This document shows, piece by piece, positions 1 through 64,000 of a DNA stretch of 64,000 nt. Position numbers and translations under genes: made by a program. Source of the DNA: Telmatactis stephensoni (lineage: Eukaryota; Cnidaria; Anthozoa; Actiniaria; Isophelliidae); contig JALIZF010001620.1 in NCBI GenBank assembly GCA_029948255.1, positions 1 through 64,000 on the forward strand. Reading direction: 5' to 3'. Below the pieces are notes generated by a model. That model was not told where the DNA came from. It searched no databases and saw only the letters and a program-made list of their open reading frames with translations. How positions within the stretch are numbered: position 1 is the stretch's first letter; every line of letters starts with the position of its first letter.

Positions 1-565
1 CTATTACCCGATTTCAAATTGCAAAAACTATTCTTTAATAGCTTTTGAAATATTTCTTATTATCCAGACTGGCTACCCATGGTTACCCATGTGTTCTTTG
101 AAGCGTTGAATCCTAATTCTTGTTTGGAAATACGGCTTTATTTAAGTCATATAATAAAAGAATTTTTAAACTCGCTTGCTCAGTCTCTACAGAGAAATAT
201 CAGACCTCTGTCTTTGCTATGGTCTGCGACATTAGGCCGTACATTCAAGACCTCTGTTATTCCTTTGTACAGACCTTGCGCTCATTTAATAATCCTTTAT
301 TACGGAGTCCTAAGAAAAATACATCAAAAAAGGAAACAAATAAATCAATATTTGCAGTCAACAACATTTGTCAAAATTTGTCAATTTGAAAAAATATTTT
401 GTTTTGATTACATTTTGGAAATATGCTACATGTAGATTTAATGTACTGATGAAGTCAAGTTTTTGACAACTCTGGTCCTGAATTTTTCGTGAAATTTGTA
501 ATTTGTCAATGAATTGTCTCCGACAAATGAAACAAAAACAGTTCAAACGATCAAAACCTTAGACA
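1..565. other. Intergenic AT-rich DNA, nothing recognised
   Basis: Short open frames occur here on both strands but they overlap one another, lack splice or codon structure and resemble no family I know. I see no gene, RNA gene or mobile-element end. Confidence 0.5.
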
Positions 566-665
566 TATTGCAGTTTGAAATCTGGTAAATTTGTATCCAA
601 ATACCCTTTGTGGGTAAGGATATGTGATTGGCCTGTGTGGCTATGAATGTCTGATTGGCCTTTGT
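566..665. repeat. Dispersed repeat, copy 1 (TTGGCCTNTGTGGCTAT motif)
   Basis: A block starting TATTGCAGTTTGAAATC and running into repeated 'GATTGGCCTGTGTGGCTATGA' type units is present here and again at 1414-1571 with the same order of sub-blocks. The internal motif repeats two to four times, so it is a short tandem array inside a duplicated segment. Function unknown. Confidence 0.6.
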
Positions 666-667
666 GG

Positions 668-795
668 CCATCATTATCATTATCATCATCATCATCATCA
701 TCATCATCATTATTATTATTGTTAGTATTATTACTATTGTTAGTATTATTATGACTATTATTATTATTATCATTATTATTGTTATAATTATTATT
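668..795. repeat. ATC / TTA trinucleotide microsatellite
   Basis: A run of ATC trinucleotides passes into TTA/TTG trinucleotides. Open frames across it encode only poly-Asn/Asp or poly-Met/Ile and are artefacts of the repeat. Confidence 0.85.
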
Positions 796-1413
796 AATTT
801 GAGAGAATAGCAGAGAATATATATTTTGCAATATATCATGTTTTACAGTTTTTTTTAACAAGTCAGTCATTAATAATAGTGAATATGGTTTTTGTTTATT
901 AATGTTATACCTATACATTTATGAAAATAGGATAATTAAGATAATTTAGATTTACTTACATTAGAATGTTACTAGATTGGTTTTATAGATTTAAATAAAA
1001 GTTATTATTATAAACATAAAAAAATAAAAAAAAAATTTAAAATTATTATAATAATTAGTATTGTTAAAGTTATTATTATTAATATTGTTTTTTTATTTAT
1101 AATTTTTTTTTACATTTCACGTCAGCATATCTACAGAGTCTTTTGTCTGCTGGAACTCAAACCAAAAATATTTCTACATGCTATAAAAGTGCAGTAATCA
1201 AATTTGATATATAGTCAACATCATTTGAAACATTTTACAAGAATTTGATTTGAAACGATAACTCTGTATTTCATTCATGGAAAGAAGATAGACTTGATAA
1301 AACCAAGTTTTCAAAAATTTTAGTGTGTATTTCACTAAATTTGTGGCAATCAATTGAAATGGAAAGACTAACAAAACTGAAATAATCTTAGGTATCAAAA
1401 ACCACCCTAGCAC

Positions 1414-1571
1414 TATTGCAGTTTGAAATCAGGTACTTTTGCATCCTATTACCCTTTTGTGGGTGAGGATGTGTGATTGGCCTGTGTGGCTATGAAAATG
1501 TGATTGGCCTTGATGGCTGTGGTTAGCCTTTGTGGCTATGATATCTCATTGGCCTTTGTGGCTAAGGATAT
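1414..1571. repeat. Dispersed repeat, copy 2 (TTGGCCTNTGTGGCTAT motif)
   Basis: Second copy of the block at 566-665, with four rather than two copies of the 'ATTGGCCTNTGTGGCTATG' unit. Divergence between copies is obvious (small indels, T/C changes), so the duplication is not recent. Confidence 0.6.
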
Positions 1572-4022
1572 ACACTCACTCACTCATACACCCAGTCAAT
1601 CATTTACTCATTCACTTATTTATTCAGCCATTTATGTGTTTCATATTTTGTTCATTCCTTTCTAGCGTTCAATACAATTCAAGTGTTCATATTTAATATT
1701 AATTATGTCACTATTAACCTATTGACTATCTTATCCAATCCAATTTAGATAGAGGACATAGCAATTCAGAATACAGGTTATGTTGTTCTTATTTGATTTT
1801 TTTAGTTCCCAGTACTTGAAACTGGGGAATAGTAGGTGGTATACATTTATGAGAATGCGGTTTTATTTTGATATCATCATTATTATTTTTATTATTGTTT
1901 TTAATTTCAACATTCTCAGGCTAGTGATTTTTATTTTTATTTTTTTGTTTTAATTCTTTATATAGGTTTGCAGTACACAGGTATTTTTACAGACAGTCAT
2001 TTTTATTAAGCAGGTGAGATTATTCTGTTCTTTCTTATTAGTCCTAATGTGCATTATAGTATAAACATGCTTGGTCTATCACAAATTCTGTTTTATGTTT
2101 GGCAACTCTACTAATGGTCTACTAATTGTTTTATATCACCTGTATTCAGCATCAAGCAAAAATTCAAATTCTTTATTTTTTATTTGTCCTTTTATGACAT
2201 CATGGGCTCTCAATGCAAGTACTAGCTATAAATATGACATCCACATGCACCAAAAAGACGTTTTTACAAACAATGTATTGATTCATTGTTTGCAGAATCA
2301 TTTACAATCATTGTTCTAATTTATTTCAGTTGGATCGTACATCAACGCATGGAATATAATGTCTATGTTGCAGTTTAATAGTATTCCAAATACATGTATA
2401 TCATGATGTAAATTTCCTTCTCGTTGTAATCTTTAGCTTATCTTTCATAATGCTTTAGTCCCCGGAGCTAACATGTATGTGCATTTGTCGGGGACTACGT
2501 TTTCCAGATGTTTGATGTAATGCATGATTATCTCTTGTAAAATTTTTTAAAGAAGAATAATTATGTAACTTAGCTAGGATGTTGAATAAGCACTCTTCAT
2601 AATAAATTGTGTACTAGAAGGATGCACACAATAAGAATTCAAAGTTGTTTGTGTTTTACTCTATATATAAGCCAATAAGTATTATTGATTATTAGTATTT
2701 TTATTCAAGTGAATATAACAAATCCGGCGCGCTCATTGGTCGAAATTGGAATCTTATGCTGCTATATTTACTTACAAGCTTTAATTACAAGCTTTCGCAT
2801 CAGTTTCAAAATGGTGGACAGTCGTTTAAAATTACAGAAAAAATTTTTTTTTCTCCGTTATTTGTTTTATTCAAAATATGCCCGAAGACTCGCAGCTCGG
2901 TAAATATTCCCCGATAATCACTTTGCCTTCGGCGAATAATTTTTAAATATCAGGGTTTTTTTCAATTATAACATATAATATATTATGTAACCATCATGAC
3001 GTTGAAAAAAGTAATCTGAATCGGATTGGAAGAACATATTTCTATCCATCGGTCAATTACTTTTAATTATTAACGAATGTCGATTGATTTTCTGTTATAT
3101 CAACTGCATATAACCAGTGATGTGTCGCACATATCTTTGAACTGATTATCAAATATCTTTTTCGGGAGCTCCGCTATTAGGTAATACCTAATTTATATAT
3201 TATGTTTTTAAGAAAGCATAGAGGAAGATTATAGACTGTAAAGGGGATTTCTGAGTCAAGACTACGCACAAGTACATTTTATTCAAATCTATTACATTTT
3301 CAAACAATCACAGTTTTAGCAGTGATTATAAAACTAACTGAGTGAAGTTTGTTTACAATAAAATTTGAATCGAACCCTGTTGCGGCTAAAGGGAACTTGA
3401 TAAATATCAGATACATTACATTTATTACAGAGAATCTGACGGAGATTTATTTTATTTCAAGTGCATAAATATATGTGGATTTAACTCAACTAGTGACAGT
3501 AGTCTGTGTAAATAAAGCAATTTCAATTCACCAGAAATTTTAGCGGTATAGATAGCCATTAATTACTAAGAGATTTTACCTTCGAAGTGGAGAATCGAAT
3601 AGACCGAACACAACTTATCGTATTGCTTCGATCGATGCGAACACACAACCGTTAGAGTTTTGAATTCAGCTCAATTCAGTTAATTTCACATATAGGGTGT
3701 CTTGTGAGATCCGGGAGCATTAAACTGCGACGCTACCAGCATCTTCTAAAGCATCACGTTTGCATCTGACTAAGTTAGCGTCCGCCATCTTGAGCTTTGG
3801 CATTATTCGCTAGGCGTTCCCGTTGGAGTCACTCTGTGACGTCACGTTTTGAAACGAGAGACGGGATAGCCTGGGGACTAGGCTGGTATTTCAAGTGACT
3901 ATCATTACTACTACTGCTAAATTTCCAGTTGCGTGAAATGTTTTTGCGGTGTTTATCATTGTGGAAAAAACGACGCCGATTTTTGCTTTCATGTGGAACG
4001 GTCTAAAAATACCGAGAAAAAT
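1572..4022. other. Intergenic DNA; no gene recognised
   Basis: AT-rich DNA without a convincing exon. Points of note: a near-perfect palindrome ATTAGGTAATACCTAAT at 3176-3192, preceded by GGGAGCTCCGCT, which recurs with one change at 56647-56676; and a CRE-like TGACGTCA at about 3838 within a segment (3780-3900) of repeat-like character. No open frame has recognisable domains. Confidence 0.5.
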
Positions 4023-4424
4023 TAGCCACTTTAGAAACGAGTGGAGGACTGGGAACGAGTTTTTAGAATTAATCTAATTAAGAAATGAACCCCATCACAA
4101 GAAAGAGCATATCGTAAATATTGAGTTTCAGGATTTTGATAGGGTTTGGACTATTATCCAATGATTTGCAGGTATTTAAAAATTGCAAAAATTACAAAGA
4201 AATGTATATGTTTACTAGGGACACCTGTCCCTAGTAAACATACATTTCTTTGTAATTTTTACAGTTTTTGAATGTCTGCAGATCATTTAATACTTATCCA
4301 AACTTTGTCAAAATCATGAAACTTAATATTTATGATATGCTCTTTCTTGTGATGGGGTTCATTTCTTAATTAGATTAATTCTAAAAACTCGTTCCCAGTC
4401 CTCCACTCGTTTCTAAAGTGGCTA
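4023..4424. repeat. 402-bp fold-back MITE (near-complete hairpin)
   Basis: The two halves are reverse complements over almost their full length: the left arm begins TAGCCACTTTAGAAACGAG and the right arm ends CTCGTTTCTAAAGTGGCTA. The centre lies at about 4223, at CTAGGGACACCTGTCCCTAG. There is no internal coding sequence. This is a non-autonomous inverted-repeat element; the target duplication is not clear. Confidence 0.85.
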
Positions 4425-6925
4425 CTTAATTTTTTTTGGAGAACACGATGGCGAAGAAAATAAATTCCTATGGAAGCCAGAGTACATAATTCCCTAACTG
4501 TATAGCTTGAAAACTTACCAGTGGAGAATAATTGACCAGTGCAAAATAATTGAGCTATTCATGTGAGTTATGCCGTGATAAACTTGACTAATGGATTTCT
4601 TAGGTCAAGACGGGCACAACCAATACGTTAGACACAGATGGTGATAACTGAATCAGTCCAGTTTTTCTGAATAATCGTATAAAACAGTGGATGTATATGC
4701 TGCAGCTGAAAATGTGCACCAGTTTCAATTTTTCTGAGGGTAGATACATGGCTAGATTATAAGTTTCATGATGGGTAAGCTATGGTTTAGTTTTAAAGGT
4801 TTATAATGCCATCACAGCAAAGAACTATAACAAATAAGTAGGAAAATTTTAACTGCTGGAAAAATGAAAAGAAATACTGTAACATGTATTTGAAGTGAAT
4901 AACGGTTTTTTTTTTCGTCCTAACATCACAAAGGATAATAGTGTTAGTTAGTTTAGAGAGCAGTTTAAAAGTATTATGTAAATGCCAACAATATATTATG
5001 AAAGTTATATTAAAACATTTCGTGTCGGAGTTATTAACGGCCAAATTGCCAAATTTCACCGTATCAAGCAAAATAAAGACCAACATGACATTAAATGCTA
5101 TTATCACTGCATTTGATTTTTCATGAACACACAGGGAGCCCAACGGCTGCTTGCATAGTGGACGTAAAAGATCCTGTTGTACTGTTCGCAAAGAGTAGGG
5201 GATTGTCGCCCGGTACAACAGTCTGTCCTTACTACTAACAAACTCTAAGCGCATTTGATTATATTCATATAGATATTTGCGCTATATAAATGCTAAAATT
5301 TCATTTTTTTTTTTCATTTCATTTCATTTTCATTTCAAGCTCCGCTCCTGTACAGCATAGCTAAAATGGCGGCTTTTCGATCGCGTTCAAAATGGAAGGT
5401 TGCGGGTCCGAATCTCCAATGGATTCGCTCAACGTTTTTTATCCTCTATTTTTTTAAAACATTGATTCCTTTACACTTATACATCCCTTTTATCAATAAA
5501 TTTTAATTTTTAAAGCAGTCTTTTTATTTTTTCTCCCCTAAAAACCCTATAGGAGGGAAAGGCAGGGAGCTGAGTCCTGGTCTCTCTTTGGGTATCAAAA
5601 GAGCCCATCGCATATTATCTTGTTCTCAAATGGAAGAAATTTGCCCAACAAAAACGTGTCGACCGTTTAATTTTATGTGCATTATAATAATGTTTATTAG
5701 CTTGTTATCGCTGGTATCTCTCAATTAAGGGTACGCGAAAAAATAACTTAAATGAAAAACTTAGACTTGGATGACTTTTATGTTGGACTTGAAACGATTT
5801 TTGTTGCTTGACAGCGATGTACAAAGTCCGGCATTCAGCCAAAGGTTTTTATTCGTCAGTATCGACTGTAATGCGATATTCTATTGCGTAAGTCTTGGCA
5901 AAACTTGCCTCGGTACGTACTTTGATGGTTTTTACACTCCTGAAATAGCTTGCGCTAATACTAGGAATTTAACGATCTAAAAGGCTTCTTCTTAATTATA
6001 AACAACGTCTGTATTTAATTCTTATCGTGGATCGGAGTGCTTCCAGTCAATCAGGTAATTCAAGCTATAATGTTCAGTTTGTATTTCGAGAGCTGATGCG
6101 TTCTCACTGTTTGACGCGGCTATCAAACTATTTACAGCATTAATAACTTATCTGTCGTTAGTAACGACAGTAAAATTCATTGATTTTAACCTTCTAGCTA
6201 GCTATTTTAAAAAGAACGAACATAATTATCGCAGACGGATATTTTTGGAATCGCTCCATTCAACTATGGACAAGAACGCAACCAATTCTTGGGTTGCATG
6301 TGACGTCAGGGCAGCCATCTTGGATGAACTTCAACAAAAGATTTCTCATCAGCGTCTATTGTTTGTTCATCCAACATGGCTACCGATTCATTGTCTTTTG
6401 ATTCCCAAAGGAATAGATGAAACCCAGCAATGAAAGAGGGGACTTCCCAAGAGCTTACACTGTTAAGACCCTTGGGACACGTCTAGTAATTTTGCAGTTT
6501 GGAATATTATTCATTTCCTGACGAAGGCCTACAGGAGAGGTCGAAAATTTGAAACTTTTTACAGTTTTTAAAACTGTCGTTTAGTTTTTAGTTTTTTACC
6601 CGTTTTAATTCTTATTTTTAAACATATGTTTTGTATAAATTTTTCTGTTCTTAACTCTGTCTTAAATTTTGTCCAGTCTGATTTCAACATAAACGTGAAG
6701 AGCGAATATCGCTGATCTGTGAATAGTTCGGGAGTCCTTCGGGAGTCCCGGAATAAAAAGAGAGAAAGCGATAGCGTATCCAGAGCCCAAGTTACTTTCG
6801 GCCTGACTTCTATCACGTCGTGCATGCGCAGTAGCATAGTTTAACAATGTGCGAGTGAGTAAGTGAGTGACTCATTTGCATATTTTGACCCCTCACCATA
6901 ACTCGTGGATTTGCAATCCACGAGT
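4425..6925. other. Intergenic DNA with no supported gene
   Basis: Several overlapping short frames on both strands, none with domains or splice structure. A short hairpin (ATAACTCGTGGAT / ATCCACGAGTTAT) lies at 6898-6928. The 'ATGGCGGC' at about 5366 and 'CAGCCATCTTGG' at about 6312 look like first-exon or repeat fragments but lead to no readable gene. Confidence 0.45.
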
Positions 6926-6929
6926 TATA

Positions 6930-7340
6930 AACTATTCAGTGTGTGAGGAATATCAAAGTATACCTGGTAGTATTCAAAGGTTTCCAGAACGTACACGTAG
7001 AAATTAGGGCAATGAAAAGTATTCTAGATCTGAGTTGCATACTTGTATACTAAAGAACGAAAGCGTAGCTTTAATAAGGTAATTAAACTGTCGATATGCT
7101 AAAGCAGAGTTTAACTCTGGCTAAAGTTATATAATTCGAATTGAAAGCCCCGGGTGTACGTAACATCACACTAAGTCGAATACTAAAGAAAACGTCCGTC
7201 AACCTCATCACATATGCGGGTTCATTTTCAGTAGAGTTCGGGCCCAAAAAGTTGGCTTTTGGCAACTTGGAAACAAGTTCTGGAAAAATATTTATATTTC
7301 TACTACAGAACGCTTTCAGTAAGGCTCTCAACAATACATT
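6930..7340. repeat. Dispersed repeat copy (also at 52050-52145 and 53526-53830)
   Basis: The sequence around ATTCAGTGTG..GAGGAAT..CAAAGTATACCTGGTAGTATT, then GTACACGTAGAAATTAGGG, then the segment with CGAAAGCGTAGCTTT and GCAGAGTTTAACTCTGGC, is found again at 52,050-52,145 and 53,526-53,740 in the same order. There a LINE separates the two parts. The motif GACGCTTTCAGTAAGGCTCTC of 7310-7330 recurs near 56,700. This is an old interspersed repeat family; no coding potential was recognised. Confidence 0.65.
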
Positions 7341-7576
7341 ATACCTCTCAAAACCTCGCAAGGACTTCGATCCAGGTTTCATATGACATCATTCTCAATC
7401 TTGCTAGAATTTCCACCACCTGGAAGACAATTGAGTTTTCAATAGAATATTCTCTGGTTGAGAGCACATGGTGGTCAAACATTGGCCCCCATTGGAGACA
7501 GATAATGAGATTCATCAGCTGTTTGAAACCCAGCAATAATCCGATGTGTAGTGAGCACGGATCCAGTTTTGAGGGA

Positions 7577-7629
7577 TGGGAGGGAGGGGAGGGAGGGGAG
7601 GGAGGGGAGGGAGGGGAGGGAGGGGAGGG
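7577..7629 (+). repeat. GGGAGGGGA tandem repeat (G-quadruplex-prone)
   Basis: Perfect short tandem repeat of GGGAGGGGA on the plus strand, with many runs of three or more G separated by single A. Such tracts can fold into G-quadruplexes; any function here is unknown. Confidence 0.85.
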
Positions 7630-7945
7630 AGTCGGCTCGAAACGTCAACAACCGGTAATGTGAGGTAGATCATGCACTGACGCACACCAAACTATATTTC
7701 ACTCGCTAGTATTGTTTTGTACAAGTCTGTTCCATATTATATTTTAAATGCCGTAACTTTTCACTCTATATACAATGATCGATATTTGAGCAAACATATT
7801 TAATTCATGTGAACTCAACTAAATTCAAATTCAACATTTTGATTTATATATTTTATGGTGCTTTATATATTAATTATTTTATTTATATACTTTAAGGTGC
7901 TATACTAATTTTTTCTATGCTTGTATATTATAGGTTATATACAAT

Positions 7946-8123
7946 TCGTAGATTACATACAACAGATCTCAACTTCATGAATGTCATTTGTCTTTTGCTA
8001 ACTAAACATGTTTCGGCAACTTCAATAGTGAAGATGGCAAATGTTAGTTGCCGAAACATGTTTATAGTTAGTAAAAGACAAATGACATTCATGAAGTTGA
8101 GATCTGTTGTATGTAATCTACGA
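7946..8123. repeat. Long hairpin, arms about 77 bp
   Basis: The left arm (7946-8020, TCGTAGATTACATACAACAG...) and right arm (8047-8123) are near-perfect reverse complements around a 26-bp loop containing ATAGTGAAGATGGCAAATG. Frames on both strands read similar peptides only because of the inverted repeat. Fold-back MITE-like. Confidence 0.8.
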
Positions 8124-8722
8124 TTTTTAACTTCCCTATTGTTGCTGAGGCCATTCGGTAACATCATTCATGATTTACATACAATTGTATTAAATATAGT
8201 TTTATAAAATAGTTGAGATGTAACACGCATTAATTGGCTGCAGACATGGCTTGAAAGCAAAGTTTTGAACATTTTATGGCGTCAAGAGTGTGTCAATAAG
8301 AGGACAGACAACTCAAAACCATCTTTAATTCGTTTTTTACAACAATTATTTGAGATAAAAGTTAAAAAATCCTTTTCAAACGGGGCAACAGAACGAGCGC
8401 GCGCGCTGAAACGCGTCAGCAGTGTGTCTTTCCTCTTATTGACACACTCTAATCAACCAATCAGATCGCGAGATTAGTATCAAGTGTTGTAAAATGCTTC
8501 ATTGCTTCAGTGCTCTCGTCACTTCCTGCCTGCGAGCTGTATTACTGAACGGAGCACGGAAAAAGCTATTGTAAATATCGATTAGACACATTGATAAATA
8601 CTGCTTCTTTGTGGATAAGCAGTACTTTATTCGCAATTTTCTGGATTTTCAAGAAATTTTCCGTGTGTGTTTAATTAGTTTAAGGAGGGCTTAAGGAGGG
8701 CTCCAGAACTTGCATTAGTTTT
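8124..8722. other. Intergenic / 3' flank of the minus-strand gene
   Basis: Holds the likely poly(A) signal of the neighbouring minus-strand gene: TTTATT at 8626-8631, reading AATAAA on the minus strand about 92 nt after its stop. Otherwise nothing recognised. Confidence 0.4.
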
Positions 8723-11051
8723 TTATGACTTTGCAAGAGACGTTTTCTTGTTGCTTTTTGGAGCTCTCAAGAAGGCTTTTAAACGATTTGCTGATCGTGG
8801 TTGGCTTCTGATGTTAGCCGATGCAGGATGTTTTGAATTTTGATGCAACTTTTGTTCGTGGTTTACTGGGAGACGCAAGAACTCGTCCAATGTGTACAGT
8901 GATGTATTGCTAGTATAGGATATTGTTTTGGTTTTCTTGTGTTTTTCCATAGCAACTGGTGAATCTATAGATAAGGTTTGACGACGAGTTTTGTTGTGCT
9001 TCGTTGCTAGATTGTCTGAGAATGATTTCTCCTTAGGAGTAACGCTGGAGTAACGCTTTTTTGGGTTCTGGCGGTTGCTATTCAAGATTGCTTTGAAATT
9101 GCCAACAAAATGTTTGACTCTCGGCTGTGGATTTTCTGATTTCTCTGCCTTGGCATTCTGATCCACCGTGTTATTCGAATTCTCGACTTCGAGAAGTGCA
9201 CTCTTCGGTTCGTGAGCAGTGGTCTTTCCAGCACCATTTGAAACAACTTTCGGTTTTATAACAGTGGAGGCTTGGAAGCTTTCGTGGTGGCAGTTTTGTC
9301 CTACGCGCCTTCTACGAGTAAGCGTGGGGGACTTCTGAAGTACTTCTTCCATTTTGAGCTCATTCTGAATAGAGTTCACAACAGATATTCTACTCTGGCG
9401 ACGACTGGGGAAGTTGAGATATCGTAGACGAAGTGGTGGACAGCATTCTTGCACATCCTCGTAGAGCAGAAGGGAATCCTTCGGAAAACGACTGGTGGTA
9501 GGGAATGGATTCTGGTTTACTTGTCTTGCTGACAACTCTTGTGGCTTGAGGCCATTATTCTCAGCATAGCGAGACCAAGACTGAACATGGTGCGAGGAGG
9601 AGGTATTCCTTGCTGAAGGTTTTTCTAAAATTAAAAAGAGCAAAAATCACATTAAGATATATGAAGTGAAAAGATTAGCATTATCTTTTATTTCAATTTG
9701 ATTTCAAGATAGCGGCTGCCATTTGCGGCATGATTCACCAATCTCACCAACAGCAGCTTCACTCTTTCAGCTACTTTAAACACATTCAGAACAAATAAAT
9801 AAACAACGCATTTAGTGTCTACCTATGCGCTTCTATTTATTTGAATTTTTTTAAATAATGACTGTCTGTTTACAAGTATAAAATCTCTGTAAAATTTCTT
9901 CATATTCGAGGTTACGTTTCAAGCGTTCATTACCAGAAAATTGCATGGCTTGGCCTCCGAGTCTTCACAATTTAGTCAGTTACCTTGAAATAAAATTCTG
10001 TTTCGTTTTGAACATGATTTGATCACTATAAGCTGCTGGAAAGTGAGCAACATGTAGATGGGAAATTGTTCCGCCATTTTTTGAAGGTCATATCATTACC
10101 AAATATGGTCATAAAACGCTTGTTTTGCTCATTTGAATATTCCGGAGCATGGAACCAAAGAAATGTACTGTTGTTACACGTTTCAACCCCTTATGTGTTT
10201 CTGACTAAACTGTATACGATTTTAGTAATCAACATCAAAGATCTATGCGGAACTATGGATCACGGAATCGGTGGATTTTTCTCTGTTATTCCGACAGAAG
10301 TAATGAAGGAGCCAACTAAATTAACAATGGTAAGTTGTCCCATTAGAATATATAAAAAAATAGTTATAAATAACAGTAACCATTGTGTTAGGCATATATT
10401 GACTATAGTTAAATGTAGATAAAATATTCAATCATTTGGACGTAGTTTCAAATTGAGAGGAGATATTTTTCAATGTCGAGTAATTATGTCTAAAAGTGCC
10501 AAAAACTAGCCCCTTGTGCAAGTTTTAATACAAATTTTCGTTTTGAATTAACACTCAAATTCTATTTTTATCCATCAAAATCACTTACAAATAACCTAAA
10601 CTTTCTGCAAAATTATAACTTTAACTTTGTACAACAATTGAACATTTATTGACTTTCATTTACATACATATTTTACAAGGTACTCATTTATATTAACCTG
10701 CAAGTAGCATAAAGCTAATCGAGGCAGGTTAAAAGTTAGACACAAAACTAATCAATATACCGCTCGTAATTGAACAAAGTAATAGTTTCTGTTGCCCACT
10801 GCTTGGAACGTGAAAAAAATCTCCTCTTAATTAACTTTATCTACCTTACCTGTTAATGATTTGTTTGCATGTGAAGGATATGAGCTAGCATGCTTCATTG
10901 TTGGCTGAAAAGAATTTCTCGCTGGAGAAGGTACATCAGCATGCTGCATTGTTCGTTGAAAAGAATTCTTCGCAGGAGAAGGCAGATTTCTTTTCTGCTT
11001 TTCCAAGGCATCTCTCTTAGATCCATGCGAAAAGTGTTTCACGGGCTGCAT
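8723..11051 (-). CDS. Two-exon gene for a basic, low-complexity protein (367 aa), function unknown
   Basis: Exon 1 is 11051-10850 and exon 2 is 9624-8723, both on the minus strand. Exon 1 begins at an ATG and ends ACAG|GTAAGG (phase 1). Exon 2 follows a pyrimidine-rich acceptor ending TTTTAG, and the joined frame stays open to a TAA at 8723. The 202 + 902 nt give 367 residues plus stop. The protein is rich in Lys, Arg, Ser and Asn, with no membrane segment or enzyme motif. Exon 1 contains two related segments reading SPAKNSFQRTMQHA and SPARNSFQPTMKHA. A motif YTLDEFLRLPVN sits near residue 310 and a strongly basic tail follows. AATAAA on the minus strand lies about 92 nt past the stop. Two RFX-box-like dyads lie upstream. 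I do not recognise the family; a nuclear, cytoskeletal or RNA-associated disordered protein is possible, but this is inference. The open frame and matching splice phases support a real gene. Confidence 0.65.
9625..10849 (-). other. Intron of the minus-strand gene
   Basis: The intron is 1,225 bp, bounded by GTAAGG (donor) and TTTTAG (acceptor) on the minus strand. A 118-codon open frame on the opposite strand (10,066-10,422) lacks domain similarity or splice logic and is probably chance. Confidence 0.55.
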
Positions 11052-11163
11052 AATTATTGACCGTTATTACTGTGTTGTTCACTGATGACACTATTTGTTA
11101 TAGCTGTACACTCACGGTCGACTACAATTTATAGCTGGTTTTTGTTGATATCTTTATTGACTT

Positions 11164-11188
11164 GTTGCTATGGTGTCACCTTGGCAAC
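11164..11188. promoter_or_regulatory. RFX X-box-like dyad, copy 1
   Basis: GTTGCTATGG, five bases, then CCTTGGCAAC. The outer halves form an imperfect inverted repeat of the GTTGCC/T-ATGG type typical of RFX X-boxes. It lies 113 bp upstream of the ATG of the minus-strand gene. Binding is inference; the motif and spacing are seen directly. Confidence 0.35.
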
Positions 11189-11371
11189 TTCAAAATAAAT
11201 CTAAACAGAAAATTGTTCTTAAAGCCCTGCCTTAAAAACGCTTAGCAATTGCATTAGTCAAAACTTGTTTTTAATAACAACTGTTAAACAGTAGTAGTGA
11301 AACAAAAAACTAACTATAAAATCAATATTGTGGCTAACTCATAACTGTAGACAAAATGGGCGGTGACATTC

Positions 11372-11396
11372 GTTGCTATGGTAATACCTTGGCAAC
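11372..11396. promoter_or_regulatory. RFX X-box-like dyad, copy 2
   Basis: Same layout as the copy at 11164: GTTGCTATGG, five bases, CCTTGGCAAC, with only the spacer changed. A half copy (GTTGCTATGG) follows at about 11,650. The two full copies upstream of one start codon suggest either a regulatory element or a small repeat. Confidence 0.35.
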
Positions 11397-12685
11397 CACC
11401 AAACAGATATAAACTGAAATGGCTGTAGTTACGCAAGTAAGAAGCAAGCATGCTCTAATTCAGCAGATTTTGTATGAGTGTGAAACGGACCACGCTGTAC
11501 TGTAGCCATGCATGTATGTCAGTGCCGTGTTGTTAATAAAAACATTCGAAATTCCTGCTGTAACCGTGCCGTGACCGTGCGGTGCCGTTTTCACAGTCAT
11601 ACGTAATCTACTTTAAAAACAATAAATACAAAAACACGGGTGTGGAGTCGTTGCTATGGTGATCCGGTTATAGTCACGCAAGTATGACGTAAACTTATTG
11701 GCGGGCAAGTACACCATAGAAACTATGACGTTACATTCATGGAAATACAAATAGACCAATCAGAAGATAACTAATTATGAATTCATGTGTTATTCTCTAT
11801 ACATTAAATTATTTATATTAAGATAATTTCTTATCCGCCCCTGAAATTACGAGTTAAATTCTTAGTGTAAACGCCAGGACGAATTTTTTAAAGAAATATA
11901 TGAAAATTAGCTCGCCTAGGGAAATTAGGGGTGAGGGCTGTCTCTGGTACCCAATACAACTTTTCGCCAAATAAATAGGGCTTAAAGCGATTGCCGCACA
12001 AGAGGTCTCTCGCCTGATGGGATTAGACCGAAAAGGAGTTTGGGTAGCACGAAGCAGTTTCCTCTCTTTTCGGCAAGTGAAGTCTTTAGTGTATAAGGTA
12101 TAAGCAAAATGAATCTGAATAACTGTAGGCTTTTGTGCTAAGTAATTTCTACTCCCTATCGGGTGAGTCGAGTAGGCTTTATACTGACAACGTTATTGAA
12201 ATAGGTGTACACTGAATTTCAAGAAGAACATGTTTCGTGTTTGCTGGGCTGGGTCTTAGTGGCATGTTTGTCAGGGGAGGGGGGGACTCTGCATGCCCGT
12301 AAAAACAGGGTGCCCCTTCCCCCCTTGTTGACGAACTCAGCGCTGTCTTAATCAACCAAATACAGGTAATATCTGTTTCACAATGTTTTGGCTAGTTTAT
12401 CCCCTTATCAATTTTTGACTTTTTTCTCCTTGGATAGGATAGATAGTAGCATCCTACCCTCCTCGGGAATTTGTTTTGCCTACATCGGCAATGTCATGCC
12501 AAGGGACTATTATCAGTGAAAATTAGTTACGTATGCCACACCTTGATATTGTAGAATTATTACTGTACATGAAATGATAAATAATTTGTAAACCCAATGG
12601 ATAAGTATCAAACATTAGTATTAAAACTTCCAAACAATTTTCATTATTACCGATGAAGGCCTATATGTCATGAATGCCTGAAAAA
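11397..12685. other. Intergenic DNA, nothing recognised
   Basis: No convincing exon. A purine/pyrimidine-skewed G and C run occurs at about 12,278-12,325. Repeat-like segments cannot be classified by eye. Confidence 0.4.
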
Positions 12686-12872
12686 CAAAACACAGATTTC
12701 GCGACTTTTCGATGTCTCAGACATCATTCTCAAGCGGTCTTTATTTTATTTTGAATATAGATCAGGGGTAATATTATAGCATCCTCTCGGGATTCAACTA
12801 ATCTTACGCGTGGATGACTTAAACAAACACTTTATGTCCGAGACATCGAAACGTCGCGAAATCTGTGTTTTG
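12686..12872. repeat. 187-bp inverted-repeat MITE
   Basis: The ends are inverted: CAAAACACAGATTTCGCGAC..TTTCGATGTCTC on the left and GAGACATCGAAACGTCGCGAA..TGTGTTTTG on the right, arms about 37 bp. There is no coding sequence; flanking AAAAA/TCTTT do not give a clear target duplication. Confidence 0.75.
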
Positions 12873-15800
12873 TCTTTCTTAGTGAAAACTACAACTAAAG
12901 CCAATCTTTTGAGAATGCCTGAAAAGTCTATTTAATTGTAAAATTTAAAATTCTTACTAACTACTTATACTGACATTTCTCCGTAAAGTCAGAAAATAGT
13001 AAATGAACATTTCACAGATTATCGAGGAATATCAACAATACATACTAATTTCAGTGATTAGAAACGCATGAACGATTTCAGCCCGTGCAAATTGAATGGT
13101 CGCCTCGCGTTAATGATCAAAACAAAAATTCTTTTGAGAGTTTTTTAAGTTTTCATTGATCATAGTTAGTTGAAAATCCAAATTATTTAAGTTATCTATT
13201 AATTCTTATCTTTTTCTAGTGAGGAAATGTTGTAATTAATGAGATGAAGAAAATGCATTTTTTCCTTAAACTCACGAAAATTATCAATCTTCGTCCTGTC
13301 TCAATCACGCAAAAACCGGAGTGCCCAAAAATGTTTTTCTTGATTTCGGTAGATCAATCCTAGTGGTCGATCTTTGTTGTGAAATTGTTTCCAGTTCTCG
13401 TTGCACTTTCGAGAAAATCGCCTTTTACGGTCGGTATGTTCAAAGCATTTTCCAATTAGCTGTCTGCAAAGTATTTTCAAAAATTCACCAAATATTTTAT
13501 GTGCAGTTAATGTTAATATTTTTAACATAAAATTGACCTATAAAGGTGAAATAAATAAATATTGAGAGATCTGTTCGTTAAATGCAAAGCACGCGCTGTG
13601 AGAGCTCCCGATAGAAGCCCTAATTTTGCATTGAAAATTTGAGATTTTTGTAAAATTTGAGGGTGTTCAAAGAATGATCGCTCAAAAATCGAATAATTGC
13701 ACTTGCTTAAAAATTTTGCGATTTTTATTTGTCCAATGAGTTAGTCTTTTTACATGGTAAGTATCAAGTAAATCTGTTGATATGCGAAATTTGAGTGGTC
13801 GGATCTTAGACGTACTGCCTCTTAAAGTTTATCACTATAAAAAGGGCCAAAAACTATCTAGATTGTACATTTTTGCGAGAGCCCGATTCGGCAAACTTGC
13901 AGCCTGACTGATAATGAAAATGAATTCACGCGTTGGTCACGAAACACAGTCACGGCCTTGAAAAAAACCTGAAAATGCCAAGTCCTAAAATTGTTTTTGT
14001 GGTAAAAAATCAAATCGAAGTCGCTTTTCTATGGCCTGTACTTTTGTCAACAATAAAAGTTGCATGCGTCGGAAATTATCAAAACTTTGCAGTGAAACCA
14101 CTTGCTACGATCGTGCATGGTCCCACACTTGAGTTTTGATCATTTCTGTCGCAATATTTATTGCCAATAAGAGTATAGATCATAGAAAAACGACTTCAAT
14201 TTGTGAAATGAAAAAGACCGCTTGCATGTATTCGATGAAACAGGCTGACTACCGCTAGTGCTACTAGTGCAGGCATATCGTGCACAAAAAGTGCAGAATT
14301 GTTCAGTTTTTTGCTACAAGCATGAAAATTGGCACAATGATAGAAGACAACATGCTGACTAATTCCTGATATAGCGCCACGCCCAAAAATCAATACTTCC
14401 AGTTTTACACATGTGGAATTAATTTTCACTTGAAATTAAATACAATTGTTGCATTAACAAGCTGTTCCATGAAATGTGATAATTCTTTACAAGTACTGTT
14501 CCTTCTACCCAACTGACTATAGTGCCCCACCCTATTCCTCGTACTTCCAGTTTTATGTAAATGGCTTTAATTAAATTCAAAATTACTGAAAATAACCGTT
14601 TTCTACAATGCTATCACTACCAACTAATCCAAATTGGTCTAATGATGTATGCCCTTTTCATTTCATGCACTGCCACACCCTAAACTTAGTACTGCCAGTA
14701 TAGATACATAGGAATACCTCAAGTCTCTCAAGTATCAAAATTATTCACCTTGTTTTAAAGTCAAAGAGATAGAATAATAGACGGATATGATTGAAACAAC
14801 GCAATGTGAACATCATGCAAACATGGCAACGCCTTTTCAAAAGTACTTAATAATAATAATAATAGTAATAGTAATAATTACTTTGGAATTGATGATCTGG
14901 AATTAGGTTTGGGTATATGCTAATCTGACATCCTTCTGAACGTAGGAATTCCTGCATAAAGGCCACTGTTATTGCACTTCACTCGTAACAATCAATAATT
15001 CTCACTATTTTATAATTTTCCACATAAAGAAAACCCGTTCACAATAGCCTGATCAATTACACATGATTGTGAAGACCCAGTTTAATACAGAATGTCTCCA
15101 GGGTTGATGTAATGTGGAGCGAATCGGAAATACCAGACACATTTTGAACGGTTTGGTACGCCATATGTCTCAGTGCTTCAGCTAGGCAAAGTCGTGTCGT
15201 GTTTCTTGGTGAGGCCACGATCACTTTAGCTCGAATTACATAAACAACCTACGTCTTCAGGGTATTTGTTTTTATGGTTGTAGCCCCACAAACAGCAAGG
15301 AGAACCTATCCGAACAAACAAAAGAAAATTTTTCTCTGTGTGTGCAGCAAAATATCGCTATGAATATAAAATCTCACGTACTAGACATTATGTAGTGAAA
15401 CGCAATTGACGGTCACTTGTCATAGACATAACAAGCGGGTCAGACTTGTATTATTGAGGTCACAGCCGTGCTCGGACTGGCTCCTGACTGTCTATTGCTT
15501 CAGATCAAAATGATAGATAAAATTCTAACTTTAAATCTCTCCTTTTATTCTATCTGGAGTATTAGTTACCGAGAGGTCTAATTGTTTTAGTATTCACCAA
15601 CATTGGGCCAAAGGTGAATGAGACTAAACAAAACAGAGAGAGAGAAATGTTTTATTGATATTATTACTCGCGCTTCCTCTCAACTCGGGCTATCACCAAT
15701 AGCCCGAGGTTAGGGAGCCAATCAGAATGCAGGATTTGTCAGTTAGCCTGCGTAGCGGCCCTGGGGAGGGGAAGGGAGGGGGAAAAGAGGAAGGAGGGGA

Positions 15801-16727
15801 GGGGGAGGGGGACTGGAGATTACAAGATTTGAAACTTAATAAAAAAACAAACAGTAGGCGCACTAATTTCGTGCCGAGTTATAAATTAAAAAATCAGAAC
15901 TACCTGAGGCGACATGGATTTTAAAATTTCGCTGACGCGAATCTCTCCTACAGCTACAACTAGAATTTCTACCTCAAAATAGTCTTGACTTTTATAAATC
16001 TGAAGTTATCCGAGGGCAGTTTCTGGTAGAATTCGAACTGATGTCCAGCTCTGAAATAGCGCTGACAGCGAGTCGCTGCATGTCGTTTGATATCAGCCAG
16101 ATTGTTTCCCTTCTTCTCCTCTCCCCCCCCCCCCCCTTAACCGCCCGCCTCCCGTGCAGTCACGCCTGTTTTTATACGACAACGTGCATCATATCACACT
16201 CCCATGCACCGTGAATCTTCATTCTCAAATTACGTGTTGGATTCTTTACTCAAGTCTAAAAGTCCCAAAATGTTTTTTTTTCAAAACACCGTCGCTTTTC
16301 AGTTTTATGGGTTCGTAACAAAAGACATGTGGGATGATGTAGGGAGAAACTTGGATTCCGAAACGTTCTAGTTACGTGTGCGGCCGCGCACTGCTTTTCC
16401 TTCAATTAACAACAAGAGCTAACAAGGCGTACTTTCACATTTTTGGTTAACTCGGTGAGAAACATTATCGCCCTAGCTGGAGATTGTATTCTCTCTGTCG
16501 TCTCTACTACACCTATATACACACACATTTGTGTAGCCCGAAAAAAAACCCACTCAGTGCGTCTACTTACCTATATTGTATGACTTTGTATATCGGACTA
16601 TCGTGACAGCCAAATTATTTACATTTTTTGACATGTTCAATTATTAAACTAAAGGCAAATAGAATTCAACCACACACAGTGTTAAATCTCTCATTTTATT
16701 CTATCGATCTCAAGAACTGAATATCTT
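12873..16727. other. Intergenic DNA with simple repeats
   Basis: Nothing coding is supported. Contains an (AAT)n tract near 14,850, a short hairpin CGGGCTAT-CACCA-ATAGCCCG at about 15,686, a G-rich GGGGAGGGGGA segment at 15,761-15,812 and a poly-C run at about 16,122-16,136. Short frames here encode biased peptides derived from these tracts. Confidence 0.45.
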
Positions 16728-17404
16728 GACACAATTGACAAATACTGTATTTTTTCCTTCATGTTTCGGATGTTTTATGTATGAATAAAAGACGTTACCT
16801 CACCAAACGCGCAATCAAGGTCAAGTTCCATGCAATGGTCTGCTTCAGAATTCCAATATTACAATTCAGTACAAAAACCTCTCAAGATCTCTTGTCATGA
16901 ATGCCTGAATGAGGAATATAATTGACTTGCTTCTATGTGTGTTCGTTTAGCAACATGTAGGATGAGAAATTCGTAGATTTCCAGCTCATAGGAAATAGTT
17001 CTTATCGCGAGGGCCTCCTTTGGAGTACTCCAATTAGAATTGGATATTTGGTCAAAGTATTGGAGATGAAGCTCAAAATAACAGCCCATTCTGAAGCTCT
17101 TATAAGTGTCTAGGTATATCTCGAGTTAAAAGCTCCATTTTACGATGTATTATTCCTAGAAGAGCCTGTCTCTGAAAGCTATTTTCTTTGTAGTCGGCCA
17201 TCTTGCATTCCTAAAGTTCCTCACTGGCGTTCTCTACGAAGAGTAGGTGATGAATGAAGGGCATTGTTTCTTACGCTCTTAACCAATCAGGAGTGAATCA
17301 CGTGATCGATTGCGCAAGAATGGCCTTTTCTCGAGACGAAATCAGAAAAAAACATTTGCAGTTTATAACTCGTTCCCGGCCTACGGCCTGGGCACGAGTA
17401 ATAA
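16728..17404 (+). repeat. Direct repeat, copy A (about 0.67 kb)
   Basis: This segment matches 18,772-19,426 over its whole length in the same orientation. Shared blocks include TTTCGGATGTT, ATGAATAAAAGACGTTAC, GAGGAATATAATTGACTTGC, TTCGTAG..TTTCCAGCTCATAGG and TTTATAACTCGTTCCCGGCC. It ends in an imperfect palindrome around GGCCTACGGCC. No gene seen. It may be a dispersed non-autonomous element whose two copies lie about 2.0 kb apart. Confidence 0.7.
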
Positions 17405-18771
17405 AGTTGATACCCAATGCATATGACCTAAACACTTTTACATGTGTGGGATGCATTTGGTGAACTGGTATGGCTTACTGCGCATGTTTCTGACATAAAC
17501 TGGCATAATTGAACAACAAAAATTTCTCTGTTTTAGACATTAATGAAATTTTGAAAACCTCACCAATGTAAAGATAAGTCATTTATCGGCCTTCAGCTCA
17601 TGGTTATGTGTATACATTGCTGTTGATTATCAGAAAATAGTATAAAATCTGGTCTGTTCTGCCAAAAGTCCAACAACATTAATTGATCATTGATAAAGTA
17701 CTGTATATAAAATGTATCTTTCCATCAAGAACTGTCAATATGGAAATATTGCTGTAACAGAAACAAATTGAATTGATAGAAATTTGGTTTTTGGTAAAAA
17801 ATATATATATATAAATTAAATAGTTAAACCCCACATATAAGAACCTGTTGGAATTTGTTTGGCTAAACAGGTTCTAATATTTTGGGGTATCACACAACCC
17901 CCTCGCTTCAGGCCGATAACCCTCTTTAAACAATGCTATTTTTGTGCAAATTATATTGGTTCTTTTTTGTTATTTTAATTGTAAAATATTCCAGAAAATA
18001 CCTATATTTCCACCATGGAAGGCATATGTAAATGCCTCCAACCACCTAGAATTCCCAAATTTTTCACATACAAACTCTATAATTTTGTTGGTGGGGTATA
18101 AATAATTTCTGGACCTAGACATTGGTAATGTTTGCAGTACTAAAAAGTACTGGTACACTTTTAGTTCTTTTAACATGTAAAACAGATATTAGTCCACTAC
18201 AAATTTGTAGAACCACTTTCAATATAGTGGATGAGTGTTAGCAGACAATGGTGGTGAAGTTGAGGCTCAGAGAAAACAATTTTCTTCTCCATTGTTTCCC
18301 TCAAGCCACATTTATAAATTTCTTTATATGTGTGATTGTTCAACATTTGTTTTGATAAGACCATTGGACATTGAGTATTAAATTTTGTTTCAAGGGTCAA
18401 GTGCACTCACTCTATTATAAAGACTAGACGCACACGTGCGTTCACTCGTGCCTATGCCTGGAGCCCTTTTTAAGAGAGGCTCCAATGACCGGCTCCGTTC
18501 GTACTCTTCCCCTAGCCGTTTCACGCATTCTTCACCATTCCGGGAAATAGCTAACCGTAACAAATGACCTTTTTTGAATCGGCTAACTTAAACTAAAAAA
18601 TATCTTGATTAGTTAGTTTGTCTGTCAACAGCTATTAGTGCCTTTGTCTTTCTATTATCATGCATAGGTATTAGATATCTCCAACATGCAAAAATATACC
18701 AGTTTTATATTCAACTTCTTATTTCACTATATATCTCAATTGTTTGCTGTAAAGACTTCTACAACGGCATA
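17405..18771. other. Spacer between the two direct repeats
   Basis: Nothing recognised: an (AT)n tract near 17,801 and a GCACACGTGC E-box-like palindrome near 18,430. No integrase, RT or transposase frame is present, which argues against reading the flanks as LTRs of one element. Confidence 0.45.
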
Positions 18772-19426
18772 TTTGACACAATAACAAATCGTGTATTTTT
18801 TCGTTCATGTTTCGGATGTTATATATATGAATAAAAGACGTTACGTGACCAAACGCGAAATACAAGGTCAATGGAATCTAGTTTCATGCCATTCCGATAT
18901 TAAATTAAAATTCACTACAAAAACCTCTCAAGATCTCTTGAATGCTTGAATGAGGAATATAATTGACTTGCTTCTATGTATGTTCGTTTAGCAACATGTA
19001 GGATGAGAAATTCGTAGTTTTCCAGCTCATAGGAAATAGTCGTTATCGCGAGGGCCTCGGCTTTCAAGTACTCCATTTAGAGTTCGATATTTGGTCAAAG
19101 TATTGGAGATGAAGCTCAAAATAACAGCCCATCCTGAAACTCTTATAAGTATATAGGTATTTCTCGAGTTAAAAGCTCCAAATTACATTGTTCTACTGCA
19201 GGAAAAGCCCGTCTCTGAAAGCTATTTTCTTTGTAGTCGGCCATCTTGCATTCCTAAAGTTCCTGGTTTGCGTTCGCTGTCGCTCAAAGGTGATGAATGA
19301 AGGGCATTGTTTTTACGTTCTTAACCAATCAGAAGTCCCTCAGGACGAACACAGGAAAAAAAAAAAAAAAAACATTTGCAGTTTATAACTCGTTCCCGGC
19401 CTAAAGGCCTGGGCACGAGTAATAAT
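18772..19426 (+). repeat. Direct repeat, copy B (about 0.66 kb)
   Basis: Second copy of the segment at 16,728-17,404, with scattered substitutions, an expanded poly-A tract at 19,358-19,373 and the terminal palindrome ACTCGTTCCCGGCCT/AGGCCTGGGCACGAGT. The level of divergence suggests independent insertion or an old duplication. Confidence 0.7.
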
Positions 19427-21362
19427 TGCTGGGAGCGAAGCGAGCAGCAACACTATTCTTGGTGTGGGATTCCTGTGCAATTAATGACGTCACCTTAATA
19501 TTGATCCGCGAACTCGATTTTTATGTACGGTGGTATGTTCATGGCGAACCTTGACGTCACAGGGATGAATTGGGATTCCTGTGCGATCCCATTCGAGAGG
19601 TTTTATGTTTCTCGAAGTATAAATGAAAACCACAAAATGCTAAGTGATATTTTTTCGAGAGGGCAATGTTCTGTTACGGGTCATTTTGCGTATTACTGTT
19701 CGAATCGAAGCTCGTCTACGGGCCGAATCAATTCAAGTCAAGAAAATAAGTATGAAGTGAGGTCGCGCTGAGAATCTCTGCAATATATTTGGTTACTCTA
19801 TGAAAGAAAATTTTATACTTTGTATGTGATGGAATTGTATTTATCATTCGTTTGATATAAAGCGTCAAATAGTACAGTAGACAATGCGGCATCTTTGACC
19901 GTGATGCAACGTACAACTATAACTTTTTAAAATCAGTTAGTTTTATAATCATTGCCAACGCTAGCCGTTTGTGATTGTTTGAAAAATTCCTGAAAATTGC
20001 TTTACTCAAAGTGCTAAATCAGTTTTGAACTGTGTGTGTTCGACACTGATCCTGGAGAATTATGTTCTGTAGTTCAATATTGAAGGTCAACTAGCAGTGT
20101 TCGTCACACAACGCACAGGAGATAGACAAGAAACATTTCATATATCAGAGAAAGCGGTGTACTTTCGTGAGTTTTAGGGGAACAGTTCTGCTAACGTGGA
20201 CACACCAGCTGTTTTCTGCTCGCAGCACTTCACTTTCTATTAGAAATGGCTAGTTATAAAAGCTATTCTAGTCCATGCGTACACGTAGTTTTGAAAGATC
20301 CCAATGTATGTGAAGTCAAAACTAATATTTAAATACAGACTTTCTTTGCAGTGGAATATATCTAAGCTTATATTGAGTCCTCTTTCGTGTCTTTTTGCTA
20401 AATGTGCTTTTTGAACTGTTAATTCGACAAGAATGCAGTCCGATAAGGTATTCCAAGGAGAGTGAATTGAACAATGGCAGCGTTGTTGGTACCCTGGACG
20501 CATGGAAATCTCACTTATGCGAAATAGTTTTCCTGCACTCTGTCAAAAATACCCACTTCTTGCAGTCAACAATCGATAATCGATCAGCACTGAACTTGAT
20601 TTCATTTGAAAAACTTACATTTATCGACATCAGTTAAAGATAGCTTTGTTCTTCTCAAACACCCTTTATCGATTTTAACCTTATGTGAGTCTGGTTTCTT
20701 TCGTTGATGATTTAAGTAGTGAGACTTAGGTCCTAGGTCAGGCATAATTCAAGGAGAAAGAGCCGTACTACAACTCCGAGTATGTATGACCGCATGTAGA
20801 GTTTTTTCTGACGAATTTCAAAGCCAAAACTATCGATTGCTGTTACTCGTGTAGAACCTCCACTTCGAATTCTATGAAGTTTCTTAGTGCACACTGATGT
20901 TCGTTTATGAAAACAGATGACACATTTTAGTGCCTTTTGTAGTTCCAACAGCAAGGCAATTCTTCCCCGAGTCGGCCATTTTGATTCTGCTATTGTTCTT
21001 GCTAGAGTTGCCATGACTACGAGATCCCTTAATTCTGATTGGACAGAATTTGTGTTTACAATAACATTAAAAAGGTCGTCAAAAAAGGGTACTTTTCCGG
21101 ACTGATGTTATACTCTCTAGCCATATCAATGTATGTTACTTGTATATATGCAATAGTTTTTTTTCTGTGTATCATGCCCCTATTGGAAATCTGTATATTC
21201 CATTAATAGGTTTATATCAACAGAATTGATGAAATCGTATTTTTTTATCATATCTATAAATAGTGCTCTTGCGTCATCACTGATTTGCATATGTATTCTA
21301 GGGGTCAGCGAGTAATTTTAATTGCGTAGTCAGTTGGTGAATTGCATCTTTGCGAGCACAAA
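19427..21362. other. 5' flank of the TPR gene; possible degraded exon
   Basis: Mostly non-coding. On the minus strand at 21,014-20,733 an open stretch of 93 codons includes a run of basic residues with several Cys (around KALKCVICF), beside a Kozak-like ATGGCCGAC in a different frame. It could be an exon remnant but splice sites are not convincing. The TPR gene begins at the end of this interval. Confidence 0.35.
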
Positions 21363-24300
21363 ATGTCTGCATTAAGCATCGGATTATCAACTTTTAACAG
21401 CTGTAACAAGGCTGGATCCATTCCACATTTTACCCAGCATCTTACCCGTTATCCAAATGATTATGTGGCTTTAACATGGCGGGGTCGAGCTTACAGCATC
21501 ATAGGAAAAGCTGCGGAAGCCAAAGCAGATTTCCAGAAAGCTTATCGTGTGAGTTATGGTCCTCAGAAACTTCTTGCTCATGCACATATAGAGCACATCG
21601 ATGGAAATGTGGAACAGAAGGCTGCCATTCTCCAAATTACCACAAGACAATACCCAAATTTTTCTGAAGGATGGTATGACCTTGGAAGCCATACTTTTAA
21701 TGTCGAAGGGAAAGTTGAACCTTCTTTGCAATATCTGGGAAGAGCAAATCAACTCGCAGCAATCAATTTTGAGACTAAGGAGCCATGGTTCGCTTGGTGT
21801 AATCAGACGATTGGAGACATTTATTTGTATGAAAAACAACAAATAAATGAAGCAAGAAGGCATTATGAAACAGCTGTTCACTCATGCAACACTCTGACCA
21901 TCGGTCATCTTGGACTGAGCAGATGCGACATATTAAGCGCTAATATTGCCAGAGCCAAGACGAGTTTCCTGACGGCAAAGCGCCTAAACCCAGTGCTAGT
22001 AAAATGGAAAAATTTTGATGACTTTTGTCAGCATGTCTATGCAAAACAAATTATTGTTTCGTTTTCACAATTTTTTCGGGCTGCATCAAGTTTCCTCAAG
22101 CCATTACAGTACTCAGCTGGTGCAAGATATCAAGCGCCGTCAAGTTCCCACCAGCCATCGCAGTACTCAGCTGGTGCAAGATATCGAGCGCCGTCAAGTT
22201 CCCACCAATCATCGCAGTACTCAGCTGGCGCAAAATCTCAAGTGCCGTCAAGTACCCAACAGCAATTACAACCCTCAGCTGGTCCAAGATCTCGAGATCA
22301 GAGCGGTAGATCTCTCAGTGGTCGTGAAAGTGGAAAATCCGGGGGCTCAAGTGGGATAGGTGGACAGGGAAAAGGAGGATCGAATGATGGGAACGGCGGC
22401 GATGACAACAACAGTGATGGTAGGTAAAATATTAATATCAAAGAAGTAGATAGGTATAATCTCGAGATATATATTAAAGATAGCGTATTGCAAAAGTTCT
22501 GACACATTTGACAATCTATAAATACTATTTATAATATATTAAAAGTGACAAATATATTATGCGAGAACTTCGCACTTTTGATTAAAAGCGGCTTAACAAG
22601 TTGAAAACTATTTTTGCACTTTTGCACTATTGGATTTTTTTTTAAATTGTTCAGTTTTGGTCATTTTTTGTGTTTTTTATATGAAAAATGTCCAATTTGG
22701 TGTTCACAACGAAATCCCTCAATTCTTCAAATTGAAACATGTCCTTGATTGAGACATTTTTCCTATTATTAACAGATGTTGGTACATGAAATTTGAACAA
22801 AAAGTGGACATTGTCATTTACATTGTAAAATGAATTTTTAAGATGTAGTTAAAATCAACACAAAAACAATTTTCATCCAACAGCTCAAACTTTTTATTTC
22901 CAATTTTGGGCATGTGGTTGAAACCAAGGTTTACATATCAATTAGATGATCAATATCAGACACATGTGCAAGTTAACAAAGTGATAAATGTCACTAAATC
23001 AATCATTTTATTAAAACTTAAATCCCAGCAATGTTATTTTTGTAAAAAATGTCCATAATGGAACCAACTATCACTTGCCCCAAGAGAAAATGCTTGTGAT
23101 ATTGATAATTGTACAAAAAGTGGAATATTATGTAGAAAATGCCTGAATTGACATCTTCAAGTCAATATAGGTTGAATTCATGGCATATATCTACGCTGTG
23201 ACATATACAAAAAGTCGAAAACCATGTATGCACAACTAAAGTGGACAAAGTCAAGAATCAAGTGTATAGAGACCTATGTAAAACCAGATATACGAAGTGC
23301 ATAGATCTATGCATCATTATAAGGCCAATGCCAAACAAATCAAGTGCATAGATCTATGCACCTCTATATAAAAAAGCCCAAATTATATCAAGTGCATAGA
23401 TCTATGCACCTCTATCTAAAAAAGCCCAATATCAAGTGCATAGATCTATGCACCTCTATATAAAAAAGGCCAATATCAAGTGCATAGATCTATGCACCTC
23501 TATATAAAAAAGGCCAAATATCAAGTGCATAGATCTATGCACCTCTATATAAAAAAGCCCAAATACCAAGTGCATAGATCTATGCACCTCTATATAAAAA
23601 AGCCCAATATCAAGTGCATAGATCTATGCACCACTTATGAAAAAAGTCAAATATCAAGTGCATAGATCTATGCACCACTATATGAAAAAATTCAAATATC
23701 AAGTGCATAGATCTATGCACCACTATATGGAAAAAGCCAAGTATCAGTAGTTTTGAAACTAGCATTCAACCGGAGATCAATCAAATCACTTAATTGATGC
23801 AAATGGCGATTCCCGTTCTAAAACAGGAGAAAAGTACTTGATATGCACGACAAAAGTCTTAAATTTAATTTAATACTTAGTTCCACAACCAAAGAATCGG
23901 CATTGGACATCTCTGAAGGTGATGAAGTACTATCCATATCAATTCTTGGACCACATCACTAAAACTAAAGTGTACATGTCCCTCCAAATCTGATGGCCGA
24001 GAAAAGGTAGACTGGCCTTCTTTATCTTCTGCAGCGGTATGAAACATCATTTTGCAAAAACGTCCTTCAAAACGAAGTTGGATTCCATGTTTTGATCTGT
24101 AAAAATTTTTTTCAATGTTAAAACAATATCAAGCCACCTTGCATGGACAAAAATTAATAGTGAGGAGGGCATTTAGCCTATAAAATTTGATCAAAATCGT
24201 ATTTTTTTCGATCGTCCAAACTATAAACTTTGTAAAGGCTCAAAACGGCTCGTCAAAAATGCATTTGTTGGAATCATTGTGAGGTTTAAGTAATAATCTT

Positions 24301-25725
24301 ATAACTTAAGTAAGCTTAACTGATGTAAGCTTAAGTTTTAACTTAAGTTAACTTCTTCGAGTGTGAAATAAACTTGGAAAAAATCTGAGCCCTCGGCGAC
24401 TTTCCGAGTGATTATAACTCCATTCATAAACATTGTGAGATAGTTTAAAAAACGAGAAAATATTAACTTTACCTTTTCAGTGTAAAAAACAAACTTATTG
24501 TATGTCAAAGTAGATATTTCCCAGAGTATTTCCCTTGCAAAGCGTGTGGTATGTATGCCTCCTTGTTTCTCCTAAACTATCCAAACTACGCGCGCGCGCG
24601 TTCATTTTTGGATTTTTCCCGCCCAAATTACACCACAGGAAGCCCAAATCGTAATTGTTGGAGAAAATGGGAATGTTTGGTGAAAAGCAAAACTTCATTT
24701 TAATTCAGTCAAAATTCGAGTACCAGAGAGTACGAAACAAAGACAATCATGCAAGTGCAAAACGAGTGCAAACGTTTTCTAGAAATATTACGATCAACTT
24801 GACCCTTTCAGCAAAACGGTGCATCATGGGTAATCAGGGCATTCTGTCAGCCATCGTCAGCCATCACAGAAAACGTGAATGAATATGTTTAGATGTTTGT
24901 TTTGCAAGTAAAAACGGAAAGTTACATGAAAGTTTTTACATCAGTCAATGAAACAACTACTGATTTCATCTTTGAAGACTTCTGGCAGCTTTTAAAGCAG
25001 AATCATTGAAAAATCACGTCTACTTACACCAGCGAATCGACCGGTAAAAAAGACATCAGGTGAGCAAAAAAGTCAAAACAACATGATTTTTCCTTATCAT
25101 TGAAACTGCTATGAATACAACTTGTTACCTTTCCTTTTGAATCCTCTTTTTTCATAATTATTTTGATTTTTTTGAGCGTTCTCTTCCCTCTTTCCGTGAA
25201 GCTAAAAAGTAGTAAGTTAAGTCAGTTACACTATCACAACTTGGTGCAAGATCAACATTTTTGATAGACAAAAACTTTAACGTAAGCAATCAATATGACT
25301 GTTAAGTCAATAGCAAATAAATGATTTTCAAGTTATTGAGAACCTCAATAAAGTATTATTGGAAAATTTAAAGAAAAGTTTTTGTCATTTCGTGGCATTT
25401 TGAACCTACTTTTGACCTGAAGGCTTGCATGATACGTTCGCCGGGCGAACGCACTCAGAGCAATGACTAAATAATCATTATTTTTACTTACACAGATGGA
25501 ATATTTGAATTTTTCCAATATGAACTGGAATGGATGGTTGATCAGTGGTTAGCTAGCTTTAAAAGTCAGGAAGGGAATCTTCGCAACGAGCGACCCAAGA
25601 ACTGCCGCAAACCACGTACCATAAAAATGTGCGATCCCGTACATTCAAGGATGGCGAAGAAGTCCAAGAAGAAGAAGAAGAAGAAAGTTTGGGATTTACA
25701 TGAAATCTATACACTTAATATTTGA
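21363..25725 (+). CDS. TPR-repeat protein with Ser/Ala-rich minisatellite, Gly-rich tract and basic tail (two exons)
   Basis: Exon 1 (21363-22419) starts at ATG in AAAATGTCT and runs open to a GTAGGT donor in phase 1. Exon 2 (25496-25725) follows the acceptor TTTTACTTACACAG and continues in frame to TGA. Joined length is 428 aa. Residues 20-210 have the helical-pair pattern of tetratricopeptide repeats: blocks at 34-67 (ALTWRGRAYSIIGKAAEAK), 92-125, 142-176 and 177-210, with Gly/Ala/Trp at TPR positions. Residues about 245-300 are an 18-aa repeat (YSAGARYQAPSSSHQ), encoded by a 54-bp minisatellite. A Gly/Ser/Asp-rich tract follows, then a basic end with a poly-Lys run (KSKKKKKKK). TPRs are protein-protein interaction scaffolds; the partner is unknown. 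The intron holds most of a 4.38-kb inverted-repeat element, and exon 2 lies inside that element, so the tail may be exonised transposon sequence. Without splicing, exon 1 reads to a stop at 22427. The TPR call is fairly secure; the splice is inferred. Confidence 0.7.
22107..22290 (+). repeat. 54-bp coding minisatellite in the TPR gene
   Basis: Three units of 54 bp (18 codons), starting around CAGTACTCAGCTGGTGCAAG, the last degenerate. The period is a multiple of three, so copy-number change keeps the frame. The third tandem unit of the locus (40,475 onward) has about two more copies, showing length variation. Confidence 0.85.
23296..23735 (+). repeat. Palindrome array, left arm, unit 1
   Basis: About ten copies of a roughly 44-bp unit, each with the perfect 18-bp palindrome GTGCATAGATCTATGCAC followed by CTCTATATAAAAAAG and CCAATATCAA. 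The first copy is degenerate (ends GCATCATT). Repeated frames reading MHRSMHLYIKK are artefacts. It lies in the intron of the TPR gene. Confidence 0.95.
23877..24096 (-). CDS. Possible minus-strand exon inside the TIR element (72 codons, function unknown)
   Basis: On the minus strand a good acceptor (pyrimidine run ending TTTTTACAG) at 24097-24105 opens 72 codons ending in TAA at 23877. The frame begins with one base of a split codon, then reads SKHGIQLRFEGRFCKMMFHT and on to a Trp-rich end (ILWLWN). About 0.95 kb upstream on the same strand, a GTAAGT donor (near 25,031) follows a short frame starting ATGTCT and ending in the matching phase. A minus-strand AATAAA lies near 22,892. The stretch is kept in all three units with one substitution seen (units 2 and 3). 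I recognise no domain. It could be the last exon of a gene carried by the element, or a chance frame. Confidence 0.35.
24615..24632. promoter_or_regulatory. E2F-like site (TTTCCCGCCC) in the TIR element
   Basis: TTTTTCCCGCCCAAATT is an E2F/DP-type motif (reverse: TTTGGGCGGGAAA). It adjoins a (CG)n run at 24,590. It might mark a promoter inside the element, conserved in all three tandem units. Motif seen; function inferred. Confidence 0.25.
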
Positions 25726-25775
25726 CTTTCTTCATAAAGTGGTGCATGATATTTGTTTTGTTTTGTTTTTCATAA

Positions 25776-26466
25776 GTGGTGCATAGATCTATGCACTTGA
25801 TATTTGACTTTTTTATATAGAGGTGCATAGATCTATGCACTTGATATTGGGCTTTTTTATATAGAGGTGCATAGATCTATGCACTTGATATTTGGCTATC
25901 CTCATATAGTGGTGCATAGATCTATGCACTTGATATTTGACTTTTTTCATATAGAGGTGCATAGATCTATGCACTTGATATTGGGCTTTTTTTATATAGA
26001 GGTGCATAGATCTATGCACTTGATATTGGGCTTTTTTATATAGAGGTGCATAGATCTATGCACTTGGTATTTGGGCTTTTTTATATAGAGGTGAATAGAT
26101 CTATGCACTTGATATTGGCCTTTTTTTTATATAGAGGTGCATAGATCTATGCACTTGATATTTGGCCTTTTTATATAGAGGTGCATAGATCTATGCACTT
26201 GATATTGGGCCTTTTTTATATAGAGGTGCATAGATCTATGCACTTGATATTGGCCTTTTTTATATAGAGGTGCATAGATCTATGCACTTGATATTTGGCC
26301 TTTTTTATATAGAGGTGCATAGATCTATGCACTTGATATTGGGCTTTTTTTAGATAGAGGTGCATAGATCTATGCACTTGATATTTGACTTTTTTCATAA
26401 ATGGTGCATAGATCTATGTACTTGATATTGGGCTTTTTTATATAGATGTGCATAGATCTATGCGCC
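25776..26466 (-). repeat. Palindrome array, right arm, unit 1
   Basis: About sixteen copies of the same 44-bp unit as in 23,296-23,735 but in reverse orientation (palindrome followed by TTGATATTGG and GCTTTTTTATATAGAGG). The two arrays are therefore inverted around about 2 kb of internal sequence. One copy has GTGAATAG in place of GTGCATAG. This array is the target of the Polinton-like insertion in unit 2. Confidence 0.95.
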
Positions 26467-26613
26467 AATTGGATCATTAGCACTGCAAAGATTTATGTAC
26501 TGTTGTTGTGTACAATATGTGCATTTCTTATAAAGTTGTTACATGCACTGCTGCTAATGTGTGATATTTTGTTATATAAATGTCTATTTCCTGCTGTATA
26601 TTCGAAAAAGAGA

Positions 26614-26624
26614 ATGCAAAATAA
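26614..26624 (+). terminator. Candidate poly(A) signal for the TPR transcript
   Basis: GCAAAATAAAGAAATATCC carries AATAAA about 0.9 kb after the exon 2 stop and just past the palindrome array. If used, the array would lie in the 3' UTR and be transcribed. Inference only. Confidence 0.3.
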
Positions 26625-27444
26625 AGAAATATCCAAAAAATGGCCTTATCAGTGTTTATGTGGATTTATCATCCTGCCATTTTAGCCCCATATTGCACCA
26701 ATTAATAAATTTGACTTGAATCAAAAAAATAAATTTGAAAACTGTTCATTTATTGACAAATAATCGATTTTGATCTTGTGAGAAATAACAATTTGCAAAG
26801 TTGGCATAGAATCAGACAAACTTGAAAAGTCATTACACTCTAGGTTTTTAGAGAAAATTGAAAAGTGCCAAAATTGGACATTTTTCATATAAAAAAGCAC
26901 AAAAAATGACCAAAACTGAACATTAAAAAAAAAAAACCCAATAGTGCAAAAGTGCAAAAATAGTTTTCAACTTGTTCTTACACAAGAATCTACAAGAATC
27001 ATTGACACTCCCCGATCACTAATTGACTTGATTGTTATTCATTTAAAGATTTGTGAAATGAATAAATTGGATGACAGGGAGAACCCACAGAGACAGCTCC
27101 AATAACGGGGTCCCAAAATACGAAAAAGAAAGGTCTAATGATAATTTAGAGAAAGTATAAAATATAATCCTACCGTATTAAGGACGTTCACGGGCATTGT
27201 CCACGTGCACTTTTACAGCGCTAGCGCACGCGCTACCTCAATAAATCCAAGAGGGCGGTCGACAATTTTTTTTTCGGTAATGGCTTTTTTCGAATTTTTT
27301 AAATGGAAATTATTTAAAAAGAAGAAGAAGAAAAAAAATTACAAAAATGAATTTTACCGAGAAAACAAATCGTCCATTTTGAAAAACCACAGAAAAAAGG
27401 ATGGAAAAGATTCTATTTAACCCAGTCTCCTCTACTTAACTGCT

Positions 27445-27749
27445 AGCTGGTGCAAGATATCAAGCGCCGTCAAGTTTCCACCAGCCATCGCAGTACTCAG
27501 CTGGTGCAAGATATCGAGCGCCGTCAAGTTCCCACCAATCATCGCAGTACTCAGCTGGCGCAAAATCTCAAGTGCCGTCAAGTACCCAACGGCAATTACA
27601 ACCCTCAGCTGGTCCAAGATCTCGAGATCAGAGCGGTAGATCTCTCAGTGGTCGTGAAAGTGGAAAATCCGGGGGCTCAAGTGGGATAGGTGGACAGGGA
27701 AAAGGAGGATCGAATGATGGGAACGGCGGCGATGACAACAACAGTGATG
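27445..27749 (+). pseudogene. Duplicated 3' part of TPR-gene exon 1 (unit 2)
   Basis: Copy of the minisatellite, Gly-rich tract and GTAGGT donor of the TPR gene, starting inside the minisatellite. The TPR domain and start codon are absent, so it cannot make the full protein alone. The frame is still open, and it could only serve as an alternative downstream exon of the intact gene. Three 54-bp units are present. Confidence 0.75.
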
Positions 27750-28617
27750 GTAGGTAAAATATTAATATCAAAGAAGTAGATAGGTATAATCTCGAGATAT
27801 ATATTAAAGATAGCGTATTGCAAAAGTTCTGACACATTTGACAATCTATAAATACTATTTATAATATATTAAAAGTGACAAATATATTATGCGAGAACTT
27901 CGCACTTTTGATTAAAAGCGGCTTAACAAGTTGAAAACTATTTTTGCACTTTTGCACTATTGGATTTTTTTTTAAATTGTTCAGTTTTGGTCATTTTTTG
28001 TGTTTTTTATATGAAAAATGTCCAATTTGGTGTTCACAACGAAATCCCTCAATTCTTCAAATTGAAACATGTCCTTGATTGAGACATTTTTCCTATTATT
28101 AACAGATGTTGGTACATGAAATTTGAACAAAAAGTGGACATTGTCATTTACATTGTAAAATGAATTTTTAAGATGTAGTTAAAATCAACACAAAAACAAT
28201 TTTCATCCAACAGCTCAAACTTTTTATTTCCAATTTTGGGCATGTGGTTGAAACCAAGGTTTACATATCAATTAGATGATCAATATCAGACACATGTGCA
28301 AGTTAACAAAGTGATAAATGTCACTAAATCAATCATTTTATTAAAACTTAAATCCCAGCAATGTTATTTTTGTAAAAAATGTCCATAATGGAACCAACTA
28401 TCACTTGCCCCAAGAGAAAATGCTTGTGATATTGATAATTGTACAAAAAGTGGAATATTATGTAGAAAATGCCTGAATTGACATCTTCAAGTCAATATAG
28501 GTTGAATTCATGGCATATATCTACGCTGTGACATATACAAAAAGTCGAAAACCATGTATGCACAACTAAAGTGGACAAAGTCAAGAATCAAGTGTATAGA
28601 GACCTATGTAAAACCAG

Positions 28618-29060
28618 ATATACGAAGTGCATAGATCTATGCATCATTATAAGGCCAATGCCAAACAAATCAAGTGCATAGATCTATATGCACCTCTATA
28701 TAAAAAAGCCCAAATTATATCAAGTGCATAGATCTATGCACCTCTATCTAAAAAAGCCCAATATCAAGTGCATAGATCTATGCACCTCTATATAAAAAAG
28801 GCCAATATCAAGTGCATAGATCTATGCACCTCTATATAAAAAAGGCCAAATATCAAGTGCATAGATCTATGCACCTCTATATAAAAAAGCCCAAATACCA
28901 AGTGCATAGATCTATGCACCTCTATATAAAAAAGCCCAATATCAAGTGCATAGATCTATGCACCACTTATGAAAAAAGTCAAATATCAAGTGCATAGATC
29001 TATGCACCTCTATATGAAAAAATTCAAATATCAAGTGCATAGATCTATGCACCACTATAT
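28618..29060 (+). repeat. Palindrome array, left arm, unit 2
   Basis: Copy of the array at 23,296-23,735. One unit carries an extra TA (GATCTATATGCACC), which breaks the 18-bp palindrome; the same change is in unit 3. Confidence 0.93.
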
Positions 29061-30805
29061 GGAAAAAGCCAAGTATCAGTAGTTTTGAAACTAGCATTCA
29101 ACCGGAGATCAATCAAATCACTTAATTGATGCAAATGGCGATTCCCGTTCTAAAACAGGAGAAAAGTACTTGATATGCACGACAAAAGTCTTAAATTTAA
29201 TTTAATACTTAGTTCCACAACCAAAGAATCGGCATTGGACATCTCTGAAGGTGATGAAGTACTATCCATATCAATTCTTGGACCACATCACTAAAACTAA
29301 AGTGTACATGTCCCTCCAAATCTGATGGCCGAGAAAAGGTAGACTGGCTTTCTTTATCTTCTGCAGCGGTATGAAACATCATTTTGCAAAAACGTCCTTC
29401 AAAACGAAGTTGGATTCCATGTTTTGATCTGTAAAAATTTTTTTCAATGTTAAAACAATATCAAGCCACCTTGCATGGACAAAAATTAATAGTGAGGAGG
29501 GCATTTAGCCTATAAAATTTGATCAAAATCGTATTTTTTTCGATCGTCCAAACTATAAACTTTGTAAAGGCTCAAAACGGCTCGTCAAAAATGCATTTGT
29601 TGGAATCATTGTGAGGTTTAAGTAATAATCTTATAACTTAAGTAAGCTTAACTGATGTAAGCTTAAGTTTTAACTTAAGTTAACTTCTTCGAGTGTGAAA
29701 TAAACTTGGAAAAAATCTGAGCCCTCGGCGACTTTCCGAGTGATTATAACTCCATTCATAAACATTGTGAGATAGTTTAAAAAACGAGAAAATATTAACT
29801 TTACCTTTTCAGTGTAAAAAACAAACTTATTGTATGTCAAAGTAGATATTTCCCAGAGTATTTCCCTTGCAAAGCGTGTGGTATGTATATATGCCTCCTT
29901 GTTTCTCCTAAACTTATGGATCCAAACTACGCGCGCGCGCGTTCATTTTTGGATTTTTCCCGCCCAAATTACACCACAGGAAGCCCAAATCGTAATTGTT
30001 GGAGAAAATGGGAATGTTTGATGAAAAGCAAAACTTCATTTTAATTCAGTCAAAATTCGAGTACCAGAGAGTACGAAACAAAGACAATCATGCAAGTGCA
30101 AAACGAGTGCAAACGTTTTCTAGAAATATTACGATCAACTTGACCAGGGCATTCTGTCAGCCATCGTCAGCCATCACAGAAAACGTGAATGAATATGTTT
30201 AGATGTTTGTTTTGCAAGTAAAAACGGAAAGTTACATGAAAGTTTTTACATCAGTCAATGAAACAACTACTGATTTCATCTTTGAAGACTTCTGGCAGCT
30301 TTTAAAGCAGAATCATTGAAAAATCACGTCTACTTACACCAGCGAATCGACCGGTAAAAAAGACATCAGGTGAGCAAAAAAGTCAAAACAACATGATTTT
30401 TCCTTATCATTGAAACTGCTATGAATACAACTTGTTACCTTTCCTTTTGAATCCTCTTTTTTCATAATTATTTTGATTTTTTTGAGCGTTCTCTTCCCTC
30501 TTTCCGTGAAGCTAAAAAGTAGTAAGTTAAGTCAGTTACACTATCACAACTTGGTGCAAGATCAACATTTTTGATAGACAAAAACTTTAACGTAAGCAAT
30601 CAATATGACTGTTAAGTCAATAGCAAATAAATGATTTTCAAGTTATTGAGAACCTCAATAAAGTATTATTGGAAAATTTAAAGAAAAGTTTTTGTCATTT
30701 CGTGGCATTTTGAACCTACTTTTGACCTGAAGGCTTGCATGATACGTTCGCCGGGCGAACGCACTCAGAGCAATGACTAAATAATCATTATTTTTACTTA
30801 CACAG

Positions 30806-31035
30806 ATGGAATATTTGAATTTTTCCAATATGAACTGGAATGGATGGTTGATCAGTGGTTAGCTAGCTTTAAAAGTCAGGAAGGGAATCTTCGCAACGAG
30901 CGACCCAAGAACTGCCGCAAACCACGTACCATAAAAATGTGCGATCCCGTACATTCAAGGATGGCGAAGAAGTCCAAGAAGAAGAAGAAGAAGAAAGTTT
31001 GGGATTTACATGAAATCTATACACTTAATATTTGA
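30806..31035 (+). pseudogene. Duplicated TPR-gene exon 2 (unit 2)
   Basis: Identical in layout to 25,496-25,725: acceptor TTTTACTTACACAG, open frame with poly-Lys run, TGA stop. Could be spliced as an alternative last exon but lacks its own complete gene. Confidence 0.7.
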
Positions 31036-31085
31036 CTTTCTTCATAAAGTGGTGCATGATATTTGTTTTGTTTTGTTTTTCATAA

Positions 31086-31446
31086 GTGGTGCATAGATCT
31101 ATGCACTTGATATTTGACTTTTTTATATAGAGGTGCATAGATCTATGCACTTGATATTGGGCTTTTTTATATAGAGGTGCATAGATCTATGCACTTGATA
31201 TTTGGCTATCCTCATATAGTGGTGCATAGATCTATGCACTTGATATTTGACTTTTTTCATATAGAGGTGCATAGATCTATGCACTTGATATTGGGCTTTT
31301 TTTAGATAGAGGTGCATAGATCTATGCACTTGATATTGGGCTTTTTTATATAGAGGTGCATAGATCTATGCACTTGGTATTTGGGCTTTTTTATATAGAG
31401 GTGAATAGATCTATGCACTTGATATTGGCCTTTTTTTATATAGAGG
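31086..31446 (-). repeat. Palindrome array, right arm, unit 2 (first part, before insertion)
   Basis: About eight 44-bp units, cut at TATAGAGG by the Polinton-like element. The array resumes at 39,119 with TAGAGGTGCATAG. Confidence 0.93.
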
Positions 31447-31660
31447 AGTAGTAGGAAAAGGAGAGTTCTAAGACCGAGGTACGAGGTACGCCCCCCCCCC
31501 CCCCCAACCCCCAGCCCGGTAGGGCTACCTCCCCTCTCTGGGGTATGGGGTACGACCCCTCCCCCTACTAGCCCGGTAGGGCTACCCCTTTCTGAGGTAT
31601 GATGAGGTACGACCCCTCCCCCTCGAGCCCGCTAGGGCTACCCCTCTCCCTTTCTGAGGT
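31447..31660 (+). repeat. Left terminal inverted repeat of the Polinton-like element, outer part
   Basis: Mirrors 38,900-39,118: the terminal 51 bp, a poly-C run, then repeated blocks AGCCCGGTAGGGCTACC and GAGGTATGATGAGGTACGACC. Inner sub-repeats vary in number between the two ends. The TIR resumes at 33,674 after the nested element. Confidence 0.85.
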
Positions 31661-31739
31661 ATATTATACGGTGGCTCCAAAGGGACATCCGAGATACGAC
31701 ACAAAAATGTACGAAATTATTGAAATCTTCGAGTTTTTT

Positions 31740-32252
31740 ACAAAATCTTCAAGATAAATCTTCGAGATAATAAATCTTCGAGTTACAAAATCTTCGAGAT
31801 AATAAATCTTCGAGTTACAAAATCTTCGAGATAGTAAATCTTCGAGATACTAAATCTTCGAGTTGCAAAATCTTCGAGATACAAAATCTTCGAGATACAA
31901 AATCTTCGAGATAAAAAATCTTCGAGTTACAAAATCTTCGAGATACAAAATCTTCGAGTTACAAAATCTTCGAGTTACAAAATCTTCGAGATAGTAAATC
32001 TTCGAGTTACAAAATCTTCGAGATACAAAATCTTCGAGATACAAAATCTTCGAGTTGCAAAATCTTCGCGATACAAAATCTTCGCGATACTAAATCTTCG
32101 CGATACTAAATCTTCGCGATACTAAATCTTCGCGATACTAAATCTTCGCGATACTAAATCTTCGCGATACTAAATCTTCGCGATACTAAATCTTCGCGAT
32201 ACTAAATCTTCGCGATACTAAATCTTCGCGATACTAAATCTTCGCGATACAT
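31740..32252 (+). repeat. 16-bp tandem array, left arm of fold-back
   Basis: Roughly thirty units of AAATCTTCGAGATAC(A/T). The last twelve or so carry GCGA in place of GAGA and are nearly identical, pointing to recent local expansion. Confidence 0.92.
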
Positions 32253-32295
32253 CGACTTGTCCGCGCGGCCCTGGGACACAATTCCTGGAGTCAAC

Positions 32296-32316
32296 ATGGC
32301 GGATGACGAGTGTGAG
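32296..32316 (+). other. Seven-codon start exon with splice donor, left arm of fold-back
   Basis: AACATGGCGGATGACGAG continues to TGTGAG, followed by GTGAGT, a strong donor. Read in frame: Met-Ala-Asp-Asp-Glu-Cys-Glu. The same block lies inverted at 32,810-32,830. It has the look of a captured host first exon with promoter-proximal sequence; this is inference. Confidence 0.45.
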
Positions 32317-32809
32317 GTGAGTCCGAGATTTTATGGCTTTTGAAGCCTTTCTCATAAATTATTGACGTATTTGCTTCTTTCTATAAGGTTGTTAAGTACT
32401 TAAGAGTGTTACCCCTTATAAACATTTTAAGGTTCCTCAACGTCCCGGGGGGGAGGGGGGAGGGGGGGAGGAGGGGGTTGTAAAAAATAATTCTCTCATC
32501 TGTTAAAAGGATACTAGTTCTTGTTGTAGTGTCCAAACAGTGTATATAATTGGGAAGCATCTCGGATAACTGCCAAACCCCAAGCCTTCAGATCTTGGGA
32601 GAAAATGCCGATCTATGCCTCACCGACGTCCCCGTTTGTTATTTTTTCCGGACTCGTCAAATTTTGTCGTTCTTTCGAAAAACAACTAGCATCAAATATT
32701 TAATTAATAGAGAAATTAAATGTTGAAATTAAAGAGATATAATTTTAAAAGATAAATACGTCAATAATTTATGAGAAAGGTTTCAAATGCCATAATATCT
32801 CGGACTCAC

Positions 32810-32830
32810 CTCACACTCGTCATCCGCCAT
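32810..32830 (-). other. Seven-codon start exon with splice donor, right arm of fold-back
   Basis: Minus-strand copy of 32,296-32,316 with the ATG at 32,830 and the GTGAGT donor just below 32,810. Both copies point toward the centre of the element. Flanking sequence (CATAAATTATTGACGTATT, CCTGGGACACAATT) is also shared. Confidence 0.45.
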
Positions 32831-32877
32831 GTTGACTCCAGGAATTGTGTCCCAGGGCCGCGCGGATAAGTCGATGT

Positions 32878-33608
32878 ATCTCGAAGATTTTGCAACTCGA
32901 AGATTTTTTATCTCGAAGATTTTGTATCTCGAAGATTTAGTATCTCGAAGATTTAGTATCTCGAAGATTTTGTAACTCGAAGATTTTGCAACTCGAAGAT
33001 TTTTTATCTCGAAGATTTAGTATCGCGAAGATTTAGTATCGCGAAGATTTAGTATCGCGAAGATTTAGTATCGCGAAGATTTAGTATCGCGAAGATTTAG
33101 TATCGCGAAGATTTAGTATCGCGAAGATTTAGTATCGCGAAGATTTTGTATCGCGAAGATTTTGTATCGCGAAGATTTTGTATCGCGAAGATTTTGCAAC
33201 TCGAAGATTTTGTATCTCGAAGATTTTGTATCTCGAAGATTTTGTAACTCGAAGATTTACTATCTCGAAGATTTTGTAACTGGAAGATTTATTATCTCGA
33301 AGATTTTGTAACTCGAAGATTTTGTATCTCGAAGATTTTGTATCTCGAAGATTTTGTAACTCGAAGATTTTGTAACTCGAAGATTTTGTATCTCGAAGAT
33401 TTTGTAACTCGAAGATTTTTTATCTCGAAGATTTTGTATCTCGAAGATTTTGTATCTCGAAGATTTTGCAACTCGAAGATTTAGTATCTCGAAGATTTAC
33501 TATCTCGAAGATTTTGTAACTCGAAGATTTATTATCTCGAAGATTTTGTAACTCGAAGATTTATTATCTCGAAGATTTATCTTGAAGATTTTGTAAAAAA
33601 CTCGAAGA
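32878..33608 (-). repeat. 16-bp tandem array, right arm of fold-back
   Basis: Over forty units of the reverse complement of the left-arm repeat (TCTCGAAGATTTTGTA types), with a central homogenised block of TATCGCGAAGATTTAG at about 33,022-33,190 and mixed variants outside. The order of variants partly mirrors the left arm; copy number is higher. Confidence 0.92.
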
Positions 33609-33673
33609 TTTCAATAATTTCGTACATTTTTGTGTCGTATCTCGGATGTCCCTTTGGAGCCACCGTAATATTA

Positions 33674-33758
33674 CGTCATATTGGAGTATCATGGGGTACG
33701 AGCGCAGCGAGTTTCCGGTACAATGATTACGGGGTCGATGACGTCATTGGTGGTGCAA
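33674..33758 (+). repeat. Left TIR of the Polinton-like element, inner part
   Basis: GGGGTACGAGCGCAGCGAG..GTTTCCGGTACA..GATTACGG..GTCGATGACGTCATTGGTGGTGCAA is the reverse complement, with changes, of 38,772-38,842. It shows that the fold-back at 31,667-33,667 lies inside the TIR. Confidence 0.85.
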
Positions 33759-33852
33759 CAAGTGGGATAAAACAGGATGGTTGAAAACCGAAAAACCAAA
33801 TCCTGGTGACCTCCGACAAGAAAGAGACTTACTCGAAGAAACATTAATAAAG

Positions 33853-34206
33853 ATGGACCCATTCAAGTTCATGAAAAAACAGTTCGTTTCCACCTATGCA
33901 GTAGAAGTGTGCAAACACCTGTACGAAATCAACATGAAAGACTGTTGTGGATGTCGTCTTCCAAACAGTAACGTACAGTGCTTATTGTTGACAGAAGACG
34001 AAAAGATCGAACTTCACTTTGAGCAGGCCCTCAGAAATGTAAATATACTGAAAGTGATAAACAGAGTGATGGACAATATGAGACCTTTCCAACTAACCAT
34101 TGAGGCAGAGGCCGAACTCTACAGCTGGACAGAGAGAAATCCAGCATTGTTACCGGAAACTTATCAAATGATTAAAGACACTGTGAAAGTGATACGAATG
34201 TATTAA
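33853..34206 (+). CDS. Small Cys-containing protein of the Polinton-like element (117 aa), function unknown
   Basis: The frame is open from 33,781, but the first ATG in frame (AAGATGGACCC) is at 33,853, giving 117 aa ending VIRMY. It lies 94 bp inside the left TIR. A Cys cluster near residues 31-46 (CCGCRLPNSNVQC) with a His about 15 residues later could bind zinc. The remainder is predicted mostly helical, with no signal peptide or membrane segment. AATAAA at 34,243 lies 37 nt past the stop. It converges on the ATPase gene. I do not recognise the family; a small structural, DNA-binding or regulatory protein is possible. The intact frame inside a bounded element supports it being real. Confidence 0.65.
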   Translation: MDPFKFMKKQFVSTYAVEVCKHLYEINMKDCCGCRLPNSNVQCLLLTEDEKIELHFEQALRNVNILKVINRVMDNMRPFQLTIEAEAELYSWTERNPALLPETYQMIKDTVKVIRMY

Positions 34207-34316
34207 AAACATTTGAAAAAGTGTAATATAACAACAAGACACCAATAAATGTTGGAAATATGATTTTATTTACTTTCTTTTTTTTAGTTACAATTAATAC
34301 ATGAGTTAAATACTAC

Positions 34317-35801
34317 TTAATATTTTTCCCAACCGGGTATGGACTGAATCATGGCTCTTATTCGTTGTGAGCGTCGTGGAGGTTGGAACACCTGTCCTCT
34401 ATACTTATGTTCATCTTGATAACGTATCCACCTGGGATCAGCTTGGGGTTTTTCTTTACTGGATGGAGGCGTGAGAGGAAACTCTACACTCGACAGAGTG
34501 ATGGGAGTGGAAGTAGAGGGTTGGTCTACTTTTAATGGAGTCGACGGTATCTCCTCTGTACCCCGTGGAACACTAGATTTAAAAGGTGTTCTGACTTTGG
34601 ATGTCAGGCGTTCTAGGAATGAGGGTGTTTTAGGTGTTGCCATACCAACGCCACTGTCACTGGTCACACTTGTAGGAGACACGTTTTTCGGAGTCGTCAC
34701 GTTAGCCGGGGGTTGACTATGGTCGACCAATGTTGATACGGTTGAAATGGGTTCCTGTCTCGGTATCGTTGGACCGGTATTGGAGAGTTGTTGTTGTAGA
34801 GCAAGGTAACGATTAAACAGTGGACCATATTCTTTGATTTTCACCTCTGGAGGTAGGGTGGGGTCTTTCAAAATGGCGTCCATCTGTTCTTCTAGTTCCT
34901 GCATGGCTTTCAGTTGGGGTGACTGTAAGTACCCTTGGCGCTCAAAAAAGTTAGCGATGGTCTTTACGTCATCTGTTTGACCTCCAGTCTGCGATGAGTG
35001 AGCATCATTTGGAAGAACGTTGGTACGCAGTCGACACCCCTCTGGGGTGTTGGGTTTGAGATCGACGAACAGGTAGCCGTAAGGCCGATGAACAGCGGCC
35101 TCGTACTTTTGAAGAAACTGGTCTGTTTTTCCGGGGTACATTTGTTTTCCCAACGTCATCATTTGTAGTTTGTCTCTGGGATTTTTAAAGAGGACGAGGT
35201 AGGCTGCATTGAGACTCAAGGTGCGCATGATTTTGCCTTGGAAATAGACATTTTGCAAGAGGAAGACGACACTGAGATTTCGGTGATGGGATCCCTTGGT
35301 AAATAAATTCAAGATACGTTTGTCGTTGGAGGTCTCGGTCATTTGATCGTCAATGACCATCAGATTGTTGATCTCGGGGTCAAAATACCAATCCTCATCC
35401 AGGCCATGGGGTATACCTTTGACAAACTCGATCCCAGGGACCGTTTTGAGCATCCGGTCGTAGGCCGGTTGCCATTGAGAGTAACTCCATACAATACGTT
35501 GAGGTGGAGGTTGGATGACTTGGTTGGCATGTTCCAGTAGGTTTTGAACCCAGACCGTTTTCCCAGAGCCGGTCATTCCAGCCACTAAGGCTGTGAATGG
35601 GTGGAGTAATTGAAACCGGTTACATTTGGTTTCCACTTGAGGTTTTGTCTGAGGGTAGGGAGTAAACCGCTGACCAACTTTTGTGCATTTTTCTTGACCT
35701 AGCCAATACTGTCGCTGTGAATTGTCCAGCTTATGAGTTCGACTCAAATGAGTGTGTAAATTTTGTTGCGGCTTGCCGCATATAGGACACATCCGCACCA
35801 T
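34317..35801 (-). CDS. FtsK/HerA-type (A32-like) genome-packaging ATPase of a Polinton-like element
   Basis: Length 494 aa from the ATG at 35,801; a second ATG three codons on is also possible, and upstream codons lack an ATG. Residues 5-23 form a C2H2-type finger (CPICGK...HTHLSRTH). Walker A GMTGSGKT is at about 75-82. A following YSQWQPAYDRM segment and Walker B NLMVIDDQM (about 136-144) match the viral packaging ATPase group. HHRNLSVVFLLQN (about 162-174) fits the sensor/arginine region of this fold, then YGYLFVDLKPNTPEGCRLRT. The C-terminal 200 residues are Pro/Ser/Thr-rich and likely disordered. Known members translocate viral DNA into capsids. The finger and tail are additions beyond the core ATPase. 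AATAAA on the minus strand lies at 34,264-34,269. The frame is intact. No capsid gene accompanies it, so its substrate or partner capsid would have to come from elsewhere (inference). Confidence 0.88.
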   Translation of the reverse strand: MVRMCPICGKPQQNLHTHLSRTHKLDNSQRQYWLGQEKCTKVGQRFTPYPQTKPQVETKCNRFQLLHPFTALVAGMTGSGKTVWVQNLLEHANQVIQPPPQRIVWSYSQWQPAYDRMLKTVPGIEFVKGIPHGLDEDWYFDPEINNLMVIDDQMTETSNDKRILNLFTKGSHHRNLSVVFLLQNVYFQGKIMRTLSLNAAYLVLFKNPRDKLQMMTLGKQMYPGKTDQFLQKYEAAVHRPYGYLFVDLKPNTPEGCRLRTNVLPNDAHSSQTGGQTDDVKTIANFFERQGYLQSPQLKAMQELEEQMDAILKDPTLPPEVKIKEYGPLFNRYLALQQQLSNTGPTIPRQEPISTVSTLVDHSQPPANVTTPKNVSPTSVTSDSGVGMATPKTPSFLERLTSKVRTPFKSSVPRGTEEIPSTPLKVDQPSTSTPITLSSVEFPLTPPSSKEKPQADPRWIRYQDEHKYRGQVFQPPRRSQRIRAMIQSIPGWEKY

Positions 35802-35880
35802 TCCGCGTCTTGTACTGAATGAAACCAATTTTAGAAGTATGTGTTATTTATGGTCTATATGGATTGTTATTTTCTACATT

Positions 35881-36600
35881 AGATAAAATCTATTAGATTC
35901 TACATTAGATTAGATTCGATTCGATTCTACATTAGATTAGATTAGATTAGATCTATTAGATTAGATTAGATTAGATTAGATCTATACTAAATTAGATTCT
36001 ACATTAGATTAGATTAGATCTATTAGATTCTAATTAGATTAGATTCTACATTAGATTAGATTAGATTAGATCTATTAAATTCTACATTAGATTAGATTAG
36101 ATCTATTAGATTCTAATTAGATTAGATTCTACATTAGATTAGATTAGATCTATTAGATTCTAATTAGATTAGATTCTACATTAGATTAGATTAGATCTAT
36201 TAAATTCTACATTAGATTAGATTAGATTAGATCTATTAGATTCTAATTAGATTAGATTCTACATTAGATTAGATTAGATTAGATCTATTAGATTCTAATT
36301 AGATTAGATTCTACATTAGATTAGATTAGATCTATTAGATTCTAATTAGTTTAGATTCTACATTAGATTAGATTAGATTAGATTCTACATTAGATTAGAT
36401 TAGATCTATTAGATTCTAATTAGATTAGATTCTACATTAGATTAGATTAGATTAGATCTATTAGATTCTAATTAGATTAGATTCTACATTAGATTAGATT
36501 AGATTAGATTCTACATTAGATTAGATTAGATTAGATTAGATTAAATTCTACATTAGATTCTAGTATTCTAGCTAGATTCTAGTATTCTAGTCTAGATTAT
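35881..36600. repeat. TTAGA-based satellite between divergent Polinton genes
   Basis: About 700 bp made of TTAGA pentamers arranged in a higher-order unit of about 48 bp (TCTATTAGATTCTAATTAGA, then ...TTCTACATTAGATTAGATTAGA). It fills the gap between the minus-strand ATPase and the plus-strand pX-like gene, where a bidirectional promoter would be expected. It resembles but is not the TTAGGG telomere repeat. Confidence 0.93.
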
Positions 36601-36667
36601 CATAATAGATAAATTATAGTGTTTTCCCCTCATTATTTCATTTGGAGCAAACGTCCGTACAGACAAC

Positions 36668-36994
36668 ATGAGTCGTTTGATCCGTGACCATTTTGGGTAT
36701 TTGTATCACTTAACCAATTGTCCTCCTCATCAGAGAACGCTTTTACTGGCCACCGCTAGTCCAGAACAGGTTCATGCCATTTGTGAAGTTTGCTCGAATT
36801 TATCCAAAGGCACTATACCAGTGTCACAAGTGCAAAAAGAAAGACTGAGAAAGCATGTGGATGACATACGGAAATTGGCCGACCCATCCGTTCCTTTCAA
36901 AATCAAGAAACAAACTCTAGCGCAACGGGGTGGTGGTTTTGTGTCCGATATCATGTCACCCCTGGTGTCGGCTCTGAAGTTGTTTTTGTTTTAA
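36668..36994 (+). CDS. pX-like small basic protein of the Polinton-like element (108 aa)
   Basis: Starts at ATG in GACAACATGAGTCG and reads 108 aa to TAA. An N-terminal helical part with a motif around HAICEVCSNLSKGTIPVS is followed by a basic segment (KIKKQTLAQRGGGF). The C-terminus is short and hydrophobic (SPLVSALKLFLF). From memory, proteins of this shape, ending 'K/R-rich, LxQRGGGF, hydrophobic tail', recur in Polinton/adintovirus-like elements and have been compared with adenovirus pX/Mu or membrane-active virion proteins. I could not verify this by search. The next gene starts 57 bp downstream on the same strand, so the two may be co-expressed. Confidence 0.7.
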   Translation: MSRLIRDHFGYLYHLTNCPPHQRTLLLATASPEQVHAICEVCSNLSKGTIPVSQVQKERLRKHVDDIRKLADPSVPFKIKKQTLAQRGGGFVSDIMSPLVSALKLFLF

Positions 36995-37051
36995 ATATTC
37001 CTGTCCATAAAGAAGAAGCTCATTTCGACGTTGATCATTTGAGGAAGCAAC

Positions 37052-37867
37052 ATGAAAAGAGCACGGAGCGAGTCCACTGATTCTGAAGACAGTATTGCTT
37101 CTTACACCGAAGAGGCCACTTTTGACGATGACGATATTGAAAAGGTTTTGCAGAAACTCTCCCAGAGTAACCCCGAAGAAAAGACGCTCGCATTTCTTCA
37201 TACCCTGTCAGCTTCGAAAAGTATTTTATACTGGAACTCCCATGGGGAGATGATGTATCATGAGCGAAGAATTCCTGTCACCAGCATTGCAGAGCTCATT
37301 GAGTATGTCATGTTACCTTACAATTTGGATGTTAAAGTACCTCGTGGGTTGAAAACGTTCACTCAAGGATTATCAGAGATTGGTATTGACAAGAAACTGA
37401 TCCGTAACAAAAGGGTTCTGGCAGATTTGGTTGCCAGGCAACCGGAAGAGGACGAGACAGATAGCGAAACTAGTGACCAAACCTCTGAAAGAGAAACTTC
37501 AGAGTCGGACAGTGAGAGTGTTAGTGAAAGCTTAGAGTCACAGGAGCATTCAGAACCGGAAAGTTCAGAATCAGACGATGAACCCCTAGAGTGTCACGTC
37601 TGCCGTGACTTCAAATCGTTCTATTCCATACCTGTAGTGCAATGCCCCAGATGTCTGTGGCGCGAAGGTTACTATTGTCGTGACGACCAACTGGTTGAAT
37701 GCGATATTTGCTCACACGTCTTTGCCGTAGATGATCATACCACGAAAGTCAAGTTTTGTCGTTGTCGAGACTGTGATGCAGTCCATCAATTGTCGTTGAA
37801 ATCCAAGAAATTAAAACTCATGGATGATCATGATGACAATCAAGAAGAATCCGAAAGCGAATTGTAA
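37052..37867 (+). CDS. Acidic Cys-rich protein of the Polinton-like element (271 aa)
   Basis: ATG in GCAACATGAAAAG; 271 aa to TAA, with AATAAA at 37,881. The N-terminus (1-40) is acidic. Residues about 55-125 hold a block reading ILYWNSHGEMMYHERRIPVT, then IAELIEYVMLPYNL and FTQGLSEIGIDKKLIRNKR. I associate this pattern with a domain found in invertebrate Maverick-associated proteins (recollection, unverified). Residues 130-178 are a Ser/Glu/Asp tract. Residues about 180-250 have five Cys pairs (CHVC, CPRC, YYC, CDIC, CRCRDC) consistent with zinc-ribbon or RING-like folding. The C-terminus is acidic again. The role is unknown; a nucleic-acid-binding or packaging accessory is plausible. Confidence 0.72.
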   Translation: MKRARSESTDSEDSIASYTEEATFDDDDIEKVLQKLSQSNPEEKTLAFLHTLSASKSILYWNSHGEMMYHERRIPVTSIAELIEYVMLPYNLDVKVPRGLKTFTQGLSEIGIDKKLIRNKRVLADLVARQPEEDETDSETSDQTSERETSESDSESVSESLESQEHSEPESSESDDEPLECHVCRDFKSFYSIPVVQCPRCLWREGYYCRDDQLVECDICSHVFAVDDHTTKVKFCRCRDCDAVHQLSLKSKKLKLMDDHDDNQEESESEL

Positions 37868-38088
37868 CATCCCGAACGTGAATAAAAGGACTTTTCAATG
37901 AATCAGTTTGGTTTGTCTGACTACCTTTCAAGATCTGAATTTACATGTGTTGAAACCGTTCAGAGTGATTTATTTATGTCTTTATGATCTCATGTATAAA
38001 CTGTTCTCCCACTGACTTTACGAGTCACAAACCCAAAGGCGATCGTACGGAAAGGTTAAAACTGAGTGGGTAAAGAACTGAAATAATC

Positions 38089-38288
38089 ATGGGTGATGTT
38101 AGGATCAACTTTTCATGCAAGTCACCTCAACCTGACTGGTTCAAAGAACTCACACATTTAAAGTGGGACCGCAAAACGGGGTTTCGTCAGGTCGTGGACA
38201 GTTCGGTGGTGTACCCTTAAAAGAGCAAATGCGTCGAAGGAAATTGACGGGACTACAGCAACAACAAGAAGAAATCAACAAAATTTAA
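38089..38288 (+). pseudogene. Possible small basic ORF with a frameshift, Polinton-like element
   Basis: An ATG at 38,089 opens 43 codons (WFKELTHLKWDRKTGFRQV..) ending at 38,220. In the third frame a run rich in Gly, Arg and Gln (SGRGQFGGVPLKEQMRRRKL) continues to TAA at 38,288. The two parts overlap as if one frame had shifted. A small core-type protein is conceivable. Low confidence; it may be chance. Confidence 0.3.
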
Positions 38289-38771
38289 TCATGTATACCT
38301 CTTGAGATAGAATTGTGTAAACAATGAACGAGCCTTAAGTAAACAAATGAGGCAGAACGTTTGGTGAAATTTGCATAAGATCTAGACATAAAACTTGTCA
38401 CATAACAAACTAGTGACTCAAAATAAAGTGTCAACGATATGAGATCCTGACACTCATGTCTTTTAAATCTATAATTTTGAACCCTTGGAATGAGTTGAAT
38501 AAATGACTCTGGAACTTCCAATTCTAGTTTCTAATTCTTGTACAAACTTTAAACACGAGTTTAAAACAATAGATTTGCAGGTGACCGTTTCTAAAACAAT
38601 AGCCGTCACGCACATAGGTTTAGAAAATCTAAAACTTTGATTCTTTGTGGCCACTTTTGCTACTTCTTTAATTGGATACCATTTAAGAATTAGAAGAAAA
38701 AATTAATAGGATCCCATTTACGAATTAGGAGGATTCAAAAGAGGGAAATTTGCTTGCCCGGCTGGTGATTA
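38289..38771. other. Non-coding right interior of the Polinton-like element
   Basis: No gene recognised between the last ORF and the right TIR. Frames on the minus strand are short and without features. A short near-repeat (TTTAAGAATTAGAAG / TTTACGAATTAGGAG) occurs at about 38,680-38,735. Confidence 0.45.
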
Positions 38772-39118
38772 TTGCACCACCAATAACGTCATCGACTCCG
38801 TAATCGCTGTACCGGAAACTCGCTGCGCTTGTACCCCATTCATACCCCGTTGTACCACCCTCGTACCCCATCATACCTCAGAAAGGGGTAGCCCTACCGG
38901 GCTCGAGGGGGATGGGTCGTACCTCATCATACCTCAGAAAGGGGTAGCCCTACCGGGCTAGTAGGGGGAGGGGTAGCCCTACCGGGCTCGAGGGATCGTC
39001 ATACCTCATACCCCGGAGAGGGAGGTACCGCCCAGTCGGGCTTGGGGTTGGGGTTGGGGGGGGGGGGGGGGGGGCGTACCTCGTACCTCGGTCTTAGAAC
39101 TCTCCTTTTCCTACTACT
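38772..39118 (-). repeat. Right terminal inverted repeat of the Polinton-like element
   Basis: 347 bp: TTGCACCACCAATAACGTCA inside, then GTACCCC/CATACCCC sub-repeats, several AGCCCTACCGGGCT blocks, a 16-nt G run and the terminal CTCTCCTTTTCCTACTACT. It is uninterrupted, unlike the left copy. Confidence 0.88.
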
Positions 39119-39496
39119 TAGAGGTGCATAGATCTATGCACTTGATATTTGGCCTTTTTATATAGAGGTGCATAGATCTATGCACTTGATATTGGGCCTT
39201 TTTTATATAGAGGTGCATAGATCTATGCACTTGATATTGGCCTTTTTTATATAGAGGTGCATAGATCTATGCACTTGATATTGGGCTTTTTTATATAGAG
39301 GTGCATAGATCTATGCACTTGATATTTGGCCTTTTTTATATAGAGGTGCATAGATCTATGCACTTGATATTGGGCTTTTTTTAGATAGAGGTGCATAGAT
39401 CTATGCACTTGATATTTGACTTTTTTCATAAGTGGTGCATAGATCTATGTACTTGATATTGGGCTTTTTTATATAGATGTGCATAGATCTATGCGC
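39119..39496 (-). repeat. Palindrome array, right arm, unit 2 (second part, after insertion)
   Basis: Resumes with the duplicated TAGAGG and eight or nine 44-bp units, ending in the degenerate unit GCATAGATCTATGCGCCAATT seen at the end of the array in every tandem unit. Confidence 0.93.
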
Positions 39497-40474
39497 CAAT
39501 TGGATCATTAGCACTGCAAAGATTTATGTACTGTTGTTGTGTACAATATGTGCATTTCTTATAAAGTTGTTACATGCACTGCTGCTAATGTGTGATATTT
39601 TGTTATATAAATGTCTATTTCCTGCTGTATATTCGAAAAAGAGAATGCAAAATAAAGAAATATCCAAAAAATGGCCTTATCAGTGTTTATGTGGATTTAT
39701 CATCCTGCCATTTTAGCCCCATATTGCACCAATTAATAAATTTGACTTGAATCAAAAAAATAAATTTGAAAACTGTTCATTTATTGACAAATAATCGATT
39801 TTGATCTTGTGAGAAATAACAATTTGCAAAGTTGGCATAGAATCAGACAAACTTGAAAAGTCATTACACTCTAGGTTTTTAGAGAAAATTGAAAAGTGCC
39901 AAAATTGGACATTTTTCATATAAAAAAGCACAAAAAATGACCAAAACTGAACATTTAAAAAAAAAACCCAATAGTGCAAAAGTGCAAAAATAGTTTTCAA
40001 CTTGTTCTTACACAAGAATCTACAAGAATCATTGACACTCCCCGATCACTAATTGACTTGATTGTTATTCATTTAAAGATTTGTGAAATGAATAAATTGG
40101 ATGACAGGGAGAACCCACAGAGACAGCTCCAATAACGGGGTCCCAAAATACGAAAAAGAAAGGTCTAATGATAATTTAGAGAAAGTATAAAATATAATCC
40201 TACCGTATTAAGGACGTTCACGGGCATTGTCCACGTGCACTTTTACAGCGCTAGCGCACGCGCTACCTCAATAAATCCAAGAGGGCGGTCGACAATTTTT
40301 TTTTCGGTAATGGCTTTTTTCGAATTTTTTAAATGGAAATTATTTAAAAAGAAGAAGAAGAAAAAAAATTACAAAAATGAATTTTACCGAGAAAACAAAT
40401 CGTCCATTTTGAAAAACCACAGAAAAAAGGATGGAAAAGATTCTATTTAACCCAGTCTCCTCTACTTAACTGCT

Positions 40475-40887
40475 AGCTGGTGCAAGATATCAAGCGCCGT
40501 CAAGTTCCCACCAATCATCGCAGTACTCAGCTGGTGCAAGATATCAAGCGCCGTCAAGTTCCCACCAGCCATCGCAGTACTCAGCTGGTGCAAGATATCA
40601 AGCGCCGTCAAGTTTCCACCAGCCATCGCAGTACTCAGCTGGTGCAAGATATCGAGCGCCGTCAAGTTCCCACCAATCATCGCAGTACTCAGCTGGCGCA
40701 AAATCTCAAGTGCCGTCAAGTACCCAACGGCAATTACAACCCTCAGCTGGTCCAAGATCTCGAGATCAGAGCGGTAGATCTCTCAGTGGTCGTGAAAGTG
40801 GAAAATCCGGGGGCTCAAGTGGGATAGGTGGACAGGGAAAAGGAGGATCGAATGATGGGAACGGCGGCGATGACAACAACAGTGATG
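40475..40887 (+). pseudogene. Duplicated 3' part of TPR-gene exon 1 (unit 3), minisatellite expanded
   Basis: As in unit 2 but with five 54-bp units instead of three; open frame, GTAGGT donor, no TPR domain. Confidence 0.75.
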
Positions 40888-41762
40888 GTAGGTAAAATAT
40901 TAATATCAAAGAAGTAGATAGGTATAATCTCGAGATATATATTAAAGATAGCGTATTGCAAAAGTTCTGACACATTTGACAATCTATAAATACTATTTAT
41001 AATATATTAAAAGTGACAAATATATTATGCGAGAACTTCGCACTTTTGATTAAAAGCGGCTTAACAAGTTGAAAACTATTTTTGCACTTTTGCACTATTG
41101 GATTTTTTTTTAAATTGTTCAGTTTTGGTCATTTTTTGTGTTTTTTATATGAAAAATGTCCAATTTGGTGTTCACAACGAAATCCCTCAATTCTTCAAAT
41201 TGAAACATGTCCTTGATTGAGACATTTTTCCTATTATTAACAGATGTTGGTACATGAAATTTGAACAAAAAGTGGACATTGTCATTTACATTGTAAAATG
41301 AATTTTTAAGATGTAGTTAAAATCAACACAAAAACAATTTTCATCCAACAGCTCAAACTTTTTATTTCCAATTTTGGGCATGTGGTTGAAACCAAGGTTT
41401 ACATATCAATTAGATGATCAATATCAGACACATGTGCAAGTTAACAAAGTGATAAATGTCACTAAATCAATCATTTTATTAAAACTTAAATCCCAGCAAT
41501 GTTATTTTTGTAAAAAATGTCCATAATGGAACCAACTATCACTTGCCCCAAGAGAAAATGCTTGTGATATTGATAATTGTACAAAAAGTGGAATATTATG
41601 TAGAAAATGCCTGAATTGACATCTTCAAGTCAATATAGGTTGAATTCATGGCATATATCTACGCTGTGACATATACAAAAAGTCGAAAACCATGTATGCA
41701 CAACTAAAGTGGACAAAGTCAAGAATCAAGTGTATAGAGACCTATGTAAAACCAGATATACG

Positions 41763-42290
41763 AAGTGCATAGATCTATGCATCATTATAAGGCCAATGCC
41801 AAACAAATCAAGTGCATAGATCTATATGCACCTCTATATAAAAAAGCCCAAATTATATCAAGTGCATAGATCTATGCACCTCTATCTAAAAAAGCCCAAT
41901 ATCAAGTGCATAGATCTATGCACCTCTATATAAAAAAGGCCAATATCAAGTGCATAGATCTATGCACCTCTATATAAAAAAGGCCAAATATCAAGTGCAT
42001 AGATCTATGCACCTCTATATAAAAAAGCCCAAATACCAAGTGCATAGATCTATGCACCTCTATATAAAAAAGCCCAATATCAAGTGCATAGATCTATGCA
42101 CCACTTATGAAAAAAGTCAAATATCAAGTGCATAGATCTATGCACCACTATATGAAAAAATTCAAATATCAAGTGCATAGATCTATGCACCACTTATGAA
42201 AAAAGTCAAATATCAAGTGCATAGATCTATGCACCACTATATGAAAAAATTCAAATATCAAGTGCATAGATCTATGCACCACTATATGGA
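41763..42290 (+). repeat. Palindrome array, left arm, unit 3
   Basis: About twelve units, two more than unit 1: the pair of units with CACTTATGAAAAAAGTC and CACTATATGAAAAAATTC is duplicated. Confidence 0.93.
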
Positions 42291-44054
42291 AAAAGCCAAG
42301 TATCAGTAGTTTTGAAACTAGCATTCAACCGGAGATCAATCAAATCACTTAATTGATGCAAATGGCGATTCCCGTTCTAAAACAGGAGAAAAGTACTTGA
42401 TATGCACGACAAAAGTCTTAAATTTAATTTAATACTTAGTTCCACAACCAAAGAATCGGCATTGGACATCTCTGAAGGTGATGAAGTACTATCCATATCA
42501 ATTCTTGGACCACATCACTAAAACTAAAGTGTACATGTCCCTCCAAATCTGATGGCCGAGAAAAGGTAGACTGGCTTTCTTTATCTTCTGCAGCGGTATG
42601 AAACATCATTTTGCAAAAACGTCCTTCAAAACGAAGTTGGATTCCATGTTTTGATCTGTAAAAATTTTTTTCAATGTTAAAACAATATCAAGCCACCTTG
42701 CATGGACAAAAATTAATAGTGAGGAGGGCATTTAGCCTATAAAATTTGATCAAAATCGTATTTTTTTCGATCGTCCAAACTATAAACTTTGTAAAGGCTC
42801 AAAACGGCTCGTCAAAAATGCATTTGTTGGAATCATTGTGAGGTTTAAGTAATAATCTTATAACTTAAGTAAGCTTAACTGATGTAAGCTTAAGTTTTAA
42901 CTTAAGTTAACTTCTTCGAGTGTGAAATAAACTTGGAAAAAATCTGAGCCCTCGGCGACTTTCCGAGTGATTATAACTCCATTCATAAACATTGTGAGAT
43001 AGTTTAAAAAACGAGAAAATATTAACTTTACCTTTTCAGTGTAAAAAACAAACTTATTGTATGTCAAAGTAGATATTTCCCAGAGTATTTCCCTTGCAAA
43101 GCGTGTGGTATGTATGCCTCCTTGTTTCTCCTAAACTATCCAAACTACGCGCGCGCGCGTTCATTTTTGGATTTTTCCCGCCCAAATTACACCACAGGAA
43201 GCCCAAATCGTAATTGTTGGAGAAAATGGGAATGTTTGGTGAAAAGCAAAACTTCATTTTAATTCAGTCAAAATTCGAGTACCAGAGAGTACGAAACAAA
43301 GACAATCATGCAAGTGCAAAACGAGTGCAAACGTTTTCTAGAAATATTACGATCAACTTGACCCTTTCAGCAAAACGGTGCATCATGGGTAATCAGGGCA
43401 TTCTGTCAGCCATCGTCAGCCATCACAGAAAACGTGAATGAATATGTTTAGATGTTTGTTTTGCAAGTAAAAACGGAAAGTTACATGAAAGTTTTTACAT
43501 CAGTCAATGAAACAACTACTGATTTCATCTTTGAAGACTTCTGGCAGCTTTTAAAGCAGAATCATTGAAAAATCACGTCTACTTACACCAGCGAATCGAC
43601 CGGTAAAAAAGACATCAGGTGAGCAAAAAAGTCAAAACAACATGATTTTTCCTTATCATTGAAACTGCTATGAATACAACTTGTTACCTTTCCTTTTGAA
43701 TCCTCTTTTTTCATAATTATTTTGATTTTTTTGAGCGTTCTCTTCCCTCTTTCCGTGAAGCTAAAAAGTAGTAAGTTAAGTCAGTTACACTATCACAACT
43801 TGGTGCAAGATCAACATTTTTGATAGACAAAAACTTTAACGTAAGCAATCAATATGACTGTTAAGTCAATAGCAAATAAATGATTTTCAAGTTATTGAGA
43901 ACCTCAATAAAGTATTATTGGAAAATTTAAAGAAAAGTTTTTGTCATTTCGTGGCATTTTGAACCTACTTTTGACCTGAAGGCTTGCATGATACGTTCGC
44001 CGGGCGAACGCACTCAGAGCAATGACTAAATAATCATTATTTTTACTTACACAG

Positions 44055-44284
44055 ATGGAATATTTGAATTTTTCCAATATGAACTGGAATGGATGGTTGA
44101 TCAGTGGTTAGCTAGCTTTAAAAGTCAGGAAGGGAATCTTCGCAACGAGCGACCCAAGAACTGCCGCAAACCACGTACCATAAAAATGTGCGATCCCGTA
44201 CATTCAAGGATGGCGAAGAAGTCCAAGAAGAAGAAGAAGAAGAAAGTTTGGGATTTACATGAAATCTATACACTTAATATTTGA
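44055..44284 (+). pseudogene. Duplicated TPR-gene exon 2 (unit 3)
   Basis: Same acceptor, frame, poly-Lys run and TGA as 25,496-25,725. Confidence 0.7.
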
Positions 44285-44335
44285 CTTTCTTCATAAAGTG
44301 GTGCATGATATTTGTTTTGTTTTGTTTTTCATAAG

Positions 44336-44934
44336 TGGTGCATAGATCTATGCACTTGATATTTGACTTTTTTCATATAGAGGTGCATAGATCTATGCAC
44401 TTGATATTGGGCTTTTTTTATATAGAGGTGCATAGATCTATGCACTTGATATTGGGCTTTTTATATAGAGGTGCATAGATCTATGCACTTGGTATTTGGG
44501 CTTTTTTATATAGAGGTGAATAGATCTATGCACTTGATATTGGCCTTTTTTTATATAGAGGTGCATAGATCTATGCACTTGATATTTGGCCTTTTTATAT
44601 AGAGGTGCATAGATCTATGCACTTGATATTGGGCCTTTTTTATATAGAGGTGCATAGATCTATGCACTTGATATTGGCCTTTTTTATATAGAGGTGCATA
44701 GATCTATGCACTTGATATTGGGCTTTTTTATATAGAGGTGCATAGATCTATGCACTTGATATTTGGCCTTTTTTATATAGAGGTGCATAGATCTATGCAC
44801 TTGATATTGGGCTTTTTTTAGATAGAGGTGCATAGATCTATGCACTTGATATTTGACTTTTTTCATAAGTGGTGCATAGATCTATGTACTTGATATTGGG
44901 CTTTTTTATATAGATGTGCATAGATCTATGCGCC
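44336..44934 (-). repeat. Palindrome array, right arm, unit 3
   Basis: About fourteen units. It includes the uninterrupted equivalent of the Polinton insertion site: TATATAGAGGTGCATAG with a single TAGAGG at 44,556-44,561. Confidence 0.93.
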
Positions 44935-45901
44935 AATTGGATCATTAGCACTGCAAAGATTTATGTACTGTTGTTGTGTACAATATGTGCATTTCTTATA
45001 AAGTTGTTACATGCACTGCTGCTAATGTGTGATATTTTGTTATATAAATGTCTATTTCCTGCTGTATATTCGAAAAAGAGAATGCAAAATAAAGAAATAT
45101 CCAAAAAATGGCCTTATCAGTGTTTATGTGGATTTATCATCCTGCCATTTTAGCCCCATATTGCACCAATTAATAAATTTGACTTGAATCAAAAAAATAA
45201 ATTTGAAAACTGTTCATTTATTGACAAATAATCGATTTTGATCTTGTGAGAAATAACAATTTGCAAAGTTGGCATAGAATCAGACAAACTTGAAAAGTCA
45301 TTATACTCTAGGTTTTTAGAGAAAATTGAAAAGTGCCAAAATTGGACATTTTTCATATAAAAAAGCACAAAAAATGACCAAAACTGAACATTTAAAAAAA
45401 AAACCCCAATAGTGCAAAAGTGCAAAAATAGTTTTCAACTTGTTCTTACACAAGAATCTACAAGAATCATTGACACTCCCCGATCACTAATTGACTTGAT
45501 TGTTATTCATTTAAAGATTTGTGAAATGAATAAATTGGATGACAGGGAGAACCCACAGAGACAGCTCCAATAACGGGGTCCCAAAATACGAAAAAGAAAG
45601 GTCTAATGATAATTTAGAGAAAGTATAAAATCCAATCCTACCGTATTAAGGACGTTCACGGGCATTGTCCACGCGCACTTTTACAGCGCTAGCGCACGCG
45701 CTACCTCAATAAATCCAAGAGGGCGGTCGACAATTTTTTTTTCGGTAATGACTTTTTTCGAATTTTTTAAATGGAAATTATTTAAAAAGAAGAAGAAGAA
45801 GAAAAATTAAAAAAAGGAATTTTACCGAGAAAACAAATCGTTCATTTTGAAAAACCACAGAAAAAAGGATGGAAAAGATTCTATTTAACTCAGTCTCCTC
45901 T

Positions 45902-46519
45902 CGGTATTCAAAATGGCGGCCAAATTTTCTAACTTTACGGCTCCGATATCTCGGAAACGAATGCGGTGACCCCCGCTATTTATTTCAATGTTTGACAAAG
46001 AATAACATAGGCTGTTAATATTCTAAATTTGAGAAAAATATTATGGTAAAATCATAATAAAAATACGGATTTTCGTGACAACTTTGAGCTAAGTCGCGAC
46101 AAAAGCGTCGCTCATGACTGCCAATGCAAATTAAAAACAACAGCTATTTTTTAAGTATTAACAAATATTTTCACATACTGTTATTCCATGGGTTATTAAG
46201 TGGTCGTGTAAATATACATTGAGCAATCCATTAAGTTTTTCCACAAAAAAGGACTTCTATTCTCGACTCGTATAGATTTGCGCGCAAGCGATCAGTTCTA
46301 CGAGATGTCACCTCACTCCTCAGCAAGAACAAAGACCCCCATTTTTTACTAGTACTTGCTCTTTGAACTTCTATGATGACATCATTTCACCATGCGAAGC
46401 ATGAAGGAAAAAACATTGTAAACTTTTTTTCCCGCGAATGTCTTTATGGAAATTATATAGGAAATCGACGTTCTAAGATCGGACGCTGCCGGGTAATACT
46501 AAATGATGCTCATACTCAC
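45902..46519. other. Right flank of the triplication, nothing recognised
   Basis: Begins CGGTATTCAAAATGGCGGCC, a common first-exon-like or repeat phrase; no gene follows. No mobile-element ends seen. Confidence 0.4.
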
Positions 46520-47069
46520 TGGAGTCAGAAAAAAAATTGAAGTTGTGGCGTTTAGTTTGGTATCAGAGTCCAGATCTCGTAGTACGCCTTCCAGATCTCC
46601 TTCAGTATTCCAGCTTCGTACCCGGTATGCGCGTAGTCTTCCACGAGGTCGAGGCTGCTCTGGTTTTTCAGCATCGTCCTCACTATTAGATCTAGACTGA
46701 TCAGCTGAACGTACCTTCGATCTGAATCAACTTACCCATTGACTAAGGCAATCGACCACTGCTCTTCTGTATTGCCCAAGCAGTACTTGTGACCATCAGG
46801 CACATTTGGACTTTCCCAATAATGCACTCGGGCGAGTTGACATTATATTCGTCAACTTCATCATGAACATTGGGTTGTTTCTGTCTTCCTTGTAGCTCGC
46901 TTGGCAGGTCGATTCTCCAACGTGCCAAACCATGTTTTCTGTTCTTGCTAAACGCAAGCGGGAGTGACCCAGCACTCTCGATAGTTTTATCCCTTGTTCT
47001 CTGTTGCCGTACACCTTTACCTAATTTCTTGAAAAATAATGCCAAAAAAGTAATGGTCAAGCAAAACAA
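46520..47069 (-). pseudogene. Possible degraded two-part gene on the minus strand, family unknown
   Basis: A 177-nt stretch (46,696-46,520) is open in phase 0, follows GATCAG and ends ACTCCA|GTGAGT, a good donor; it encodes an acidic/basic segment (SEDDAEKPEQPRPRGRLRAY). Just upstream on the minus strand, from 47,069 to a GTAAGT donor at 46,735, one frame reads RWRIDLPSELQGRQ through DEVDEYNVNSPE, and after a one-base shift the next reads HYWESPNVPDGHKYCLGNT to the donor. Both look coding, so a frameshifted gene fragment is likely. The gap between the parts is only 39 nt, too short for a usual intron. I do not recognise the family. Confidence 0.3.
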
Positions 47070-48260
47070 TTGGGGAGTTCCATTAATGAATGGATGGATA
47101 TATTTATATAATTACAAGAGAAAGAAGGCAGGAACAAGGCATTTAAATTAATCATCATTTTATCCCGTATCAAATCCCCCCAAAAAGATGTTCCCAGCTG
47201 CAAGCTTGGGGGTTTTTTTTCCAAAAATTCCTGTGCTCACAGGGTAAAAAAATAGTAAATAACCTATGTAATTTAGTTGACTTCAGCTATTCAACACTGT
47301 GACTAAAAGGACTCTAGACAGAAGGGAATAAATTGAAGCTGCAATTATTTACCCATTTCAAGGACTAGCACAAATTCTTAGAGGCCAAAGCTACAGGCTT
47401 GGCAGCATTACTTGTCCAGTGTAAATTGCACAGTATGTCATAGAGGAAAATGACTGTCATGCACTCACTACCTGAAAAACTTCCTTTGTTATATTTCTAT
47501 ACTAACATCGTAGGTACAGGCTTAAACTGAATGGCAAACTGGCCTAAGTCATTAATTGTGGACCCTAGGATAGCTCAGGAGTACCCTGCGAGCAGAGTCC
47601 CCCTTTACCTTCAAAGGGAACTCTGCTCGCAGGGTAGCTCAGGAGTCACACTGTAATAGGCTTTTCTCGAACTGTGCTCGTAAAAGCGATCGGCATATTA
47701 TGCTTTTAGCAGTGCTCAAAAGTCATGAAAATTACTCCAAAATAATGTTCAGCTTCTCAAACTATGCTCCCTATTTTTAAATTATGCTCGGCGAGAAATA
47801 TTTTAAAAGGCTAAAATTTCCTCGACCAATTGATAAAGTCTTTCCTGGAGTTACAAATTTATCGTTAGCCGACTTTCCTCGCTCTTCACAATGAAGTGAA
47901 GTGATCAAGACTCTAGCAAGGGTCGAAAGCTCTAAGGTACTGACGCTCTCAAATATTACTCAGTGTACAAAAGTTTAGTTCATTATTATTACTATCAACC
48001 TGAGTAGATGAATCTTCATCAAAAACTTTTATTTTTTGCGCATATGTTGAATTGTAATCATCTAACTGTTTTTCAGTTATTGTTAACAGCTGAGATTCTC
48101 CGATACTCTTTAATATTCGACAAAACAATTAGCACCATTGTTTGGTCAATTATGTCACATACATTCGACTCTAACAAAGTACTGTTGTCATTGCTTTGAT
48201 TATTATAAAAAAATAATATATACTAAATTGATTCCCTCATTTGTATTGACAGCAAAAAAA
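47070..48260. other. Intergenic DNA with one hairpin
   Basis: Holds a 55-bp hairpin at 47,582-47,636 (ACCCTGCGAGCAGAG / CTCTGCTCGCAGGGT). Otherwise no supported gene. Confidence 0.45.
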
Positions 48261-48566
48261 ATGAACCCAGAGCAAAAAAGAGAAGAAGCATGGAAAAAGA
48301 TAAAGAAAGAAGCTCCAAGGGTGAGAATGTATCTTGGCAAAATATTTTATCAGTCCAGGTGCGAAAAATATTGGTATAGCAAAATTGAAGCAACCCAGCA
48401 ACATGGAACTGAAAAAAAAGCATTTCTGAAGAAATACGCAGACAAAGGAGCAACCATCGAGTTGATCGTATCAATTGACGAAAACATGACTGAGATGCCT
48501 GGAAAGCACGAATCAAGAAAATATGGGATTATAAAGAAAAGCGATATGATAGGGATCAACAGATAA
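48261..48566 (+). CDS. Small Lys-rich ORF (101 aa), possibly one exon of a gene; function unknown
   Basis: ATG in AAAAAAATGAACCC at 48,261, open to TAA at 48,566. TTGACAG just upstream could be a splice acceptor, so the ATG may be internal to a longer gene. The protein is hydrophilic with about one fifth Lys (MNPEQKREEAWKKIKKEAP...), one Cys and no motif I can name. A plausible central segment reads YLGKIFYQSRCEKYWYSKIE. It lies 190 bp before a TIR element. Real exon or chance cannot be told from this sequence alone; the clean codon pattern favours an exon. Confidence 0.4.
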   Translation: MNPEQKREEAWKKIKKEAPRVRMYLGKIFYQSRCEKYWYSKIEATQQHGTEKKAFLKKYADKGATIELIVSIDENMTEMPGKHESRKYGIIKKSDMIGINR

Positions 48567-48755
48567 TGAGGTAGGGTGTGACGTGCTATGATGACGAAAG
48601 TCGTTTTTTTAAATCTGGAGCCTATTTCAAGCAAACAATGTTTGCCTTAATTTCGGTCATGCGACCCTCACATCATATGACAATCAGTGGTTCAACACAC
48701 AGATTTTTTCTTTTTAGTTTTATAACTGAGTAACCATAAACGCGCGAGGAAACAG

Positions 48756-49642
48756 GAGGGTCTCAATGGAGTTAAGCGTGAGTCGTGAAACGCTTAAAAA
48801 ATTAACCGTGAGTCGTGAAAATTCGAAAAAAGTAATCGTGAGCCGTGAATAATTTTTGTAGCGTGAGCCGTGATTTTCGTTTTTTATAGTACATTTAAGT
48901 GATCTAAAGTCTAGGTGAACTTTCCTGTGGCGCTGGGGCGTGAGACCAATGACATTTGAGCGTTGCCTGGTCTTCCAAGGCGATTTGAATAGGCGTCAGC
49001 CAGGCGCTCACTATGTCACTTGCATGGTGGTCTTTGTCCAGGCGTCTCAGTTTTTACTTTCCTCAGTATGTCAATGATTGACTAACTTGTGTAATTCGTG
49101 TGATAGTTTTTGCTTCGACTTGTACTTGTACTCGAATACTTAGAAAACTCTTGTGTTTATAAGACCATGTCCGTCATAAGAGGCATGGTAAGCTTCTATC
49201 GGACGGGTGAAGAGAAGCCCTGTGAGCGGGATAAGGTCCGTTTAAAGATTAATGACCAACCTTTGATCAACGATCTCAAGAGGCAAATAATTGATGACCT
49301 GGGCCTCAAGGAACAGGCCAAAACGTTCGGCTTGGGTTTATTTGAACTCAAGCTATATCGTCTGGCAAAGATGGGCGGAAGGATTGAAAATTTTCGGATT
49401 GCTACCCAACAACAGCTTGACTTGGAGTTTCCATTACTGGCATGTATTAACATTTTTGCCAAAGAGAAAAGCAGCCAAAAAGAAACAGCAATTCAATTCA
49501 AAACGAAATTTTTCTTCATGCTATATCGGAAATTCTTCAAAACGCTTACGTTAACCGTGATTCGGAAAAATTAACCGTGAGTCGTGAAAAAGCGATTTTT
49601 TTAAGCGTGAGTCGTGACTGATACCCCCCCATTGAGACCCTC
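48756..49642 (+). mobile_element. 887-bp TIR element with 6-bp duplication and an internal ORF
   Basis: The ends are GAGGGTCTCAATGG (48,756-48,769) and its exact reverse complement (49,629-49,642). AAACAG flanks both sides (48,750-48,755 and 49,643-49,648), a clear 6-bp target duplication. Inside each end are several copies of CGTGAGTCGTGAA and variants, all in the same orientation rather than inverted. The central part encodes a 135-codon ORF. Too small for a known transposase; I do not recognise the family from its TIR. Confidence 0.8.
49167..49574 (+). CDS. 135-aa ORF carried by the 887-bp TIR element, function unknown
   Basis: ATG in AGACCATGTCC at 49,167 (the frame is open from 49,110 without another ATG) to TAA at 49,574. 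Residues 20-70 have a beta/alpha pattern (DKVRLKINDQPLINDLKRQI) reminiscent of a ubiquitin-like or header-type fold; the last 35 residues are basic and hydrophobic and run into the subterminal CGTGA repeat, so the true end may have been altered by it. It could be a captured host exon or a fragment of a longer transposon protein. Confidence 0.4.
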   Translation: MSVIRGMVSFYRTGEEKPCERDKVRLKINDQPLINDLKRQIIDDLGLKEQAKTFGLGLFELKLYRLAKMGGRIENFRIATQQQLDLEFPLLACINIFAKEKSSQKETAIQFKTKFFFMLYRKFFKTLTLTVIRKN

Positions 49643-49648
49643 AAACAG

Positions 49649-50736
49649 GGCAGACAACAGTTGAACATTTGAATGTTTTTGAAGATTTTTTTACGTTTAT
49701 TTTGTAACAAAAATTGCAGTAAACATCATTTGTTAGAACTGTGAAAAGAAATTAAAATTTCTCACGAAGAGTATTTTTTTCAAAACAACATAAAGTGCTC
49801 AAATAAGGAATAAACTCGAAAGTTTATACCTGACTGTATTGAAAAAAAAACCCTGCTTTTAGCCGTACTACTTCTTACGAACTGAGCTGTAGCGCCATAT
49901 AATTACTTTGCCAATGGGCTTTCACTTCAGTAAAATCAAATGAACAGTCATTCTTTGTTTAATATTTCATAAAATGAATAACTTCAATGTCAAAGGAGCG
50001 AGCCATCGCGTTTCACTGGCCGAGTTTGTCCGGCATGACCTGCCTGTTTCTTGAATGAAAACAAATCTTACTGTTAATTTTCACAGAGAATCATAGAAAA
50101 ACAGTGTTTAACTTACAGTTTGACGAAACATCTAATTTGAGTCGCCCTGTCTTTCGTCTTTTCTGAATCTATGCTTGAATTTCTCTATCAAATGCAGAGT
50201 TGGCAAAACAGCAAGCAGATCTATGCAAACGAATCGGGGTTGTTTTTTTGTTTTCTTTGTTTTCTTCGTTTTTTTTTGTTTTGTTTGTTTTTTGTTTATT
50301 TTTGTTTTGGAGTCCAAACCTTGGCTATAATAACTTCAATTTCAAGTCTTCGGTGCATTTGCAAAGTCTTCAAGTTAGATAAGTTGTAGGCGAAGCTGGA
50401 AACTTGCAGTCCAAGTAAGCTAGTATTAACAGTCTCTTCGCAATGCCGAGCGAACTTGCATGGAAAGCCAGTTTTTGCTCAAAAGTTGAGTTTCGAAATA
50501 TCTTGAGTTCAGAAAAAAAGATTCCTCAATTATCCTCGAAGTTGTGAAAGCAAAAGTCCATTTTCTTAAGCATTTTAAGTTAAATCAGCAAAGATAAACT
50601 TGAACTTGATCACATTATATTTTGACGGGATTTGGCCGAAGTTTAGCAGTGAAGTAAACAATGAAAACGCACAACGCGTCCTGAACTGAAAGCCGCGAGA
50701 AGCGGGAAAATGCTGGCTCGTGATAGGTCGAAAAGC
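49649..50736. other. Intergenic DNA, simple repeat
   Basis: Contains a TTTG/TTTTTGTT-rich run at 50,238-50,310 that creates Phe/Lys-rich false frames. Nothing else recognised. Confidence 0.45.
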
Positions 50737-50760
50737 GATATCTTCACATGTGAAGATATC
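50737..50760. repeat. 24-bp perfect palindrome
   Basis: GATATCTTCACA joined to TGTGAAGATATC is an exact dyad centred at 50,748, followed by GTTGATATCACCACTGG. Such GATATC/CACATGTG dyads look like MITE centres; no longer TIR was found. Confidence 0.6.
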
Positions 50761-51079
50761 GTTGATATCACCACTGGCCACTGGATGCAGTGTTGATATG
50801 GATTTTACGATGTTGCTATCCACCAGTATACCACTGGTTGTCATATGATAAAGTATCATATACTTTAGATTAGTCATTATGCAGTCACGTCGACATCTCA
50901 AACTTGCTGGTCTATTAGATTCTAAAAAGTATACTGCCCTACTTGGGAAGATTCATAAGCGTTCTTAAGGGTGGAAGGCATGTGGTCTTAGCATCGTGGA
51001 CTGGTACGGGTTGTGTTTGGGAGTGCCTCTGCCTTTGGCCAGCTGTAGGATTTTTTTATGATTTTGCTTTTAATTAACC

Positions 51080-51306
51080 TTACAGCGAAAATCGTTGCAT
51101 CGCGACCAGCAAATTACAAATTTTGTTTTGATTTTGGGTTTTTCTGAGCCGTCAATCATTTTGGGGGCGGAGCTTTCACGAACTCCTTCAGTGATTGGTT
51201 GATTTGGAAGACGCTCCGCCCACAAAATGATTGACGGTTCAGAAAAACTCAAAATCAAAACAAAATTTGTAATTTGCTAGTCGCGATACAACGATTTTGG
51301 CTGTAA
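51080..51306. repeat. 227-bp hairpin MITE
   Basis: The arms of about 85-90 bp are reverse complements: TTACAGCGAAAATCGTTGCA on the left matches CAACGATTTTGGCTGTAA on the right, and CAATCATTTTG matches CAAAATGATTG. The loop holds CTTTCACGAACTCCTTCAGTG. Confidence 0.8.
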
Positions 51307-52049
51307 ATATCTTGAACGCAAACAGAGCAAATTGAGATAATTCTCAGTTTGTTACTGCTTTGAATTTAGCTAGCACTCATGCTGAAGCATATAATTTTGA
51401 ATTTTAAAGATGTTCAGCTTTTTTAATAGTGGAACTTTACTTGATTGTAGTATATTATAATCAAACTTTGACTTGCAATATAATATAACATTTTGATTGA
51501 GTTCAAGCAATTTACTTTGATGAACTCTAACTTCTATTCAGCTTGCATGGTGTCACATTTTGTATCTTATAATTGCTTCTTATCTAATTAATTATCAGGA
51601 TAAAGTAATTTATTGAAATGGCTCATTGATTATCTTTAAAAACTCTGCACTCCATAAATATACACTTATAATGCTTAAAAATCTGATTCAGTAAGTCTGA
51701 CAAATATATCATAGTTTCATGTAATCATGTAAAATTGCATGTTTTGTTGTTTTGTTGTTTTGGGGCCAAAATGGCTCCATCAAATTTACTGTGTATATAA
51801 TTTAAAAAAATATATATATATAATCCTATTCGCCTGAGCAGCCCAAGATGTTTCAAGTAAATCGTACATAGAAAGAACGCCTTTTTTGAAAAATTTTCTA
51901 CTGGAGTATATTTTATCCAATAAGGCATTCAGTAAAGGGTGGAATACGTGGGAACATGATAGCCAAACCGGAAGCCTATATTCACGGAAATATACGAAGA
52001 AACTCAGAGAAATAAAAAGTATTCTTCGTGGAATACACCAAATATAGCG
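51307..52049. other. Intergenic AT-rich DNA
   Basis: No supported gene; an (AT)n run at about 51,811-51,822 only. Confidence 0.45.
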
Positions 52050-52145
52050 TAAGTATTTCAAGGTTTTCCAGACGTATACGTAGAAACTAGCTAGGAAATA
52101 ATAAGTATTCAGTGTGCGAGGAATCCCAAAGTATACCTGGTAGTA

Positions 52146-53526
52146 TTTTTATTTATTTTTATTTAATAGTTTCAACAGGGCAACGAAAAGACTCGAAGTC
52201 CATACAAATTACAATGTACACATAAACAATACAACTACAACATAAAATAAAAACAAACAAACAAAATTAAATTCCTCTCGACAGCAAACAATTTCTGGGT
52301 TAATTGATCTGCATTTAGAGCAGATTATTTTAAAAGTTCTGGTTCGATCTGGATCAAAAGCTAAAAGTAGGAGCGATTTATAGTGTGCATAGAGTTTCTT
52401 TTTGAAAGACGACAAGGAAGTACATTTCTTGATTTCAAGAGGCAGAGCATTCCAAAGAATAACTATGCGATTAAAGTAGGAGTCCCTAAAAGTTTTAGTT
52501 AAATTGTAGGTTTGTGATTGGTATGAGCTCATGCGTTTCTCGTTAATCTAAAGGAATTTCCGTAACAAGTTACATATTTAGAGATATCAAGACTAAAGAG
52601 TTTGACATTTGTAAAAAAATACGAGATCTAAATACTCAAACCAATAACAAATTGGGACCATTTCTAGTTTAATTAGCCTATATCTGTAGGATAGATCTAC
52701 ACATGTCTACAGTACCAGCCTTACCGGGTGCAAGGATGTACTGAGTCGCACGGCGCTGTACACGTTCAATCAAAAGCAATGAAGTTCCGAGTGCTGGACT
52801 GAGGTGCGCAATCCTGACTCCCGTAGCACAAAACAGAACGTACTAGGGACAGATACAGAGCACGACGCAGATCAGAGGTAGGCGTATTTTGCCTAAGAAA
52901 TCCTAAGATCTTGTTGGCCTTAGCAATAACGGAGATGACATGGTTATGCCATGTCAAATCATTTGATATGATAACTCCTAGTTCCCTTTGCGAGTTGGCC
53001 TCGTTGAGGATATCAAACTCAATAGTATAACTACGAAAAGGCGGATTTCGCTTTCTTGAGATCTTCAAGACGTCACATTTGGCAGGGTTAAAGTTGAGAA
53101 ACAAGACCATATTCAAGGACATATTGAAATGCGAGATGATCCTGTTGGGAATTCTGTGCACGATAGCACGCCGATGTGACATCCGGAAGATCATTTACAT
53201 ACAAAGCAAAAAAAAAAAAAAACGGCCCCAATATACTGCCCTGAGGGACTCCGGAAATAACTGACGTGTAACCAGATTTTGTACCATCAATAACTACACA
53301 TTGTTTACGATTACAAAGGTAATCTTTGAACAACTCCAAATACCATCCAGAAATCAAATAATTTGCAATAAAGACTCCAGCGTAATAGTATGAATTTTTT
53401 TCAGGCGTTCCAGTATAAAATTTGTCCAGAGAAAAGGGAATAACCCTGGTTAAAAGGCAAAAGATACCCAGAGTTCGGACAGCATGTCCGAACGCCACTG
53501 TTGCTTTGTCGTATTTGTATTCAGAC
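52146..53526 (-). mobile_element. 5'-truncated, decayed LINE (CR1/L2/Jockey-like) on the minus strand
   Basis: Minus-strand frames carry parts of a reverse transcriptase: LCNRKQCVVIDGTKSGYTSV followed by ISGVPQGSILGP and LYVNDLPD (53,528-53,088), then a C-terminal region with SQRELGVIISNDLTWHNH and ILGFLRQ (53,194-52,766), then RDSYFNRIVILWNALP and SFKKKLYAHY near the 3' end (52,532-52,209). These are the RT palm motifs and thumb/C-terminal pattern of non-LTR retrotransposons. The frames shift and the YADD catalytic box is not visible; an A12 run at 53,208-53,219 lies between the motifs. The 3' end is an AT-rich tail (AATAAAAATAAATAAAAA) at 52,146. The element splits an older dispersed repeat. 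Confidence 0.85.
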
Positions 53527-53830
53527 AAAGGTTTTCAGAACGTACACGTAGAAATTAGGGCAATGAAAAGTATTCTGAGTTGCATGTTAAAGAACGAAAG
53601 CGTAGCTTTCATAAAGTAATTAAACTGTCGATATGCTAAAGCAGAGTTTAACTCTGGCTAAAGTATATATAATTCAAATTGAATACCCCGGGTGTATGTA
53701 ACATCACACTAAGTCGAATACCAAAGAAAACGTCCGTCGGATAAAACGGACAAAGGCTTTTGGCACAATGGTCAGTGAAACAAGTTCTGGAAAAATGTTT
53801 ATAGCGGAGCTCCCGAGCGGAGCACCATAC
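53527..53830 (+). repeat. Dispersed repeat, continuation after the LINE
   Basis: GGTTTTCAGAACGTACACGTAGAAATT and the following 200 bp match 6,975-7,300. The first part of the same repeat lies at 52,050-52,145 on the other side of the LINE. Confidence 0.7.
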
Positions 53831-54780
53831 CTAAGAAAAAATGGTAACCCATCGAGTTGATTTTTCATGGACCGACACAGGAAGCCCAGTGTCCGTACGT
53901 ACGTCCCTGTACATCCCACAGGGGTAACCGCTGGCCAATTTACAGTTTCCTTGCAGTTTTAACTTGCAAAACTTAAAAATATTACTGGCTCTAGAAACCT
54001 CGTAAAAATTTAGCGATTTTCATGATCATTAATCTGTGCCAATCTTGACAGGTTAAAGCGAAAAACAACGTGCATTTGAATTTTTTCGGGCCCGGTGTCA
54101 TTTCAAAAACTGCTCGAAAGACGAAGGACACAGAGAGCATTTTCAAAGTTGGACGACTTTTTAGTTGGATTTGTAGCTTCAAAAAACTTCTCATAATGAA
54201 CGAGTCATCGAGGTCGTGTATTCTTCGTTTCGTGAAGATGCCTTCAGTAAAGCTGCTTAAAAATCTAGCCAAAGTTGGCAATCAAGAATCATCTGCATTG
54301 AGCGTGAAACAAGGATCTAGGACTATGCTTCTAAAGACAGCAATTAGGAAAGCACTTCAAGGTAAAGACCTTGGCCAGAAAATGATGTCAAAACGTCTCT
54401 TGTACCTATATTTGATCTTTTATCTTTTATTTGGGATTGATGTCTTTAAAAAAATAAACTTTTATGCACGTTGAACTGTGGCCAAGTTTAAACAAACACT
54501 CGATCAAGTAAGTTACATAACTTAAATTGTTATATACCAACTGTCAAAGTCAATTTTTTTCGTGCTCTGATTGGGTGAGAGCGCATCACGTGAACGTCAA
54601 CAAATTTTGCTGTTTCCTTAGCGACTACTCTCAGCGGGCAACAGTGAGTTTTATTGACCGGTAATAACAAAACCGGAAGTTGATTGAGGTCCTTGGTTGA
54701 AAAAAGCGGGAAAACCAGCGCGCTCGCGCGTCCGCTACAAACTTCATTTTAACAATAACGACAAAACAGACAACACAAAA
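53831..54780. other. Intergenic repeat-rich DNA
   Basis: A block with GAGCTCCCGAGCGGAGCACC at 53,805 and opposite-strand open frames of 90-130 codons at 53,990-54,474 that share no features with known proteins. No gene called. Confidence 0.4.
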
Positions 54781-55159
54781 ATGGAGGAAAGTGCAAGATT
54801 TGCAAGCAGAACGGACGAAGATATCGAAAAGTTACTGAATGACAAAGAGTCTAAATCCACAAAGAATGCAACAAAACAATTAAGCTGTGAAGATTCTAAG
54901 AGACTTTTGCTTAGAAAAAGGAATTTCTGCCGACTTTGAAGGTCTCAAAAAACAGTTCTATGTAAATGCAAGAAAGCAAGATGGGTCTTTTTACACAAAG
55001 AACACTCTTATCTCAATTAGGTATGGATTATCACGACATCTTGCGAAAGAAACGAAATTCAACATCATCGAGGGCCCTCAATTTTGACCCTCAGAAAACA
55101 AGAAAAGAGAAATATCAGATGCGCACAGGTTAATAAGTCAGATTTGGAATAAAAATGTG
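54781..55159 (+). pseudogene. Crypton-like / DUF3504-type recombinase N-terminal fragment, frameshifted
   Basis: ATG in AAAAATGGAGG opens MEESARFASRTDEDIEKLLN..; at about 54,885-54,890 the frame changes and continues as FCLEKGISADFEGLKKQFYV, then RKQDGSFYTKNTLISIRYGL and SRHL. It breaks at a TGA (55,085) and continues as PSENKKREISDAHRL to 55,159. This order, an acidic start, an alpha-helical core-binding part with 'FY..ARKQDG..Y.K.SL.SIR.GL.RHL', is what I know from Crypton tyrosine recombinases and their domesticated relatives (ZMYM/QRICH1/KCTD1 group) in cnidarians. The catalytic domain is missing. A dead copy truncated by the hairpin that follows. Confidence 0.7.
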
Positions 55160-55210
55160 TGATCATAACTATGCGTTTTGATTGTTCTTTGACAGTTGGT
55201 ATATAACAAA

Positions 55211-55354
55211 ACACTTATTGACTGGGACCTCGGGAAAGCAGTATGTTTTGTGGTCCCTCGACCGCCAATGTTTCCCTCGGCTCCGCCTCGGGAAACATTG
55301 GCGGTCTCGGGACCACAAAACATACTGTTTCCCTCGGTCCCAGTCAATAAGTGT
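55211..55354. repeat. 144-bp near-perfect palindrome
   Basis: ACACTTATTGACTGGGACC at the left and its reverse complement at the right, with all internal blocks mirrored (CGGGAAAGCAGTATGTTTTG / CAAAACATACTG). The loop is only about CTCCGCC. Fold-back MITE adjoining the Crypton fragment. Confidence 0.85.
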
Positions 55355-57826
55355 TAAATGTACAACGACATTTGTTTTACGGTGAACTTTTTGCACTAGT
55401 TCTAATAATAATAAAATAAGTAAAAAAATGATTTTGAACTTATTTCAACCCCACTAATGTGTAAATACAGCTCAAGTTTGGGTCTGGAATTTAATGAAAA
55501 AAATTGACAGGAATAAAAGAAGGAATTTTGCATGCTCTGTCAGTGAACCCTACGAGACCTTAAATGCATGCAGACTGAAAATGCTTAATTCCTTGTTTTC
55601 TTGTAATGTCGAGTGGCTGTTTTTATAGTCACTTAAAACTGTATTATCAGTGTAATCTGGAAGAGACAAGTGGGAGACAAGTATTCACCTAGCTAGTGTG
55701 TCATTCTATTCCACATTAAATAACAAAACAACAACAACAACCACAAAAAAACAAGATATGTCACAAATTTAATATAGTAAAGACAGACACATGAAGATAT
55801 GTTGTTCTGTAATATTCAGGATGTTGAAAAGGTTTAATTACTTGTATCAATTTAAAAAAGGGTTTGGAGATTTTGCTTTATATTTCTGAAAATTATGAAC
55901 CACTACAAAGTCAGTTATGAAATCTGACAGTGAATCTGAATATTAAAATTCACTGTAATAAAGGTCACTGAGCTTACAAGCCCACTATACAAACCAAAAC
56001 CAAAACTTATTTTAAAAATGCTTTTACAATTACCACAGGAAATCCAATTCATTTGAATCAAGAACATAAAAATATTGAAATTGAAATTGGAGCTCTGCTT
56101 TTAGGTAGTAGTTGTTTTGAGTTGTTTTACAATTTCATCTAAAGTCATAATTAGTGGAACCTGCATGGAAGAGAGAATTCTTGTTTTGTGTAAAGACAAC
56201 TATTTATCTGTGTCATTCTATTCTACATAGTACAAAAACCAGATGCCACAATACTGTCAAGACAGAAAAATCTAAATATAATGTTCTGCAATGTTAAATT
56301 GTTTAATTGAAGGATGTTGAAATCAGGTTGAACAGTATTTATGTGAATGAAATCAGTTTGAGGGATTTTTGCATTCTATTTCTGAGAATTATGAACCACT
56401 ACTTCAAAGTCAATTATAAAATCTGACTGAATCTGAATAAGCATCACTATGGTGACTGAGGCTGAAAGCCTTATAATTTTCAGGAGACTGAAGGGCAAGA
56501 AATAAAGCTTGACCTATAATCTTTATTTCGACTTTTACAACAAAATGCAATCTTTGTTTGCCTATTACCACAGGAAGCCCAATTCATTTAAATCAAAAAC
56601 ATCAAAAAATAAAACAAAGTATTTAAAATTATTTTTATATTTAAATGGGAGCTCCGCTATTAGGTAGTACCTAATTTTTATATTATTCTACTATAAGACG
56701 CTTTCAGTAAGGCTCTCAGCAATACATTGTCTTTTGGGATACCTGTGCACCCGGCCTTTGGCCCCCAGATCAGGAGCAGAGTAGGACAAATTCACATGTG
56801 AGCCGCCTAGGGGCGGGAAGGAAAGAAAGTTTTCACACATATATGTCAATGTTCGTCATAGGAGCCCGAACGAATTTTGTAAGTACCACATTTGAGTTTT
56901 AGAGAAGTGTAGATGAGATTTTTGTTTGTAATTTGTATGTAATTTCTCAAGTTGACTTTCTTAATCAAGACTTCATGTACAAACATATAAGTGAAGGATG
57001 TTGTAAAGTGCAAGAATAAATCGAAATCCTGTTGCTCCATTCACCACAAGTATCCTTACACAACGATAAGGCGAAACACATTGGGCACATTTAGGAAAAG
57101 CGACGCGACGAAAAAACAAAACCGCTGACAAATAACTAGCCAACGTTTATAAAGAGAAGCCATAAACAGATTTTAAAAATGGCGTCCTGAGTGTGGCGAC
57201 GTTGTCACGGTAGTCAGTTAATAAACAGCTATGTATAGCGTCGCGTCGCTATATATTTAATATTTCTAACATACCCCATACTTATTACGGCAATATATTT
57301 GAGTGCGTCGGCTTAGTTGGTTAGTGTACGACCTTTAAGCAAGTCGGTCGGAGGTTTTTGCTTCAACAACTCGATATCAATTTTGTTGTTTGAAATATCC
57401 GTCTTCTCCGTGGAGCTGTATTAACAGAGGGTCTGTCTCAGAAGGACTACGAAGGAAATGTTCCAGTGCAACTCACACTCAATAGGTGAGTGCTGGTAAA
57501 GTCAATAGTGAGGGAACTTCGACAAACTTTTATGAATTCGTTGGTCTTGGAGACCAAGTCGACATTAGTCTAGTGTTTAGCTAGGTAAGTTGCTATAATT
57601 TTTAGTGGTTGACTATACCAGATAAGTATAACAGAAGAGTGGGACCGAAGATTAAGAATCCGTGTGTGCCTTTACACAACCCTTCGGCGCCAAATTTGAG
57701 AATCTTAGAATTTGGTTTGAACAAATTCAGTTCGCGCACAAGTAGCTCGAGGCCGAGGGCTTGACGTCACTTTATGTGACACGCGTGTCTTAGTCTCCAG
57801 CTGGTTATAAGTATGAATACGAAGTA
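55355..57826. other. Intergenic DNA with internal near-duplicates
   Basis: Two similar stretches, 55,660-56,060 and 56,160-56,600, share order of blocks (TGTGTCATTCTATTC, AATCTGACTGAATCTGAAT, ACCACAGGAA.CC.AATTCATTT), indicating an old tandem duplication of about 0.5 kb. The palindrome-bearing motif of 3164-3190 recurs at 56,647. No gene recognised. Confidence 0.45.
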
Positions 57827-58170
57827 CACTGTAAAAATGGATTGGTTGATTCTACCAATTAAAATGGTTACAACCATTTCCATTTGGTTGTTTTAACCAT
57901 CAGGTTTTGGTTGCAACAATGTCACCAATACAATTTTGGTTAAAATAACCATTGTAATTGGTAAAAGCCGTACTAATAAAATCCACTACATATAGAAGTA
58001 GGTAGCTTAAGTATAGCACAGCAATAGTAATAGACTTAGTAAAATCCCGCGTTAAATGCCATTCATTCGAGCTCTAGTATCATTTTATGTAACCAATTTG
58101 GTTTTTGTTAAAATTACCATTTTGATTGGTAACAATTCACTACATAGAGAGGTAGAGTATATTCAATATA

Positions 58171-58222
58171 CAGGGCCGTAGCAAGCCTTGAAAAAACAGC
58201 CCCAGTGGGCGCTACGGCCCTG
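58171..58222. mobile_element. 52-bp micro-MITE nested in the CACTG element
   Basis: CAGGGCCGTAGC and GCTACGGCCCTG form perfect 12-bp TIRs around 28 bp, with ATATA on both sides as a likely 5-bp target duplication. The GC-rich hairpin stands out from AT-rich surroundings. Confidence 0.6.
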
Positions 58223-58439
58223 ATATAAGCGTGAAATACACGGAGTCACTGAAATACTGGCAGACTCAGTCAAAAGCGAATATCAGGCCGGAAATGGCAG
58301 TGAGGTATATGAGTATAATGCGTAAAAAAACTTTGTATCAAGAGGTTGATCCTATCTTATATGCAAGAAAAAAATTGCAAAAGGTATCGCTACTTTTTTC
58401 TGAGAAAAAAAGAAAAGAAAAAAATCAAAGTAAAATCAA

Positions 58440-58810
58440 ACTTCCTCTACAAAATCCGAGGAAAACTGGTTGCTACTCTTTAGCAAGTGACCAATGAGAG
58501 CTCTGTATTTTATCATGTGACACATTTGAATCGCTTGGCGGCGAGGCAGCCATTTTCAGTTGAACTGTTGGCGTGGGATATCTTTTGCTTCTCAAATCTC
58601 TTCTTTTTGTGCTAAAATCGCTTATTATTCTTGTGTGATGGAACAAGACAAGCTTAAAAAAGTTTTTCTTTCAAATGGCATTGTTTGAGTGGAAAAACTT
58701 TGATCTTTTATCGCAATTGTCCGAAGAAGAAGCGATCTACAAAATGGCGATTCGAAGCTGGTCTCGTGAAGGACATTAAACATGCTTGATTACTTGAGAA
58801 TGGTAAGTAA
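58440..58810 (+). promoter_or_regulatory. Promoter-like block with start exon, conserved in the inverted second element
   Basis: A stretch with AGTGACCAATGAGAGCTC (reverse-CCAAT type), GAATCGCTTGGCGGCG and ATCTACAAAATGGCG, ending GAGAATG|GTAAGTAAG. The reverse complement of 63,130-63,500 has the same features in the same order with substitutions. This suggests a promoter plus first exon carried by the element family rather than random DNA. Confidence 0.45.
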
Positions 58811-60640
58811 GTTTGCTGTATTTTCGATTTACTTTAGTGGCGCACAAAAACTTTCTCTTCATATCTAATGATTTATACTTGTGAAAGAGCAGAAACAGCA
58901 GAGACTCGTACGTACTGCTGAGCTTGACCATTCTTTGTAGCTTAATACATGTAAGACTTATGTGAAACTTAGCCGGGAACTAATAACTAGCCGCTTGTGA
59001 TTACAGTAAATCAGTGAGACTATAATATTTGACTCCTTTATCGTTCTAGACTTCCTGGACATGATATGAATATTGCCTTCAACTTGTATGAAATTGGTAA
59101 GTGATATATTGCATATGTACTTTAGTTTTCTTGTCATGATCAAGATTTATGAACTTCATGCATGGAACTAAACTGAATTCTATAAATACAATAATTGTAT
59201 TTATTATCCAGCTAATTATTAGCTGGAGAACTGTGTTATCTTCTTTTCTCTGCTACGTTTTTTGTTTTTGTTTTCGAAGCATTGCTATTGTGAGCATTTG
59301 CTCTAGATAAAGAACTATGAGTGAAAAATTCATATTGTTGAGGTTTCCAAGGGGGTCCTTGTTCCTTAAATTTACTGGAATTCCAGGGAAATAGGTCAAA
59401 AATGGCTGTAATCCAGTGGAATTCCAAGAGGATATAAAGCCCAAATTCATTAAAATTTACCTGGAATTTCCAAAGAGGATGGCAATATTTCATGCTGGAT
59501 TTCCATGGGACCAGGGGAGTTAAAACAGACCTCAACAGGGGGAGTGTAGATAAAGATTGGAATAGCCCATTTTCAAGATAAATGATATGGATCAATTTTA
59601 TGAAGATGAGTGCAAAATATTGAATTAGATATTAGGTGTTGCATGTTTGCTCATGATGCTTTTAATTTCTCATTATAGAGTGGTACTCTTGATGATGTTC
59701 AGCCAATGACAGTTTATTTTTGCTGAAGGAATGGTAGCCCATCAAAGCTGTAATTAATTCTGATCAGTTTTTTAAGAAATGTTCAGTACCCAAAAAGTAG
59801 ACAATGCAACAATAATTTTTGAAATTTATAAGTGTATGCAAAGTTTCTTTTTTGTCACAACTGCAAAAAAATTGAAGATTGTTTAGCCAATTGGAGTCAT
59901 ATGTCAATACAATGTCTCATTCCAAAGTGAAAAAATCAAATACATATCTATATAGTGTTCTGAACACCTTTCAATCACAGAAACAAAGTGCTGAATGTCT
60001 TGGAGTCATTGATATACCAGGGTAAGATTTGCATTGCTTATGCTTGCCTTTTGGTGTATGTCTTGCTGAGGCTGTTGACATACTGGCAGCCTTGCTTGAT
60101 ACTCTTTTGTGGCATTTTAGTATATTTGAATCTGTAGTTTTTGTTTAGAGAACAGAACTTGTAGATTATCAGATTTTGTCTTAATGAATTTGACCCTTAA
60201 CTGACATATATATTCAGTGGCTATTGGCTGTATGCATGACAAAATTGAAACTAGCATCTATTTGGTAAAACTATTGGAGTAGATTTTTCATTTGTATTCC
60301 TTGTAAACAATAAGCCCAAAGGGTGATGTAATTTTGACCCCACTCTCCTTACCAGAATCCTTTTCAAGAATTTTTTTATATTCAAGTGTTACAGTGCATT
60401 TCTTATAACTTTTGAAGATTATGTGGAATGCACTGTAAATTCCTTCAAGAATACAAAGTAGTTTTAATTAGTGAACAAAAACTGCTCAAAAGGGTTCTGG
60501 TATAGAGAGAGGGTCAACACGTCATCACTCTTTGGACTTACTGTGACTTGTTTACATATTTATGTCTATAACTGAAGTTGTACACATTAGCCTATATTGT
60601 CATCAGTGTGTCCATACAATAAAAATGTTGATATAACCAA
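58811..60640. other. Interior of the CACTG element, no ORF recognised
   Basis: AT-rich; minus-strand frames at 59,236-59,595 have no known domains. If this is the intron behind the ATG|GTAAGTAA donor, its downstream exon is not evident. Confidence 0.4.
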
Positions 60641-60961
60641 ATGTCTAATTGGTTAATTTAACAGCATAGTTTTACCATTACTAAATGGTTAAATTAACAG
60701 ACTTCAACCAAAAAGAATTGGTTATCTCAGACCCACCATGGGTACCCTTTGAAATTGGTTAAAATGACCACACATTGGGTCAAATTCACCATAGATAATT
60801 GGTAGTTCTTACCTCCAGAAAATGGTAGTTTCAACCATTCCAATTGTTAATTTTGACCAAAACATCTACTGTTTGAAATAACCATTATTTATGTTTACCT
60901 CAGACCCACATTTTTAACCAATTTTACTAGGTTAAAATAACCAGTCCATTTTTACAGTGTA

Positions 60962-61215
60962 TGAATATTTACAAACTTATCCATACCTTTGTCATTGACT
61001 ATTGCCTTGTCCTTATAGACGGTCTATCACAGCAGATTCAACAGTTGCAGGAAAGCCTATATCTTTACAGATCGCTGAGATTTCCAACTATAGTCAACAT
61101 CAAGAAATTGCTCAACGGCAATCAAATCTCGAATACAAAATTTCTTTACGACAACTACTTGGATTGCAGAGAAAGTGGCGAAAATTCTTACCCTTATCTG
61201 GGAGATCTCTACTGC
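60962..61215 (+). other. 254-bp coding-like spacer between the two CACTG elements
   Basis: CCTTGTCCTTATAG at 61,005-61,018 resembles an acceptor, and two plus-strand frames stay open through the spacer: one reading ITADSTVAGKPISLQIAEIS and the other IQQLQESLYLYRSLRFPTIV. Less AT-rich than its surroundings. Could be a host exon trapped between two elements or the true centre of one larger compound element. Confidence 0.35.
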
Positions 61216-61590
61216 TACACTGTAAAAATGGACTGGTTGAAATAACCAATAAAAATTGGTATAACTTTGAGTCCCAGGTAACCAATTATTTATTGGTTAT
61301 ACTAATCTATCTAAATTGGTTATTCCAACCCTAAAGAAATAAGTAAAATCAACCATTTTTAAGGGTTCTTTCAACCAACTGGTGTTGTTTTTCAACCAAT
61401 TGTGATTAAGTTAGCTCAACCAAGCTTAATGGTTGTACTGACCAAAAAGAAATGACAATGTGAATGAGTCCCAGGTAACCAATAATTATGGTTGAGAAGT
61501 CTTGTTTCAACCAATTCAGAAATGGTTACTTTAGCCAATTAAAACATGGTTAATGATTTTGATATAGAAACAACCAATATTATTGTTAAA

Positions 61591-63129
61591 TTACATATCA
61601 CAGGATTGCAGGTTTAAAAACACTTTTATTATAATCAGTTATAGTTATTTTAGACATCAAATTTTATTTAGTGACTACTAGATCATTAAAAAGTTATTCA
61701 TTAGTGTTTTGTTCATAATAGTAGCACTCTAAGAACCTCTAAGGTTAAAATGGGCAATTTAAGTCCCCAATGAACAAGATCCTATAATTTGGCCTGAAGA
61801 TATACACAGGTTCTTATTTGAAAACTAATCAATCTATCTAGTTCTTTATAATCAAGTCAGACTTGGTTAAACTGAAATAAAGACCTTCCTTCACTTACCA
61901 CAGAAAGCACTGGCAGTGAGCTACCAACTACTTGCTGTCAATAAGATCTATGGAATATTTAAAATTTCAGTGATTGCTTTCTGTGATGAGTGGAGAGGGG
62001 CCTTCACTTAGTTTTAAATATACTGTGAACTTTGACATTCAAATGGCAACTGCTTATGGGGATTTTGTACACCTTGTGTGACACACACATGACATTTTTA
62101 AATTTTAATCCAGTTTGATAAATAGCAATAAATTGGCTGCCAAAGTTAGCTGTTTTTCTATAGAAACATTTGAATGTATCTTAGAAAAAGAACCAACTTT
62201 GCCACCAATTACTTTGGTAATATTTATTGAAACTACTTCAAAGTTTCAACTTTTACTAATTTTGGTGTGCTATTATGTTTTTGTTGGATTGGAATATTTA
62301 ACAATGTCACAGTGTGTCACAAATTGGCTAACTGTTGCAGTATCATTATAGTTCTTTTGATCTAAAAGACTAGTAGAACAGTTCAAAAATAATTTATGAA
62401 ATAAATTGGTCAGTGATGTAGAGTACCAGTTGGTTATTGTACCATTGACTGCAATAACTGTTCAACCACAGTAAGACACTGCAATGAGAAACAAAAACAT
62501 GCTGTAACACTCATATCGTGATTGCATCAAACTATATTGGAAAAAGAAATTCACTGATTAGCCTGTAGACTTGACAAGCTATATACTCTATAATACAGTA
62601 CTCAAAATGTTGGACAATTTGTTGTTGAATTGCAAATGTACTAACTTTTGAATGAATTTTTGACAGAATTTGTATTTTTCTGTGATCAGAATGAAAAATC
62701 ACTTACCATAACATTTAATGGTCATCACATGTCCTGTTTCGTCATCGATCTAGAATAAAAATACAGGATAAGTTCAATCAACAGGAGAATTTTCAGCAAA
62801 TTTCAAACTTAAGTTAATCAAAAACAATATTTTTTCAAACATTTAGCTCGTCTCGGGATATGTCGTTACAAGATCCCCAAAGAACGAAGGAAAACTGATC
62901 TTTTTGCCATTTCAGCTTTCGTTTGTCATAAATATTGTTCAGTCATTGAAATATAAACGCAAATTCAAACACGCAAACGGCTTGCAGTTGCAGTCTCATA
63001 CAAAAGCTGATCGACCAGAATGTAGAAGGTTCGGCTAGAAGGCTTCACAATACGAGCTAGCCCAATGCAAATTAATAAATATAAGAAAGAAACTTTCGTA
63101 TGTTACTAAAGTACATCGAAAACAGATTA
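61591..63129. other. Interior of the second CACTG element, no gene recognised
   Basis: AT-rich DNA. A 78-codon hydrophobic frame at 62,115-62,351 lacks a clear start context and relatives. Nothing else supported. Confidence 0.4.
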
Positions 63130-63500
63130 TAATTACTTACCATTGTGAAGAAATGGAGTATTTTTTAAGGAACCGCCATTTTAATTTGTAGCTAGATCGC
63201 ATTGTATCAAGACTTGTTGTAAACCATGCTTTATCTACTTAAACACCGAGCTTTGGAAAGAAAATTCTCCCTAAACTTTAGCTGATCCATGAGACAAGCA
63301 CAATAAGCGATATATTAGTACAAAAGAAGAAAGTTCTGTAGCACATCCTCTCAACTTTCAAAAGTACAACTGAAATGAGGAGCCCCAACGCCGCCAAGCG
63401 GTTCAAACATATCACATGACAACTTACGGAACTCTCATTGGTCAGTTGATAAAACCTCAAGATTAGTTATTAGTTCTCCTCGGTTTTGTAGAGAAAGCTC
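63130..63500 (-). promoter_or_regulatory. Promoter-like block with start exon (inverted copy)
   Basis: On the minus strand: CTCTACAAAACCGAGGAGAA, then GACCAATGAGAGTTCC, then GAACCGCTTGGCGGCG, then TTAAAATGGCGGTTCC and finally CACAATG|GTAAGTAA. It parallels 58,440-58,810. Retention of the CCAAT-type box and donor in two diverged copies is the main evidence for function. Confidence 0.4.
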
Positions 63501-64000
63501 TCTCTTTTATTTTTTAAAATTGTGATTTTATATCGGCGGCTAGTTGGAAAAAATATATATTCTATTGGAAACCATGAAATTGCCAGAAAATGTATATTCT
63601 ATTGGAAAACAGGAAATTAATTGCATGCATCATTTCTGTAAATAAATAAATGGCTCATTAGTCATTATCCTTTTTCATCATCAGCGTTATAAATATAAAT
63701 GTCTTGCGTCTCGAACAGGAATGTCTTTGTGTTTCAATAATGTTTTTTTTTTGTGACCTATGTCTCATGAATTTGTGACCAGTTTAGAATGGTGATTTTA
63801 GTTGGTTGTATCAACCAAACGCATTTGGTCATTTGTACCAACGTGAAATGGTCACAACTTGAACCATTCTTATATATGGTTATTTCTACCAATTTGAAAT
63901 GGCTACAATTTCAAACTGTTTACAATTGGTTGTATCAACCAAAAAATATTTTGTCTTTTCTACCAATGTGAAATGGTCACAAATTCAACCAATTAGTAAT

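Follow-up and report, generated by a model that had tools for sequence, protein, structure and literature searches.

Polintons are considered ancestral to many DNA viruses of eukaryotes, although their replication and virions are mostly inferred. Two accounts describe known Polintons/Mavericks as single elements of 15–20 kb that combine PolB with integrase, protease, and ATPase (PMC4028283; PMC8097293), and vertebrate Mavericks end in (AGT)2//(ACT)2 or (AG)3//(CT)3 (PMC8097293). The element analyzed here lies in a stretch of 64,000 nucleotides from the actiniarian Telmatactis stephensoni (positions 1 to 64,000 of contig JALIZF010001620.1; hereafter the window), where a sequence-only reading had described a 7.7-kb satellite Polinton.

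The whole element, as delimited by its terminal inverted repeats (TIRs) and target site duplication (TSD), spans 7672 bp (31447..39118) between two copies of TAGAGG (31441..31446 and 39119..39124). Its exact 59-bp TIRs (31447..31505 on the forward strand, 39060..39118 on the reverse strand) read AGTAGTAGG.../...CCTACTACT with outer limits at 31447 and 39118, and their AGTAGT...ACTACT ends fit the Polinton/Maverick end motif, as does the combination of TIRs with a 6-bp TSD. The exact TIRs, the TAGAGG duplication, and the AG/CT ends of the earlier reading are thus all borne out. The exact repeats form part of a longer imperfect TIR of ~350 bp, the right copy of which is continuous (38769..39118, reverse strand), whereas the left copy is split on the forward strand into an outer part with G+C-rich 56/57-bp repeats that aligns with the right end (31447..31662) and an inner part matching ~38769–38848 (33683..33762). 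The two parts are pushed asunder by a nested, non-Polinton foldback element of 2001 bp (31667..33667), a palindrome of inverted 16-bp tandem repeats: As it possesses a TIR and a TSD (ATATTA) of its own, we rejected this palindromic DNA as a Polinton component. Because these 2001 bp and their 6-bp duplication constitute a separate insertion, the Polinton-type part of the proposed 7.7-kb element amounts to ~5.7 kb.

The word TAGAGG also occurs in the surrounding 44–45-bp minisatellite, so that the TSD at this locus alone is weak evidence. The element, however, interrupts the second unit of a host tandem triplication (27445..40463), the first (~22.1–27.4 kb) and third (~40.5–45.9 kb) units of which lack it and provide two empty paralogous sites. 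The host repeats align at 98.8% (22115–26137 vs 27445–31446), 97.8% (26086–27626 vs 39119–40656), 96.3% (28619–31446 vs 41854–44694), and 99.2% (39119–40463 vs 44556–45901). On the basis of these empty sites and of 11 other TSD-bearing pairs, we rejected the duplication as a chance product of the minisatellite.

The four frames reported earlier are real and all open in the window element. ORF1 (33781..34206, forward strand) comprises 141 amino acids from a TTG, with an internal ATG at ~33853; it is identical in the six copies compared and missing from 15 of the 30 ATPase loci read. The second frame (34317..35828, reverse strand; ATG of MVRMCPIC at ~35801) encodes a predicted A32/FtsK-type packaging ATPase of 503 amino acids, a protein that belongs to the Polinton/Maverick gene set and is intact as had been claimed. 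It is the sole window frame with Pfam support, scoring 22.4 bits against Pox_A32, slightly below the cut-off of 22.8; its relatives P0016 and P0007 score higher (28.8 and 27.4 bits). Its N-terminal C2H2-like finger was read by eye, and PF00096 is found in some relatives. Beyond a central A+T-rich region of 47–52-bp repeat units (35892..36562), near which the arms of different copies are joined differently, follow a small protein of 108 amino acids (36668..36994, forward strand), for which neither Pfam nor PHROGs supports the label "pX-like", and ORF4 (37052..37867, forward strand), an acidic protein of 271 amino acids with C-terminal cysteine pairs and 26 database relatives, those named being from sea anemones. 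The ATPase relative P0011 and the ORF4 relative P0144 are on contigs of equal length, 16,562 bp. Predicted structures reached a mean pLDDT of 63 for the ATPase and an unusable 49 for ORF4. A PHROGs search returned nothing useful, and IMG/VR scans with the ATPase, ORF1, and pX queries gave no confirmed relative. No match to protein-primed PolB was found inside the window element; among its four frames, Pfam detected no retroviral-type integrase (rve), major or minor capsid protein, or adenain protease. Short remnant frames are located at 38074–38288.

The window element is not a one-off deletion: Its exact 33-bp end occurs 27 times in the genome, forming 13 facing pairs (4.1–9.7 kb) and one single end. 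Perfect 6-bp TSDs flank 12 of the 13 pairs, two of these being the same insertion, and with L028 at least 12 distinct TSD-bearing insertions are counted; the short form has hence inserted independently many times, as a trans-mobilized element should. PolB was not found among the window-class copies read, and we therefore rejected the possibility, raised with the satellite proposal, that all related copies carry it. The ATPase exists in at least 85 copies (85 scored of 680 candidates), of which 71 are stop-free and 14 contain stops; its subfamilies are 76–98% identical with mostly open frames. Frameshifts affect the ATPase of L024 and L033 and ORF1 of L026 and L029; L026 also contains nested transposons. 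When 100 of the 162 16-bp TIR ends were used for pairing, 39 facing pairs resulted: 22 have a scored ATPase without a scored PolB, two have PolB without a scored ATPase (C232 and C369, which are not independent), and none combines both. The nearest scored ATPase and PolB (85 of 680 and 44 of 255 candidates) lie 19.7 kb apart in a comparison of 52 of 68 PolB rows, the other 16 being neighboring pieces on the same contigs.

Relative to the diverged lineage L026, the dN/dS of the ATPase is 0.077, which supports purifying selection over deep divergence and departs from the neutral decay named in the sequence-only reading as evidence against a satellite; between recent copies the ratio ranges from 0.10 to 0.59, with few changes behind it. 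The frameshifted or partial ATPases of L024, L025, and L033 and ORF1 of L026, L029, and L033 were left out of these calculations, pX was sampled in the window element, L022, L024, L029, and L026, and ORF4 of L026 entered with an open part only. Coding mismatches amount to 0–0.9% compared with 1.7–4.1% in 591 bp of non-coding A-arm DNA; two short intergenic spacers (57 and ~101 bp) are conserved as well as the genes.

A candidate for the missing replication function is C369 (TIR pair 320058–333357), a palindromic element of 13.3 kb with the TSD GCCCCA and the only PolB element read, covered except for its left outer 1.5 kb. Its ends are homologous to those of the window element: The terminal 744 bp are 82–86% like the five window-class copies shown, and the TIR is 75–93% identical to those of all 14 copies. 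Both arms, which are 99.87% identical over the 4,686 bp read, contain a frame that is likely a PolB-type polymerase, an identity resting on motifs and context: Pfam, NCBIfam, and PDB gave no polymerase match, and an hhalign comparison with phi29 polymerase yielded an E of 0.014 at a probability of 3% (reversed control, E 0.3). One of eight ATPase gene models read from Actinostola (of ten named), P0016, is fused with this PolB, which speaks against a divided system; another of them, P0024, is fused with DUF1759, so that fusions in that genome may be gene-prediction noise. C232, whose second arm holds a decayed PolB (86%, 12 stops), has the flank on one side in common with C369 but not the other.

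The elements moreover look as if built from interchangeable arms: The combinations A-B, C-B, A-C, and C-C occur, some elements having both ends alike. In such palindromes the arms are 99.7% (L027), 99.8% (L030), 100% (L032), and 99.96% (L025) identical over 1.4–2.3 kb; L030, L032, and L025 have TSDs, and L025 carries an A end in place of the B end.

These observations, namely shared ends, PolB and ATPase apart in the elements examined, independent TSD insertions, arm combinations, near-identical palindrome arms, and purifying selection on the ATPase between lineages, lead us to a reading to which we assign an even chance: The window element would belong to a modular Polinton-like system divided between element classes of a cnidarian genome, and its class would be the one replicated in trans. 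In this class the packaging-type ATPase would be accompanied by the pX-like protein and the acidic ORF4, together with an end gene that is exchangeable (ORF1 or ORF5); the second class (~13 kb) would carry the PolB-type polymerase, and both would display the same TIR at their ends. The PolB of the other class could then act in trans to replicate the linear DNA, excised or copied, of any two-ended element, and an integrase provided in trans would insert this DNA with 6-bp target duplications. In the course of linear replication, ends would be swapped close to the repeats in the center, and switching of strands would yield palindromes in which one end is present twice and which are likewise inserted. 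Replication in trans, strand switching, and packaging are the steps we infer. A more specific version, which we hold to be doubtful, is that of a multipartite virus of Polinton-like type integrated in the germline of an animal, with TIR-sharing segments for polymerase, packaging/virion accessory functions, and C2H2-like regulators, reassortment by arm exchange, and palindromic insertions recording protein-primed linear replication.

The earlier notion of a trans-mobilized satellite that kept packaging genes agrees with the short transposing units, the selection on the ATPase, and the presence of a PolB-type element whose ends are the same; yet, as no ATPase was seen in the read parts of C369, mutual dependence within a divided genome fits equally well as parasitism. 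A classical non-autonomous satellite, which we consider possible though on the unlikely side, would have a complete same-ended Polinton, possibly C249 or C258, as helper that supplies polymerase, integrase, and capsid; the 5.6-kb elements, still equipped with the ATPase and accessory genes, would parasitize it. ATPase-bearing pairs of ~16.5 kb do exist with TSDs (C249, 446185–462814, 16,630 bp, AACGTC; C258, 99681–116143, 16,463 bp, TGCATT), their remaining 10 kb could hold PolB, integrase, and capsid or else nested transposons as in L026, and a one-piece relative is found elsewhere in L066, an IMG/VR contig of 17.4 kb that encodes PolB and an A32 ATPase, an rve integrase (13286–14206, reverse strand), and a protein weakly resembling a capsid (3244–4674, forward strand). 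Neither 16.5-kb element, however, yielded a scored PolB (44 of 255 candidates scored), and the ATPase-free portion of C369 likewise disfavors a complete helper. A one-piece copy may exist unseen, as 85 of the 680 candidates for the ATPase, 44 of the 255 for PolB, and 100 of the 162 ends were covered.

It is improbable, in our estimate, that the elements arose by ordinary deletion from a formerly complete Polinton and spread by chance, with an ATPase open only through youth. Recent copies are indeed 0–1% apart in coding DNA, the frameshifts and the stops in 14 of 85 ATPases fit this view, and the remnant frames at 38074–38288 could be the leftover of a deleted gene; but this explanation has to contend with the 12 or more distinct insertions, the diverged subfamilies with mostly open frames, and a longest non-coding stretch that is more changed than the genes, and it is already weakened by selection over long divergence with no PolB found in the elements read. 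We deem it more improbable still that palindromes and arm combinations are artefacts of the assembly, or the outcome of gene conversion acting on the inverted arms, rather than products of linear replication. Inverted-read artefacts are a known phenomenon, and both haplotypes may be in the assembly, given that L021 and L033 share their flanks and C232 and C369 one flank. The palindromes of L025, L030, L032, and C369 are nevertheless bounded by perfect 6-bp TSDs beyond which the flanks are unlike (six bases each printed), whereas an artefact would carry on, and the replacement of the B end by an A end in L025 is not explained by conversion alone.

If the divided system is real, the separation of polymerase and packaging genes into same-ended elements makes complementation in trans testable from sequence alone, and the palindromes bounded by TSDs may have preserved, like fossils, how these linear genomes replicate. 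The literature searched, mostly without subscription papers, contained no published non-autonomous or satellite Polinton and, among the titles listed, no segmented, multipartite, or palindromic one. Linear protein-primed genomes such as that of adenovirus produce defective palindromes in which one end is doubled head to head; those of the window family differ in being inserted in the genome with TSDs. According to PMC11071296, in the passages of which no divided integrating Polinton appears, adintoviruses, which belong to the meldviruses, bring PolB and integrase together with adenovirus-like virion genes, other genomes have virion genes of the adenovirus class but no recognizable PolB and integrase, and some bidnaviruses are segmented and possess a PolB of the adintovirus class; unlike the window system, bidnaviruses carry parvovirus-type NS1 and capsid genes. 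The PolB of C369 shares its family with those of the IMG/VR Polinton-like virus contigs L066 and L067 (38–40% identity), but L066 holds PolB, ATPase, and integrase together on one contig. With Polintons/Mavericks, finally, the window element has in common the 6-bp TSD, the AGTAGT//ACTACT ends, the long TIRs, and the A32/FtsK-type ATPase, whereas its system, among the elements examined, keeps ATPase and PolB in different elements.

The element at 31447-39118, which the sequence-only reading had taken for a trans-mobilised 'satellite' Polinton, is real: it is bounded by exact TIRs of 59 bp and a TAGAGG duplication, and a longer, imperfect TIR extends over ~350 bp. It is surrounded by a minisatellite array and lies within a tandem triplication of a host locus; no element interrupts copies one and three of that locus, so that the insertion probably postdates the triplication. 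At 22086-45901, a host unit of ~5.3 kb is repeated three times in tandem, accompanied by a 44-45-bp minisatellite and a 54-bp repeat. The left TIR is split by a nested foldback insertion of 2001 bp (31667-33667), in which a 16-bp repeat forms two arrays of opposite orientation and which has its own 6-bp TSD (ATATTA) and an exact TIR of at least 60 bp with the ends TACGGTGGCTCC, and contains no long frame; the inner part of the split TIR resumes at 33683. Without this insertion, the Polinton-type element itself amounts to ~5.7 kb. Its four open frames are ORF1, the ATPase, a pX-like protein and ORF4. The ATPase (503 aa, minus strand, A32/FtsK-type, C2H2-like finger at the N-terminus) scores 22.4 bits for Pox_A32 against a Pfam cut-off of 22.8 and has 401 relatives at E ≤ 0.001, with Actinostola (10) and Oculina (3) as the named organisms among the 120 listed; 28 aligned sequences have the P-loop region in common, and several are without the finger. 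Pfam and PHROGs yielded no family for ORF1, the pX-like protein or ORF4; the 26 relatives of ORF4 include named ones from Actinostola (4) and Exaiptasia (1). Judging by these relatives, a sea anemone is the probable host. Past ORF4, two short frames that overlap out of phase at 38074-38288 (MGDVRINF... and ...GGVPLKEQMRRRKLTGLQQQQEEINKI) could be the two ends of a gene with an internal deletion.

In the genome (483.5 Mb, 1,782 contigs) the exact 33-bp end has 27 copies: 26 of them form 13 facing pairs, the shortest 4,100 bp and the longest 9,663 bp, and one stands by itself; the resulting set of 14 comprises the window element, 12 other facing pairs and the single end, and these counts, like all match counts, may take in both haplotypes. 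Perfect 6-bp TSDs flank 12 of the 13 pairs, L027 being the only one without. L021 and L033 have the same TSD and flanks (400/400 and 397/400 bases) and are therefore counted as one insertion; L028 has the TSD TACGAC and one degenerate end. The copies are combinations of three arms, joined near an A+T-rich centre and referenced to native stretches of L029 and L032: arm A carries ORF4 and pX, arm B the ATPase and ORF1, and arm C a 132-133-aa frame that is C2H2-like by eye. Seven copies are A-B, and in these all four genes are detectable (window element, L022, L023, L024, L026, L029, L031); frameshifts affect the ATPase of L024 and the ORF1 of both L029 and L026, and in L026 the ORF4 match also contains a stop. 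The C-B copies L021 and L033 contain ATPase and ORF1 (the ATPase of L033 frameshifted), the A-C copy L028 contains pX and ORF4, and the C-C copies L027, L030 and L032 contain none of the four genes; L025 runs from A through a partial B to a second A, with a partial ATPase and pX and ORF4 in duplicate. L026 (G000:C290) is a mosaic in which ATPase and pX of a diverged lineage, saturated in synonymous divergence, lie between near-identical ORF1 and ORF4 ends; it also has a 1,318-aa frame, by its motifs presumably a Gypsy-type retrotransposon.

Arm-to-arm identity within the palindromic copies is 99.7% in L027, 99.8% in L030, 100% in L032 and 99.96% in L025 (1,377 to 2,258 bp). By comparison, other copies resemble L032 at 80-93% in the C arm and L029 at 91.5-95.4% in non-coding A-arm DNA. 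Gene conversion after insertion is a rival explanation for the likeness of the arms; L025, L030 and L032 bear TSDs as palindromes, and the simplest account is that palindromes arose in linear DNA shortly ahead of insertion.

Between the window element and L026 the ATPase has a dN of 0.219 and a dS of 2.84 (near saturation), giving a dN/dS of 0.077; six recent copies, which differ by few changes, make 15 pairs, of which 14 have a ratio of 0.10-0.59 and one has zero synonymous changes. The C-arm frame yields 0.21 (L032 vs L030), and ORF1 (six compared) and pX (four) are identical between copies. Frameshifted or partial genes were left out (ATPases of L024, L025 and L033; ORF1 of L026, L029 and L033); the pX set comprised the window copy, L022, L024, L029 and L026, and an open part of ORF4 was used for L026. 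Measured against L029, non-coding A-arm DNA (591 bp) has 10-24 mismatches and 18-28 gap positions, ORF4 1-4 mismatches in 816, pX 0-1 in 327 and complete unshifted ATPases 2-13 in 1,512; two short intergenic spacers (57 and ~101 bp) without mismatches run counter to this coding/non-coding contrast. Genome-wide, at least 85 ATPase matches (85 of 680 candidates scored) are 76-100% identical, and 71 of those scored, a few of them partial, are without stops. Thirty ATPase loci, six already in the copy set, were read with 1.5-kb flanks: ORF1 is found at 88-99% in 12 (broken up in L039 and L043), at 37% similarity in 3, and is missing from 15. Four inspected loci of the latter two groups (L048, L053, L054, L061) have another Cys-rich frame of ~270 aa in its place. 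ORF1 is missing throughout an ATPase subfamily (L045-L058, L060), and in three inspected loci (L048, L053, L054) ORF5, Cys-rich and ~270 aa long, replaces it together with a variant TIR.

Eight of the ten named Actinostola models were read, and in P0016 the ATPase is fused to a protein bearing the motifs KLMNNSVFGK and DTDS, by which we take it to be PolB. Relatives of this part make up 7,995 of 8,000 scored candidates, and an endonuclease VII domain lies above cut-off in 3 of 8 scanned. Pfam, NCBIfam and PDB sequence searches gave no confirmation of the label; in an hhalign comparison with phi29 DNA polymerase the motifs fell opposite KLMLNSLYGK and DTDS, at an E-value of 0.014 and a probability of 3%, where the reversed control gave 0.3. 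The label is supported by L066, a 17.4-kb IMG/VR contig, because there a relative (40%) adjoins an rve integrase and an A32 ATPase; its capsid match is weak and under cut-off.

Genome searches returned 68 and 47 PolB match rows, and among scored matches no ATPase starts closer than 19.7 kb to the start of a PolB. A 16-bp end, AGTAGTAGGAAAAGGA, occurs 162 times, against 0 for its reversed control; the 100 listed occurrences give 39 facing pairs below 25 kb, of which 22 hold a scored ATPase, 2 a scored PolB, 15 neither (although C228 and C290 do contain ATPase by the gene-content survey) and none both. One PolB element, on C369 (G000:C369:320058-333357; 13,300 bp; TSD GCCCCA), is palindromic: each arm has a 1036-aa PolB-type frame and a C2H2 frame, and the arms are 99.87% identical across the 4,686 bp read. 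Its right end shows homology to every one of the 14 window-class copies (75-93%), and a stretch of 744 bp matches arm A in the five copies shown at 82-86%; the inner 10 kb has no BLASTN match above 60 bp to this class. In the parts read, which run from 1.5 kb inside the left end, inspection by eye of frames from 110 aa or, in one portion, from 60 aa upwards revealed neither an ATPase nor an integrase; the PolB and C2H2 frames were those scanned with Pfam. C232 (14,186 bp) has one flank in common with C369 in reverse, the other being unlike, and the second of its PolB copies, at 86% and with 12 stops, has decayed; C232 thus does not qualify as an insertion that is both intact and independent. 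Converging inverted PolB pairs lie on 5 of 35 contigs (C369, which was the one read, C232, C327, C1311 and C1733).

Neither PolB in all copies nor neutral decay of the ATPase, both of which the sequence-only reading had named as speaking against it, appeared in the material examined. 'Satellite' nonetheless competes with a second reading, a divided system with common ends, which fits the material read slightly better. Two larger TIR pairs with ATPase, on C249 (G000:C249:446185-462814; 16,630 bp; TSD AACGTC; a further right end with identical flank 3.2 kb beyond) and C258 (G000:C258:99681-116143; 16,463 bp; TSD TGCATT), may be complete Polintons. A literature search found no report of satellite or non-autonomous Polintons, nor, by title among the matches listed, of divided ones. 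Known Polintons are 15-20 kb long and unite polymerase, integrase, ATPase and protease (PMC4028283). Genomes that have virion genes of the adenovirus class but no recognisable PolB or integrase have been described, as have segmented bidnaviruses carrying an adintovirus-class PolB; both are precedents for parts of the picture (PMC11071296).
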